From: Branchiostoma floridae
Lineage: Eukaryota > Chordata > Leptocardii > Amphioxiformes > Branchiostomatidae
Reading direction: 5' to 3'
Assembly (NCBI RefSeq): GCF_000003815.2
Contig: NC_049993.1
Coordinates: 15,312,635 to 15,376,634 of the forward strand
Length of the DNA: 64,000 bases
Shown here: one piece after another, positions 1-64,000 of the stretch
Numbering within the stretch: the first letter of the stretch is position 1
Layout: every line of letters starts with the position of its first letter
The notes under the pieces: generated by a model
The model's database searches: none
What the model saw: the letters and a program-made list of their open reading frames with translations, nothing else
What the model was told of the DNA's origin: nothing
Translations under genes and position numbers: made by a program

Positions 1-2270
1 TGGAGTTGAACTGATATGTTGCTTTAATCTCCGTAAGAAAGTCTCTACGTTTAAGACGCGTGATGTTAAAACTTAAACTGTGGAAAGATTTTGTCGTTGG
101 GAAGATGACGGTGCTTTTTTTAACGTAAGAAACAAGGGACCAATGAAGCCAGTGTTTAGGCTAGAACAACGCGCTAAGGAAAGTGCCAAAAAGGAGATAT
201 GTTTTTTAAAGAAAGAAATTAAGAAATTGTGAAAAGACAATCACATTCGGTACCCCCTCCTAAATGCAATATACCAAAAAGTAAGATATGTACAGCTTTT
301 AAAAAGTGCAGGCCACTATATGAATCTTTAAAATGCTTTACTGCTAAATGCTTAGATACTGTATAGATAGACTACTTGTACATATTCTATGTCAATTATA
401 GATATTCTTTAGAGCTTCTTTTTTATATCTCAGGAAAATATTTCCCTGAACGAGCCATTTCTTTTTAAGTTTGGTGACGGGTTCTTAGATTGAAAGTTGG
501 GAAAAATGGTCCTTTGTAAATAAGATGTAAAGACCATTGTAAGAGGTACAAGTCACGGAGATTTGACATCAAAACATCGTAGATAAAAAAGAAGTTTATT
601 CAGGTGCTATGTCAGTCATTGCAACGAAGGTGGCATCTTTTTTCTTTAAAAAATTCAACAAGTGGTCTTTTAAAAATTGATGCGAGTACATTCAATATAA
701 ATGTTGTCATTTCTGTTAAATAATGTTTGCAATGACGAGAAAATATGCTTGCTTGAATCAGACAGGTACTTAGCATGATAAGATCTTACAAAACTGTTAA
801 TTACATGAATACCCAGTGTCAGTTTTGCTATGCAAGTCCGTAGTATGTAAATTGGGATCAATGGAAAGATAGAATACAATAATAGTTAATACAGCTATAT
901 TTAGCGGTTTACGTGCTTACGAAGCTCAAATTACGATATGTACTTAGCGATATCAATTTGTATATTGCTTTTATGCTGGTTATGATAATTTGTATGTTGT
1001 AAATATTTTATAAAGCGCTGTCATTTTTGAAATGTCTGTATGAACGTACGCATGTAAGAACGATGTAGAGAATGATGTAATATATGCGATGAAAAGTACA
1101 AAAAATCTTAAAGCCTTGGGTAGAAAAAGCGCATGAAGAATGCCTGAAGAAATGGAAAACAAAGCCTTATTTGTAAGTCCTGTGCCTTTTATCAATAAAA
1201 TATTTAACGAAGCTCTTTGTCTGGGGTATTACTTACGGTTCATTGGAAATGTTTGCAGATGCAAATACTGGAAGAAGGTGAGAATACAAGATCTTTGACA
1301 CCTGGTAAGCGCTGTGGTTGGCCGATTGACTTATCTTCGTATTTAGTGCAAAACAATAGAAAACCAGAAAGTCAAAATATAGTTTCCATAGCTCAACATA
1401 TAAAACGAAGACAAACGGAGGCAAAAATCTAGTACAGAAAATGATCAGCAATATACTTCAAACATATTCAAGTGTAGGAAATTCATTAATAACTTCGATG
1501 GTAAGAAAACATTCAAGTTGAACGAAGCTGGGAACAGACTTTTTTAACTTTGAAATAAGATCCGAACATATTCCCCACTGTCGGCCTAAATGTAACGGTG
1601 AATTTATATGTCCACGCAGCTAGAAATTAGGAAAATTTGACACAGGAAAGACAATTTTGGATCAAATCCAGGGTGATTACTTTGTTTTTATTGAAGCTGC
1701 ATCTTTCCTGACGGATTTGTTCTGTTGTTTCAGCGGTTTAGACTGAAATAATAACAACGGATAAACAAAAATAACAACCATACAACAATACACACATTAC
1801 AAAATAATGAGATGGTTCCCAATATATGAAACATAAAAAACTTTAACCGCTTGAAATAGACGGAATCTAACAGTTTTGTTAGCTCTCTGTGCCTCATTTC
1901 TTTTATTCGGATATTGATATCGTATGGACATTTCCAACTATTTAATGGTATGCACAAACCACGAGAGTTGATAGTTTAAACGTTGAACAAACGACGGACA
2001 GATTATAGAAAAATATACATATTTGTAAATTAGATCTGCATGAAAGTCAAAACAACTACGAATTGATATTCGAGATAATAAGAAGGCTGGTTCAGTTAAG
2101 GTTTGTTGTAAAAATTTAAAAAAATTGAATTGACCATAAAACTCAATGAAAATGCAGTTAGAAGTATAAAGATTTAGCTCACTCTCGACTTCAATATAGT
2201 CATAGCATCTTCCGTTTTGATATAGGAAAGAAGAATAATCTACCTGATAGAAGAGCGTACACAAAGCACC
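1..2270. other. AT-rich intergenic sequence
   Basis: No gene can be supported here. All open frames are short, lack plausible splice partners and resemble chance frames in AT-rich DNA. No strong tandem repeat or inverted-repeat element was recognised. Confidence 0.5.
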
Positions 2271-5240
2271 GAAACATATTCTGTAGTTTGTTCGGTTAAC
2301 CGACTTTTTCCTATTATATCGTCGCTAGCATTAATTATTTTATACACGTGTCGCGATCGTGCTAGACTACCCACAACCCCCGTTTTATAATATTGGAACC
2401 GTCCTGTTCTAAGCTATAACGTTACGTCTTAGTTTTTGTACCCTCAAGTCTACAATTATATAGCACCAGGTCTTTTGAAGTCAGTTGGCCGCTGTAACCC
2501 TGTAAGTGAACCCGTTTCGGTTCATGGTTAAAACCTTTCCACGAACCCAAACAAAAACACAAGGGTCGACCTCTAAACAAGCTAACACGTCAAGCTCCAA
2601 CGGAAGAGCCATTGTTCCTCATTGTCTCTTTTACTCTTTGACATTTGTACTACTAGTTTACTCTGAAAGGCAAGCTCTTAGAGTGTGTTGGGGTAGAATT
2701 GTGTTCTCTGTACACATAACACGTATCTTAAGTGGCTTGACTTATTTAGCGGCCCGTCTTAAATCGACGGACTCTGTCTTTAACGATTTTCCGTCTTTTC
2801 TTTCTTAAAGAAATCGTTGGGTGAATTTGATAATAATAACGTACAAATAAATTTTCTTTGACACTTTATCAGAAAAAAAATGGAGAAAACTAAACTCTAA
2901 ATAAGAAATAAGGAAGTAGTTGGGACTTTTAAAAAAATTTTCAGATGAAATAATATGTCAGAGAAATTACTTATATAACAGTCTAGGTCACTGAGGGCCA
3001 AACAGTAAAAAAAAAAAAAACGTCGTACGATCTTCGTACGATCCCAAACCGACGGCATTCTTTTAACAATATGGCGCGTACGTATACTGCAAAATAATTT
3101 TTCTTTTTACAAAAAAATTTCCTGATTTCTTTTCTGTCACAGCTTGATTAAATAAACTGAATACATCAAAAGCGTACGATGACTAACGGAAACTATTGTA
3201 GCGCCGTAAGTTTTGGAATATGTCCCAAATCGTGTGTTTCAGACAAAGAGAAATGTTCGAGACAAGGTTGGAAATTGTGGGCCATTTCGTGCGACCTTCG
3301 TGTGTTTTCTGATACCTTCGCAGCGAGCCCCACGTGTCTTCACTTAAAGTTAACGACAGGAAAATGTCACTGGTTTGACTTTTCAGTCAACATAGATTAA
3401 ACTGGATATCTAAATCATCACATGATTTCGATTCTCCATTCATATACATTCAATAAACCCACAAATCATAAAAAAAAAGTTGATGTTCTCGGAATGTTTT
3501 CTGCTTGCACAGAAAGCAACGATTTGAATAGATTTAGCACACTGTAATTATTGTGTAGTCTTGCACAGATGTACCTTATTTCTCTACCACGTACTTCAAA
3601 CACAACTTTGCACATGAAATTTCTTTCAAAGACTCTAAAATCTCATAAAAATTAGAGGAACAGGTACTTGACTTTTTACATTATTTACATGTAATTTCAA
3701 ATTTTTCGGTGCCGTCTTGGTTTGTCAAATATTGACACCACAGACACAAGAAAAATCAGAAATACGTCGCATCTTTATAAGTTGCAAGACAATAATTCTA
3801 AACTAAACTGCAAATTAAAAAGAAACAGACAAATATAATTATAAATTCTTGTTACATCTTATAGTATTATAAAACAGGTACACAACTTTTCGTTCTTACT
3901 TCTTTCGTAAGACTGGTTGAGTTTTGTAAGGAGAGAATGGGTATAGTTGTAAGTCTTAACTTGCAATACAAAAAGGTCAAGGTCCTTTGCCCGATAGCTT
4001 TTAAACTCTGGTATTCGTTATCTCCTTACACTTAAATCGTTAAGGTTTTACGAGTAAAATTCAACAAGAGGTATGCATCATTGCACATCACATGTGGAAG
4101 TATACAAGAAAAATGAAAGATTAAAGATTTAAATAATTTTTCGTTACGAACGCTTGCAAACAGACGTCATCTTTGGAAGCGCGTAACACACGTATCTTCA
4201 ATTACGTCTACAACCGGCCGTGTGAAAAAGTGAATAGACTAGTCTGACCTTCGGTGACCTCTGGAATCCTCTTAACTACCGGTAGACATCGCCGGAGGGA
4301 GGTGTCTCTCTATGTGGTGCACTCTTTGCCGTCATTATTACCGTAAGAGCACAACGCGAACAAAAGAGACCGATTAGCCGAACCCCGAGGCCCCGAAGTC
4401 CTTGACGAAGCTACACACGAACCACTTCCGAAACTTACCGAACCATGACGACACTCATTGTGTGTTGGTTTGTTGGGATTCGCAATCGGACGTTGTCCGC
4501 GAAGATTGCCGAGGACGTCCGACGGATGACGACAGTTTCCGACCTGTGACGACTACTGCCCTGCTGTGTGGTGACATCAAGAGGTTGGTTTGCGCAAATA
4601 GGTAATCTTGTTATTATTTCCGAAGGTTGCCGAAGTGCCCTTCGGAAAGGACACGGAAAAGGACGACAACACACGATTGGTGCATGTGGTGAATACCTTT
4701 ATTTCAATCATTTTGCCTGGGAACAAATTGTAATGAGAAGAAATACCTATAATAATCAGTTAAATCAATATAACTGGCTTTCGTCGAAGCAAATAAAGAT
4801 GTATCATTTCAATAATTGTTGTCGTTTGGTTAGTGTCTCTGTTGTTGTCTTTTGTCATACATTGCTGGGGAAAATATTGGTCAAATAAAAAAAAATGATA
4901 AGATATAGGGCACCTACCTCATTATGGAGTTGTAATTCTTTGGTGGACCAACTCGTTTGACAGTCTTTTTTGGCAATGTCCAATATTCTTTTAACAACGT
5001 CTGGGCAATATAGTAGAGACTAAAACTAACCGATTCTTATTCTTGTTATAAGATCTGTTGCTTAAAAAAAGACATTTTGAAAGAGAACAAGTCGGCAAAC
5101 ATTTCATAACCTAAGTGTACAGATTGCCAGCATTTTACATATCACGTAAAAAAAAAATAAAAAATGTTAAAAATCATAGTTACTTTCAAACCCTCAATTA
5201 GCTTATTTATACATTGTTACGGTTTATAGATAACTTCTGT
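2271..5240. other. Intergenic sequence, partly CpG-rich
   Basis: No gene is supported on either strand. The part at about 4200-4690 has roughly twice as many CG as GC dinucleotides by hand count, unlike most of the window. About 3020-3400 carries several cgtacga-type motifs. See the finding on reversed-sequence reading. Confidence 0.4.
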
Positions 5241-5443
5241 ATCTAGAAGCAAGGGAAAAGACCCATAGAGGGCAAGTCAGGACTTAAGACGGTAATGCAG
5301 TGCAAAAGCAACGCGCAAAACTGGAATTCAAAACTACGAAGGATATTCGAAGCATGACAAGACCGATAACTTTGTTTGAACACCGTTTGCAGACTGCTGC
5401 AAGTCTCTGTTAGACCCCTGAGTACATGTAACGCCAGGTGTAA

Positions 5444-5652
5444 AGCTAGTTCACCTTTACCCGCGGGGTAATATATATCCGTTTTGTTAAAAGAAGGGTA
5501 TTTACTGTTATGAAAATGACACACGGTGGATTTAAACTGCAACATTTTGAAAATAGTGGAATTTGAAATTAGAGTCCGTGCAATTGATATCCCTATATAT
5601 ACTGATTTTGAAAGCAACGGATAGTGGTTGCCCGCGTATAAAGGTGAACTAG
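5444..5652. mobile_element. Short non-autonomous DNA transposon (family A, copy 1)
   Basis: The ends form an inverted repeat: the left end has agttcaccttt followed by acccgcggggtaa, and the right end has the complement, ataaaggtgaact. Related elements lie at 10143-10359 and 45774-45993, sharing the ends and the internal order (atccgttttg near the left end, then an internal gttgcaa- or ttgcaat-type stretch, then aacggata near the right end). This copy is diverged and its target-site duplication is not clear. Confidence 0.6.
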
Positions 5653-7865
5653 AAATATATACATGTAACTGGGCTGCTGGATCATGGAAATAGTAGAAAT
5701 TGAATGAAGACTACGCCAGAACGTATGGTAGGTTGCTTCCTTGTAACTCTCGCCTACTAACTCACAAGGCGTATCATTCGGTTTATTTGGTCAACTTCTA
5801 CCATTTCCATCAACGTAGGGAATCTGGGGTGTCCCACGCTATACAGTATTACTTGTGGGAGCATTATAAAGTCTTAGCTAAGGAATAGCTTTGTAATTTT
5901 CCACAGAACCATCCCACATTCTCTATCGGTCAACCGTGCCACCCCCTAGGACAGGACTGGGCTTGGTAAGGTTCAAGAAATGACTCCCAGTCACACTGCC
6001 AGTGACAAGAAGAAAAACACACACATAGAAACACACACCTACGCCTTGACACAGGTCAATCTCTCGCCTTTGAAGATCGAAATCTACATTCTTCAGTTAT
6101 ACACTTTCGCGACAGGGTTTGGAAACCCTACTGTGTTCAATTTCGCCGTTATTGTTTGATTGTAAATTATGTCAAGATGGCGGATTTTATTCTACTAAGC
6201 CAAGAGTCACCCGGAGAGCTGCATCGAATTGATTTTAGGTTTGTATATTATTTGTGTTCTTTTTTCTACTAACGATGTGCAATGTCAGTCGTGTGGAATC
6301 ATTGAAATGTTGACTAAAAATACCGTATGTCACATTGTAGAGCCCCCGTTTTTTAAGTTAAAGAGTAAATCCAAATTTTCCAAACTAAACATGCTTCGGA
6401 CTAACATGGTTTCAATTCTCGGATGAAAGAACAATTAAAAAGACACACTTATGGGCAGCAACAGAAGTTATTTTTTTGCATATATGTGACATAAACCTAG
6501 TATTTGTGTATGTATACATCGATATGTTTTCTTTTTCTGTTTGTTTATACATCATGATCAAATCCTTGTAGCGATTGTGACCTTTTGAATATGTATGTCA
6601 AAACGTTGTAAAGTTTGCCATACATAGAAAAGTGGGAAATATGACACTGGCACACAATGCATGATATACGAGCCACCAATAGTATACACATGATATATCT
6701 ATCAAAATAAATTCCATTGATATTTCATGCTTTAAGATCTAGAAATAGCTTAGGTGTTAACATTAAAAATGCGTACATTATTGCAGTAAAAAAATGTTTT
6801 TGCATGTAAAATTTTATCTTTTAGAAAAAGTAAGTTTTAGACATATCTTCTAAATTTTGTAGTGAGTATAGTAAAGGGAGTTAGTGCTTTGTCATTCTAC
6901 AGCCTATTGTTAGTTAAAAAAATGCAATAGATATAAAATAGACTTTTCCAACATTTTCTTTTCAGAAAGAAAACGTCAGGACAGTTCAGCAAGATTGTAA
7001 CTGCCACGTAAATATGTCAAACTACGTCAACAACAAAGATATTATTGCCAAAACAGACAAACTGTCTTAGAAACGTGGTAAACATGTTTTGAAAAAAAGC
7101 TTACAGAAAACCTTATTGAGATGGTTGACATATTACTCATACCGCCCCACCATACAGTATCAAATGTCAGTAGAGATATAGCCACAAGCATAACTGTGTG
7201 AATCACACAATGGAAGGCTTTTGTGATAGTTTGGGGGTGATTGTAAAGGTCCGTGACCGCATTGCACACTTACAAAGGCATAGGACACCACAAATACATA
7301 TTCACGTGTAAAGTTTAAATATTCCGCTTCTACAGTGAAGACTGCCCTGTAAAAACTCGAACTAAACTATAGACACATAGAAATATAATGGTCCTTATAA
7401 ACATACCAAAACCAGCGGCACTTGCAAACGCATGTCATTGATAAAACACTTATGCTCAAAACAGTTCAGTTTTTGAAGGGACACAAACTATATCAATGTC
7501 AAGTGTTTGAAGAGACATGGAATCATAGAAAAATTAAATATTGTACATTTATTAGCCTACCAAATGGATCGTGATCGATAACAATGTCATCCAGATATAT
7601 CGTATTGTATGTCTCAGTACATTTCAAAATTGAAGTCATACAATTTGTATAATATTATTAGTATGATCATTGAAAAAAATTAAATTTCATAGCTTGTGTT
7701 CTCTAAGATCGCAACTATAAAAGTAAACATAGATCTACTAATGTGGTAAATGCTCACTAAAATCTGTATAGGGACTCGATAACATTATCTTTCTTTCTTT
7801 CTTGAATTCGGTAATCTTAGGGTATGTTTGTCCAAAAATCCTCTGAGTGGTAATATCTTTGCACG
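5653..7865. other. Intergenic sequence, no gene supported
   Basis: AT-rich non-coding sequence. The only coding-like signal is a possible first exon at 6177-6238, listed separately. Confidence 0.45.
6177..6238 (+). CDS. Candidate orphan first exon
   Basis: An ATG sits in the context caagATGGCGG, a common start context in animals that also resembles a YY1 site. It opens a 20-codon frame beginning MADFILLSQE, and an AG|GTTTGT donor follows with two bases of a codon left over. I found no downstream exon that continues it. It could be a true first exon of a gene lying elsewhere, a remnant, or chance. Confidence 0.2.
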
Positions 7866-8165
7866 CGCGCGTGTGTTTGTGTGTGTTTGTGAGTGTGTGT
7901 GTGTTTGTGAGTGTGCGTGCGTTTGTGAGTGTGTTTGTGAGTGTGTGTTCGTGTGTGCGTGTCTTTGTGTGCGTGTCTGTGCGCATTATGTGGGTAAATG
8001 TGTGTATTTGTGTCATTGGTGACCAGTTGGGAGTCATTGTGTGTAATTTTGTGAACGTTTGTCTTTGTGTGTGAGTGCACGTGTCTTTGTGTTAGAGAGA
8101 GAGGGTGTGTTAGTGTGTGTTTATATGTAATGTGTGTGTGATTGTGTCTGTATGTCTGTGTGTGC
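7866..8165. repeat. Imperfect (GT)n microsatellite
   Basis: About 300 bases of GT-rich sequence interrupted by gtttgt, gcgt and a short unique stretch near 7990-8060. Open frames on both strands are artefacts of the dinucleotide repeat. Confidence 0.9.
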
Positions 8166-9633
8166 ATGTGTCGATCTTTAATTCAAATGCTATTTTAATG
8201 AAATCACATTTTTCACATTGACGAACTCAATATAACTTGCGTAAAAGATAAATAAAAAGCGTGCTAAAAGATGAATTCATCAATGTTACCTATCCCACCC
8301 TATAAGAACAACATATTTATAAAATGCGTTCGAAAATGACCTACCGAACACTTTCAGAGGTCACTGTATCAAATAAGACAGCTACAAACAAACCGGAAGA
8401 CTTGTGGACAGGAAGTTTTAGAGCACTAAGCGTGCGTGAACCGTAACGGTTATTCAAAGCGAACGGCTGCTTTTTCATTCTCGCTCCGCTAACTATTCGT
8501 TGTTGTGCGGTGATGCGAACAGGTATAACTGGTATCATGCACATGTGTACGAGGTATGCATGAGTTGAAGTGAAAAAAGTCTAAGTTATCTATCAGTAAA
8601 TCTATCATAAGATATAAAACGCAGCGCCGGGATTTTTTGTTTGTTTGTTTGGGGAGGGCCAGTGTAAAAATTCCCTCTCCCGACATCATAGAATCTTTAA
8701 TCCCTGAAAATAGCGTGCAACATTCCCTCTCGTGGCATTACAAAATATTAGCCCGTGTTACTAATCGTAAATCGGCAGAAAAGAAATAGAAATATATAAG
8801 CTGACTTTGCTAGAAGTCTGCGAAGGAGGCGATTAATTCTGTCTGATGATAATACTATTTGTACAAAATTCTACTGTCTCAGAAGAGGTTACTATAGGCT
8901 AGAGTTTGTTTCAGGACGTATCATAAGTTATATTTGTTTGTTTGTTTATTTTTAAATCGGGATTTTTCGTTGCTTCGGTTCGTGTTTTTTTTTGTCCACA
9001 AGACCGACAAAACAACGCAAAACACGTTACAAAGTAAGAAGAAACCCAGTCTCAACTTAGATGACAATAAAATGTAAAAAAATCAATTTAAATGTCGATA
9101 AATCAATACTAGTAACTACACCTAATACGACTACAAATACTATAGAAATGAATCAATCAAGGAACAATTTATTTTGCTTTAGTTTGTGCAACACCATTTT
9201 GTTTGAACATAGAAAACTGCGTATTTGGTTAGACTTCACTGAACCTTGATGTGACTTGTTCTATAAGTAAATATACCTTTGTATAACAGTTTGTCCCCTG
9301 TTCCAGTCATGCCGTTCCGATACATTACTTTTGTATGTAACACATTTCGTTACACCGGTCAAGCAAATATTTCTAGTGCCGTCAAATAACTCATTCATTG
9401 ACAACACAAAAGAAGGAGAAAAAAGCATTAGCTGTCCCTAACCCAGTGTTATAGAAAGCTTCAGTCCCATGGAAATTGAATTTTGAAATCCTGTCAAGTG
9501 CCGAAGGCGCAACGATCTTACGGAGTCCGGAAAGTATGCTCCCACTATAAAATTTTGAAATCTAGGCCCTCTGAAATGCTTTTCCTGCATTTTGACTGCA
9601 AAGTTTGCTGGTAGACTCTCCTTGGTTGCATGA
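8166..9633. other. Intergenic sequence, no gene supported
   Basis: Non-coding sequence with (GTTT)n-like patches near 8636 and 8935. No gene or clear transposon end was recognised. Confidence 0.45.
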
Positions 9634-9815
9634 TACTCTCCAAGCAGAGGTTAGGCTCCGGCTGTTTTTTTAGTCGTTTTTATCGGGCTTTCTATTTTGC
9701 TTTTTGTATCTTGCTGTGTTTGGCTGGCGTACTACAAGAAAAATGACAAAATAGAAAGCCCGATAAAATAAAACGACTAAAAAACAGCCGGAGGCTAATC
9801 TCTGCTTGGAGAGTA
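9634..9815. mobile_element. 182-bp MITE with long terminal inverted repeats
   Basis: The left arm begins tactctccaagcagaggtta and the right arm ends with its near-complement, taatctctgcttggagagta. The arms are about 70 bases and make almost the whole element a hairpin. The flanks are the direct repeat tgcatga at 9627-9633 and 9816-9822, a 7-base target-site duplication. The outer sequence (T-A-x-T/C-CTCCAAGCAGA) resembles the ends of the 187-bp elements at 57269 and 60853, so these may share a transposase family. Confidence 0.85.
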
Positions 9816-10142
9816 TGCATGACACGTGTTTTAATATCTTTACATATCGATTTTTATCCACCATAGAGGACGGAATGAGCAAATCTTTTGTACGTCCCAA
9901 ACAGTAAAATTCCGTGACATAGACCATGCGTTCACCTAGAGATTTTCGGATGGGATATTTGAAAGTCTGTCGGGCCACGTAATTGGTAGGTTTGTGTGGA
10001 GAGTTTTCTTTGCACCATTGAGAAATAAATGCTAGCCTTGTAAAGCTGGATGTCCGGGATGGATGTACGATAATGGAAACAAAGATAAGGTGGTAGAAGT
10101 AGCCATTTACCTTTACAAGTCTAAGGTGAAGGACGAAATGAA

Positions 10143-10359
10143 ACACTAGTTCACCTTTATCCGTGGAGTGACCTTTATCCGTTGTCTTTAAAAACAGCAC
10201 ATTTAGGAGTATTAAGTCTGCTGACAGTGGTTTCAAATTTGCAATACTTTCAAAATGTTCCGATTTGAAACCGCCGTCCATCGACTTAATATCCCTAAAT
10301 ATATTTTTTTCTTACAAACAACGAATATAGGTTACCCTCGGATAAAGGTGTTAGCGTTA
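10143..10359. mobile_element. Short non-autonomous DNA transposon (family A, copy 2)
   Basis: The left end reads actagttcacctttatccg and the right end reads cggataaaggtgttagcgtta, an inverted pair. Internal sequence (taaaaacagcacatttagg, tcaaatttgcaatac, tgttccgatttgaaac) aligns with the copy at 45774-45993. No coding capacity. Confidence 0.75.
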
Positions 10360-11951
10360 AAAACTAAATGTATTGTGGATAGTGAAATTCTTAACGTCTA
10401 AGGACATTTTAAACTTTATTTTAACATTGACCGATACAGTTTAGAAATATAGGCCCCATGATAGGGGTGCTTTAATACTGACACATTTGAATCAAGGTTA
10501 AGGAGGGTATGTTATTCCAACAAGGATTACTTTCCTCACACAATTGTATCATCAAATGCTTGTTGACCTCTTGTAAACATGTACTACAGAAACCCTGATA
10601 CACCTGCTATGGTCTGCTGTGCATCTAACTTTTTTCAAAGTATATGTATGTCTGCACTTTTGTTAGCTCTATGTTATTCACACCCGAAATAAGAAGAAAG
10701 AGGAACACCGATAAACAAGAGCTTCAATGTTTGTAACTTCATCCCGATAAAGACCATGCCCATAGCTGTCTCTGTAAAACAATCATGCCAAATTAGTTTG
10801 TTTCAGCAAACGAATGTCTGTAATTTAATTTTGAGCTCTTTTAGAATATTTTAAGATTATTGACCATCGCCAGTATTGAAGCTACATGGAGGGTGACACA
10901 CGTACAGAAACATTTCATTTTCATAATTTTCAAAATTTGTAAATGATATTGGATAAAAGTAAAAAAAAAAAAAATTGTAGAAAGCCAATAGCCCAGGTGT
11001 TGCCGTTGCGAAGATTACCACCTAAATCTGTCTTAGTGAGCCTGTTTTCAGACAGTCTTGTGCATCCGCTGCAACACAATGGAGGATAATCCAAGGCATC
11101 GCGGGAGGGTGTTTTCTTTGCATGGGCGCCGCCATCTTGTTTTTGTGACGTCATGAAGAAAATCCCACCTGTCTATCGTTTGGCACGTATTGTTAGCTTA
11201 CGGTGTTTTGTTAAAGCGACTTACACTCCAATACCACCACGGAAGAGATGATTGGTTGTTTGGATACATTCGTTTAGCCAACATTTGCACCACTTCATCT
11301 TGTGATAACAATTGTTTTGGGCAGGTAAACAGTATTATCGAGCTTACAAGTAATTTTCCAGCCTCATTGATTTTTGAACAACATACACGTAGGCAATACA
11401 CATGCAATGAATTTATTTATTTTCTTTATCTTTTAATGACTACGTAGATATGTAGCTATTTTCCCAAATTCTTGACTACATACTCGAACATAATTACATC
11501 CCCAAATTCGACGATTGTTTTTGATGGACATGTTTGTCTGGAGTAGTTTTATTCGCGTGGCCAATTTTGCCCCTCTGCCGGCTAACTTCTTCCCCAGCTT
11601 ATGTTACTGTCTTGCCACGGAGGAATCTGCTTGGAGATTAGTTTTATTCCTCCTTTCTTACATCCCAAAGCATTGATACCAATGGCGGCTTATGTTGTTT
11701 TATCAATTCAATACTTGAAAAAAGGAACTAATATGTGATCGCTAATGCATTTATTTATTTTGATCTAATTCTAGTTGCTCACAACAGCGTCATACGTTTG
11801 ACGCTTAATTCTACCATGATGTTGTCAAAATAAAGATGAGCAATTCTATGTCTTTTTCACAGAAATAGATTATCGGAAATCACTCTTTTATGTAATACCT
11901 TGGAATACCTTGTGATAATTGGTGATTATCATGTAGATGTATGTGTTTCAG
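10360..11951. other. Intergenic sequence, no gene supported
   Basis: No gene was identified. A CRE-like and YY1-like motif pair at 11128-11153 is listed separately. A minus-strand open frame (11154-10930) starts at that motif pair but has no recognised homology. Confidence 0.4.
11128..11153. promoter_or_regulatory. Paired YY1-like and CRE-like motifs
   Basis: GCCGCCATCTTG at 11128-11139 is the reverse complement of the consensus AAGATGGCGGC bound by YY1. The full palindrome TGACGTCA, the CREB/ATF site, follows at 11146-11153. The combination is typical of TATA-less animal promoters, and the orientation suggests transcription leftward. No transcript can be supported from the sequence alone. 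Confidence 0.3.
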
Positions 11952-12116
11952 GAGGCACTTTAGTACAGGAAGTTTTGTACAGGAAAAAAGAGCATGTAAC
12001 AATGAACGACTTAACTTGTCTTAAAAAAGATACAAAGAGATACCGATGCCATGCGGGGCCCTTCAAGAAAACTACACCGTGTCTTTGCCGGGGAAGAGTA
12101 TGTCTAAGTTCCCAAG
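11952..12116 (+). CDS. Candidate orphan Cys-rich exon, phase 1-1
   Basis: A 165-base open stretch lies between a gtttcag acceptor and an AAG|GTATCA donor, so it is symmetric (phase 1 in, phase 1 out). Such exons can be inserted or lost without shifting frame. It encodes about 55 residues with five cysteines, including a CHAGPF and a CLCRGRVC stretch. That would suit an extracellular domain, but I do not recognise the fold. No partner exons were found, so it may be a remnant or chance. Confidence 0.2.
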
Positions 12117-12433
12117 GTATCATATTCCCGCTAGAAACTTCCGACAAGATTTTTTGGGATCGGAAGTAAAGAACCGTTATGTAATCTATCAGAGCAGAAT
12201 GATTCATCAGGTAGGTGGTCATTTTGGATGAAGGGCCACTGGGCCTGATTTGTATATTTCCAGTGGAGCTGGTTTGTATTTATTTGATCAACGGGAACAC
12301 TATTTTTTTATTTGTAACATAGGCAAAGGTTCTCAAAGGACGAAGTTGGGTTTCTCTAATGCTGAAAGAGGACGTTTTTGCGCTAACATGTGTCTTACCG
12401 GTATTTTAGAAAATTAGCCCATGTTAAAATCAG

Positions 12434-12454
12434 CCCCCCCCCCCCCCCCCCCCC
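12434..12454. repeat. Poly-C tract
   Basis: A run of 21 cytosines, prone to sequencing length error. Shorter C-runs recur at about 40987-40996, 56621-56635 and 60354-60366. Confidence 0.95.
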
Positions 12455-13302
12455 ACTCCTGACCCCAAGGGAAACAGCAATCCTGACAGTCTTTTATGGG
12501 GTGGGGCTTTAGAGTTAACAAAGAGTTGGTAATCCTAAAAATTGGCGAAATAATAACAACAAACTTAAAAAAGAAATTGAAATTGAACATCCAGATACGA
12601 GTAGTTCATAACATGGGTGCAATATTAGATTACATTTTTTAGAATAACGTAAAAACATTTGCTCAAATCCTTGCTCAAACCGAAGAAAATGTCAATGCGA
12701 AGATACAATTTCAAACTGAACACTATAGTACAGCAACAGTCTGGTCTACCAACCAGTCTTCACAGCTGACTATCTAAACCGTCCTAAATAGACGAAGGCT
12801 TGAGCTGAAGTATTATTCTCGTTTCCTACCCAAATCCGTGCAAATACGTTAAAAGCCTTTCGGGGTCTTACAACCGAGAGCGGCACAGACAATAACAGAG
12901 AGTGTTTAGATCTGTTTAGGTAGTCCTGGTAAACCTAGCGACACATTTCGACAGCTGGGCATTCTCCCTGCTTGTAGAAGTAGAGATTAGTGTCGTTAGA
13001 GGATTTGAGATGAAAGCGGGAGTGTTCTTTGCGTTGTGTTATCTGGGGTCGTCTTTCAACACATCACAGGTAATACACATCCACCTGCGGACACTTCCCA
13101 ACTCAATCACTGATATTTTGTCACCTAACGAAAATGAGACTGAAGTCTAAAAATTTCAAACATATCTAAAAGCTCTCAATTGTTCTGTCTTCAATATTTC
13201 TAGCTACTATTTCGAGCTGGACCGGCGCTACATCTATAGGGAATAAACTATTAGCTTACTTCCACCTTCGGGTCCTATCATTACTACAGCCAAAACTGAA
13301 AT
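12455..13302. other. Intergenic sequence with one orphan exon-like start
   Basis: Nothing supported apart from the signal-peptide-like start exon at 13010-13069. Confidence 0.4.
13010..13069 (+). CDS. Candidate orphan signal-peptide exon
   Basis: ATG opens exactly 20 codons (MKAGVFFALCYLGSSFNTSQ) and then meets a CAG|GTAATA donor in phase 0. The hydrophobic core after one lysine looks like a secretory signal peptide, and first exons that encode only a signal peptide are common. No matching phase-0 downstream exon was recognised before the P450 cluster, so the gene is either long-introned, decayed or not real. Confidence 0.3.
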
Positions 13303-13784
13303 TAGCGGCCACCTTTGCATAGTGACCACCTGGCCACAGCGGTTACTTTTTGTCTGTCCCTTGGATTTTACCCATTGACATACGCATTAAGGAATAGTCT
13401 AAAAGAATTGGCCACCTGTCCAACGCAGCCACGGGTTCACGGTGTCCGGTCCCGTAAATATAGAAATAGTACCTATTGCGACATTACAGTGGTCGAATAT
13501 CACCCTGTGCCGAGTTTAAAATCGAAGAACGCGTGGTTTGAACGTTAGTGGGCAACCTACCAATCTACCTGCGTATGGCAATATCAGCCATTTTCGGTAG
13601 ATTTGACTTTGGCAGGGTCAGTTGAATTTTGAGACAATCGAGACAATGTTACTTGATGAAAAATATCAGTTGGTTCTAAAATCATGTGTAACTTGATTAC
13701 TAATGGTTATTTGATCATCATTTTCTCTATAGTGGCCACCTTTTTACAGTGGCCACATTTCTCTAGTCCCGTGAGTGGCCGCTA
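13303..13784. mobile_element. Non-autonomous DNA transposon with tagcggccac ends
   Basis: The left boundary is tagcggccaccttt and the right boundary is the complement gtggccgcta. Subterminal gtggccac motifs repeat inside both ends (for example near 13330 and 13735-13755). About 480 bases with no transposase. The exact ends and the target-site duplication were not resolved. Confidence 0.5.
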
Positions 13785-14072
13785 CAGACAGGTTTTATGT
13801 TATATTTTGATTTCGCCGTAAGTGAGTTCAACGCCCTCTTGAATCCAGACTAGTTCAGACCCGGACAATAGACGAATGATCAGGCATTGTTATTTAACGA
13901 CCAAAAATAGTCTGTTGAAAATTACAGTAATCGATGTCTGTCTGTCACTCCAGTGTGAGAATAGCCCCCGAGCAAGACGAGTCCATGTTCTTTTGTAACC
14001 TTGCTCCGTAAGAAAATATATATTCAGATTTAATAAAAGAAAGAAAGAAACAGCATATGGTGATACGTGGCA

Positions 14073-14260
14073 TCGCGTGGTGTAATGGTAGGTATTTCGC
14101 CCATAATCTAGACGTCCTGGGTACGCATCCCCTGACATGCCATGTTGACGTTGTGCCTTTGCACTTTCCTATTTTCACTGAGGTGAAAAAGACTACTAGT
14201 ACCTAGTATTGGTTAGGGCCGTCCCTCGGATAGAACGTTAAATGGAGGTCCCATGCATGT
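14073..14260 (+). mobile_element. tRNA-derived SINE fragment
   Basis: The head resembles a tRNA gene: an A-box-like tggtgtaatgg near 14078 and a B-box-like gggtacgcatccc near 14120. Downstream lies a core, ccctcggatagaacgttaaa followed by tggaggtccc at about 14222-14253, which recurs nearly unchanged in the insertion at 62163-62197. A tRNA head plus a shared core is the structure of core-type SINEs. This copy decays after the core. Confidence 0.6.
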
Positions 14261-15198
14261 TTTAAAGAGAGCCAAACCTCAAGCATGGCAAAGAGTCACC
14301 TTTATGAAAGGGAGTAGAGGTCATTATTTGGTCCAATGACAAACAAAAATATGTTAAACGGCATCCCAAAAACTGTGCCCTGTGGTTGTAACGAACAGTA
14401 CTTGTCAAGTGGTGGTTATAATTCGTTATCCAACCTTCTTAGGTCATTGACCTGTATTAATAACATACAGACGATATGTCTTATCCGTACGTCCTTCAGT
14501 CAAGCGTAAGGGTGCAATTGTTTCATCATAACATGTTTTAACAACTTAAAGATATACTCTTAATATTCTAAACTACACTACAGAATGCGGAAATAAGCAA
14601 CCTTTCGTCCTTGCACAGTTAAACAATTACAATTAAGAAGTCTAATGAAGTAAAAGAGAGACTCGCAGACAATCGTGTTGGTCTATTTTCTGATGTAATA
14701 GTCTGGTTATCTCAAGTTGTAATCTTCCAGAACCTTTAACACACTATTAAAACCAGAACAGCATACTTATATCTGCAAAAGACCTTGAGCATTGTGTGAG
14801 GGTGGTCCAGAATTCGTGGGACTGTTTCCCGATATAAAACTCGGTCTACTCAACAAAAGGACAGCGAGGTCGTCTACTACCATGAATACAGAGAAAAGGC
14901 CTACTCGAGAAGCTCAACTACCCAGCAACCATTTCCAGAGACACAGGGATTGACACTGAGGACTTGGGAGCAGCCATAAAAGACCGAGTGCTGTGGAGAA
15001 CTGTGCAATGCCTCACGGACGACGGATAGTGATGATGAATACATGAAATGCATGCAGTGGTTCTAACATAGTAAAAACATTGCACTTAGTATATCGCTAT
15101 ATGGGTTTTATCTCTCGTTCTAGCAACAGTACAATCTTCCTACTAGCTACTCTTTTCCTCACCATCTCTTTTCTTACAAATTGATAGGCTATAGGAAT
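14261..15198. other. Intergenic sequence, no gene supported
   Basis: No gene, RNA gene or clear transposon was recognised. Confidence 0.45.
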
Positions 15199-15283
15199 GA
15201 AAACACAAAAACACATACTCACATACACACAAGTAAAAACGCAGGCACACATGAAAACACACACATACCACAAAGGCCCACGC
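15199..15283. repeat. Imperfect AC-rich simple repeat
   Basis: Interrupted acacac/aaacac sequence. Open frames here are artefacts of the repeat. Confidence 0.7.
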
Positions 15284-15999
15284 ACACCTGCAAGCATACA
15301 TGATTGTATCATAATCGATTCGTTATATCAAAATGGTATAGAACAGATTGTAAGACATATATACGAAGATAAACGATTTTCCGTAATCATTGTGAAGTAT
15401 TGGTCTTTTTCAGCTATGTGTTGGTGGACTGTAAAACTGTATATATTTAAGGTTCATGTCTGAAAAAAATATGAAAAACATTATTTAACATAATGACGGC
15501 GAATCTCTCTTTAAAACTTATACTTAATACTAGATGTACAAGAGAAGTTTCCAATAAACATCTGTGGTTATATACTTTCGTGTTATTCTTTATTTAAAAC
15601 ATTGATTTGGCAATTGAAATGACAAATAAAATACAACATGGTGGTAGATTTGCTGTTCTTTGCGTTTGGATATACTGCTTGCATAGATGAAGATTAGCGT
15701 TTCTTTGCGTTTGCATGCAATGCTATTTTGTCAAACAGACAAGTCTAGTCCAGCCAGTCTAGACAGACTTTATTACATTTCCCTTTAATCCTGGCCTGTA
15801 GTACATTAATTTCAAGGCAACGACTCTATATACAAAATTGAAACAGGTTGACTTCTTCAGACTATGAAAAGAGTAAGGAAGCGCTTTGTAGTTTTCGATA
15901 GGAAATTTCTAGAAAAAAGTCGTTCGACCGTTTTACGAGTGTCCTAGAATGTGTGTCATGCATGATAATAGTCAGTCACGCGCACATGATATGTAGCCT

Positions 16000-16366
16000 G
16001 AGGGTAAAGAGGGGAAGAGACAGTTCAGAAGAGCCATCACCTACCGTGGACCCACCATCTGGAACAGTCTACCACCGGACATACGCACAGCCCCAACTTA
16101 GACTTTCTTTTAGAGACTCTTGAAGTAATGAGAACGGCCAAATGAATGGACTTGAATAATGTAGCAGTTTCTTACTTTGTATGTATGTAAAAATTGTGTA
16201 TATAGACTTATAGGACTTATAAGGACTCTAAACGATGTAACTGTATCTCTGTTATTTACTTTGGATGACCATTGCCTCTTCCCTCATGACCTCAATGAAT
16301 AGCGGCCTGCAGGCCAATTTGAGCTTTCATGAATAAATAAAAGTTCGAACAAAAAAAAAAAAAAAC
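16000..16366 (+). mobile_element. 5'-truncated LINE tail with poly-A
   Basis: The frame from about 16018 reads RQFRRAITYRGPTIWNSLPP then DIRTAPT and a stop. The GPxxWNSLPxxIR pattern marks the extreme C-terminus of non-LTR reverse transcriptases. About 250 bases of 3' UTR follow, then aataaataaaag and a 16-base A run at about 16350-16365. A related 3' UTR remnant lies in the second P450 gene at about 26541-26750. Confidence 0.7.
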
Positions 16367-17446
16367 AAGAAACAAATGGCTTCCTTCCGACTAAGCTTAA
16401 CGTCTAATACCCACCATTTGCTGAGAACCTTTTTTAGATTACCAAGTACATGTTCAGGGAATTTTGCAAGGTGACATAATAGCTTGAAATTCAAAAATTG
16501 TCAAGACATTGCATTTGACCAATAAATTCTTCTTCTTTGTTAAACGAATGTACTTACATTTCCTAATTGCAAATGTACAGGCCTTAGTTCATATGAATAG
16601 ATATAATCTACCATATAGAAAATATATCGTATACAAGACTTATGAATTGTCAAAATCGAAAACTTTACGACGTGTACGTATTTGGACCAATAGTAAATGC
16701 AGTGTATTTAGGAAAAATAATTTCTCTGTTTGGCATGTGTTCTTATACTTCCTATTATAAATTTGGGAATGTATTGGTATCGTTGCAGTTGAATGAGTAG
16801 AATTTGTGCTACAGACTTTCAGTAGACTTCCCAGTTAACTCCCGGGCAGTAACCTCTAGCGAACAGTGACCTCCAGAGGTCAGACAGCAGAACCAATCAG
16901 GCGGCGCCTTTGTTCTTCCAATCGGCTGCTATCAACGATCGTTGCGCACCGACAATACAGACGCCCTCTGGCGATATCTGAGGGTAATGAGGCAGAAGAA
17001 GTCCTCATAGTTTCACGTGTTTGAAATACTTCTGGGGTCGGTGGGAACAAAACAGGACAAACGACAAGAAACAGTCGTCTTTAACATGCCCCATAAATTT
17101 CATGGTCACGTAGCCTACAGCAGAAAAGTGTTTAGACCTCGTCCTTCTTAGCAGTGTTTCAACGGCTTCTTACAATCGCCAAGGACGAATTTAGAGGCAG
17201 TAAAATCGAATTATTTTGCACAATATGTAGACATAATACACATTGGGGTTAAGAATCACTCTTATAATAGTGCAATACATATATGGTTAAATTCAAGAAC
17301 TCAGCATCAGTCATTTATAAGCGGGTGTGTTACGCAGAAGGAAGGTTATACCGGCTATATAGATACAGATACAGACAGATGGGTTATTATGTTATATGTG
17401 CACTAAATGTATCGAAAATTCGAAATACATGTTTCATATACACTCA
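16367..17446. other. Intergenic sequence, no gene supported
   Basis: AT-rich to neutral sequence without recognisable genes. Confidence 0.45.
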
Positions 17447-17597
17447 CACATCAAACACGCACACACACACACGCACGCACACACACACACACACCCACAC
17501 ACACACACACACACACACATATACATGCACACACACACACACACACACACACACGAACACAGACACACAAATAAACACACAAACACACACATACCGT
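17447..17597. repeat. (CA)n microsatellite
   Basis: About 150 bases of nearly pure CA repeat with a few interruptions. Confidence 0.95.
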
Positions 17598-18058
17598 CAT
17601 ACATAACAGTAGTTTTCATTAGGGTAGATGTGAACAAAAGTTTATTCACTTATTCAAGAACTCACCATCACTTATTTATTAGTTCATCAGCTAATTTGGA
17701 CAAGAAAATATAGATTTTATATCACTTTGTATGTATCAATATTTTCTCTGTTAGTAATAATGACGCTTACATAGCAAAGCACTGACTGAAAGCGCCGACT
17801 AGAGATTCAGAATATTACTGCAGCAATCGTTACTGGCGGACTCTGCCTTAATGATCATGATTAGAGAATAGCTTCCTGGTCAGGCAAAGCGTATAAACAT
17901 TAACTTTAGCAGCATGGAAGTGACTTGTTTATATTCAAAATTCTAAAGGCAAATTTTTATGATTTGTCCATACTTGAGTTATATAGATTAATCAATAAAT
18001 TTTAAAAAGATCATTAGAAATTTAGCCGTTTTAGTATAAATTCGATTTTCTGTTTTAG

Positions 18059-18234
18059 TAACGTTGATATTGCCTGGTGTCAAAAGGGGCGATGGCCCTC
18101 GCTCAAAGACAGGGATCATCGTCAATATCTGTCTGATTTATTCTGATACCAGCTACAATAACTTCAATTATATTTTAAATCACCAGTCGTCGCTTTTGAA
18201 CCATCCAGTATTGGCTTACGTAGATGTAGCAATT
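18059..18234 (+). CDS. Candidate orphan exon, unknown product
   Basis: A tttctgttttag acceptor precedes a 58-codon open stretch that ends at a strong ATT|GTAAGTGAG donor, entering in phase 1 (two bases complete the first codon) and leaving in phase 0. The peptide includes LPGVKRGDGPRSKTGIIVNI and later HPVLAYVDVAI. The donor and composition look exon-like, but I do not recognise a family and no partner exon was found. It lies about 1 kb upstream of the first P450 start, on the same strand. Confidence 0.25.
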
Positions 18235-19222
18235 GTAAGTGAGAAACAAAACTTCCCAATGTATATATTTCACATTATATTTATTATATTCCACATATAT
18301 GGACAGTATATTTTTGCTCCCGTCATGTTCTGGACATGTGGTATGTAACGAGACTAATGCTACTGGACTGCCGTCATTTTTGGTGACCTTGAATATTCCT
18401 GAACAAGTTCACGAATATGGCAGTCCCTTGTCCTTATCCTCGTGACATGACAAATTCGTACCAAAATGGTACCTATGACAAAAATATTGCATCTCTTAAT
18501 TAGACTTATGCGGGGGAGTTTTTTTTATATCGAGGAAAATTCAATCTTAAATTACGCGCCTTTACGTGTAAAAAAATTCAAACGATACAGTTAGGCTTCG
18601 TGGATGTCATTGATATATCGAATCAACATATTTGTGTTGTGTATCGAGGCATAAGTATTTAGCCCCCTTTCAGATTTGTTCGAATCTGCTGTGGTGTTTT
18701 AGATACATATTTAGAAACAGGACTAGGTTGGCGTTTCTACCTTAATGTTGTTTTTTTAATTTATGCATACAATTTAACCTGCCAGAATAGTTAAACCATG
18801 CGAAGATCTGGTGAAAAAAACCCTCAACATTCAAGTACTACGAATTTAGTAAATATTAGATAGCACTCATGTCATATTTCTTAATCACACTGCATTTTAC
18901 AAAACTTGAAAACTTTTAAAATGCACATGGGATTCACCGTTACCATTTAATTTGTGTCAAGCAGAACATACAAAACCCAGAATCTCCTTCTCGCTCTCCA
19001 TTTTCTTTTGTAATTCTACAATAGAACAGATATCGCCACATAAAAAAAAAATAAATTCGCCTCGAAATTCTATCAAAATAAGATAAGAATGACACTAGAC
19101 GGGAGAATGTGGCCTTTCCAAGTAAAAACAAAAGGTTCTTGAGTTGATAACCGTCAGTCACACCCCAGAAAATAATGGTTTGTTCCAGGTCGAAACGCTT
19201 GAATGCACATAACTGCCCATTA

Positions 19223-19280
19223 TGTAAACAAATGCCCGTCCGGATGTTGACCATTCGGACGTTGACCTATACAAAGCTCA
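19223..19280 (+). promoter_or_regulatory. Promoter-proximal block of P450 gene 1
   Basis: TGTAAACA (forkhead/FOX consensus) at 19223-19230 is followed by aaatgcccgtccggatgttg and gttgacctatacaa just before the ATG. The block is shared with the second P450 gene (25159-25196), while the surrounding sequence is less alike. Tgacct is a nuclear-receptor half-site. Binding is inferred from motifs only, and no TATA box is evident. Confidence 0.4.
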
Positions 19281-19282
19281 AG

Positions 19283-22200
19283 ATGGCTGCACAGTTGGTA
19301 ACGTCTTTAGTTGGCGAGAACGTGATCTTACAGACGGCTCTGGTCCTCTTACTGGTGTTCGTGGTGACTTCATGGTTCTTTAAGACACCTAAGAACCTTC
19401 CGCCTGGCCCAAGAGGATGGCCTGTCGCCGGTAATATCTTCTCTCTCGCGATGGTAAGTAAAATTCATTTATGCTACTTCGGGAAGAAAATGGAAGAATC
19501 TAACAAAGGTCATTGTGAAATTTCATCCCGATTTATAGCATTAAGGTAAGACATGAACTAGAAAATGCTTATCACTTTTTAGCTATAGCAGGTTACACAC
19601 CAGAGAAGTACTTCAAGTAGTGAGAAGCGCATACTAACTATAATGTACAGACACCAACCCTAACCCCAGGACTCTATTTCAAGAACCCTAAACCTATTTC
19701 CAGCTGCTACTTCATTTTGGCCTTTTTTGGCATTACGCAATCCTTTGTGTCACAGAACAATGCCCTTTCAGTCAACTGTTGTACTTTAATCTGTGGTGTT
19801 TGTCATATTCCATATTGACCTTCAACACTGGTTATTTGTTTTCGAGGGACAAGCTGAAATGTATAGGCCTACTTATGTCCCCAAAAAGCAAAATCTGGCC
19901 AAACACATTATGTCAGTCCGTAGGTTCTTTTACTTGAAATTACATGTGTATGGAGACCCCAAAAACAGTACATTGACTATGCCTTTACCCAAAGGGTCAC
20001 AGCTTTAAAACGATGACCGAATGGGCGAAGACCTACGGACCTGTCTACCGCATACAACTTGGGAAGGAAACGATGGTTGTGCTCTCCGGATATGACGTCA
20101 TGCACGAGGCGCTGGTGAAGAGGGGAGAGGATTTTTCCAGCAGACCAGACCTTCCCGTGGTAAAGCTTGTTAACCCGAAAAGGCTAGGTAAGAGCTCATA
20201 TTTAGTGACTTCACCGATATATATGTTGGTAACATTTTTATTTATTTATTTATTCACCGAAAAATAGGTGGGTAGCCGCTTCAACTTTTGAGAGTTGATT
20301 CCCAAGGGGGCCCGCCATACATGAAAAAAAAACGTGTTGCATTCAAAACAACCAGTGGACAACATACAGTATATAATAGTATACAAGAAACCCGATTCGT
20401 AAACAAAATCAGTGGTCAAAAGGTCAAACCAAAAACGTCAAAGTTGGAGTGGAGGTCAGAGGTCAAGATGCTACATTTAGTCGATACTTTGTCCAGGAAG
20501 CCTGTCACAGATTAGATTACGCATGCGCAACGAGGTAGATTGTGGCTTTTATATACCAAAAGCCCTTGAGACATAAACAGAACACGTCTCGGCAGGTGTT
20601 AATAATGTCTTAATCAAAAACATGTTTACAAGCTCGGATATACCTTTGCTTTTTACCCGCAACGCATCTGGCGGCGCATGGCCAATGGTCCACTTGTACC
20701 TGACGTAATAGATCACGTGACCTTGTGTGCGATAGTGTCTGTGACCGTCATTTCATTGTCATGAGTGACAAACGTCCGTCAAATAATGTCAAGCAACGTC
20801 TTGACGTAATTTTTGTTGGAATTGTCTAATAAAGTACTACATTAATAGTCTAAAGGGCATCTAAAATATTCCACAGGAATCATACCAATAGAATGAATAA
20901 AATATTGATTGTTTTATTGAATGGAAGAGCGTCCATATATTTCAGGTATCATCACAGCTCCTTTCGGCACTCCGTGGAAGGAACACCGGAAGTTCACACT
21001 GATGTCTCTCCGGGAGTTTGGATTTGGGAAGAGAAGCTTGGAGGGAAAGATCATGGAGGAGTCAGTCGCTCTCCAGTCAGAGATTATGAAGATGGGGAAC
21101 AGACCGTTCGACATTAGCCGCATGGTCCAGAATGCTGTCACTAACGTCATCTGTTCCATTGTGTTCGGATCGAGGTAAGTACTATTTAAGAAATTACAAA
21201 AACGACAATAGCATATTTAGAAATTCACTGATTAAACAATTGGGTATATTATTTAATAGATACGAGTCATACTGCAACTAAGTTTACTTGTTTACCTTCT
21301 CATTAGGTTCGAATACAACGATGTCAAGTTTACACAATTAATGGACGCGCTAGACCGAGGATTTGCCAACAACCTTCTTGGCCAACTGGCCATCTTTTTT
21401 CCCATCTTGCGACGTGTTCCAGGAATAGGACGAGGTGCACAACTTATTGTAGACGTAACGGCCACCGTTACAGCCTACCTCCGCGAAGAGATGGACTCTC
21501 ACAAGAAGACATTCGATCCCAATGACATCCGGGACATTATCGACTCGTACGTGAGGGAAACCAAATCTCGCGAGCACGACGACGAGACCACGTTCACTGA
21601 CGAGTACACAGAAATAGTGCTGTTTGACTTGTTCATCGCCGGGGCAGAAACCACCTCCACTACTCTGTACTGGGCGTTTCTGTACATGATTCTCAACCCG
21701 GACATCCAACAAAAGGTACTAAATACTAGCGATCTTAAGAACGAATAAGAAACAATAATAGAAACAGGAGACGGTGCTGCTTCTGGGCACCTTTGATCCT
21801 TTAATGACGTCACGTTTCCGAACGGTCACGTGTTGAAAGTGAAATTGTGATGATTGCTGAGGACGACTAAACTGACAGTAACTGGTTTAGTGACTAGAAT
21901 TCTTAGTAAATGATTCATATTTGTTTTCCTTTTCCTACGTGTTTTATTTCCAGGTTCAAGAGGAGATCCACTCCGTGCTCGGACACGACAAGCCGCCGTC
22001 CACCGCCCACCGTGCCCAGATGCCGTACACTGAGGCCGTCCTGACCGAGGTGGGCCGCATCGGCACCATCCTGCCGACAAGCGTCTTTCACGCCACGTCA
22101 CGTGACACCAGTTTCCATGGATACGACATTCCAGAAGGCACGACTGTCCTGGTGAGATAATTCGCTAATTATGGTTGATTGTGGCTATGGCAAAATTGAA

Positions 22201-23478
22201 TGCCTTTTTTTTTTCTTTCTCGTTTGTTTCTTGCCACTGTCTTCATTCATAGTTGTTGACGATACGATTGGCTGTTGACAGCTAACCAAGTCTAATGCAG
22301 CAAAACTGATCGCAGGCCAGTGAGCTAGGATCATTGCTTGTTACACACGTTCACAGGTGACTGGCTAGATAAGGCTGCGGTCCTGCTTGCACCGGTCCCC
22401 GTCAGGGATGTAGCTCGCCCGGCCAGCTTCCGAAGCCACAAATATGTCTCAGTTGACTGCCGGATACGAAAAAAGCCCTTCGGTGTTTTCCCAGGGCGAT
22501 TCGCTATGTATGTTTCTTATCGAGTCACTGGTTAATGTTAAGTCGGACTTAAATTAAACCCGGGGCTTGGCCGGGCCAAAAATACACAGGGAGCCCCAAG
22601 GTGTCCCACGTGACCATGTAAAAAGTACCCTCAAAAGCACCCCCACCCCAAAAAAAAGAAGCTCACACGTCATCTGCCTGATAGGGACTATTTTTCCAAT
22701 TTGGACCGTAACTTAAAAGAGGATGAAAAAAAAAATAACAATATTTTCTATATGGGTTTCTCCTTTTTTAACAGCCCAACCTGTGGTCCGTCCACCATGA
22801 CCCGGAACATTTCCCGAACCCCGGAAAGTTTGACCCCGGCCGCTTCTTGGACGCTCAGGGACGGTACCAGAGGGACGACCACGTCATGCCGTTTGGTATC
22901 GGTAAGTTTACCCTTTCGTGTTTGGTCCGCAGCTTGTATGTGTTAAGCAGCAACCCTAGCGTTGTCAAAATTCGCAAGATTTCTATCCATTTCAGTGGAC
23001 CAAAATACGTCCAAGTTATTAACTTCTACGTAAACTACTAGACACGCCCTTACATTAACCCTACCATAATCCTAATAAGACAAATTTTCAAAATTTGCAT
23101 GATTTCCATCCACCCTAGATATGTCCAAAGGATTAGCTTCCATGGAACCATTTTTTTTACAGCGAACCTAACCCTAAACCTTACTTGGCTAGGTCATTTT
23201 GTGCAGTGTAACATCCCCTCCTGTTCTCCGAACAAACTATAGCTACGAGCGATATTTTTTTTCTCATGGCAAACTTTACCCTGCAACCTTCTGTAGGTCC
23301 GCGCATGTGCCTGGGGAAGCAGCTGGCTGAGATGGAGCTCTTCGTGTTCTTCACTTCCCTGCTGCAGCACTTCACCTTCAAACTGCCAGAGGGCGCTGCC
23401 AAGCCTTCCACCACAGGAATCAACGGTGTCACCCATTCGCCTAAGAATTTCGAACTCGTCGCTGAACCGCTGGCTTAG
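19283..23478 (+). CDS. Cytochrome P450, CYP2-clan-like, tandem copy 1
   Basis: Seven exons: 19283-19453, 19995-20187, 20946-21174, 21307-21715, 21954-22151, 22775-22901, 23297-23478. They total 1509 bases and 502 residues, a normal length for a microsomal P450. The product is a haem monooxygenase expected to be anchored on the endoplasmic reticulum and fed by P450 reductase. Residues 14-33 form the N-terminal membrane anchor, followed by the proline hinge PPGPRGWP (40-47). The I-helix motif AGAETT is at 309-314, K-helix ExxR is EVGR at 366-369, and the haem loop FGIGPRMCLG has Cys447 as ligand. All catalytic signatures are present, so the enzyme looks functional. The exon-intron pattern and sequence resemble the CYP2 clan, but substrate and subfamily cannot be read from sequence. 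The exon 2 acceptor (ccaaag|GGT) lacks a strong pyrimidine tract and is the least certain junction, though the same position is used in copy 2. No clear AATAAA follows within 600 bases. Confidence 0.92.
20215..20330 (-). mobile_element. Probable retroposon 3' end in intron 2 of P450 gene 1
   Basis: A (TTTA)n run near 20237-20258 followed by unique sequence looks like the reverse complement of a retroposon ending in (TAAA)n. Ends and family were not resolved. Confidence 0.3.
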
Positions 23479-24167
23479 GGCACTGCTTAGTTACACTGCC
23501 ATATGTTACCTTCTTATAAGATGATGTCTAACACGCATATAATTGCTTTGTGATTGGAAGAGATACTGACACTCATGTTTAGCCCCATCTGATTGCATGG
23601 AGGTTTTCTTATTATCCTATATTGTTTAGTTAGTAGAGTTTAACGATTTATTCTGTATTCACTTTTTTGTAGTTTATATTTGACCATACAAAAGTCACTG
23701 TACTTTTTGTCGTGTCAAAAAAGCTTGCTATAATACAAAGTTTTGTGGGCAATTTCCGACATTGTAAAATTCATAGACATCTATACAAGATGTATTATCC
23801 TGAAAATAGTCTGCTAATCAAACACGACTAAAATAGAAATGGGCAATTGATTAAACTCCATAGTAGTGCTATTCAGAAAAGAGAAACGGTATGGCTTAAG
23901 TCCAGGGAAAAGCATGTGTTTATACAGCATGTAATATTACTGGTATAACCGGTTAATTTGTGTTACTAATTATGGTTAGTGTGGTTTATATACGTGCTTA
24001 AATATCCTACTAATTTTTGCAGCAACGATATTGTGACTCAGACGCTACCTTGGCCATGTACGTAATAAGGGTAACAAACTTGTGTTGAGCAACAAACAAC
24101 GCACTCTACACTGTACCTGTATCTGTACGCTGGATAAGTCTGATTTTATGTCAGCATTCCTCTATAT

Positions 24168-24267
24168 NNNNNNNNNNNNNNNNNNNNNNNNNNNNNNNNN
24201 NNNNNNNNNNNNNNNNNNNNNNNNNNNNNNNNNNNNNNNNNNNNNNNNNNNNNNNNNNNNNNNNNNN
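24168..24267. other. Assembly gap of 100 N
   Basis: Exactly 100 undetermined bases, the usual placeholder for a gap of unknown size. It lies between the two P450 genes, beside a long GT repeat, so missing sequence or a collapsed repeat is possible. Confidence 0.99.
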
Positions 24268-24298
24268 GCTACGGCGGACCTCAGTGACACCCTCCCAT

Positions 24299-24483
24299 TG
24301 TGTGTGTGTATGTGTGTGTGTGTATGTTTGTGTATGTTTATGTGTGTGCAATTGTCTGTGTGCGCGCGTTTGTGTGTGCATTTATTCATATGTGTGTCTG
24401 TGTGCGCGTTGGTGTGTGCATGTATTCCTATGTGCGTCCGTGTGTCCGTGTGTATGAGTGTGCATCTCTGTGTGTGTGTGTGT

Positions 24484-24521
<38 letters not shown>

Positions 24522-24547
24522 GTGTGTGTGAGTGCGTGTGTGTGTAT
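24299..24547. repeat. (GT)n microsatellite next to gap
   Basis: About 250 bases of imperfect GT repeat directly after the gap. The repeat probably caused the assembly break. Confidence 0.95.
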
Positions 24548-25158
24548 TCTATAGACCCAGACATGTAATGGTCCTGTTTCGGGTACAGTACACACCGTGC
24601 CCATGTTGCTGTACAAAGATATTTATAATTTATTATTTTTGAAAACATTCTTGATTTATTTTGAGCAAACGTTAACCGCCATTACTGGACGGCATCACAG
24701 TCGTTTCCTCCTTCACCACTTCTCCCGTTCTCTGAACCACCAATGGCAGGTAGCGCTTTGGAAGATAATTCTTTTGTTTAGAAAAGGGGGTATCTGATCA
24801 GGTGAGCTAAATAGTTGTACTGCATCACACAAATCTGGGAATCATATTCTAATGAATTATAATGCTACCCGTTATCATTCATTTCTGTTTCAAGGAAGCA
24901 AAACCTCAAATCGTCGATCGCAACATTTATTTTTACTTTGTTTTACTAGGGTAGACATATATTGTTACGGAGAAAGATATACGACCTGGTTCGCTGTGAA
25001 ATTGTATTAATGTACAACTCGGAGCAAATTTTAGCAAGACTCAGTCCAGTGTCCTTTCGAATTTCTAGTAAAATATTCGGGTGAAACTGCAGTTATACCC
25101 CCAGAGGCCAATGGTTTCTTCCCGTAGGTGAAACGCTCGAATGCACATGACATCCCAG
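24548..25158. other. Upstream region of P450 gene 2, no gene supported
   Basis: No gene or clear transposon was recognised. The last part (about 25120-25196) is homologous to the upstream region of P450 gene 1. Confidence 0.5.
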
Positions 25159-25196
25159 TGTAAACAAATACCTGTCCGGACGTTGACCTTTACAAG
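25159..25196 (+). promoter_or_regulatory. Promoter-proximal block of P450 gene 2
   Basis: TGTAAACA at 25159-25166, then aaatacctgtccggacgttg and acctttacaag immediately before the ATG. It matches the block upstream of P450 gene 1 with few changes. The ttgaccttt element is an AAAGGTCA half-site read in reverse, of the type used by nuclear receptors such as HNF4. Confidence 0.4.
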
Positions 25197-28100
25197 ATGG
25201 CTGCCGCACAGTTGATAACGTCTTTAGTTGGCGAGAACGTGATCTTACAGACGGCTCTGGTCCTCTTACTGGTGTTCGTGGTGACTTCATGGTTCTTCAG
25301 CACACCTAAGAACCTTCCACCCGGTCCCAGAGGTTGGCCTGTCGCCGGTAATATCTTCTCTCTTGCGATGGTGAGCAAAAAAAAATACTTTAGCTAGCTT
25401 AAGATGCACTATGTAATATTAGGACAATACAAAAGTAGATTTCCCTACCATTTCTATACGTAGTAAGTTAAATCAACCCTATAGCATTGCAGGTCAATAT
25501 TTAGGGACAGAAGTTTGAACATCATACGAAAAATGATCTTTTGGAATCTCTACACACCCATATCCTAGGTGTTCACTGTTCCACGAGATGTGTCTCTGAA
25601 TCTTACCCAACAGTTGCTCAAGATTCCCGGCACCAAAGTTTTTAAAAGTTTTCTTCAATTTTGCCGCCATGCGGTAGTCTTGATCAGTATTGTATTGTCC
25701 AACTGAAAACATATACACACACAGACACACACACACATACACACACACAAACACACACACACACACACACACACAAACAAACACACACACATACACATGC
25801 ACAAAGAGACACACACACACGCATACACAAACACACACGCACACACAATTACAATACACACACACGCACAAACACACACATGCACGCACACACACACGCA
25901 CGCACACACACACACAAATTTAAACCACGAAACAAAGACTATACTTCTGAGCCACCGTATTTAACAGAACACCGGCTATATCTTTATCAAAAGGGCCACC
26001 GCTTTCTGACGATGACCGAATGGGCGAAGACGTACGGACCTGTCTACCGGATACAGCTGGGGAGGGAAACGATGATTGTGCTTTCCGGATATGACGTCAT
26101 ATACGAGGCTCTGGTAAAGAGAGGAGGAGATTTTTCAAGCAGACCAAATAATCCACTATTTAAGATCCTCAACCCGGAGAGGTTAGGTAAGAACCCGTAT
26201 AAATACTTTACGCTGGGTATGTTTACTTTGGCATTTTGAACAATACAGAGCCAATAGGCCTGTCATGGACTAAACTACGCATGCGCAACGTGATGTATTG
26301 TGGCTTATATGTTCAAAGTGAAGGTACTTGAGACATAAACAAAACAAATCTCGACAGGCTTTAGACTTAAGCTTATCTCAGACAAATCTCTAGTTAGAAT
26401 TTGCCTTTGCATTTTACCCACAGTGTATTTGGAGACACATAGTCAATTTTAATCGTGGACATGAGTAAGGTATTATTCAAAGGCGACGAGGTAGTTTTTG
26501 TTTTAATTACCACGACGTCTTATTAATTGTTATTGGGTCTTATTGAGACTCTTAAAGTAACAAAAATGACCTAAAGAAACGGCCACAAATTATGCAGCAG
26601 CTCCTATTATAATATGTTTTGTATCAAGTATATATGTAAATATGTCTATAAATTATGCAAAACTATAAATCTGTTATATATTTTGTTTGACCTCTTTCCT
26701 CATGGTATGCGGACCGATTTGATTTTTAATGAATAAACACCGGATAGAATGCGAACAATATAGCGTGCAATTTCACATGGACATCTAAAATATTATACAG
26801 GGTTTATACCGTTACGATGAATGAAAGAAAAATGATTCACTATTTGTATATTTTCAGGTATTATTACGGCCCCTTTCGGTACTCCATGGAAAGAGCACCG
26901 GAAATTTACCCTGATGTCGCTGAGAGAGTTCGGCTTCGGCAAGAGAAGTTTGGAGGGGAAGATTCTGGAGGAGTCAGTCGCTCTTCAAGCAGAGATAGAG
27001 AACATAGGATACAAACCGTTCGACATTAGCCGCATGGTCCAGAATGCCGTCACAAACGTGATCTGCTCTATTGTGTTCGGATGCAGGTAAGTTCGATATT
27101 AAAATAAGGGAAGACAATATATCTTTATATCGTTCAAATATATTTTAAGATTTATAAAATGCTGTGATGTACACTACTTGCTACAAGCTAAGGTACCAGT
27201 TCAACCATTTGTTTATTATCTCACTAGGTTCGAATATAACGATGACAAGTTCACACGCTTGATGGACGCCCTGGACCAAGGATTTGCCACCAATATTTTT
27301 GGCCAACTGGCCGTCTTTTTCCCCATCTTCCGACGTGTTCCAGGACTGGGACAGGGTGCACAAATTATAGTTGACGCAGTAGGTACCATTAAAGCCTATA
27401 TAAGAGAAGAAATGGACTCACACAAGAAGACATTCGATTCCAATGACATACGGGACCTTATCGACTCGTACGTCAGGGAAACCAAATCTCGCGAGAACGA
27501 CGACGAGACCACGTTTACTGACGAGTACACAGAAATAGTGCTGTTTGACTTATTCATCGCCGGGGCAGAAACCACCTCCACTACTCTGTACTGGGCGTTT
27601 CTGTACATGATTCTCAACCCGGACATCCAAGCAAAGGTACTTAATGATAAACAATTCTTCAGAACTAATAATAAACAAAGCCAAAAAACAAATTTATAGA
27701 AACAGGGGACGGTACTGACTTTCAGGCTTCTTTGATTCTCTACTGACGTCACGTTTCCAAACGGTCACGTGTTGGAATTGAAATTGTAATAACTCCCGAG
27801 GACGACTTAACTGCCAGTATTTCGCTTAGTGACTAAATCTGTTCTTAATTTTTTTCAACATTATTTTCTCTTTTCTTATGTTTTTTTATAGGTTCAGGTG
27901 GAGATCCACTCCGTGCTCGGACACGACAACCCGCCTTCCACCGCCCACCGTGCCCAGATGCCGTACACTGAGGCCGTCCTGACCGAGGTGGCTCGCATCG
28001 GCACCATCCTGCCGAATAGCGTCTTTCACGCCACGTCACGTGACATCAGTTTCCATGGATACCATATTCCTGAAGGCACCACGGTGCTGGTGAGACAATT

Positions 28101-29199
28101 TTCTGTTTTCGTTTACGCAAACAAAAACCACCCAAAAATCTTGTTTATGTCACAAAATCATGTTTATGTCACAGATTCTTTTTGTTATTGGGTTCCCAGG
28201 TCGGAGTTCAGTCCGACTTGAATTTAACCCGGGACTTTTCCGGGCCCAAAAATACACAGGGAGCCGCAAGATGTCCCACAGACCACGAAAGGGACATGCC
28301 CGAAAGTGCAATATAAAAAAGAAATTGAAAAAAAAATGTTTTGATCTGCCTGACCTGGCCCTCTTTTCTCAATTTGTATCGTAGTCTAAGAGGGAATGAG
28401 AAAAAAAAATCATGAGTTTCTCCTATTTTTACAGCCCAACTTGTGGTCCGTCCACTATGACCCGGAACATTTCCCGAACCCCGGAAAGTTCGACCCCGGC
28501 CGCTTCTTGGACGGTCAGGGCCGGTACCAGAGGGACGACCACGTCATGCCGTTTGGTATCGGTAAGATCACATTCTCATGCTTTGTCAGCCGCTCGTTTG
28601 TATTAAGCAACGACCGTGATTGTATAAGATTTTATCTCATACGGAATTGTATAAGATATATTTTTGTTGCTGCTCTAGCCCTAACCAAGCGTCGGAGAGC
28701 CAATCACGTTGTCGCTTATGATCAAGAGGTTATAGCCACAGGCTAGTTGGGCAGCCCTCTCCATTTGTGTTTAACAACCATATACCTATCAATAAACAAA
28801 TAAATGTATCACCCGACAAATGATGCGCATCCGTCGAATTATGTTATTATTATAATTATAAGTATGTCGTTTTTTTTTGTTCTTATCCACTTTGGTAGTA
28901 CAGTGTACTGACATATGTATGTATTTATTAATTTGTTTGCTTGTTTATCACGCATGGATAGGGGTGCAAAATTATCTTTGTATGTTGTTAAAATGTCAAT
29001 CCTACAACATGTTGTAGGTCCACGTATGTGCCTGGGGAAGCAGCTGGCAGAGATGGAGCTCTTCTTGTTCTTCACTTCTCTGCTGCAGCACTTCACATTC
29101 AAACTGCCAGAGGGCGCTGCTGCACCTTCTACCACCGGAATCAACGGCGTAACCCATTCGCCTAAGAATTTCAAACTGGTGGCTGAACCACTGGCTTAG
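25197..29199 (+). CDS. Cytochrome P450, CYP2-clan-like, tandem copy 2
   Basis: Seven exons with the same phases as copy 1: 25197-25370, 25994-26186, 26858-27086, 27228-27636, 27892-28089, 28435-28561, 29018-29199. They total 1512 bases and 503 residues. The membrane anchor near residues 15-34, the PPGPRGWP hinge, the I-helix AGAETT, the K-helix ExxR (EVAR here, against EVGR in copy 1) and the haem loop FGIGPRMCLG with Cys448 are all intact, so a working monooxygenase is expected. It is highly similar to copy 1. Exon 4 from the stretch encoding HKKTF onward is almost identical between the two, while exons 2 and 3 differ more, chiefly around residues 92-98 and 170-180 in the presumed substrate-contact part of the enzyme. 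Intron 2 holds a LINE tail and intron 1 a long CA repeat. The gene ends shortly before a poly-A signal at 29243. Confidence 0.92.
25712..25918. repeat. (CA)n microsatellite in intron 1 of P450 gene 2
   Basis: About 200 bases of imperfect CA repeat ending about 75 bases before the exon 2 acceptor. The long open frames seen through it are artefacts. Confidence 0.95.
26541..26750 (+). mobile_element. LINE 3' UTR remnant in intron 2 of P450 gene 2
   Basis: The sequence order (gagactcttaaagtaa, cggccacaaattatgcagcag, tatgtaaatatgtctataa, gacctctttcctcatgg, tgaataaacaccg) parallels the 3' UTR of the LINE tail at 16100-16366. Diverged and without coding sequence. Confidence 0.5.
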
Positions 29200-29242
29200 G
29201 GCGCTGCTTTGTGCTCCTGTAAAATGCTACCTTCTCCAAAAA

Positions 29243-29248
29243 AATAAA
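29243..29248 (+). terminator. Poly-A signal AATAAA of P450 gene 2
   Basis: AATAAA 44 bases after the stop codon, the expected spacing for a short 3' UTR. Confidence 0.6.
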
Positions 29249-29249
29249 T

Positions 29250-30118
29250 GTATTACTTATAGTTTACAACAAAATTTCGAGATATGGTAAGTCTAACGTT
29301 ACATTTTTTTGGCGGGGCTGTTTGTGGAAACAAGAACGTAAAAATGAACACATATAATCTCAACGACTATTTTCTTTCCTTTTGGTACTGTTTAGTGTCT
29401 TTTTTATCATAGTTTTCGTTCCTGAAAGTTGCCCACCTGGGCCCCGATTTGGAAATGTGACACAAGCCAAAAAGACATAAACACGACAAGTTAGACCGAT
29501 ATAATATGCCCCCAACACAGATAGTCTGCAAGATAAACGTGGTTTGATTAGAAATGGACAATTTCTAACAATTCAGAAAAAAGGGGAATTAAGTTATTTT
29601 CTAATGAAAATGTTATGTTTCCGTTTACCTTGCAAAAAATCTACCAACCTTAGCCTTTTTCCACGAATGTACGCTCGCAAGTGGTATAATGTTTTCAAGC
29701 TGACAGGAAGGCAGATAGCGTTGACGGAATTCTAAGCAGACCTTCTGTATTTGAAATGTCTTTTTATCTCTTATGTTTTAATTTTTTGAATGGAAAGTAT
29801 TATCTAGAACTAATCTGCAACTTTTATAAAGTAGTTCAAATATCATCGCTGTGGCATTTTGCATCGTTGAAAATTATATTAGTATTAGATTTTATGCAAT
29901 TACAACTGGTATCTTTGGACAATATGTGTCATTATTCATATATGGTGAGATATATTCAAATATCCGATATATTATTCGTCATACAAATGCATCTGTCAGA
30001 TGAGGGTTGATAATGATATGAATCGTTAAAGATTGGTTCTTAATAAAACATAACACGAAAGCATTAAAAGGAGCGTCAGACTGTTATTACTGCAAATAAT
30101 AAAATAGGTAACTGTTCT
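29250..30118. other. Intergenic sequence, no gene supported
   Basis: AT-rich sequence between the P450 pair and the receptor kinase gene. No exon could be supported. Confidence 0.5.
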
Positions 30119-30302
30119 TTTTTTTTAATTTTTTTTTTCAAACATTTTATTCTTCAGTCACAATGATACAGTCAACAATACAATCAAGATTGCAAGTAAC
30201 CATGGTAACAAACAATAACAGAAATAGATTACGTCAAAATACATATACATATAACGAGCTACATATATTATAGTTCACAATATGTCCCCTGACATATTAG
30301 GT
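30119..30302 (-). mobile_element. 184-bp retroposon with 18-bp target duplication
   Basis: The insert starts with a T-rich run, the poly-A tail read in reverse, and is bounded by an exact direct repeat, aaaataggtaactgttct, at 30101-30118 and 30303-30320. A poly-A tail plus a long target-site duplication is the signature of LINE-machinery retroposition. The body has no open frame and shows no obvious tRNA head. It could be a truncated LINE 3' end or a SINE. Confidence 0.85.
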
Positions 30303-30936
30303 AAAATAGGTAACTGTTCTGGTGTTTATTACTATGTGCGTGGGCGTGTATTCAAGCGACCTGGACATAACATGGGCCTTGTTTTGTTTACACTTCGCCT
30401 GTGCCGCTAGACAAAATAATTTTATAACTATGCCCACAAACTTGAAAATTTTTGTTTTGTGTGGGCTTGCACAGGATCCGTGCAGAGAACCCTAGATTTG
30501 GCATCCTTGTCAACGCTTTCCAATAGATTTAGGTTCGAGAATCAAATTCTATTTCCCGCAAATTGAGCAACAAAGAACTGAAGTTAAACTGTAGGGGAAT
30601 ATTTGGGGCAGTCAATTTGTTGTTCTGCATGTTTGGATACTATTATTCTAGACAATATTGACGACTAACGACTTAACTCTCGGACCCTGTTACATTCTTG
30701 CTTAGATAAGATGCGTATCAGGATTTGTAAGTTGAGAGTGAGATATGTGCACTCTACAAACATTACATCATGTTGTCATGGAGGTACATCGGTTGATCGG
30801 TTGTAAGTCACGGACAACGTAACAGAAAAGCCAACAGCCGAGACACTTGAATAATGATGTGCCAAGCTAGTTTGGTAAAGAAAGCCATGCATGTCGCTTG
30901 AACAAACATGCTTTTCAACAAGAAAGGCTGTTCAAG

Positions 30937-30997
30937 ATGGCGGCTCGGGCAGAATACTTCCTTGTCGCTGTTGTACTTTACGTGATCACACCCACAG
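30937..30997 (+). other. Signal-peptide exon of the receptor kinase
   Basis: ATG in the context ttcaagATGG opens [20 protein letters not shown] and leaves one base (phase 1) at a CAG|GTATGG donor. Exon 2 begins with two bases completing a valine and reads VCAQQG, giving a good signal-peptidase site after VCAQ. The exact phase match across 1.6 kb of intron is why I chose this start over the in-frame sequence around 32524. Confidence 0.75.
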
Positions 30998-33900
30998 GTA
31001 TGGCGTTTTTGTCGTCTGTCTGATCTCAACGTGATTTTAAATATTCCAAATAGCCGTTAGTCAAGCAACTGGAAATTATTTTGGAAATGGTATATCCACA
31101 GTTACTTAGGTAACTGCCAGTTTGTCATGGGTCTGTAACATTCACCGACATTTCTGTACGGGCATGTGTGGTTGGATTTGTCATGAACAATATTGATTTT
31201 CCATCTAATATATGTCTTTTACATGTACTCTAAGATGTCAGTATAATAAACATAGTAAATGTTGCTTTAGATGTACCAGAAGAGGACCAAATTAATCTGT
31301 CACATTTCTTGTTCCAGGATAAATAATAATCTTGGTTTTAACTGTAACACAGTAATTGTTGAGAACAAAGGCTTCCCGAATTTGACATAATTTTTATACA
31401 TACCATGCCTGAATACACATATATTACAAAAGCGTGCTTTAAATTTCCTATTCCAAGACAAATATAATGGCAAGAAACATTGCAAAACACCTTTGTTTGC
31501 CTTTTATAACTACCTTTGATTTTCATTTTCAGAGGCAAAGATGATATTAGCTTTCAGTTCAATTGCACGATACTTGTGTCCATAACTTTAAGTATTGATG
31601 AACAAGAATTGTGTGGAAATTTTTAGAGCTAAGGGTAAATTGTGTGATCGGTGCAAATAATACGCGATGTAACCTTAGAAGTCTTTCTTTAATCAACATG
31701 TTAATCACGGACAAGGTTTCTGTAGGACTAAGAGAGGCGAGCGATGATTAGCTCGGTGATAAGTACATTATTTACAGGTATTTACAAACGCTAGGTAGTT
31801 TGCTGATGGAAAAAAGTCATGTCAATTGTACAGAATTGGCATTCAACTATTAGGAAAGTCAAGATGTTTTTTATTTAGGAAGACTTCCTTGTCGCGGAGC
31901 TTATATATACATTTTGGTTCATTATAATGTATGCATAAGCAAATTATTTGTTCACGGTTTAACTCCTGGCCACTTCAAGTGAAAAAAAAACTCTTAGTAA
32001 TTCATCCAACACAGTTACTATATATGTCGAGTATCATTAATCATGTAAAATTTCGACTAATATCGTGTGGCTGAAATAGCATGATCCAACGTTTCTCCGA
32101 TGACGCCATTTTGACTTAACCGCTCAACTGGTATAGTCTGCTTGCAAATTATTTACCTCCTTATCACAGGCAATATTATGTCACTTAAAGTAATGCTATT
32201 ATATTGGAAAAATATAGGATATAAGATAATTCTTTTACACAACCAGTATGCCCTGTTTACATTTCGATGCCTCTCGGATACCTACCCCAGAGCTTATAAC
32301 TGACCTCCTCTCGCCGCTATATTAAGTCAATATAGGAGGACGTATGGATCAAGGAGGCCGTCTGAAAAAAAAGATAGTCACCCCCAGTGATGAACAGGGA
32401 CATAGGGCTTAGTGGTCGGTAATAACTTACCGACGTTTGAAATTGTTTTCTTGTCGCAAATGCTCTGCCAGCACCGGCTGCACGAGGCAACGAGAAGCAG
32501 AAATCATTTTAGAAACTCTTTGAATGGTTTGTATAAGAGACATCAAAACTAAAATCCCTCTCCTATATTTGATATGTTATCCAGTGTGCGCTCAGCAAGG
32601 TATCCCATTGGCTCACCGGTTGCCCGGCGTATACCAACCCATTGGGGTACAGGATGACACAATCATCAAAGATGATCATGTGACAGCTTCATCCCAAGTA
32701 AACGGATCCGAGGCGTACAGGGGCCGCTTGAACGGTGATGGTGCATGGCAGCCGTCAGGACAAGGTACAAATGAGTTCCTGGCGGTGGATCTAATGTACA
32801 ATCGTTACATCTTTGGCATCCAAACCCAGGGACAGGGAAATGGCTACGTGGAGACCTACAGAATCCTATACCAGGTGGACAACACAACAGATCTAGTTGG
32901 GAGCGCAAAGGTAAGAGATAGATTATGCACATAACGTTATAGGGTTATAGATGCACATCTTTGCCCAGAGCGTATAAAGAACGCTAAAAACAAATAACAA
33001 AATATACATCAAATCCCTCTATAAATTTCTGCTGTACTTTGGATATATTGAGACGGTAAGGAAAATGTACAGAGTAAAAAGTATATTAAGTTATCATAAC
33101 AAACCACTACTAAAATGGAAGACATCCACATGCAGCTCTATTGCTTGTCATGGATTCTCTGGTGACATAAAAGTCTAGTCGCTAGGTGTTAGATCATTTG
33201 TAATGGTGACTAGGCGGTTTGGTAACCTTGGAATGTATTGTTTATTATCATAAAGATTATTAGGTAGATTGGATGATTTTTATAAAGACTAAAAAACTTA
33301 AAATCTGCTGGTCCGATGTGCTCCAACACACCTTTCCTTAGATCTTCAGCGGCAACAGTGATAACGAAACTATCGTCCAACAAAACTTCACCTCTTACAT
33401 CTACGCCCGGTATATCCACGTCAACCCGCAAACTTTCTCTGGCGCTCCACGCCTGAGGATAGAGTTACTCGGAGTGGATGGTAAGTAGTAAGCACGACAT
33501 TCACGAGAGTAGACGGTACTAAGTCGAATTGATTTTAGAAACAATGGTACTTTGCTGAACAATTAGGATATGGGTGGCCTGAGACTGACTCGTTGCATTA
33601 TCCTTAGTCAAGAAATACTAGGTTCACTTTGCATCAACATGGTCTTCACCAAGCCTGCACAGGTGATAATGTTGTTTAAGGTGCAGACTGTTGTTACCAT
33701 AATCTTGTAGGAAGGAAAATTTCTTATATAGATCATACTTCAGATTAATAGATTATGCATCTGACATAGAATTCATTTCCAATTTTCCAGAACTACCAAC
33801 AACGATCTCCCCGGTAACGACTCCTGTCGTCACAACTCTTTCAACACCTTCTTCAACACAACCACAAAGTACCACAGAGGCTGAGACGTCATCTGGCGTG

Positions 33901-36900
33901 TACCAACCCATTGGGATACAGGATGACACAATCATCTCTGATGCTCTGATGACAGCTACATCCCAAGTAAGCGGATCCGAGGCGTACAGGGGCCGCTTGA
34001 ACGGTGATGGTGCATGGCAGCCGTCAGGACAAGGTACTGAGTTCCTGGCGGTGGATCTAGAGTACAAACGTTACATCTTTGGCATCCAGACCCAGGGACA
34101 GGAAAATGGCTACGTGGAGACCTACAGGATCATATACCAGGTGGACAACACAACGGGTCTAGTTGGGTACTCGGAAGATGGTGGGAGCGCCAAGGTAGGG
34201 GCATACCTATGCAGATATAAGGTTATAGATATATGGTTATATATACATGTATGTATGTAAGGTTATAGAACATCTTTGCCCACAACTTGAAAAGAACACT
34301 ATAAAAAGATTCTATAAAATAGAACTTAACAAAATATACCTTCTTGAGTTTCTGCTGTACAGATATCTTGAGTGAGACTATAGGTAAAATGTACAGAGTG
34401 AAAACTATAATTGGTTATCATAACAAACCACAACTACACTAGAAAACATCTGCACGCAGCTCAATTGCTAGTCGTGGATTCTGTAATGACGTAATCTTAG
34501 CCGAGTCGCTAGGTGTGAGCTCGTTTGTAATGTTGACTAGGCATTTTGGTAGCTCTGGGATGTATGGTTTGTTATCACAGAGACAATAAGGTACATTGGA
34601 TGATTTTTATTTAGTATAAAACATCTAAAAAATCCAATGGTCTAATGTGCTACAACATTCCTGTCCTCAGATCTTTAGCGGCAACAGCGACAACGAAACT
34701 ATCGTCCAACATAACTTCACCTCGTACATCTACGCCCGGTATATCCTCGTCATTCCGCAAACTTTCTCCGGCGCTCCACGACTGAGGATAGAGTTACTTG
34801 GAGTGGATGGTAAGTAGTAAACACGACAGTCGTGATAGTGACGATACTAAGAGGAATTGATTTTAGAAGATATTGGTACTTTGCGGAATAATTGTGATAC
34901 AGGTGGCCTGAGGATGACCCGTCAAGAAATACAAGGTTCACTTTACATCCAGAATGGTACATGCTGCTTTCTCTGCATAGCACTCAGCATTCTGGAAAGA
35001 TTATGGGGGTTAAACACACATCACTACCAGCGGACCAGCCCCCTGCTGTAGTGAAGTGTGCAAATGTGTGGTCCAAGGGCTACAGAAATGAAGATGGGTG
35101 CAGCCCCTACGCATCTGAAAGATGTAAGGGCAACTTTAACTTAACTATTTTTGCATCAAAATAGACTTCAACGAGCCTGCAGAGGTGATTATGTTGCTTA
35201 TGGTGCCGAATGCAGTTATTAAACTCTTGTAGGAAGGATCATATGTTGTTTTCAAAGTATCATATTTCAGATGGATAAATAATGCATCTAAGATTTATTT
35301 GCAATCTTCTAGAACTACCAACAACAATCTCCCCGGTAACGACTCCTCTCGTCACCACTCTTTCAACACCCTCTTCAACACAACCACAAAGTACCACAGC
35401 GAAGTCATCTGGCGTGTACCAACCAATAGGTGTAGAAGACAACAGCATTATCACAATTGGTCAAATGACATCCTCATCTGAAGTAACCGGATCCGAGGCG
35501 TACAGGGGCCGCTTGAACGGTGATGGTGCATGGGAGCCGACAGGACAAGGTACAAATGAATTCCTGGCGGTGGATCTACAGCACAATCGTTACATCTTTG
35601 GCATCCAGACCCAGGGACAGGGAGATGGCTACGTGGAGACCTACAGGATCATATACCAGGTGGACAACACATCGGATCTAGTTCTGTACTCGGAAGATGG
35701 TGGGAACGCCAAGGTAAGAGCCTATAAATGCAAACATATGGTTATAGATATAGTGTTATATGCTCAACACCTAGTCTATAAAGAACACTAGAAAGGAAAA
35801 CTTAACAAATTATACACCAAGGCTCTCTTTGACTTTTTACTGTACGTCATTAGGTCCGCAGATATGTTTATAAGACATACAATAAAGATACAGCCATTTA
35901 TTATTATTCTCTTGTCACACACCGTCAGACGGCCAACTTAACTTCCCCCTGACTCTCTCCAGAAGTCTCTCACTTAACTCCTGCTCTCGTGGTTGACCCC
36001 CCTCTGGGCCTTTTATTCCACATACTTGTTTTTTTTTTACTCAACACACAGCATACGGACATCTTGTTTGAGGCGGTAAGTAAAATGTATAGAGTAAAAG
36101 CCATAATTAGTTAGCATAACACACCACAACTACACTGGAAGAAATTTTGCACGGAACTCAATTCCAAGTCGTAGATTCTGTACCTAAAATCTGATGGTCC
36201 GATGTGCTCCAACATTCCTGTCCTCAGATCTTCAGCGGCAACAGCGACAACGAAACTATTGTCCAACAAAACTTCACCTCGTACATCTACGCCCGGTATA
36301 TCCTCGTCAACCCGCAAACGTGGTCCGGTGCTCCACGACTGAGGATAGAGTTACTTGGAGTGGATGGTAGGTAGTGTACACGGCATTCACGACAGATAAG
36401 ATACTAAGAGGAATTGATTTTGGAAAAAAAACATTGGTACTTTGCCGAAGAATTAGAATATTTGTGGCCTGAGGGTGACCCACTACATTGTCTTTAGTAG
36501 AAATAAATACTTGGATTACTTTGCTACATGGTCTTCACCGATCCTGCAGTGCTAATAATGTTGCTTATGATACTGACTGCTATATGCGCTGTTATCATAC
36601 TCTAGTAGGAAGGTTTAGATATTTTCTTATGTAGATATTACTTCAGATTAACAAATTTTGCATCTGATATGGAATTCATTTGCAATCTTCCAGAACTACC
36701 AACAACAATCTCCCCGATAACGACTGCACTCGTCACAACCCTTTCAACACCCTCTTCAACACAACCACAAAGTACCACAGAGGCTGCGGCGTCATCTGCC
36801 GTGTACCAACCCATTGGGGTACAGGACGCTACAATCATCCCAGATGCTCTCATGTCAGCTTCATCCCAAGTAAACGGATCCGAGGCGTACAGGGGCCGCT

Positions 36901-39900
36901 TGAACGGTGATGGTGCATGGCAGCCGTCAGAACAAGGTACAAATGAGTTCCTGGCGGTGAATCTACAGTACAAACGTTACATCTTTGGCATCCAGACCCA
37001 GGGACAGGGAGATGGCTACGTGGAGACCTACAGGATCATATACCAGGTGGACAACACAACGGGTCTAGTTGGGTACTCGGAAGATGGTGGGAGCGCCAAG
37101 GTAGGGGCATACATATGCAGATATAAGGTTATAGATATATGGTTATATGTACATGTATGTATGTAAGGTTATAGTCTTATAGAACATCTTTGCCCACAAC
37201 TTGAAAAGAACACTATAAAAAGATTCTATAAAATAGAACTTAACAAAATATACCTTCTTGAGTTTCTGCTGTACAGATATCTTGAGTGAGACTATAGGTA
37301 AAATGTACAGAGTGAAAACTATAATTGGTTATCATAACAAACCACAACTACACTAGAAAACATCTGAACGCAGCTCAATTGCTAGTCGTGATTTCTGTAA
37401 TGACATAATTTTAGCCGAGTCGATAGGTGTGAGCTCGTTTGTAATGTGGACTAGGCATTTTGGTAACTCTGGGATGTATGGTTTGTTATCACAGAGACTA
37501 TAAGTTATCTTGGATGATTTTTATTTAGTATGAAATAACTAAAAAATCCAATGGTCTAATGTGCTGCAACATTCCTGTCCTTAGATCTTTAGCGGCAACA
37601 GCGACAACGAAACTATCGTCCAACATAACTTCACCTCGTACATCTACGCCCGGTATATCCTCGTAAACCCGCAAACTTTCTCCGGCGCCCCACGACTGAG
37701 GATAGAGTTACTTGGAGTGGATGGTAAGTAGTAAACACGACATTCGCGATAGTGAAGGTACTACTAAGAGAAAATTGATTTTAGAAAAAAATTACTTTGC
37801 TGAAGATTTAGGACACAGGTGGTCTGAGGATGACACGCTAAATTGTTCTTAGTCAAGAAATTCTAGGTTCACTTTGTATGCCGCTTTGTCTGCTTGGCAC
37901 TAAGCATTTGGAAAAAATTATGAAGGTTAAACACACATCACTGCCAGCAGACCAGCCCCCTGCTGTAGTGAATTGCACAAATGTGTGGCCCAAGGGCTAC
38001 AGAAATGGAGATGGGTGCAGCCCCTACGCATCTGAAAGATGTAAGGGCAACTTTAACTTAACTATTTTTGCATCAAAATAGACTTCAACGAGCCTGCAGA
38101 GGTGATTATGTTGCTTATGGTGCCGACTGCAGTTAATAAACTCTTGTAGGAAGGATCATATGTTGTTTTCAAAGGATCATATTTCAGATGGATAAATTAT
38201 GCATCTGACATAAGATTTATTTACAATCTTCTAGAACTACCAACAACAATCTCCCCGGTAACGACTCCTCTCGTCACCACTCTTTCAACACCCTCTTCAA
38301 CACAACCACAAAGTACCACAGCGAAGTCATCTGGCGTGTACCAACCAATAGGTGTAGAAGACAACAGCATTATCAGAAATGGTCAAATGACATCCTCATC
38401 TGAAGTAACCGGATCCGAGGCGTACAGGGGCCGCTTGAACGGTGATGGTGCATGGCAGCCGTCAGAACAAGGTACAAATGAGTTCCTGGCGGTGAATCTA
38501 CAGTACAAACGTTACATCTTTGGCATCCAGACCCAGGGACAGGGAAGTGGCTACGTGGAGACCTACAGGATCATATACCAGGTGGACAACACAACGGGTC
38601 TAGTTGGGTACTCGGAAGATGGTGGGAGCGCCAAGGTAGGGGCATACATATGCAGATATAAGGTTATAGATATATGGTTATATGTACATGTATGTATGTA
38701 AGGTTATAGTCTTATAGAACATCTTTGCCCACAACTTGAAAAGAACACTATAAAAAGATTCTATAAAATAGAACTTAACAAAATATACCTTCTTGAGTTT
38801 CTGCTGTACAGATATCTTGAGTGAGACTATAGGTAAAATGTACAGAGTGAAAACTATAATTGGTTATCATAACAAACCACAACTACACTAGAAAACATCT
38901 GCACGCAGCTCAATTGCTAGTCGTGATTTCTGTAATGACATAATTTTAGCCAAGTCGCTAGGTGTGAGCTCGTTTGTAATGTTGACTAGGCATTTTGGTA
39001 GCTTTGGGACGTATGGTTTGTTATCACAGAGAAAATAAGCTATATTGGATGATTTTTATTTAGTATAAAATAACTAAAAAATCCAATGGTCTAATGTGCT
39101 ACAACATTCCTGTCCTCAGATCTTTAGCGGCAACAGCGACAACGAAACTATCGTCCAACAAAACTTCACCTCGTACATCTACGCCCGGTATATCCTCGTC
39201 AACCCGCAAACTTTCTACGGCGCTCCACGACTAAGGATAGAGTTACTTGGAGTGGATGGTAAGTAGTAAACACGACATTCACGACAGTGACGATACCAAA
39301 ACGAAATTTATATTAGAAAATAGTGGTACTTTGCGGGAAAATTTTGATACAGGTGGCCTGAGGATGATCTGCTACATAGTTGTTAGTCAAGAAACCATAC
39401 GTTCACTTTGCGTTAAAAACTGCACATGCTACTTTCTCTGGGTTAAACACCGGACCAGCCAGCTGCTGTTGGGAATTGCGCAAATGTGTAGCCCAAAAGC
39501 TACAGGAATGGAGATGAGAGAAGCCCCTACACATCTGCACAGATGTACCGGCAACTTTAACTTAACTAGCTTTGCATCGACATGGTCTTTTTACCGAGCC
39601 TGCAGAGGTGATAATGCTGCTTTGTTGCCGACTGCTATTATCGTACTCTTGTAGGAAGGATTAGATTTTTTTTTCTTTTGAAGATCATACTTCAGATTAA
39701 TAAATTATGCACCTAACAAAGAATCCATTTACTCTTTTCCAGAGCTACCAACAACAATCTCCCCGTTAAGAACTACACTAGTCACAACTCTTTCAACGTC
39801 GTCATCAACACAACAACAACGTACCACGGAGGCTGAGACGTCATCTGACGTGTACCAACCCATCGGGGTACAGGACGATACAATCATCCCAGATGATCTG

Positions 39901-42900
39901 ATGACAGCTTCATCCCAAGTAACCGGATCCGAGGCGTACAGGGGCCGCTTGAACGGTGATGGTGCATGGCAGCCGTCAGGACAAGGTACAAATGAGTTCC
40001 TGGCTGTAAGTTTAATGTACAATCACTACATCTTTGGCATCCAGACCCAGGGACAGGGAGATGGCTACGTGGAGACCTACAGGATCATATACCAGGTGGA
40101 CAACGGAACAGATCTAGTTCTGTACTCGGAAGATGGTGGTGATGCCAAGGTAAATCTTAAATTCAGAATTGAAAATTGTTTTAATGTCCTTGCATGTGTT
40201 TTCGATGAATTTGAAATACCTTATAGTCACATAGCCTTATGGTCACCTATAGCTTATTGTGCATTGTTGACAAACTTTTATAATAAATTACACTTATGCA
40301 GGACTTCCTAGATAACCATTTCAAACTAGCATGTAACCTCTACTTATAGAAATGAATTTAGCTTATAATCAATACAAGTTTGTTTTCCTTTCAGATTTTC
40401 ACAGGCAACAGCGACAACAAAAATATTGTTCAACAAAACTTCACTAGCTACATCTATGCCAGGCATATTCTAGTGAACCCACAAACTTTTTCTGGAGCCC
40501 CAAGGTTACGGATAGAACTACTTGGAGTTGATGGTGAGTAGCGAAATAACGTTTGACTTATGCATAAAATCATTAAGATATAAATATGTCTTTACATAAT
40601 TTACTCGTAAATTTGCTTGAATTAAGTTAGGAATATGTATTTCTAAAAGTGTTATTAGAATTGTCAACCAAAAAAATTACTATCCCAAGAGTGAGCTACA
40701 TGTGCTACTTGAATTACCAATGCATTTCCATACAGAGTTACCTACAACAAGCACTCCTCCCATGTCCTGGACAAGTACACAGAGCGCCTCAACCTCAGCA
40801 GTTAGTCTGGCGTCACAGACCAAAACTGGAGGGCAAAATTCAAGCACCAGTACAACAGTACCAGGTAAAAATGTGTTTAAAATGTGACAGTGATAATTAT
40901 TTTTAAAGATAAGAAATGCTAACCGTATACCAAACGTGTTATATGATTTTCTATTTGACAGTACGGTATCACGAAGCTTAAACGTACCCCCCCCCCATGT
41001 ACAGCTACACAAACTGCAGCAAAAACAGCATCAACTCAGACGTCACAGGCTAGAGGTCTACATTCAAGCAGCAGTGCAACAGCAAATGGTAATTACACAA
41101 TATTGTTATCTAAAAAGGAACTTCTAATTTGTTCGGAAAAATTACTAACAGTACACTAATTGTTTTCTCGTTGAACAACATATTCATAGACTATTCTACT
41201 TTTTTATATAACCAAGAAGCTAAAAATGTACAATTCCCCTTAGAGCTAGCTACAACAAGCTCTGTGACAACAGATTTGTCCTGGACAACTTCACAAAATG
41301 CAACAATATCAGCATCGAGTCAGACGTCACAGACTGGGACTGATGATCAACATCCAAGGAGCAGTACAACATCACAAGGTAATTACATAAATATTGCTCT
41401 TTGGGTCTTGAAAAAAAATCTGCAGTTCTTATTTGTCAAAAAATAAATGTTTCCTTGCGGAAGAAACAATTTATGTGATTTGTTTTTACTTGACAATATG
41501 ATATCGAGAAGCTAAAACTTACTTAACAAGCTTTTGAAAAATAAAAATCTTCCTTTGGTTCGTCAAAAACTGAAAATGCTGGAACCAAATTCGCTGTCGA
41601 AGTTTCATTGTCATTTTAGTTTGTTAAACACGTATATTTCAGACAGATTCGACAAGTAATATACGTCCCGGTCCTGAACGTACGTTTTTCAGAGCTTTGC
41701 TCTAGGCTGCAAACATGGATGTACTCCGAATGTCTTTGTATTAGCAGTACGTAGTCTACTGACGCAACTACAGCAGAGGTTCATAGTCATTGGTATTTCA
41801 AGGGCACACTTTTCACGTCTTTTTTGCTCTCTGCAGGCAAATCGTCAAACGTAATAAATGTAGGAGCTGCAGCTGGGAGCGGATGTGTCGTGTTCCTTAT
41901 ATTGATATTGGTCGCGGTAATTCTATTTATGCGCAGGTAAGGATTCATCTTTTCGAAGCACATGCTATTTCTGCTGAACTTTAAATGTTCTCTATGATAC
42001 ATTTGCTATTATAATACATGTTTTGATGAGGTTTTGACGATTGACTGACTAAGGAGCTCTAAAGCTGAGTGTTAAAAGTCCTCTATCTTATTTGACAGAC
42101 GAAGAAAGAAACGAGATCAAGCATCCTCAGTTGAAGAGACACCATCTAACTCGACCGGATATGTCAATGCGTCATTTGTAGCGATAGCAGGTAATTCAGA
42201 AGTAAACTTCTGCATATACCAGCTGAATATTGCTATTGTGCTATCTCTCATGTTATTAGTGATACGTTTACGTTGGCGGGATATTATTATAGTATAAATA
42301 GCAAGCGAATTACATAAAATGCTTTTGATTTAGATTTACATTTATTTACATAGTAAAACCACGAAGCTTAAATGTTATCGGGTACCAACACATTCCTGCA
42401 ATTGCACTTCTCATAGAATACACAGTGTGTGTTTTTTTTCCAGAACAAACAAGGCACAGAGTGCAAGATGACGCTAATCCAGTACACGTTGCGGCCAGAG
42501 CTACGAATCGAATGGCAAATCATTTCATGAGATCACTCAATGAGAATGACAATGAGGTTTGTGCTCTGCTAACGGTAGACTATGTCAAGAATTTAAAAAC
42601 CTTGAAGTAACTTTTTTTTTTCAAGTCACTTTTCTGACATTTAATTTTTTTTTTTGCATGGGCTGGGAAATGGTTGAAATAAGTTGTGTTTGTTGCAAAC
42701 GATGCTTTTCAAGTTAAATTGTGTTCTACCTACTTATACCACAGCTTTTACAACACATTCCCCTGAGGATCATGGCAGTGAATAACAGGGAGCTGACCTG
42801 GAATGACATATCTCTTACCTCAAAGCTGCTTGGAGAAGGACACTTTGGAGAAGTACGGAAAGGAACAATCATCGTAAATGGGGAAAGGATTCCATCTGCC

Positions 42901-45900
42901 ATCAAAATACTGAAAAGTATGCAAAACAATTCTCAAATGACGACTGTATAAGCCGTGGAATTACGCTTGATTAATCACAGTAGGTAATATAAGAGACAAA
43001 ATCATCAACCTCACAGACATACGTGAGCGATTACAATATTAATCGTGTCGTTGATCATTTCCAAACCTCCCTTTAGGTGGTGCTGATGATGCTAGCAGGC
43101 AGGACTTTCAACAAGAGGTGGACATCATGCGTCATGTTGGGTATCATCCTAACATCGTCAACCTGCTGGGAGTCTGTATCTATCAGGGTGAGTCTAGATC
43201 ATTACCAACAATTCTTTATCTTTAGCTTTATCAAGAAAGTAGGGCCACGGTTTTAGACGTATGTGTGAATAATTCTAGAAACCGTCTTTTAACCATTTAG
43301 TAACTAGTTCCATATTTCTATGGCTATCAGTCTATCTTGTTCACGGAGTTAAAAAATTCTCGCGAGAGTAGCTAGAACAAGGTCAAGACTCGCATGGATC
43401 TTCTGCCCTCCCCCCCATCCGCCCCCTCTCTCTGCCTCATTGCAGAGTAGGGGTAAATGGGACTTGGAAATGTATCCTCATGGTGGGTGGATTAATTTGT
43501 AGGAAGGGATGCAGGCTACGAATTCCACCTTTAAGATAAATTCATAACCACATTAAGTACAAACCAATGAGTGATATTACTCAAACATCTTGGATTCAGG
43601 TCAACAGTACATGGCCCTTGAAATGGCAGGAAATGGCGATCTACTGAAGTTTTTAAGGAAGTCTCGAGTGCTGGAAGCGGCAAGTTTAACTTACGTCAAC
43701 CGGCCGAACTTCGGCGGCGGCCGCACGATGTCCACCCTTTCGCCTGTCCAGCTATTGCGTATTGCCTGTGACGTAGCAACTGGAATGGACCACCTGTCGT
43801 CTAAGCAGGTAATTCTGTCAGTTTGTGATATATCTGTTTTAAAGTTTGAATAAGAAAATAAAATCACAATTCATGGCAGGGCTTGGGAACAATTATTGCA
43901 TTATTTTGGGTTGCCCAAGAGGTCGAGAAGAGATTCTTGTAGACTTGTGAAATATTGAAAAAATGACATTACCATATATTTCCATACTTCCTTTGTTTTA
44001 ATTAAGGATTGGCAGACCGCACAAAAGCGATTTGATTTAAAAGTAGTGCACTTTATTTTATCTAACAAATGACATGCACCAAAATGCAGTTACTGACAAG
44101 CAACTGTAAACGTCTGACCGTCCGAAATAATATGAATTTGCTTGATCTTGATCAACATCTTTGTTGGCGTATCTTATTACCTGGATGTCTAATATTCATC
44201 GACGTAACAAATAAAATGTTCACAAAACAATTGAAAAAATATTGTTTTTATTCGTCAGGTGATCCACCGTGACCTGGCAGCCAGGAATGTTCTCCTCACA
44301 GACAGCCTGATCGCTAAAGTAGCCGACTTTGGACTGTCACGTGGGGAGGGCATCTATGAACAGACTTCAAAGGTAACGTTATTCCCAGTAACGGTAGCCA
44401 TGTTAAATTTCCGGGGTCATCCGGGTTAATTGACTATGCAAAAGTATGTATTCTCTCTGAAAACCTGTATCGCAATGTAGATATACCATTTTCGGGTTTT
44501 AATTGCACCACTCAAAGGTGCAACGCTGCAGTCAATCAAACTTGAACTGTAAATGTCAACAAAAAATATGGACCTACTCAACTTATTTCCAACACTTGAC
44601 ATCACAGAAGCAGAGCATTGCTTATTCCCTTTCTAAGGTTGTATTTTCACGGTTACGGTTAATGTTAGTAATTACAGTTTGACTTTGATTCAGAAAAAGT
44701 TGAATGAACGATGTACTTGGAGTAACTTTCAGTCTTCCACATTACAGAAAGCGATCCCTTTCCGATCTACTGCACTGGAGGCACTGACTAGAAGGATCTA
44801 CACAACAAAGAGTGACGTGTAAGTTTTAAACCATTCAGCGTTTTATGCAATCAAAACATGTATTCAATTCAATATTTCATTGCAATTATTAGTATTTGTA
44901 TACTTTCTAGAGTCGATAATACTCAGTTGTTACTTTTTTTCCACAGATGGTCTTTCGGAATTCTACTCTGGGAGATTGTCACCATTGGTGAGAATAAGAA
45001 CGCCATTCACTGCAACAAATTCAATTTCAACCATACATTAAGGAATGCTAATACATATTCTTATACGAAATAAGTGCTTAACGTTTTACGAATGCATAAA
45101 GTGAGCAATGATACCAACAACCCTTAAGATTGCATAGATCGCATTATACTTATGGGTTTCAACATAAGAGTTTCTCGTTTGGGTACACAGATAGCCATCG
45201 ATGAGACAGTTAAACTGATTTAACTATAACAGATTAAAAGACCTTCTTTCATCCTTATTAGGAGGAACTCCTTACTGCGGAATGAAATCCAGAACAATCC
45301 TGGGTCGGCTGCGTGAAGGCTACAGGCTACCCAAACCCAGGAACTGTGAGGCAGACATGTATGTTTGTTCTTATGTTGTCGCTTATTTTACGTACATAGA
45401 AAACTTGCTTTTCGTTCATTGTACAACTCATCTTTCTGCCACATTTCTATCTTGACAGCTTTACATATTTTGAAATATAGAATAAATGATAAAATATAGC
45501 TATATTTTTTAACTAAATCTATTATCATTGCTCTGACGAAATCTACAAAAGTATTCTTTTCATATATTTTTTTAAAAATGTCGATTACACCACGTTTTAC
45601 AACCGGTACAAATATATAAACAAATATCTTAATGTGCATATGTTTTCTAGGTACCAACTGATGCTGTTGTGCTGGAAAACACATCCGGAGGACAGGCCGT
45701 CGTTTACCGACCTGGCTGAACAGCTAGAGATCATGATTGAGGACAAACACGTAAGTATTCATTAGTAAGACATTAACGCTAGTTCACCTTTATCCGTATG
45801 GTAACCGATATGCGTTGCTTTTTAAAAAGAGGATGTTTAGGCACATCAAGTCGACATTTGGTAGTTTTAAATTGCAATATCCTAAAAATGTTGCAACTTG

Positions 45901-46651
45901 AAACTAACGTCCTTCGGTGTGATATCCCCAAATACCCTGTTTCAAAAAGTAACGGATATAGGTTACCCTACGGATAAAGGTGAAGTAGCGTTACATAAGG
46001 TTGGTAAAATACTTGGTCACTGAGTTCTTTATTAAGAGTTCTATAACTGGGCGATGCAGTCACAGTCCAGTGCACTGTAAACCAGTCAGTATAACCCTGA
46101 AGAAGATGAAAGATGGTCATCGGAACGTTGGCTCGTAATATATTTCATGGTTCCCTATAAAGAACTTTGTGACCAGGTTAGTATATAGGTTGATGTTTGA
46201 TGTTTGATCTGGTGAATCAGGTATCTTCAATGCCTTTTTTAATAAAGGTCCCAGAATCAAAACCTTCTTTTATTCGTATTCGGCCAGAGACTATGTGGTT
46301 GAAACCCTCTCTCCCTTAAAGTAGTTTGTCAGTGCTATTATAACATCATCCTTATCACAGTCATAAAAAATGTCTAAACGATATAAAGCTCTTACATCTA
46401 GCTTATGTCATGAAATGTGCTAAAATTGATTGAGATTGAAATTGGAACTTATTTAAAATGGACGAGATTTGGAATACCTTTCGGTTAGTAAGGGAGTTTC
46501 CTAACCTTGTACACCTTTGGCAAAAAACTACACAACATATTGAAGACTTTAATACTTATTTTACACCTTCTTCCAGAGCTACATGAATGTTGACAAAGAT
46601 GATGATTTCGAGTATGAGATGGTCGACTCCAGTGATAGTGACGTGGCCTGA
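30937..46651 (+). CDS. Receptor tyrosine kinase with six discoidin-like domains
   Basis: Twenty-eight exons, every junction in frame, 4884 coding bases, 1627 residues. Exons: 30937-30997, 32585-32910, 33342-33480, 33791-34194, 34671-34809, 35313-35713, 36228-36366, 36694-37100, 37585-37723, 38235-38635, 39120-39258, 39743-40149, 40395-40533, 40736-40864, 41005-41088, 41244-41378, 41837-41936, 42099-42190, 42444-42556, 42745-42916, 43077-43187, 43600-43808, 44259-44372, 44748-44818, 44947-44987, 45262-45358, 45651-45750, 46577-46651. Order: signal peptide (about 1-24), six F5/8 type C-like domains, mucin-like stalk, membrane span (about 1206-1228), basic stop-transfer RRRKKR, kinase (about 1316-1600), acidic tail. 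Kinase residues present: GEGHFG (1328-1333), Lys1352, HRDLAARN (from 1465), DFG (1485-1487). It would transmit an extracellular binding event by tyrosine phosphorylation at the plasma membrane. Known discoidin receptors (DDR1/2) have a single such domain plus one discoidin-like domain, so this is a different architecture. The ligand is unknown. Confidence 0.9.
32585..40533 (+). repeat. Six tandem two-exon discoidin modules
   Basis: The modules are exon pairs 32585/33342, 33791/34671, 35313/36228, 36694/37585, 38235/39120 and 39743/40395 (first bases). In every module the first exon starts in phase 1 (after the signal exon or the previous module), ends in phase 0 after a lysine codon, and is followed by a 139-base exon ending in phase 1. 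Modules start 1.2-1.5 kb apart. Recurrent landmarks are [48 protein letters not shown] and [15 protein letters not shown]. This matches the F5/8 C pattern of an RLN...W, a TQG strand, an ARYI strand and a final RIELLG. The usual pair of terminal cysteines is absent in all six. The first exon of modules 2-6 begins with a Thr/Ser/Pro-rich linker of about 25-35 residues. Sequons NET, NFT and, in some copies, NGS suggest heavy glycosylation. Confidence 0.88.
40736..41378 (+). other. Mucin-like stalk exons
   Basis: Three exons (40736-40864, 41005-41088, 41244-41378), each entered and left in phase 1, encode about 116 residues rich in Ser, Thr and Gln. They share the pattern A/E-L/T-x-T-T-S...W-T-S/T...S-Q-T-S-Q. 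They look like duplicates of one small cassette forming an O-glycosylated stalk between the discoidin domains and the membrane. Confidence 0.75.
42745..45750 (+). other. Tyrosine kinase domain of the receptor
   Basis: Exons 20-27. The nucleotide-binding loop GEGHFGEV, the lysine in SAIK, the helix-C glutamate in QEVDIM, the catalytic loop [11 protein letters not shown], and [12 protein letters not shown] with GGTPY are all in place. HRDLAARN is the tyrosine-kinase form of the loop. A long insert with [10 protein letters not shown] lies in the kinase-insert position of split-type receptor kinases. The end of the activation segment reads [11 protein letters not shown] where most tyrosine kinases have P-V-K-W-M-A-P-E. 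The ALE form also occurs in Met and RYK, but loss of the tryptophan is unusual. One activation-loop tyrosine, Tyr1495, is visible. Confidence 0.88.
45774..45993. mobile_element. Short non-autonomous DNA transposon (family A, copy 3)
   Basis: Best-preserved copy. The left end is taacgctagttcacctttat and the right end ataaaggtgaagtagcgtta, near-perfect inverted repeats. A direct repeat, cat, lies at 45771-45773 and 45994-45996, possibly a 3-base target duplication. It sits in the last intron of the receptor kinase gene. Confidence 0.85.
46006..46190. mobile_element. Small element with inverted ends and hammerhead-like core
   Basis: cttggtcactgagttcttta near 46010 and taaagaactttgtgaccagg near 46165 form imperfect inverted repeats. 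Between them, ctgaaga at 46097-46103 followed by a gatg...catc stem and ggaacgtt resembles a decayed hammerhead ribozyme core (consensus CUGANGA, stem, GAAAC, GUH). Probably a remnant of a retroelement. Confidence 0.35.
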
Positions 46652-46844
46652 ATGGTGATTATGTATGTATAGGGGAACAGGTGCTGATCGAAAATGCTTA
46701 GTAATACATAAAATCGAAGTAAATCTTATTTTCGGAATTGCACTGTTTTGTATTAGTATAAGCTGGATACTTTTTCATTCTCATAGACGTCATATTCACG
46801 TAATTGTAAGCAGAGAGTGTCTAAATCATAAGCATTGTAGTGTT

Positions 46845-46850
46845 AATAAA
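46845..46850 (+). terminator. Poly-A signal AATAAA of the receptor kinase gene
   Basis: AATAAA about 195 bases after the stop codon. It is the first such hexamer downstream. Confidence 0.6.
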
Positions 46851-46859
46851 ACAACCTTG

Positions 46860-48084
46860 GTTTCCTTTTCGTCCAATTGCTTGTAGTTCTGAATGAAATT
46901 TTTGGATGAATATATCTTTCAACCTTTGCTTTAGTTGATTTAGATGAGTGGGTATGTTAGAGTGACCGTTTATATACAGGTAAGCAAAGCTGGACTTCTC
47001 TAAGCTTTTCCTTCCATCAGATAACCAGCAGGATGTTTTACGGCGATCTAGTTCCTGCTGTGCCATATAAGCTTCATATTGAAGACTATCTGTGTGTACT
47101 TCGTTGGCTTATCTAAAATACTAATTATACATAGTATTAACAACAAATGAAGCTTTTGGTGTCTGTGCATATGTATTTTATATTTTTATATCGAATTGCC
47201 AAAAAGTTATTAACTTGGATCTATTTATACTCCATGGAATAAGGATAAGGCACTTTTTAAAAATCTCATGGATTAGGTTTACCGATCAGTAGGTGTTATA
47301 TTTCATATTAATCAATACAGGGGAATGAATAATTAAACCTTCTAGTGAACATATCGTTTAGACCTTTGAAGAGGCAATACTGTCAATTCGTATGTCATCC
47401 ATTGCCTCAGGAATTAGCTTCTATCAGAATAGAACGTTGATTTCGAAGGGAATTAATTGCAGCTGAAGAATCTGAGTAACAGCAGAGATAAAGAGGCTTT
47501 CATTCACAAACCTTGTTTAGTCCACACTGACGTTTTGGTGACCGTCTGCCATCTTTCTAAGGCCAAATCTGAATGGTTCAAATTGTACTACAGTACTGGA
47601 TGTCGCTGTAAGTCAACCCAAGAGAATATATTTCATAGGCGAATATAGCGTTCAGCTTTTGCCAGTTTTTTGCACCATTTTTAGCTCATGCATCTGTTTC
47701 ATTGTAGATAATTCTAATGTACCATTAAACGGATGTTAACTTATCATTTAAGCAAAATGTGCATATTCGTAATAGAAAAAAAAACAAGTATACTTGTAAA
47801 AGTTGTCAATCATTTTAATAAGCATTCAAAAACAGCGTGTTTGGAATTGTGTTGTCAAATAATGACATAAAAGACATAAACCAGGCATATTTCATATACA
47901 AGGTGTTACATTAAGTTCTTATTTCACATGTTACTTATAATTACTTGGTAGGTCTAAAATTCATCTTTTGGACGCCAGTACCTTTGGATTATTCCATTTT
48001 ATCCGATAGGGGTGCCTAGAAAATGAATCTCCTCTCCGTCATACAGATGAAATGTGCTTGCCAAATGGCCAAAGTGCATCAAAG
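46860..48084. other. Intergenic sequence, no gene supported
   Basis: No gene or clear transposon was recognised. Confidence 0.5.
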
Positions 48085-48520
48085 GATTGTACTCTATTAA
48101 AGATTACTGTAACTCGTATTCATTAAAGATAACTGTAACCATGGTGGTATTCATTGAAAGATTACGATAACAATGATTGCATTCAATCAAAGAAAACTGC
48201 TGTAACCATAATGGTATTTGATTGAAGATTACTGAAACCTTGCCGTCATTCGTTACAAAATTACTATTACAATGATGGTATATTTAAAAAGATAACCGTA
48301 ACCATGATTGCGTTATTCAAAGATTACCGTAACTATATTGGTATTCCATTAACGATTATTGTAACAATAATAGCTTTTATTCCTGGGGGACTGTCCCGGT
48401 GATGGCACAATTCCTTCAAAGATTACTGAAAGAATGACGGCATTCTTTTTCAAGATTATTGTAATCATATATGTATACTGGCATTCATTTAAAGATTACT
48501 GTATACATGAATGCGTTTTC
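48085..48520. repeat. Degenerate tandem repeat, about 35-45 bp units
   Basis: Around ten units follow the scheme attcattAAAGATTACTGTAACcatgatggt with heavy divergence and one interruption near 48385-48405. No coding potential. Confidence 0.75.
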
Positions 48521-48742
48521 AACGTACCCCAACTATTGATTCATAAAATAAACATATCTATGATGTTAATATGGTTAAGGGCAGCTTTACTTATTGACCT
48601 GAAGGCACATGCAGACATAGAATTACAAAATGTAGGTGCAGTGAAGTTTTAGTTTGAACTTACTGCTGGCTGGTTATTTTTCAAACCACAGTTGAAGGGC
48701 TTGTTTGGATTCAGAGCCCTGCTTCACTTATGCCCAGACTGT

Positions 48743-49231
48743 CATTAAGGTCTCATTGATGTATTACTCCGCGAGTGGGTACCCTAAAAGAGATCCGAGC
48801 CAAAAATGAAGGCTGCACGGACGTATATTTTTAGCGGTGAGAAATTCCCTTTTAGCCAGCGGAACTGATCTCAAAAGTTAGATTGGTGAAAGCTTATTTG
48901 TAACTGAAGAAATTAGCAGGTAAAGTTTTGCAGCCGCGCGCTAGGTCGGAGGTACACAGTCGTGGGTTCTGAGTGGTGCGGTTGTACACTAGCAGCGAAA
49001 AAGTGCCTTTTGTGGGGATTGACTAATCGAAGTTTGTAATTGCTATAAAAAAAGTTCCTACGTATAGTTTACGATGCCAATTTTTCCCCACGATATAGGG
49101 TAAATGTGCTCGACATAGAATGAAAAATCTGCTGAAATTTCACGTAGCTTCATTATAAACGCACCCATTTAAACCACGAATTATAACATAGAAGTCTATG
49201 GGAAGAAGAAACTCATCAATGAGACCTTAAT
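48743..49231. mobile_element. MITE with attaaggtctcattgatg ends
   Basis: The left end attaaggtctcattgatg at 48743 is matched by its exact complement catcaatgagaccttaat ending at 49231. The 489-base interior has no open frame of note. A target-site duplication is not evident. Confidence 0.75.
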
Positions 49232-51040
49232 CACAGCAGCTGCCTGGCCGCAACTGCCAACTGTTAGCTGCTGCTACATGGCCCACGGGTGATTAATTAC
49301 CTGACCTACATACGTCACCAGGACATGCCTGTTCCAATATTTCGCAGATATATGGGTGATTTCTGATATTATTACATCAATTATAACGACAGATACGGCT
49401 CCCAAAATCTCATCGATTCGAGCTTTCATCACACCCCACCAACACAACAAGTATGAAACCAATCCATCCAGACGTTCTTGAGTAATCATCTACACAGACA
49501 GAGACACATAACAGAAAATATAACCTCCATTCCATGACATTTCATGGAGGTAATTAGTATCTATTATCAAGTAATTATTCTTTAATATGTATTTCTCCTT
49601 ATTGTTACAAGCAACGGGTTATAGATGCTTTCAAATAAAACCGACTTTTTGCAAGTAAATAAAGTATTTTGATAACCGAAGGATAATATCCAAAGGGCCA
49701 TAACCAAAGCTAATTGCCTGTTTTCACCTGACCAAAGTAAATACACTCGACGTGTAAACTATGTGTCTTTCCGAAGGTAACATCATCGGTTTATTGACTG
49801 GGTTTAGAATCCATGGCATATAAAACACCCTAATAATTTGTAATACGGTGTTATCATACCAACAAGACGACAGCATACGTTTAGAAGTGTTTTCTTGTAA
49901 CATACTGAATTACTTGTCAGCCATTGACCGACGGTAACCGGTCATATGCAAGATATTTCGACCTACCTAACAAGTCAGCATAGAACAAAGGAGTGGAGAT
50001 TTCCATTCCTCGAGGCAAAGCCCCGCATTGACTACGTACAATGTAGTGTGCAACATTAAACTACGTTTTAAACTTTAAATACAAAAATATGCAGTACATA
50101 TTAGATTCAATGAAACCTAGAGCATTTGGTCTTTCAATTTTTTACTTAATGTTACGTCAAGGCACATAGCATTGTAGTCTCAGATTGCATGGACCTTTCT
50201 TTAATGTTATTACAACAACTTACACTACACATTCTATATCGCCTTTTACTTATTAAAATTACTTAGTATTTAGATTTAATTTTCAGACATCTGAAACTGC
50301 ATATAAAATGAAATTTATTGTCTAGTTTTGTTATGCAGGTATGAAAAGTGCCAGGTCGTGTCATATATAGATCATTTGTTATTGTTTACATTATGTACCA
50401 TTTCAAATTTCAAAACTATGTACACTTAAATTCCCGTATATTCTGTTGCTATTTATGTCTAACCATTTCAATACGTATTCAATATTTTTCGTCATGATTC
50501 CTCGCGACATAAATGCATCATGTAATCTCTATTTTAAGAACAACTACACCCCTGATTGTCATCGTTTACAGATATACATGGGTCAATTATCCATTTGATG
50601 ACCGGGCGAACAAAATATTTGACAGGGTAATTCTTGCATATAAAAAGTTTTGAGTCTCACCTACTTGGATTATTTAGACTTTTTACATTGTGTTAAGTTA
50701 CATAGTAGACATTTTAGTTTACGCCTTCCTGTCTACAATAGGCCGAACGATCACCGACAGCCTCATTAAAATTTAACATCACCAAAAGGTCCCTGCGTCT
50801 AGTCCTGAATGGACTCGACCGTGACGCAGTAGGTGTGTCAATGATACTGACGAGATAGGTGGCTGGGTTCTATTTTTGACACAAAGCGTCCGGCGGAAAT
50901 GTACAAATAGGACGTGTCGTTTGGAATCTGTACAATTTTCTTACGTCTACTATACGTCTCAGCCATATCGTCAAGTGTGCTACATCAGCAGCTAGAGTAT
51001 TTGAGTACCTTGACCGAGTTGAGGGGAGGTCTAACTGCAC
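49232..51040. other. Intergenic sequence upstream of the transmembrane gene
   Basis: No gene supported. A minus-strand 71-codon open frame at 49489-49274 is hydrophobic but has no recognisable homology or splice context. Confidence 0.45.
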
Positions 51041-53073
51041 ATGAGTGACTGTGGCGGCGGTGGGGGTGACTGTGGAGGGGGTGGCGGTTGCGACAGTGGC
51101 GGAGGGGGTGGCGGTGTCGGTGGGGGCTGCGACAGTGGCGGAGGGGGTGTCGGTGTCGGAGGGGGCTGCGACAGTGGCGGCGGGGGTGGGGGTTATAGCG
51201 GTGGGGGCTGTGACAGTGGCGGAGGAGGGTTCGATAGTGGTGGGGGCCATGACAGTGGCGGAGGGGGTTTCGACAGTGGCGGGGGATTTAGTGGAGGCTT
51301 CGTCAACAGTTCAGGAAGGCCCATTAACTCACGCAGCCGTCTTGGAACAACACCTAATCTACCGAGTTCTCGCAATAGCGAAATTAGACTAGGAACCGCA
51401 GCGGGATGTGCCGTCATTGCAATCTGTACCGGTATATTCGTTTTGGTACCTGCTTGTTTCTTAGTTTGGCTATGGGTCGACTTAGGCTTGGTTTCGATCG
51501 GGGCTTTTGGACCGGTGTGTTTCTGCTTTAGTTTTTTAATGATCGGCTCGGGAAGTTACTACCTTTGTAGACGGTCGAAAAACCATAGAAACCAGCCGAA
51601 CGTACAAACGGTCACATCCGGAGTCCCCCTGACGGATGAACCAGGTACTGCACAAGCCGCCATGACGTATCCAACAGCAGACATTGACACGCCGGGAAAA
51701 CGTGCAGTTCAATCCGCGTCCGCAGGGTGGTCTCCAATTTCCGGGACCCATTATCAACAGTACCCTTCATACCCCACAAGGTAACAATTATGTTATTCAC
51801 ATACAAATATGTATGTTTTAAGTATTGGACTAAAAGTAAAATGCTTATATAAAGCATTCGACTGAAGACAGGAATATAAAGCAAGTGTAACTTTGTAATA
51901 TTTGGGTACAAAGTAACTCTTAAAGTGCTAGAAATCAATGTAGTAAGATACGCCAAATTCCATTTACACATGCAACTGGATATGATTTTAAAAACGAAAA
52001 TAAAACGAACAGCTGTAACACCTGCGGTGACCTTTCAATACTGACCTGTACGTCGATATCCGGTACATGTAAAGCTGTTACGTTGACCGTACCTTTATAT
52101 CAATTACAAAGCAGGGGTGTTGACGTATATGTTTATATCCGGTACACACCCAGCGTGTTGACCTGTATGTTTCTATCCGGTACACAACCGGAATGTTGAC
52201 CTGTATGTTTGTATCCAGTACACAACGGAATGTTGACCTGTATGTTTGTATCCAGTACACAACGGAATGTTGACCTGTATGTTTGTATCCGGTACATACC
52301 CGGCGTGTTAGCCTTTATGTATATATCCGGTACACAACCGGCGTGTTAGCCTTTATATTTATACAGTACACAACCGGCGTGTTAGCCTTTATGTAGTTAT
52401 CCGGTACATAACCTGCATGTAAGACTTTATGTAGTTATCCGGTACACAACCGGTGTGTTATATGCTTTGATACGGTACATAGTCCGTGAGTAGAGGTTAC
52501 CTGATTTGCTTGCGTTCTTAAATCCTGTCTTTCTTCCATCACAGGTTGGCACCAGGGTATACACCTTCTGGATGGCTACATCAACCAACGGGTGCACAAC
52601 CACCCCCTCCGGGACGACACCTACCAACGGACGAGAAACCACCAGCTCCGAGACTACACCTACCAACGGGCGAGAAGCCACCACCTCCGTACGCGGGACT
52701 ATACCTACCAACGGGGGCACAACCACCTCCTCCGGGACGACACCTACCAACGTGGGCACAACCACCTCCTCCGGGACTACACCTACCAACGGGGGCACAA
52801 CCACCTCCTCTGGGACTACACCTACCAACGGGGGCACAACCACCTCCTCTGGGACTACACCTACCAACGGGGGCACGACCACCTCCTCCGGGACTACTCC
52901 TACCAACGGGGTTACAACCACCCCCTCCGGGACTACACCTACCAACGGGCGCACAACCACCACCTCCGGGACTACACCTACCAACGGGCGCACAACCACC
53001 ACCTCCGGGACTACACCTACCAACGGGCGCACAACCACCACCTCCGGGACTACACCTACCAACAGGCAATTAG
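51041..53073 (+). CDS. Gly/Cys-rich two-pass membrane protein with Pro-rich repeats
   Basis: Two exons, 51041-51780 and 52545-53073, joined through a split AG|G codon, give 422 residues. The start is fixed by an in-frame TAA nine bases upstream. Residues 1-90 are almost pure Gly with spaced Cys, Asp and Ser. Two hydrophobic segments follow (about 122-146 and 153-176), rich in cysteine and separated by a very short turn, then a basic RRSK stretch. The tail holds about twelve 13-residue repeats of the type HLPTGAQPPPPGL, encoded by a 39-base tandem repeat. One repeat contains PPPPY, a PPxY motif of the kind bound by WW domains. There is no signal peptide. The family is not recognised. Retention of the intron would end the protein at residue 247 with SYPTR. 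The final codons and stop lie at the junction with an antisense LINE fragment. Relics of the first membrane segment recur in the downstream array. Confidence 0.7.
52075..52485. repeat. 37-bp minisatellite in the intron of the membrane-protein gene
   Basis: About ten units of the form gtgttgacctgtatgtttgt then atccggtacacaacc, with later units changing gacctg to agcctt. It occupies most of the single intron, up to about 60 bases before the acceptor. Confidence 0.85.
52590..53062 (+). repeat. 39-bp coding tandem repeat
   Basis: Roughly twelve copies of a unit around ctacacctaccaacgggggc then acaaccacctcctccggga. Because the unit is a multiple of three and lacks stops, several frames on both strands stay open. 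The splice phase selects the Pro-rich frame. The repeat breaks off at ccaac|aggcaattag, where LINE-derived sequence begins. Confidence 0.9.
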
Positions 53074-53074
53074 C

Positions 53075-53490
53075 CACACCCCGCAGCCAGTGCAGCGATA
53101 GCAGCAGGGCTCAGGTCGCCCTCCTCGTCTCGTCCCCCAACAGGTTCTGTATATAGGCCAGGTTGTTCTTCTTCTGACGACCGGGGCGTCGTTTTCCGTG
53201 GGTTGGGACATAGAGGGCATATAACTGTAGTGGCTCCTCTACAGGCATTCTGAGGACGTGTCCAATGAAGCGCAATTGACGCTGCCTACCTTTGCAGATG
53301 AGAGACTGGGTGTTTGTCATTCTGTATATCTGACTGTTGCTAACACACTGAAGGCGTTTAATGTTCAACATGATCATGTAACAGGATGTGGCAAACGAGT
53401 TTATCTTGTTCTCCATGTCGGGCGACAGTACCCACGATTCACATCCGTATAAAAGAACTGATGCAATGCACTCTGAACAAAACAAGTCGT
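53075..53490 (-). pseudogene. LINE reverse transcriptase C-terminal fragment, antisense
   Basis: The minus-strand frame from 53485 reads VLLYGCESWVLSPDMENKIN and later RQRQLRFIGHVLRMP and HGKRRPGRQ, the C-terminal region of a non-LTR retrotransposon reverse transcriptase protein. Near 53120 the frame shifts, and DLSPAAIAALAAGCG continues to a stop near 53078. It is 5'-truncated and dead. Its 3' end abuts or overlaps the stop codon of the plus-strand membrane-protein gene. Confidence 0.8.
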
Positions 53491-54435
53491 TCCCTTAATA
53501 TAACCGACTCCGTATTACAAATTTTGAGTCTATTCCATTGTTTGATGTTCAGCTCTCACACTGTTTGAATTGGGCAAACCGGTTCAATCTATCATAAGAC
53601 TGTTGATCACCAAAAAGTACATGTATTTAGAAATGGCTTATTTTAAATCTATAAGTGCATAGAATGTTGCGTTCTCACTTAATCTTTTATAGCTTTGAAG
53701 TCAATGTGATTTTAAATAATCATCTTTACAGCTACACAAACTATATACAAGTATCTTTGCACACCCAAAATTTGACGCTTACAGAAAAGTGTTTCTTAGA
53801 AAAATTAAGTCTAATATTTGGACCTAACGTTCAGAAATTTTAAAGTGCGTGCCTAATTGGTTTATTGTCCAGGTTTTCCGAGGCAAATTTGCCAAAGGGC
53901 TTGTTATGACATATGTGGATAATTTTTCATAGTCTTCTTCGGGACCATTTCAAAAGTATAGACACTTTATTTTCGCATACATTTTGTATATTTGTTATTC
54001 CAGAGCAAGTACATTTTGTGAGAGGCACTTGTGTGGTAGAAGCCTCTAGTCTATTTCACAGGTGTCACTTTGTGCACCTGTTCAATATAGAAATAAAACA
54101 CTTTTACATATCAATGATAACATGTCTTCTTGCTGTGTGTAACAACGTTTATTATGTATATTTAGAAAATCTAGACATTTTGATTTACCTTTTTTTTCTT
54201 TTAGCAGTGATTAAATTTACTGAGTCATATGCTTAGATTGAAAAGCTTTTTTTCCCCCGACAACTAGTGTTAAATACCTGCAAAGAATTTTTTGAAAATC
54301 TGGCTTGTGTGGTCGTTGTTTCTTGTTGCAGCCATGGGTGGACTCACCATAGTTTTTGTTCGTTTATGTGGTTCATGTCCTGGCTAAGGACAGCAGAGGG
54401 CAACTAGACTGGCTTATTGTTATGGTTGTCCTCAG

Positions 54436-54516
54436 GTCATTGCAATCTGTACTGGTGTACTAATTTTGGTACCTGTCTGTTTATTCATCTTGCTCTGGAT
54501 CAGAATTGGTTTATAA
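54436..54516 (+). pseudogene. Decayed transmembrane exon copy 1
   Basis: After tcctcag, 26 codons read VIAICTGVLILVPVCLFILL then WIRIGL and a stop. DNA and protein match residues 125-146 of the membrane protein at 51041 (VIAICTGIFVLVPACFLVWLW), with the gtcattgcaatctgtac and ttttggtacctg stretches shared. Flanking coding sequence was not found. Confidence 0.65.
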
Positions 54517-56861
54517 GTATTTTCTATTTGTTTATCTCCTAACATGACGGCAGTACTCACTGTATGCAAGTTGTCAAGGACGGTAGTTTAACACGTTCTT
54601 TTGGGAAGATTTGAAGTTTATAACACTAAGGATTATGGTAGACCAAGGGGGTTAAGAGGTTAAGATTTAACCCTCATACCACCCTTGCCGACTAATCTTA
54701 CCGAATTGGGTCAAAACTGACCACATAACATTAGTTTATTTATTTTTTTCCCGTGACACCTCCCCTCAACTGGTCCTCTTGAAAGATTACGGCCTACATA
54801 TTGGCCGACAGGGCTTACCAGTACAAATAAAGGTGAACTGAAATGAACTGAGTATGTATACGTGCTCCATCGACTTGCGGGTGAACGGTGAGCAGTGACG
54901 CTGTTAAAAACAACAACACAAATAGCGTCAAACATAAAACCCGGTTCAATCATTAAATATATAATATGCTAAAGAAATATGCACGTGTCAAGTGCAATAG
55001 TTGAAAAATGTATTCTTTAAGGAATGTCTACATATTACAGATAAATGTGTGACCTTTATATCGGACATTATTCCCTGTCATTGCCTGGCATTCTTAAAAG
55101 TCCGTAGGAAAATATTTGGACATGGTCCAGGTGATCGAAGCCAACTCTAAAATTTTGCCAGTCTTCGGTTACAGCACTTGCCATAACTTGGCAAGGTACC
55201 ACACTTATAAATAGACAAGTCACAGTACAATAATGTATTATCATACAGTCAATGAATGAAAAGACACGTGAAGAAACCCACTGTGTTGCATTGCATTGGC
55301 ATGTTCAATTTCCGCCAATGTGGAGGTGGTAATTGCAGTGAATTTCAAACTTTTAAGGCAGTAACAATGACGCGTCATCAAACCATCAGGAACGTCATCA
55401 AAGTAATTTCTAGCAATGACCTTCTGACTTTTGTAGGTTTGTGCCTCATGAATATGCATAAGTGCCCTGGCCACAAGGGCTGAACCCGCCGTACGTGCAA
55501 TTTGTCCGTACGTTTTTCGGGAGACCAAGTCCGCCACGCATTTCTGAAAACGTTCAGGTTGTAGAGGGCAAGTGCGTCGCCCGTACTGGCACGTGCGGGG
55601 GCGAATCGGCAGCGCCATGACAGACAAAGTTCTGTCTGCGCGTAAGTTTTAAGATGTGTCTGCGTGCTCCAAAATCCGTCGGATTCCGTACGAGTTCGTA
55701 CGGAGGCGGTACTTATCACTTAACTTGGCACGTAGACAGCACATATTTGCATGTACATCGGATTGTGTCCTTAGCTTAACAGTGTAAAAACAACAACACA
55801 AATATCGTTCAATATAACAAACGGAACGATAATCACAACTGTTGCCAGTTCTATGCTAAAGAAATATGCACGTGCAAAGTACATTCGTTCGCGGTGAAAC
55901 AGTCAATCCTATAAGGGATGTCGACATATTACAGAATGTGTGACCTTTGTATCGGACCTAACTCACTGTCGCTGCCTTCAACTTGCTCAGCATTCCTAAT
56001 AGTCCGTGGGGTTATATATAAACCCGGTCCGAGCCAACTCTCATATCTCAGTTTTCAGTTACGCCCTTTTCTCATAACTTGGTAGGGTGCCACTCTTATA
56101 AATAGGCAATACTAGTATGTTCAAAATAATACATTCATTGTATTGCATTGTCACATGTACTGACACTTGACAATGCAAAACATTTTATCACTGGAATATT
56201 GCGGATTGTCAGTCAGTCAGAAGAAAAGTCTGTAACCAAAAAGGTGGCTCGGACAGGGTCTTAATATGGTCCCACTGTCTATAAAGAATGCTAGACGAGT
56301 TGAAAGCAATAGGAGTTGGCAAAGGACACGGTGTTAGCTAAGGACAAGGCGTTAGCTAGGTCAAAAGTCACAAATTCTAATATGTGGATATCCCTTACAG
56401 GATATGTATATATATATATAAAAATATATATCTTATAGTCGAATTTTGCTCAATATTGGACTATATTTGAGTGTGTGGTTGTTGCTGCCGGCCACGTCTT
56501 GCCGCGCGTCCGCCTGTGGGCAGAGTATTTATGAAGACCAAACCCTACTAACGTCGGGGCATTATTGACGTCGGGACAAATTCGCCTGGGTACTTTCCGG
56601 CACTTGGGACATAGTACTACCCCCCCCCCCCCCCCACACACACACACCCGGAAAAAAACTTTTAGGTCCTGGAACTAAAACAACAGGAGCTAATTGATTC
56701 ATTTGCATGTGTCTTAGCCTTGCTGACCTTTGAAATCCAAATTGTCTTCAGCTTGATTTTGCCTTACCCTTGTTTTCTTTGGAATCCAAATTTCTTCAGT
56801 CTGAATTGTCTAACAACATTTCCTATTGGACATCTGAAATTGTCTTCATTCATAGTTAGAG

Positions 56862-56869
56862 TATAAAAG
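56862..56869 (+). promoter_or_regulatory. TATA-like box upstream of the hammerhead-like motif
   Basis: TATAAAAG lies 34 bases before the hammerhead-like motif at 56896. The identical arrangement occurs at 60596-60603. It could promote a transcript starting at or near the ribozyme-like sequence. Confidence 0.35.
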
Positions 56870-56895
56870 ACCTGTTTCTTCTAGATCACTTCAGT

Positions 56896-56937
56896 GTCAC
56901 TGACGAAGGATAGTGGATTCTATCCGAAACGTCTGAC
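56896..56937 (+). ncRNA. Hammerhead-ribozyme-like motif, copy 1
   Basis: gtca pairs with tgac (stem I, four pairs). Core ctgacga fits CUGANGA. Stem II is ggatag/ctatcc with loop tggatt, followed by gaaac and gtc, giving a palindromic acgt for stem III. Predicted cleavage follows the C at 56933. The fold matches minimal hammerheads with a very short stem III, which act as dimers in Penelope-like elements and retrozymes. One extra A between the core and stem II departs from consensus, so activity is doubtful. Confidence 0.45.
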
Positions 56938-57259
56938 CGTTTCCAAAACCATATCCAGTTGCTTGAGTAACTACTTTTTGGTGAACATGTATTTAGAAAA
57001 TGACTTATTTTAATATCTATAAGTGCATAGAATGTTGCGTTCTCTTTTATAACTTTGAAGTCAATGTGATTATAAATAATCATTTTTACAGCTACACTAA
57101 CTATATACAAGTATCTTTGCACACCAAAAATGTGACGCTTAGAGAAAAGTGTTTCTTAGAAAAATTAAGTCTAATATTTGGACCTAACGTTCAGAAATTT
57201 TAAAGTTCGTACATAATTGGTTTATTGTCCAGGTTTTCCGAGGCAAATTTGCCAAAGGG

Positions 57260-57464
57260 CCAGGTTATTAGTCTCCAAGCAGACCCTACGGTGCCTTAGA
57301 AATAGTATCAAAGCTGGCCAGGGACTTAGTATAGCGGCAACAGGTGCCCTGTGCCAGTTTGACTCCCTTAGCCGGCTATCTCCCTTTGGCCGGCTATACT
57401 CCTTTGCCAGCTTTGATACTATCTCTAAGGCACCGTAGGGTCTGCTTGGAGACTACCAGGTTAT
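57260..57464. mobile_element. 187-bp MITE with 9-bp target duplication, unit 2
   Basis: The element proper is 57269-57455. Its ends, tagtctccaagcagacccta and taggg...tctgcttggagacta, are inverted repeats of about 50 bases. Direct repeat ccaggttat lies at 57260-57268 and 57456-57464. Unit 1 has an uninterrupted gggcttgttatgacatatgt at the matching place, an empty site. Confidence 0.9.
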
Positions 57465-57991
57465 GTCATATGTGGATAATCTGTCATAGTCTTCTTCTGC
57501 ACCATTTCAAAAGTATAAACACTTTTCTTTCGTATACATTTCGTATATTTGCTTTTCCAGAGCAAGTAAATTTTGTGAGAGGCACTTGTGTGGTAGAAGC
57601 CTCTAGTACATTTTACAGGTATCACTTTGTGCACCTGTTCAACATAGAAATAAAACACTTTTACATACCAATGATAACATGTCTTCTCGCTGTGTGTAAT
57701 AACGTTAATTATGTATATATAGAAAATCTAGACACTTTGTTTTTACTTTTTTTTTGGTTTAGCACTGATGAAATTTACTGAGTCATATGCTTAGGTTGAC
57801 AACATTTTTTTCCCGACAACTAGTGTAAAATACCTGCAAAGAATTTTTTTTAAATCTGGCTTGTGTGGTCGTTATTTCTGGTTGCAGCCTTGGGGAGACT
57901 CACCATAGTTTTTGTTCGTTTATGTGGTTCATGTCCTGGCTAAGGACAACAGAGGGCAACTACACTGGCTTATTGTTATGGTTGTCCTCAG

Positions 57992-58072
57992 GTCATTGCA
58001 ATCTGTACTGGTGGACTACTTTTGGTACCTGCCTGTTTATTCATCTTGCTCTGGATCAGAATTGGTTTATAA
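57992..58072 (+). pseudogene. Decayed transmembrane exon copy 2
   Basis: Same 26-codon stretch as in unit 1, preceded by tcctcag, with GVLILVPVC changed to GGLLLVPAC. Ends at the same stop. Confidence 0.65.
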
Positions 58073-60595
58073 GAATTATCTATGTGTTTATCTCCTAACA
58101 TGACGTCAGTACTCACTGTATGAAAGTTGTCAAGGACGGTAGTTAAACACGGTCTTTTGGGAAGATTTGAAGTTTATAACACTAAGGATTTTGGTAGACC
58201 AAGGGGGTTATGATTTTAAGATTTAACCCTCATACCACCCTTGCCGACTAATCTTACCGTATTGGGTCAAAACTGACCACATAACATTTGTTTACTTATT
58301 TTTCTTCCCGTGACACATCCCCTCAACTGGTCCTCTTGAAAAATTACGGCCTACATATTGGCCGACAGGGCTTACCAGTACAAATAAAGGTGAACTGAAA
58401 TGAACTAAGTACAGTGTATGTATACGTGCTCCGCCGACTTCTTTATTAATTTTTTTCCCGTGATACCTCCCCTCAACTGGTCCTCTTGAAATATTACGGC
58501 CTACATGTTGGTCGACAGGGCTTACCAGTATAAATAAAGGTGAACTGAAATGAACTGAGTATGTATACGTGATCCGCCCACTTGCGGGTGAGCGGTGAGC
58601 AGTGACGCTGTTAAAAACAACAACACAAATAGCGTCAAACATAATACCCGGTTCAATCATTAAATAGATAATATGCTAAAGAAATATGCATGTGTCAAAT
58701 GCATTAGTTTGCGTTGAAAAACGTATTCTTTAAGGAATGTCTACATATTGCAGATAAATTTGTGACCTTTATATCGGACATTATTCCCTGTCATTGCCTG
58801 GCATTCTTAAATTTCCGTAAAAAAATATTTGGACCTGGTCCAGGTGATCGAAGCCAACTCTAGAATCTTGCCAGTCTTCGGTTACAGCATTTGCCATAAT
58901 TTGGCAAGGTACCACACTTATAAATAGACAAGTCACGGTACAATAATGTATTATCATACAGTCGATGAATGAAAAGACACGTGAAGAAACCCACTGTGTT
59001 GCGCATGCATTGCATTGGCATGTTCAATTTCCGCCAATGTGGAGGTGGTAATTGCAGTGAATTTCAAACTTTTAAGGCAGTAACAATGACGTAGCATCAA
59101 ACCATCAGGAACGTCATCAAAGTAATTTCTAGCAATGACCTTCTGACTTTTGTAGGTTTGTGCCTCATGAATATGCATAAGTGCCCTGGCCTCAAGCGTA
59201 TGTATGGTGAGCCGTAAAGCTAAAGCTAAGGGCTGAACCCGCCGTACGTGCAATTTGCCCGTACGTTTTTTGGAGGCCACGTCCGCCACGTATTTCTGAA
59301 AACGTTCAGACTGTACAGGGCAAGCGCGTCGCCCGTACTGGCACGTGCGGGGGCGAATCGGCAGCCCCATGACAGACAAAGTTCTGTCTGCGCGTAAGTT
59401 TTAAGATGTGTCTGCGTGCTCCAAAATCCGTCGGATTCCGTTCGAGTTCGAACGGAGGCGGTACTTATTACTTAACTTGGCAGGTAGACAGCACATATTT
59501 GCATGTACATCGGGTTGTGTCCTTAGCTTAACAGTGTAAAAACAACAACACAAATATCGTTCAATATAACAAACGGAACGATAATCACAACTGTTACCAG
59601 TTCTATTCTAAAGAAATATGCACGTGCAAAGTACATTTAGTTCGCGGTGAAACAGTCAATCCTATAAGGGATGTCGACATATTACAGAATGTGTGACCTT
59701 CGTATCGGACCTAACTCACTGTCGCTGCCTTCAACTTGCTCAGCATTCCTAATAGTCCGTGGGGTTATATATAAACCCGGTCCGAGCCAACTCTCATATC
59801 TCAGTCTTCCGTTACGCCCTTTTCTCATAACTTGGTAGGGTACCACTCTTATAAATAGGCAATATGTTCAAACTAATAAATTGTATTGCATTGTCACGTG
59901 TACTGACAATTGACAATGCAAAACATTTTATCACTGGAATATTGCGGATTGTCAGTCAGTCAGAAGAAAAGTATGTAACCAAAAAGGTGGCTCGGGCGGG
60001 AGGTCTTAATATGGTCCCACTGTCTATAAAGAATGCTACACGAGTTGAAAGCAATAGGAGTTGGCAAAGGACAAGGTGTTAGCTAAGGACAAGGCATTAT
60101 CTAGGTCAAAAGTCACAAATTCAGATATGTGGATATCCCTTATAGGATATGTATATATATATATTCTATAGTCGAATTTTACTCAACATTGGACTATATA
60201 TGAGTGTGTGGTAGTTGCTGCCGGCCACTTCTTGCCGCGCGTCCTCTTGTGGGCAGAGTATTTATGAAGACCAAACCCTACTAACGTCGAGGCATTATTG
60301 ACGTCGGGACAAATTCGCCTGGGTACTTTCCGGCACGTGGGACATAGTACTACCCCCCCCCCCCCCACACACACACACCCGCAACAAAACTTTTAGCTCC
60401 AACTAAAACAACAGGAGCTAATTGACTCATTTGCATTAACTGTGTCTTAGCCTTGCTGACCTTTGAAATCCAAATTGTCTTCAGCTTGATTTTGCCTTAC
60501 CCTTGTTTTCTTTGGAATCCAAATTGTCTTCTATATGAATTGTCTAACAACATTTCCCATTGGACATCTGAAATTGTCTTCATTCATAGTTAGAG

Positions 60596-60603
60596 TATAA
60601 AAG
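60596..60603 (+). promoter_or_regulatory. TATA-like box, second copy
   Basis: TATAAAAG 27 bases before the second hammerhead-like motif, conserved with 56862-56869. Confidence 0.35.
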
Positions 60604-60629
60604 ACCTGTTTCTTCTATATCACTTCAGT

Positions 60630-60671
60630 GTCACTGACGAAGGATAGTGGATTCTATCCGAAACGTCTGAC
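60630..60671 (+). ncRNA. Hammerhead-ribozyme-like motif, copy 2
   Basis: Identical to copy 1 across stem I, core, stem II, gaaacgtc and tgac, including the extra A. Unit 1 has no counterpart upstream of its start. Confidence 0.45.
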
Positions 60672-60843
60672 CGTTTCCAAAACCATATCCAGTTGCTTCT
60701 TTGCACACCAAAAATTTGACGCTTAGAGAAAAGTGTTTCTTAGAAAAATTAAGTCTAATATTTGGACCTAACGTTCAGAAATTTTAAACTTCGTACATAA
60801 TTGGTTTATTGTCCAGGTTTTCCGAGGCAAATTTGCCAAAGGG

Positions 60844-61048
60844 CCAGGTTATTAGTCTCCAAGCAAACCCTACGGTGCCTTAGAAATAGTATCAAAGCTG
60901 GCCAGGGACTTAGTATAGCGGCACCAGGTGCCCGGTGCCCGTTTGACTCCCTTAGCCGGCTATCTCCCTTTGGCCGGCTATACTCCTTTGCCAGCTTTGA
61001 TACTATCTCTAAGACACCGATGGGTCTGCTTGGAGACTACCAGATTAT
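60844..61048. mobile_element. 187-bp MITE, unit 3
   Basis: Element 60853-61039 in the same place as in unit 2, flanked by ccaggttat and ccagattat. The same site and diverged duplications show that it was inserted before units 2 and 3 separated. Confidence 0.9.
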
Positions 61049-61558
61049 GTCATATGTGGATAATCTGTCATAGTCTTCTTCTGGACCATTTCAAAAGTAT
61101 AAACACTTTTCTTTCGTATACATTTTGTATATTTGTTATTCCAGAGCAAGTAAATTTTGTGGGAGGTACTTGTGTGGTAGAAGCATCTAGTCTATTTCAC
61201 AGGTATTACTTTGTGCACCTGTTCAACATAGAAATAAAACAATTTTACATACCAATGATAACATGTCTTCCCGCTGTGTGTAACAACGTTTATTATGTAT
61301 ATATAAAAAATCTAGACATTTTGTTTTTTACTTTTTTTGGTTTAGCACTGATGAAATTTACTGAGTCATATGCTTAGGTTAACAAGATGTTTTTCCCGAC
61401 AACTAGTGTTAAATACCTGCAAAGAATTTTTAAAAAATCTGGCTTGTGTGGTCGTTGTTTCTGGTTGCGGCCATGGGTGGACTCACCATACTTTTTGTGG
61501 TTCATGTCCTGGCTAAGGACAACAGAGGGCAACTACACTGTTCAGGGCAACTCCTCAG

Positions 61559-61639
61559 GTCATTGCAATCTGTACTGGTGTACTTATTTTGGTACCTGCC
61601 TGTTTATTCATCTTGCTCTGAATCAGAATTGGTATTTTC
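61559..61639 (+). pseudogene. Decayed transmembrane exon copy 3
   Basis: Same stretch as copies 1 and 2, but the tryptophan codon is TGA (61619-61621), so the frame ends after FILL. The terminal IGL-stop is also altered. Confidence 0.65.
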
Positions 61640-62157
61640 TATTTGTTTATCTCCTAACATGACGGCAGTACTCACTGTATGCAAGTTGTCAAGGACGGGA
61701 GTTTAACACGTTCTTTTGGGAAGATTTGAAGTTTATAACACAAAGGATTTTGGTAGACCAAGGGGGTTATGATGTTAAGATTTAACCCTCATACCACCGT
61801 TGCCGACTAATTTTACCGTATTGGGTCAAAACTGACCACATAACATTTTTCCCCGTGACACCTCCCCTCAACTGGTCCTCTTGAAAAATTACGGCCTACA
61901 TATTGGCCGACGGGGCTTACCAGTTCAAATAAAGGTGAACTGAAATGAACTGAGTATGTATACGTGATCCGCCCACTTGCGTGTGACCGATGAGCAGTGA
62001 CGCTGTTAAAAACAAAAACACAAATAGCGTCAAACATAATACCCGGTTCAATCATTAAATAGATAATATGCTGAAGACATATGCACGTGTCAAGTGCATT
62101 AGTTCCTGTTGAAAAATGTATTCTTTAAGGAATGTCTGACTGTTTACTCAAGTGAAA

Positions 62158-62495
62158 AATGAGTCGTCCCTCGGATAGGACGTTAAATGGAGGTCCCGTG
62201 TATGGGGAGAGCCATACCCTATGCACGTTAAAGAACCCGCCACATGTGCGAACATCCTTCCGAGCGGATCAAACCATTCCGGCCAAAATAGGGGTAGGGA
62301 ATCTCCCGAGCAGCCCTCGTAACCCCTGCTTCGCCTATTGGGTCAGGTAGTCCTCACTCATAGTGAGCAATTGGGCTGGTCTCAATCATGATGTTTCTGA
62401 CCTAGGGCGAAGAGTTGCTGTTACAGTTCCAATCATGTAACCCGTAACCTTGAGTGGCCTTCAGGCCTTGTTACGTGGTGACCATTGAGTAAAAA
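62158..62495 (+). mobile_element. SINE-like element with conserved core and A-rich tail
   Basis: Contains ccctcggataggacgttaaa and tggaggtccc, the core also present in the SINE fragment at 14222-14253, then gcacgttaaagaacccgcca. It ends near an A-run at 62492-62503. The tRNA head is missing. Confidence 0.6.
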
Positions 62496-62519
62496 AAAAA
62501 AACGGGGGGCGGGGGGTAG

Positions 62520-62766
62520 GACCGCTTGACTTCAGAGCCCCTTCTCTTCTCCAGAGCTGCCACCTCGTTTCTAAGCTCTGCGATGGTCTTCTCCAACTCC
62601 GCTTGCGTTGTTCCAGGACGTCCGTCGCAGACTTAGGGTTGGGGTCATCGAGCTCGATTGGCTGCTTGCCTGCCGGCGGATCCTTAGAAATCCCCTGGCA
62701 GTGCTTGCCGTATTGGCCCGCCTTGTGACAGGATAGCGGTTCGCCACAACCGGTGCACTTCTTCAC
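62520..62766 (-). pseudogene. Broken transposon ORF with CCHC-like knuckle and coiled coil
   Basis: The minus-strand frame begins MKKCTGCGEPLSCHKAGQYG followed by KHC, a cysteine/histidine cluster like those near the start of transposon proteins. After a frameshift near 62600, another frame gives TQAELEKTIAELRNEVAALE, a clear coiled-coil heptad. Together they suggest a retroelement ORF1-type protein broken by an indel. Confidence 0.5.
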
Positions 62767-64000
62767 TCTTTTTGGGGTCCTCCCCGTGATTAAGGTGGAA
62801 GGAGGAATGGAAGAACGGAGGTCACGGAGAAGGAACTCGCGGAGATTCTGTGATGCAGCCTGCTCCCTGAGATCTGGCAGCGGGAGTGAGGTGGCGGATA
62901 CGTGTGGCTACAGACTCGGGGAGCAGATGCATCTAATTAACTAGTCTGATCCCCAGGAGGCCCAGAGATCCACTATTACAGATAAATGTGTGACCTTTAT
63001 ATCGGACATAATTCCCTGTCATTGTCTGGCATTCTTAAAAGTCCGTAGGAAAATATTTGGACCTGGTCCAGGTGATCGAAGCCAAATCTAAAATTTTTGC
63101 CAGTCTTCGGTTACAGCACTTGCCATAACTTGGCAAGGTACCACACTTAAAGATAAACAAGTCACAGTACAATAATGTATTATCATACAGTCGATGAATG
63201 AAAAGACACGTGGAGAAACCCATTGTGTTGCATTGCATTGGCATGTTCAATTTCCACCAATGTGGAGGTGGTAATTGCAATGGTAATTTCAAACGTTTAA
63301 GGCAGTAACAATGACGTATCATCAAACCATCACATCGTCATCAAAGTAATTTCTAGCAATGACCTTCTGACTTTTGTAGGTTTGTGCCTCATGAATATGC
63401 ATAAGTGCCCTGGCCACAAGCGTCTGTTTGATGAGCCGTAAAGCTAAAGCTAAGGGCTGAACCCGCCGTACGTGCAGTTTGTCCGTACGTTTTTCTTGGA
63501 GGCCAAGTCCGCCACGTATTTCTGAAAACGTTCAGGCTGTACAGGGCAGGTGCGTCGCCCGTACTGGCACGTGCGGGGGCGAATCGGCAGCCCCATGACA
63601 GACAAAGTTCTGTTTGCGCGTAAGTTTTAAGATGTGTCTGCGTGCTCCAAAATCCGTCGGATTCCGTACGAGTTCGTACGGAGGCGGTACTTATTACTTA
63701 ACTTGGCACGTAGACAGCACATATTTGCATGTACATCGGGTTGTGCCCTTAGCTTAAAAGTGTAAAAACAACAACACAAATATCGTTCAATATAACAAAC
63801 GGAACGATATAATCACAACTGTTGCCAGTTCTGTGCTAAAGAAATATGCACGTGCAAAGTACATTAGTTCGCGGTAAAACAGTCAATCCTATAAGGGATG
63901 TCGACATATTACAGAATGTGTGACCTTTGTATCGGACCTAACTCACTGTCGCTACCTTCAACTTGCTCAGCATTCCTAATAGTCCGTGGGGTTATATATA

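Follow-up and report, generated by a model that had tools for sequence, protein, structure and literature searches.

A predicted Tie-like receptor kinase of a lancelet with six cysteine-free F5/8 type C modules

Gene model and domain order

To which receptor family does a lancelet gene belong that joins F5/8 type C (F5/8C) modules outside the cell to a tyrosine kinase inside? The combination is that of DDR1 and DDR2, and an excerpt of PMC8662651 names the FA58C domain together with DDR. The window, a 64-kb stretch of Branchiostoma floridae DNA, holds such a gene. Rebuilding it independently from the DNA gave 28 exons on the forward strand (30937–46651; Table 1) that encode 1,627 aa in a single frame (CDS of 4,884 nt, start at 30937, end of the stop codon at 46651). 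All 27 introns are GT–AG, exon phases are compatible along the whole chain and the sole stop is terminal, in agreement with the in-frame 28-exon gene of an initial annotation. From amino to carboxy terminus, the predicted protein runs through a leader, six F5/8C modules, a Ser/Thr-rich stalk, a membrane span and a complete tyrosine kinase; the leader is, by inspection, a putative signal peptide. The mucin-like stalk, membrane span and complete kinase of that annotation were all recovered: the stalk measures 116 aa (49% Ser+Thr), the top three hydropathy windows begin at residues 1208–1210 and Pfam PK_Tyr_Ser-Thr spans residues 1324–1595 (E 5.6e-82). Cysteines occur in the whole protein at positions 22, 1213, 1389, 1449, 1543, 1566 and 1577, with none from residue 23 to the membrane span, so modules, linkers and stalk are all cysteine-free.

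Chance open reading frames are disfavoured as the source of the exon chain, because splice sites are conserved at two related loci and kinase dN/dS is low. In C3, a second locus on another contig, AG is retained by 15 of the 17 acceptors and GT by 16 of the 17 donors at homologous exon ends, and in C15a by 11/11 acceptors and 10/10 donors; dN/dS of the kinase against five paralogues is 0.10–0.21. Across the 64-kb window, an Rfam scan returned nothing at gathering threshold and ARAGORN (bacterial code) returned no tRNA.

Table 1. Exons of the reconstructed gene, with window coordinates and content; percentages are identities to C3 unless stated otherwise
Exon	Coordinates	Strand	Content
1	30937..30997	+	start codon, then N-terminal leader (putative signal peptide); C3 exon 80% identical
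2 (M1A)	32585..32910	+	F5/8C module 1, first part; 85% in C3
3 (M1B)	33342..33480	+	F5/8C module 1, second part
4 (M2A)	33791..34194	+	T/S-rich linker, then module 2, first part
5 (M2B)	34671..34809	+	module 2
6 (M3A)	35313..35713	+	linker, module 3
7 (M3B)	36228..36366	+	module 3
8 (M4A)	36694..37100	+	linker, module 4
9 (M4B)	37585..37723	+	module 4
10 (M5A)	38235..38635	+	linker, module 5; M3-like 5' part, M4-like 3' part
11 (M5B)	39120..39258	+	module 5
12 (M6A)	39743..40149	+	linker, module 6
13 (M6B)	40395..40533	+	module 6; nucleotide identity 76–80% to the other five B exons
14 (S1)	40736..40864	+	mucin-like stalk; 59% in C3
15 (S2)	41005..41088	+	mucin-like stalk; C3 search: no match
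16 (S3)	41244..41378	+	mucin-like stalk; C3 search: no match
17 (TM)	41837..41936	+	membrane span; 75% in C3
18 (JM1)	42099..42190	+	juxtamembrane; Tyr-x-Asn motif GYVNA
19 (JM2)	42444..42556	+	juxtamembrane; donor gtttgt (C3 gtttgc, C15a gtttgg)
20 (K1)	42745..42916	+	kinase: Gly-rich loop, AIK lysine
21 (K2)	43077..43187	+	kinase: helix C Glu
22 (K3)	43600..43808	+	kinase: FLRKSRVLE, common to TIE2
23 (K4)	44259..44372	+	kinase: HRDLAARN, DFG
24 (K5)	44748..44818	+	kinase: end of activation segment (FRSTALEAL)
25 (K6)	44947..44987	+	kinase
26 (K7)	45262..45358	+	kinase
27 (K8)	45651..45750	+	kinase, last part
28 (C)	46577..46651	+	C-tail SYMNV...FEYEMVD, aligns with TIE2 tail; stop codon

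The F5/8C array

Six F5/8C-like domains had been proposed for the ectodomain, and the failure to match this fold that would have told against them was sought and not found: searched one by one, all six modules match Pfam F5_F8_type_C (E 5.8e-18 to 9.2e-14; 52.1–65.7 bits, curated cut-off 28.2). No other family exceeds its Pfam cut-off in the ectodomain, and the scan of the protein contains no EGF or FN3 domain and no Ig domain through which angiopoietin could be bound in the manner of Tie receptors. A MBTPS1_3rd row at residues 601–634 lies under its cut-off. A second, DS-like domain of DDR type was also looked for in the Pfam scan, which gave no further domain, such domains being hard to recognize by sequence.

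The closest solved sequences to the module, among the matches listed, are the C domains of coagulation factors V/VIII, neuropilin b1 and lactadherin C2 (E 1.2e-24 to 1.3e-9 for the best 60 of 66 PDB matches, in which two-domain chains sum both domains). Unlike these, the module has no terminal cysteine pair, as the initial annotation had noted: the cysteine count is zero in 6/6, and both DDR disulphides are absent. In the DDR DS domain, according to the portion of PMC4332414 consulted, the terminal disulphide is strictly conserved and the collagen trench involves Trp52, Arg105–Glu113 and Cys73–Cys177; against these DDR2 residues every one of the six modules has Val, Gln, a gap, Gln or Glu, and Arg. 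Compared with FVIII C2, the first loop is shorter and lacks aromatic residues. With trench residues and aromatic spikes both missing, neither of two known discoidin binding modes, by a DDR-type collagen trench or by aromatic spikes that enter a membrane, is likely for the modules.

The introns between the A and B exons of modules 2, 4 and 5 are mutually 96–97% alike in one comparison and 94–97% with a second one included, and module 5 is a mosaic; from these near-identical introns and this mosaic we infer that the array was enlarged by recent unequal exchange. They could also signal that the count of six is an accident of assembly or allele, the usual gene having another number, and C3 holds only two modules; yet every module differs from the others in its DNA and modules 1, 3 and 6 have distinct A–B introns, so that we give this possibility a small but real chance.

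Placement of the kinase

The canonical Tie ectodomain combines Ig and FN3 domains with three EGF domains of Tie type, angiopoietin is bound through the Ig domain, and Tie receptors are usually treated as a conserved Ig–EGF–FN3 pair linked to angiopoietin and vessels. Among the best 60 of 2,432 PDB matches of the window kinase, human TIE2 is the top full-length match (297.7 bits), the next full-length family, FGFR4, follows about 80 bits lower (218 bits), and DDR is absent. The first row of the kinase listings, PDB chain 9p9u (EGFR), was set aside because it carries two tandem kinases and its score sums both copies; its best single stretch reaches 121.6 bits against the window kinase, and it is also the first non-TIE2 row for a TIE2 query (320.5 bits). 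In that reverse direction, the best non-Tie single-kinase match of TIE2 scores 261 bits. Shortened kinases compared with TIE2 as reference give 276 bits for C15c, 267 for C3 and 265 for the window gene, with FGFR1 at 257 and the remaining three lancelet genes below it (252, 248 and 245); the reciprocal margin of the lancelet kinases over FGFR1 is thus a thin one. A Met-like kinase was rejected, MET scoring 144 bits with the window kinase against 264 for TIE2.

The initial annotation had proposed a kinase tree, and in the one built here (20 rows) the window kinase and others, six genes of this genome, join TIE2 at 98/96, TIE2 being the only Tie from outside B. floridae; DDR1 is placed elsewhere, paired with the lancelet kinase L011 at 93/90. 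Seven end branches are flagged as long (EGFR, MET, DDR1, L011, RET, FGFR1 and TIE2), and joins with MET as possibly false. Tree, residue comparison with DDR2 and PDB ranking agree with the annotation that the gene is not a DDR; tree and ranking place its kinase, as a new result, with Tie.

Beyond kinase group, the window gene shares with TIE2 a 15-residue stretch, GGTPYCGM and a C-tail Tyr-x-Asn, and the alignment to TIE2 chain 2oo8 extends through the tail. In Tie receptors this Tyr-x-Asn is a docking site. The window gene differs in that an array of six F5/8C modules on a mucin stalk replaces Ig/EGF/FN3, and in lacking the Trp of RWMA; of the known Tie receptors (vertebrate TIE2/TEK and TIE1, sea urchin SpTie1/2), the one compared is TIE2. 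Since F5/8C alone exceeds the cut-off in its ectodomain, we class the predicted protein as a Tie-kinase relative and not a canonical Tie receptor. The Gly-rich loop, Lys, helix C Glu, HRD, DFG and activation-loop Tyr, hallmarks of an active tyrosine kinase, are all present. FRSTALEAL stands in place of W-M-A before the A-x-E motif; the Trp is missing from 6/6 Tie-like lancelet kinases and W-M-A present in 6/6 human rows compared, a loss that might lower kinase activity.

Related loci and competing readings

Scoring 134 of 621 candidates, plus the regions examined, yielded at least six multi-exon Tie-like loci. C3 has a leader, two modules, one stalk exon, TM, JM1, JM2, K1–K8 and tail in the order of the window gene, and 11 of the 24 introns compared are alignable between the two. 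Its K1 lacks the 5' part and has a stop immediately ahead of the remainder, so the C3 gene may be damaged; the protein tree pairs it with C15a, in conflict with introns and dS, which pair it with the window gene. At C15b (C15:417-445 kb), and also beyond the initial annotation, close copies of the modules occur in kinase-less reading frames ending in a membrane span; linker and A/B exon split are those of the window gene, with protein identity of 100% for one B exon and up to 90% for A exons. The membrane span is different, however, and kinase exons found no match within 410-460 kb. C15c appears nearest of the loci to a canonical Tie ectodomain: its three joined EGF exons, a TIE2-type triplet, have TIE2 as their sole match under E 1e-9 (5.8e-27 at best), and Ig and TSP1 exceed Pfam cut-offs, with a single EGF row under its cut-off and 4/7 ectodomain ORFs, an FN3-like one included, without a Pfam family. 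Other Tie-like relatives in the genome carry Sushi or EGF exons.

We consider it probable that the window gene encodes a Tie-family kinase whose ectodomain has been replaced by a recently amplified, cysteine-free F5/8C array on a mucin-like stalk, with multivalent sensing as its proposed role. The kinase-less frames of C15b invite another reading, that an F5/8C mucin lacking a kinase was wrongly joined to a neighbouring gene for a Tie kinase with a small ectodomain of its own; excerpts of PMC6071037 and PMC4967905 caution that a domain architecture that looks new in a lancelet may stem from faulty gene prediction. We hold this to be very unlikely: phases fit throughout, the TM exon, matched in C3, is unmatched in C15b, and C3 repeats the order from leader to kinase with alignable introns, and therefore ectodomain and kinase exons very probably belong to one gene. 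Even less credit is due to a derived DDR with extra discoidin domains, which the shared domain combination would suggest, since the kinase ranking (best 60 of 2,432 PDB matches), the tree and the missing trench residues and disulphides disfavour it, and no DDR appears among the best 60 of 66 PDB matches of the module. A genuine gene with a weak or inactive kinase, making a decoy or adhesion receptor, would fit the lost Trp and is improbable given the intact catalytic motifs and low dN/dS; C15c, with its Tie-type EGF triplet, carries the same change.

For the Tie-family receptor that we favour, ligand and signalling can be outlined by inference. The array would bind a repeated ligand (glycans, matrix or a microbial surface), weakly per site through many contacts; such contact could cluster receptors, the clustered kinase would autophosphorylate at the tyrosine conserved in its activation loop, and Grb2-type SH2 adaptors could dock at Tyr-x-Asn sites of the juxtamembrane region and C-tail.

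Within this one genome, a Tie with a TIE2-type EGF triplet, together with the same kinase beside other ectodomains, would show Tie signalling re-aimed at new ligands. The locus displays apparently recent exon-module amplification, and the gene makes it possible to examine directly how a receptor kinase adapts once its sensor has been exchanged. More tentatively, and at a strength well short of even chances, the lancelet Tie kinase might be an interchangeable engine, coupled to F5/8C arrays, Sushi or EGF, with an F5/8C array whose rapid expansion and recombination let it vary between animals, in a pattern-sensing, perhaps immune, family. If so, pattern-sensing receptors would derive from a kinase whose vertebrate counterpart is known for blood-vessel control.

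Gene model and the single-gene question

Rebuilt independently from reading frames and splice sites, the gene comprises 28 exons with GT–AG at all 27 introns and a coding sequence of 4,884 nt (1,627 residues), which bears out the 28-exon in-frame gene of the initial annotation. Profile searches recover the six F5/8C-like domains proposed there: Pfam F5_F8_type_C matches the whole chain (E 4.1e-90) and every one of the six modules when searched singly (E 5.8e-18 to 9.2e-14). The claimed kinase occupies residues 1324–1595 (Pfam tyrosine kinase, E 5.6e-82), and the sole further Pfam row, MBTPS1_3rd, scores under its cut-off. The seven cysteines (22, 1213, 1389, 1449, 1543, 1566 and 1577) leave none between residue 23 and the membrane, so that the domains are indeed cysteine-free, as first described. 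Residues 1–1,205 carry 21 N-glycosylation sequons (19 within modules), and the stalk, rightly called mucin-like, has 116 residues, 49% of them Ser or Thr.

As judged from genomic sequence, ectodomain and kinase are very probably one gene rather than two. The best support comes from a locus on contig C3 whose exons follow one another as in the window gene, from the leader through a pair of F5/8C modules, a single stalk exon (of three) and the membrane span to the two juxtamembrane exons, the eight kinase exons and the tail. Its homologous exon ends have AG at 15 of 17 acceptors and GT at 16 of 17 donors. Of the 24 window introns compared (from 27), 11 align with C3 (E up to 1e-6) and none with the paralogous loci C15a, C15c, C5a or C5b. 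Kinase dS for the window gene is 0.31 against C3 and 0.52 against C15a; dS and introns name C3 as its closest relative, whereas the protein tree pairs C3 with C15a (97/91). Kinase dN/dS between window gene and paralogue is 0.10 (C15a), 0.21 (C3), 0.12 (C15c) and 0.15 (C5a and C5b alike). In C3, the first kinase exon (K1) lacks its 5′ part beside an intron of ~10 kb, the copy being otherwise collinear, and a stop codon stands before the conserved part of K1; this copy may therefore be damaged.

Loci and window features
Feature	Location	Strand	Remark
Window gene	window 30937–46651	+	start to stop
Kinase exon K5	window 44748–44818		RWMA region
Repeat	window 45774–45993		intron between K8 and C-tail exon; ~71–73% like stretches at 5.4 and 10.1 kb; in part an inverted repeat of itself
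Reading frames with cytochrome P450-like stretches	window 19151–27696		run of N near 24.2 kb
Minisatellite	window 52576–53063		39-base unit, 12.4 copies; + strand open as Thr/Ser-rich repeat
C3 locus	C3:5143016–5162968	−	collinear with window gene
K1 region of C3	C3:5146894–5157341
C15a	C15:15,194,844–15,202,144		~140 kb upstream of window gene
C15b	C15:417000–445300		F5/8C modules, kinase-less
C15c	5.86 Mb on C15
L011	C15:21375986–21376774	−	lancelet kinase

The P450-like frames are candidate cytochrome P450 sequences, judged by motifs of that family.

Kinase affinity

Searched against 177,635 distinct PDB sequences (best 60 of 2,432 rows), the window kinase matches human TIE2 over its full length at 297.7 bits, followed among full-length families by FGFR4 (218), FGFR1 (214.6) and RET (208.2 bits). 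The top row, an EGFR construct, was discounted: it holds two kinases in tandem, with a best stretch of 121.6 bits. With human TIE2 as query, the best non-Tie single kinase is FGFR3 (261 bits). A kinase-domain tree, suggested by the initial annotation, was built from 20 rows (six Tie-like and eight other lancelet kinases, six human); it joins the six Tie-like kinases, the window's included, with TIE2 (98/96) and places DDR1 elsewhere, with L011 (93/90). TIE2 is its sole Tie from outside this genome, seven end branches including that of TIE2 are flagged long, and joins with MET are possibly false. L011 is by this grouping a candidate true DDR, both branches being long; L009 and L010, a lancelet pair on C16, adjoin the Tie group (83/76).

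All-against-all comparison of shortened kinases, with TIE2 as reference, gives C15c 276, C3 267 and window 265 bits; TIE2 against FGFR1 (257) exceeds TIE2 against C5b (252), C5a (248) and C15a (245). With each of the six genes as reference, TIE2 is top outside the set (245–275 bits; FGFR1 168–189). An 18-residue C-tail stretch of the window protein aligns gap-free with KTYVNTTLYEKFTYAGID of TIE2, which supports the Tie placement; this type of C-tail exon is present in five of the six genes, none being found in the stretch of the C5b locus retrieved. By these comparisons we class the window kinase as Tie-like.

The Trp of the RWMA stretch, present in all six human rows, is absent from all six Tie-like kinases, where the region reads FRSTALEAL (four) or FRCTAIEAL (two). 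Contigs C12, C8, C7, C10, C1, C4 and C18 hold many clustered kinase matches in single open frames of ~900 or more residues, as if from intronless receptor kinases.

No description of an F5/8C Tie was found among the open-access papers listed by full-text searches on amphioxus kinases, Tie receptors, discoidin domains and domain shuffling, or in the portions available of PMC6071037, PMC4967905, PMC5237311, PMC12113024, PMC11521371, PMC4332414 and PMC5146956. A search pairing amphioxus and tyrosine kinase with the F5/8C domain found no paper; an older amphioxus kinase survey (D'Aniello et al. 2008) might list the gene. Among the portions available, FA58C is named together with DDR in section 8 of PMC8662651, and sea urchin SpTie1/2 is named as a Tie orthologue in PMC12113024.

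Module ligands and proposed signalling

Among solved structures, the modules come closest to the C domains of factors V and VIII, to neuropilin b1 and to lactadherin (best 60 of 66 PDB matches). Aligned with DDR2, whose residue roles follow the available portion of PMC4332414, each of the six modules carries Val in place of Trp52, Gln in place of Arg105, Arg in place of Cys177 and Gly-Ala in place of Met174–Asn175; Cys73 is replaced by Gln or Glu, Ile112–Glu113 falls in a gap, and Val occupies the two terminal cysteine positions. These replacements make collagen binding in the DDR manner unlikely. Factors V and VIII insert into membranes by aromatic spikes; the first top loop of the modules is short and polar, and carries a sequon in modules 1 and 4, so that spike insertion too would be unlikely.

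Domains, domain order, kinase group and motif residues are established at the level of sequence. The array would bind multivalently and then cluster the receptor, with self-phosphorylation to follow at the activation-loop Tyr of GIYEQ; Grb2-type adaptors could dock on Tyr-x-Asn of exons 18 and 28. The Grb2 SH2 domain binds pTyr-x-Asn, and the juxtamembrane motif reads GYVNA in the window gene, GYVNT in C15a and GYANA in C3.

Module source and paralogous ectodomains

The 513.4 Mb assembly, whose contig C15 includes the window, holds at least 117 F5/8C module matches (150 of 359 candidates scored). Close copies are clustered at C15b, and others lie on C4 and C2. At C15b, one B exon is 100% identical in protein to its window counterpart and A exons reach 90% (each module comprises an A and a B exon), and 9 of 11 array introns are alignable at 70–83% identity. 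C15b seemingly holds a tandem gene pair that encodes F5/8C modules, long linkers rich in Thr and Ser, and a membrane span; the pair is kinase-less, with no kinase exon match within 410–460 kb of C15. Within the window, the A–B introns of modules 2, 4 and 5 are 96–97% identical to one another, and that of module 6 aligns with no other. The module 5 protein is a mosaic, its first half like module 3 and its second half like module 4; likewise, its preceding intron is 92% identical to that before module 3 and its internal intron 97% identical to that inside module 4. Mosaic and matching intron split are the expected trace of a putative unequal exchange within the array.

Four further loci share the kinase exon chain: C15a, C15c and the almost identical C5a and C5b. 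Their ectodomains were read from single ORFs 2–15 kb upstream of the kinase, as partial gene models throughout. Pfam identifies Sushi in C15a (E 2.4e-11), EGF_CA in C5a and C5b (E 3.4e-6 and 1.6e-6, barely over cut-off), and Ig (E 1.6e-8) and TSP1 (E 5e-15) in C15c, which also has a single EGF row under its cut-off and, further upstream, two more candidate Ig-like ORFs; four of seven C15c ORFs, an FN3-like one included, match no Pfam family. Joined, the three C15c EGF exons give three PDB matches under E 1e-9 (best 5.8e-27), each of them a TIE2 ectodomain, which marks C15c as the near-usual Tie among the loci examined.

The initial observation is real, and narrower in kind than first stated: the window gene is best read as encoding a Tie kinase joined to a borrowed F5/8C array that was amplified recently. 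By their predicted ectodomains, the loci form a small family in which one kinase type is set beside several different ectodomains.
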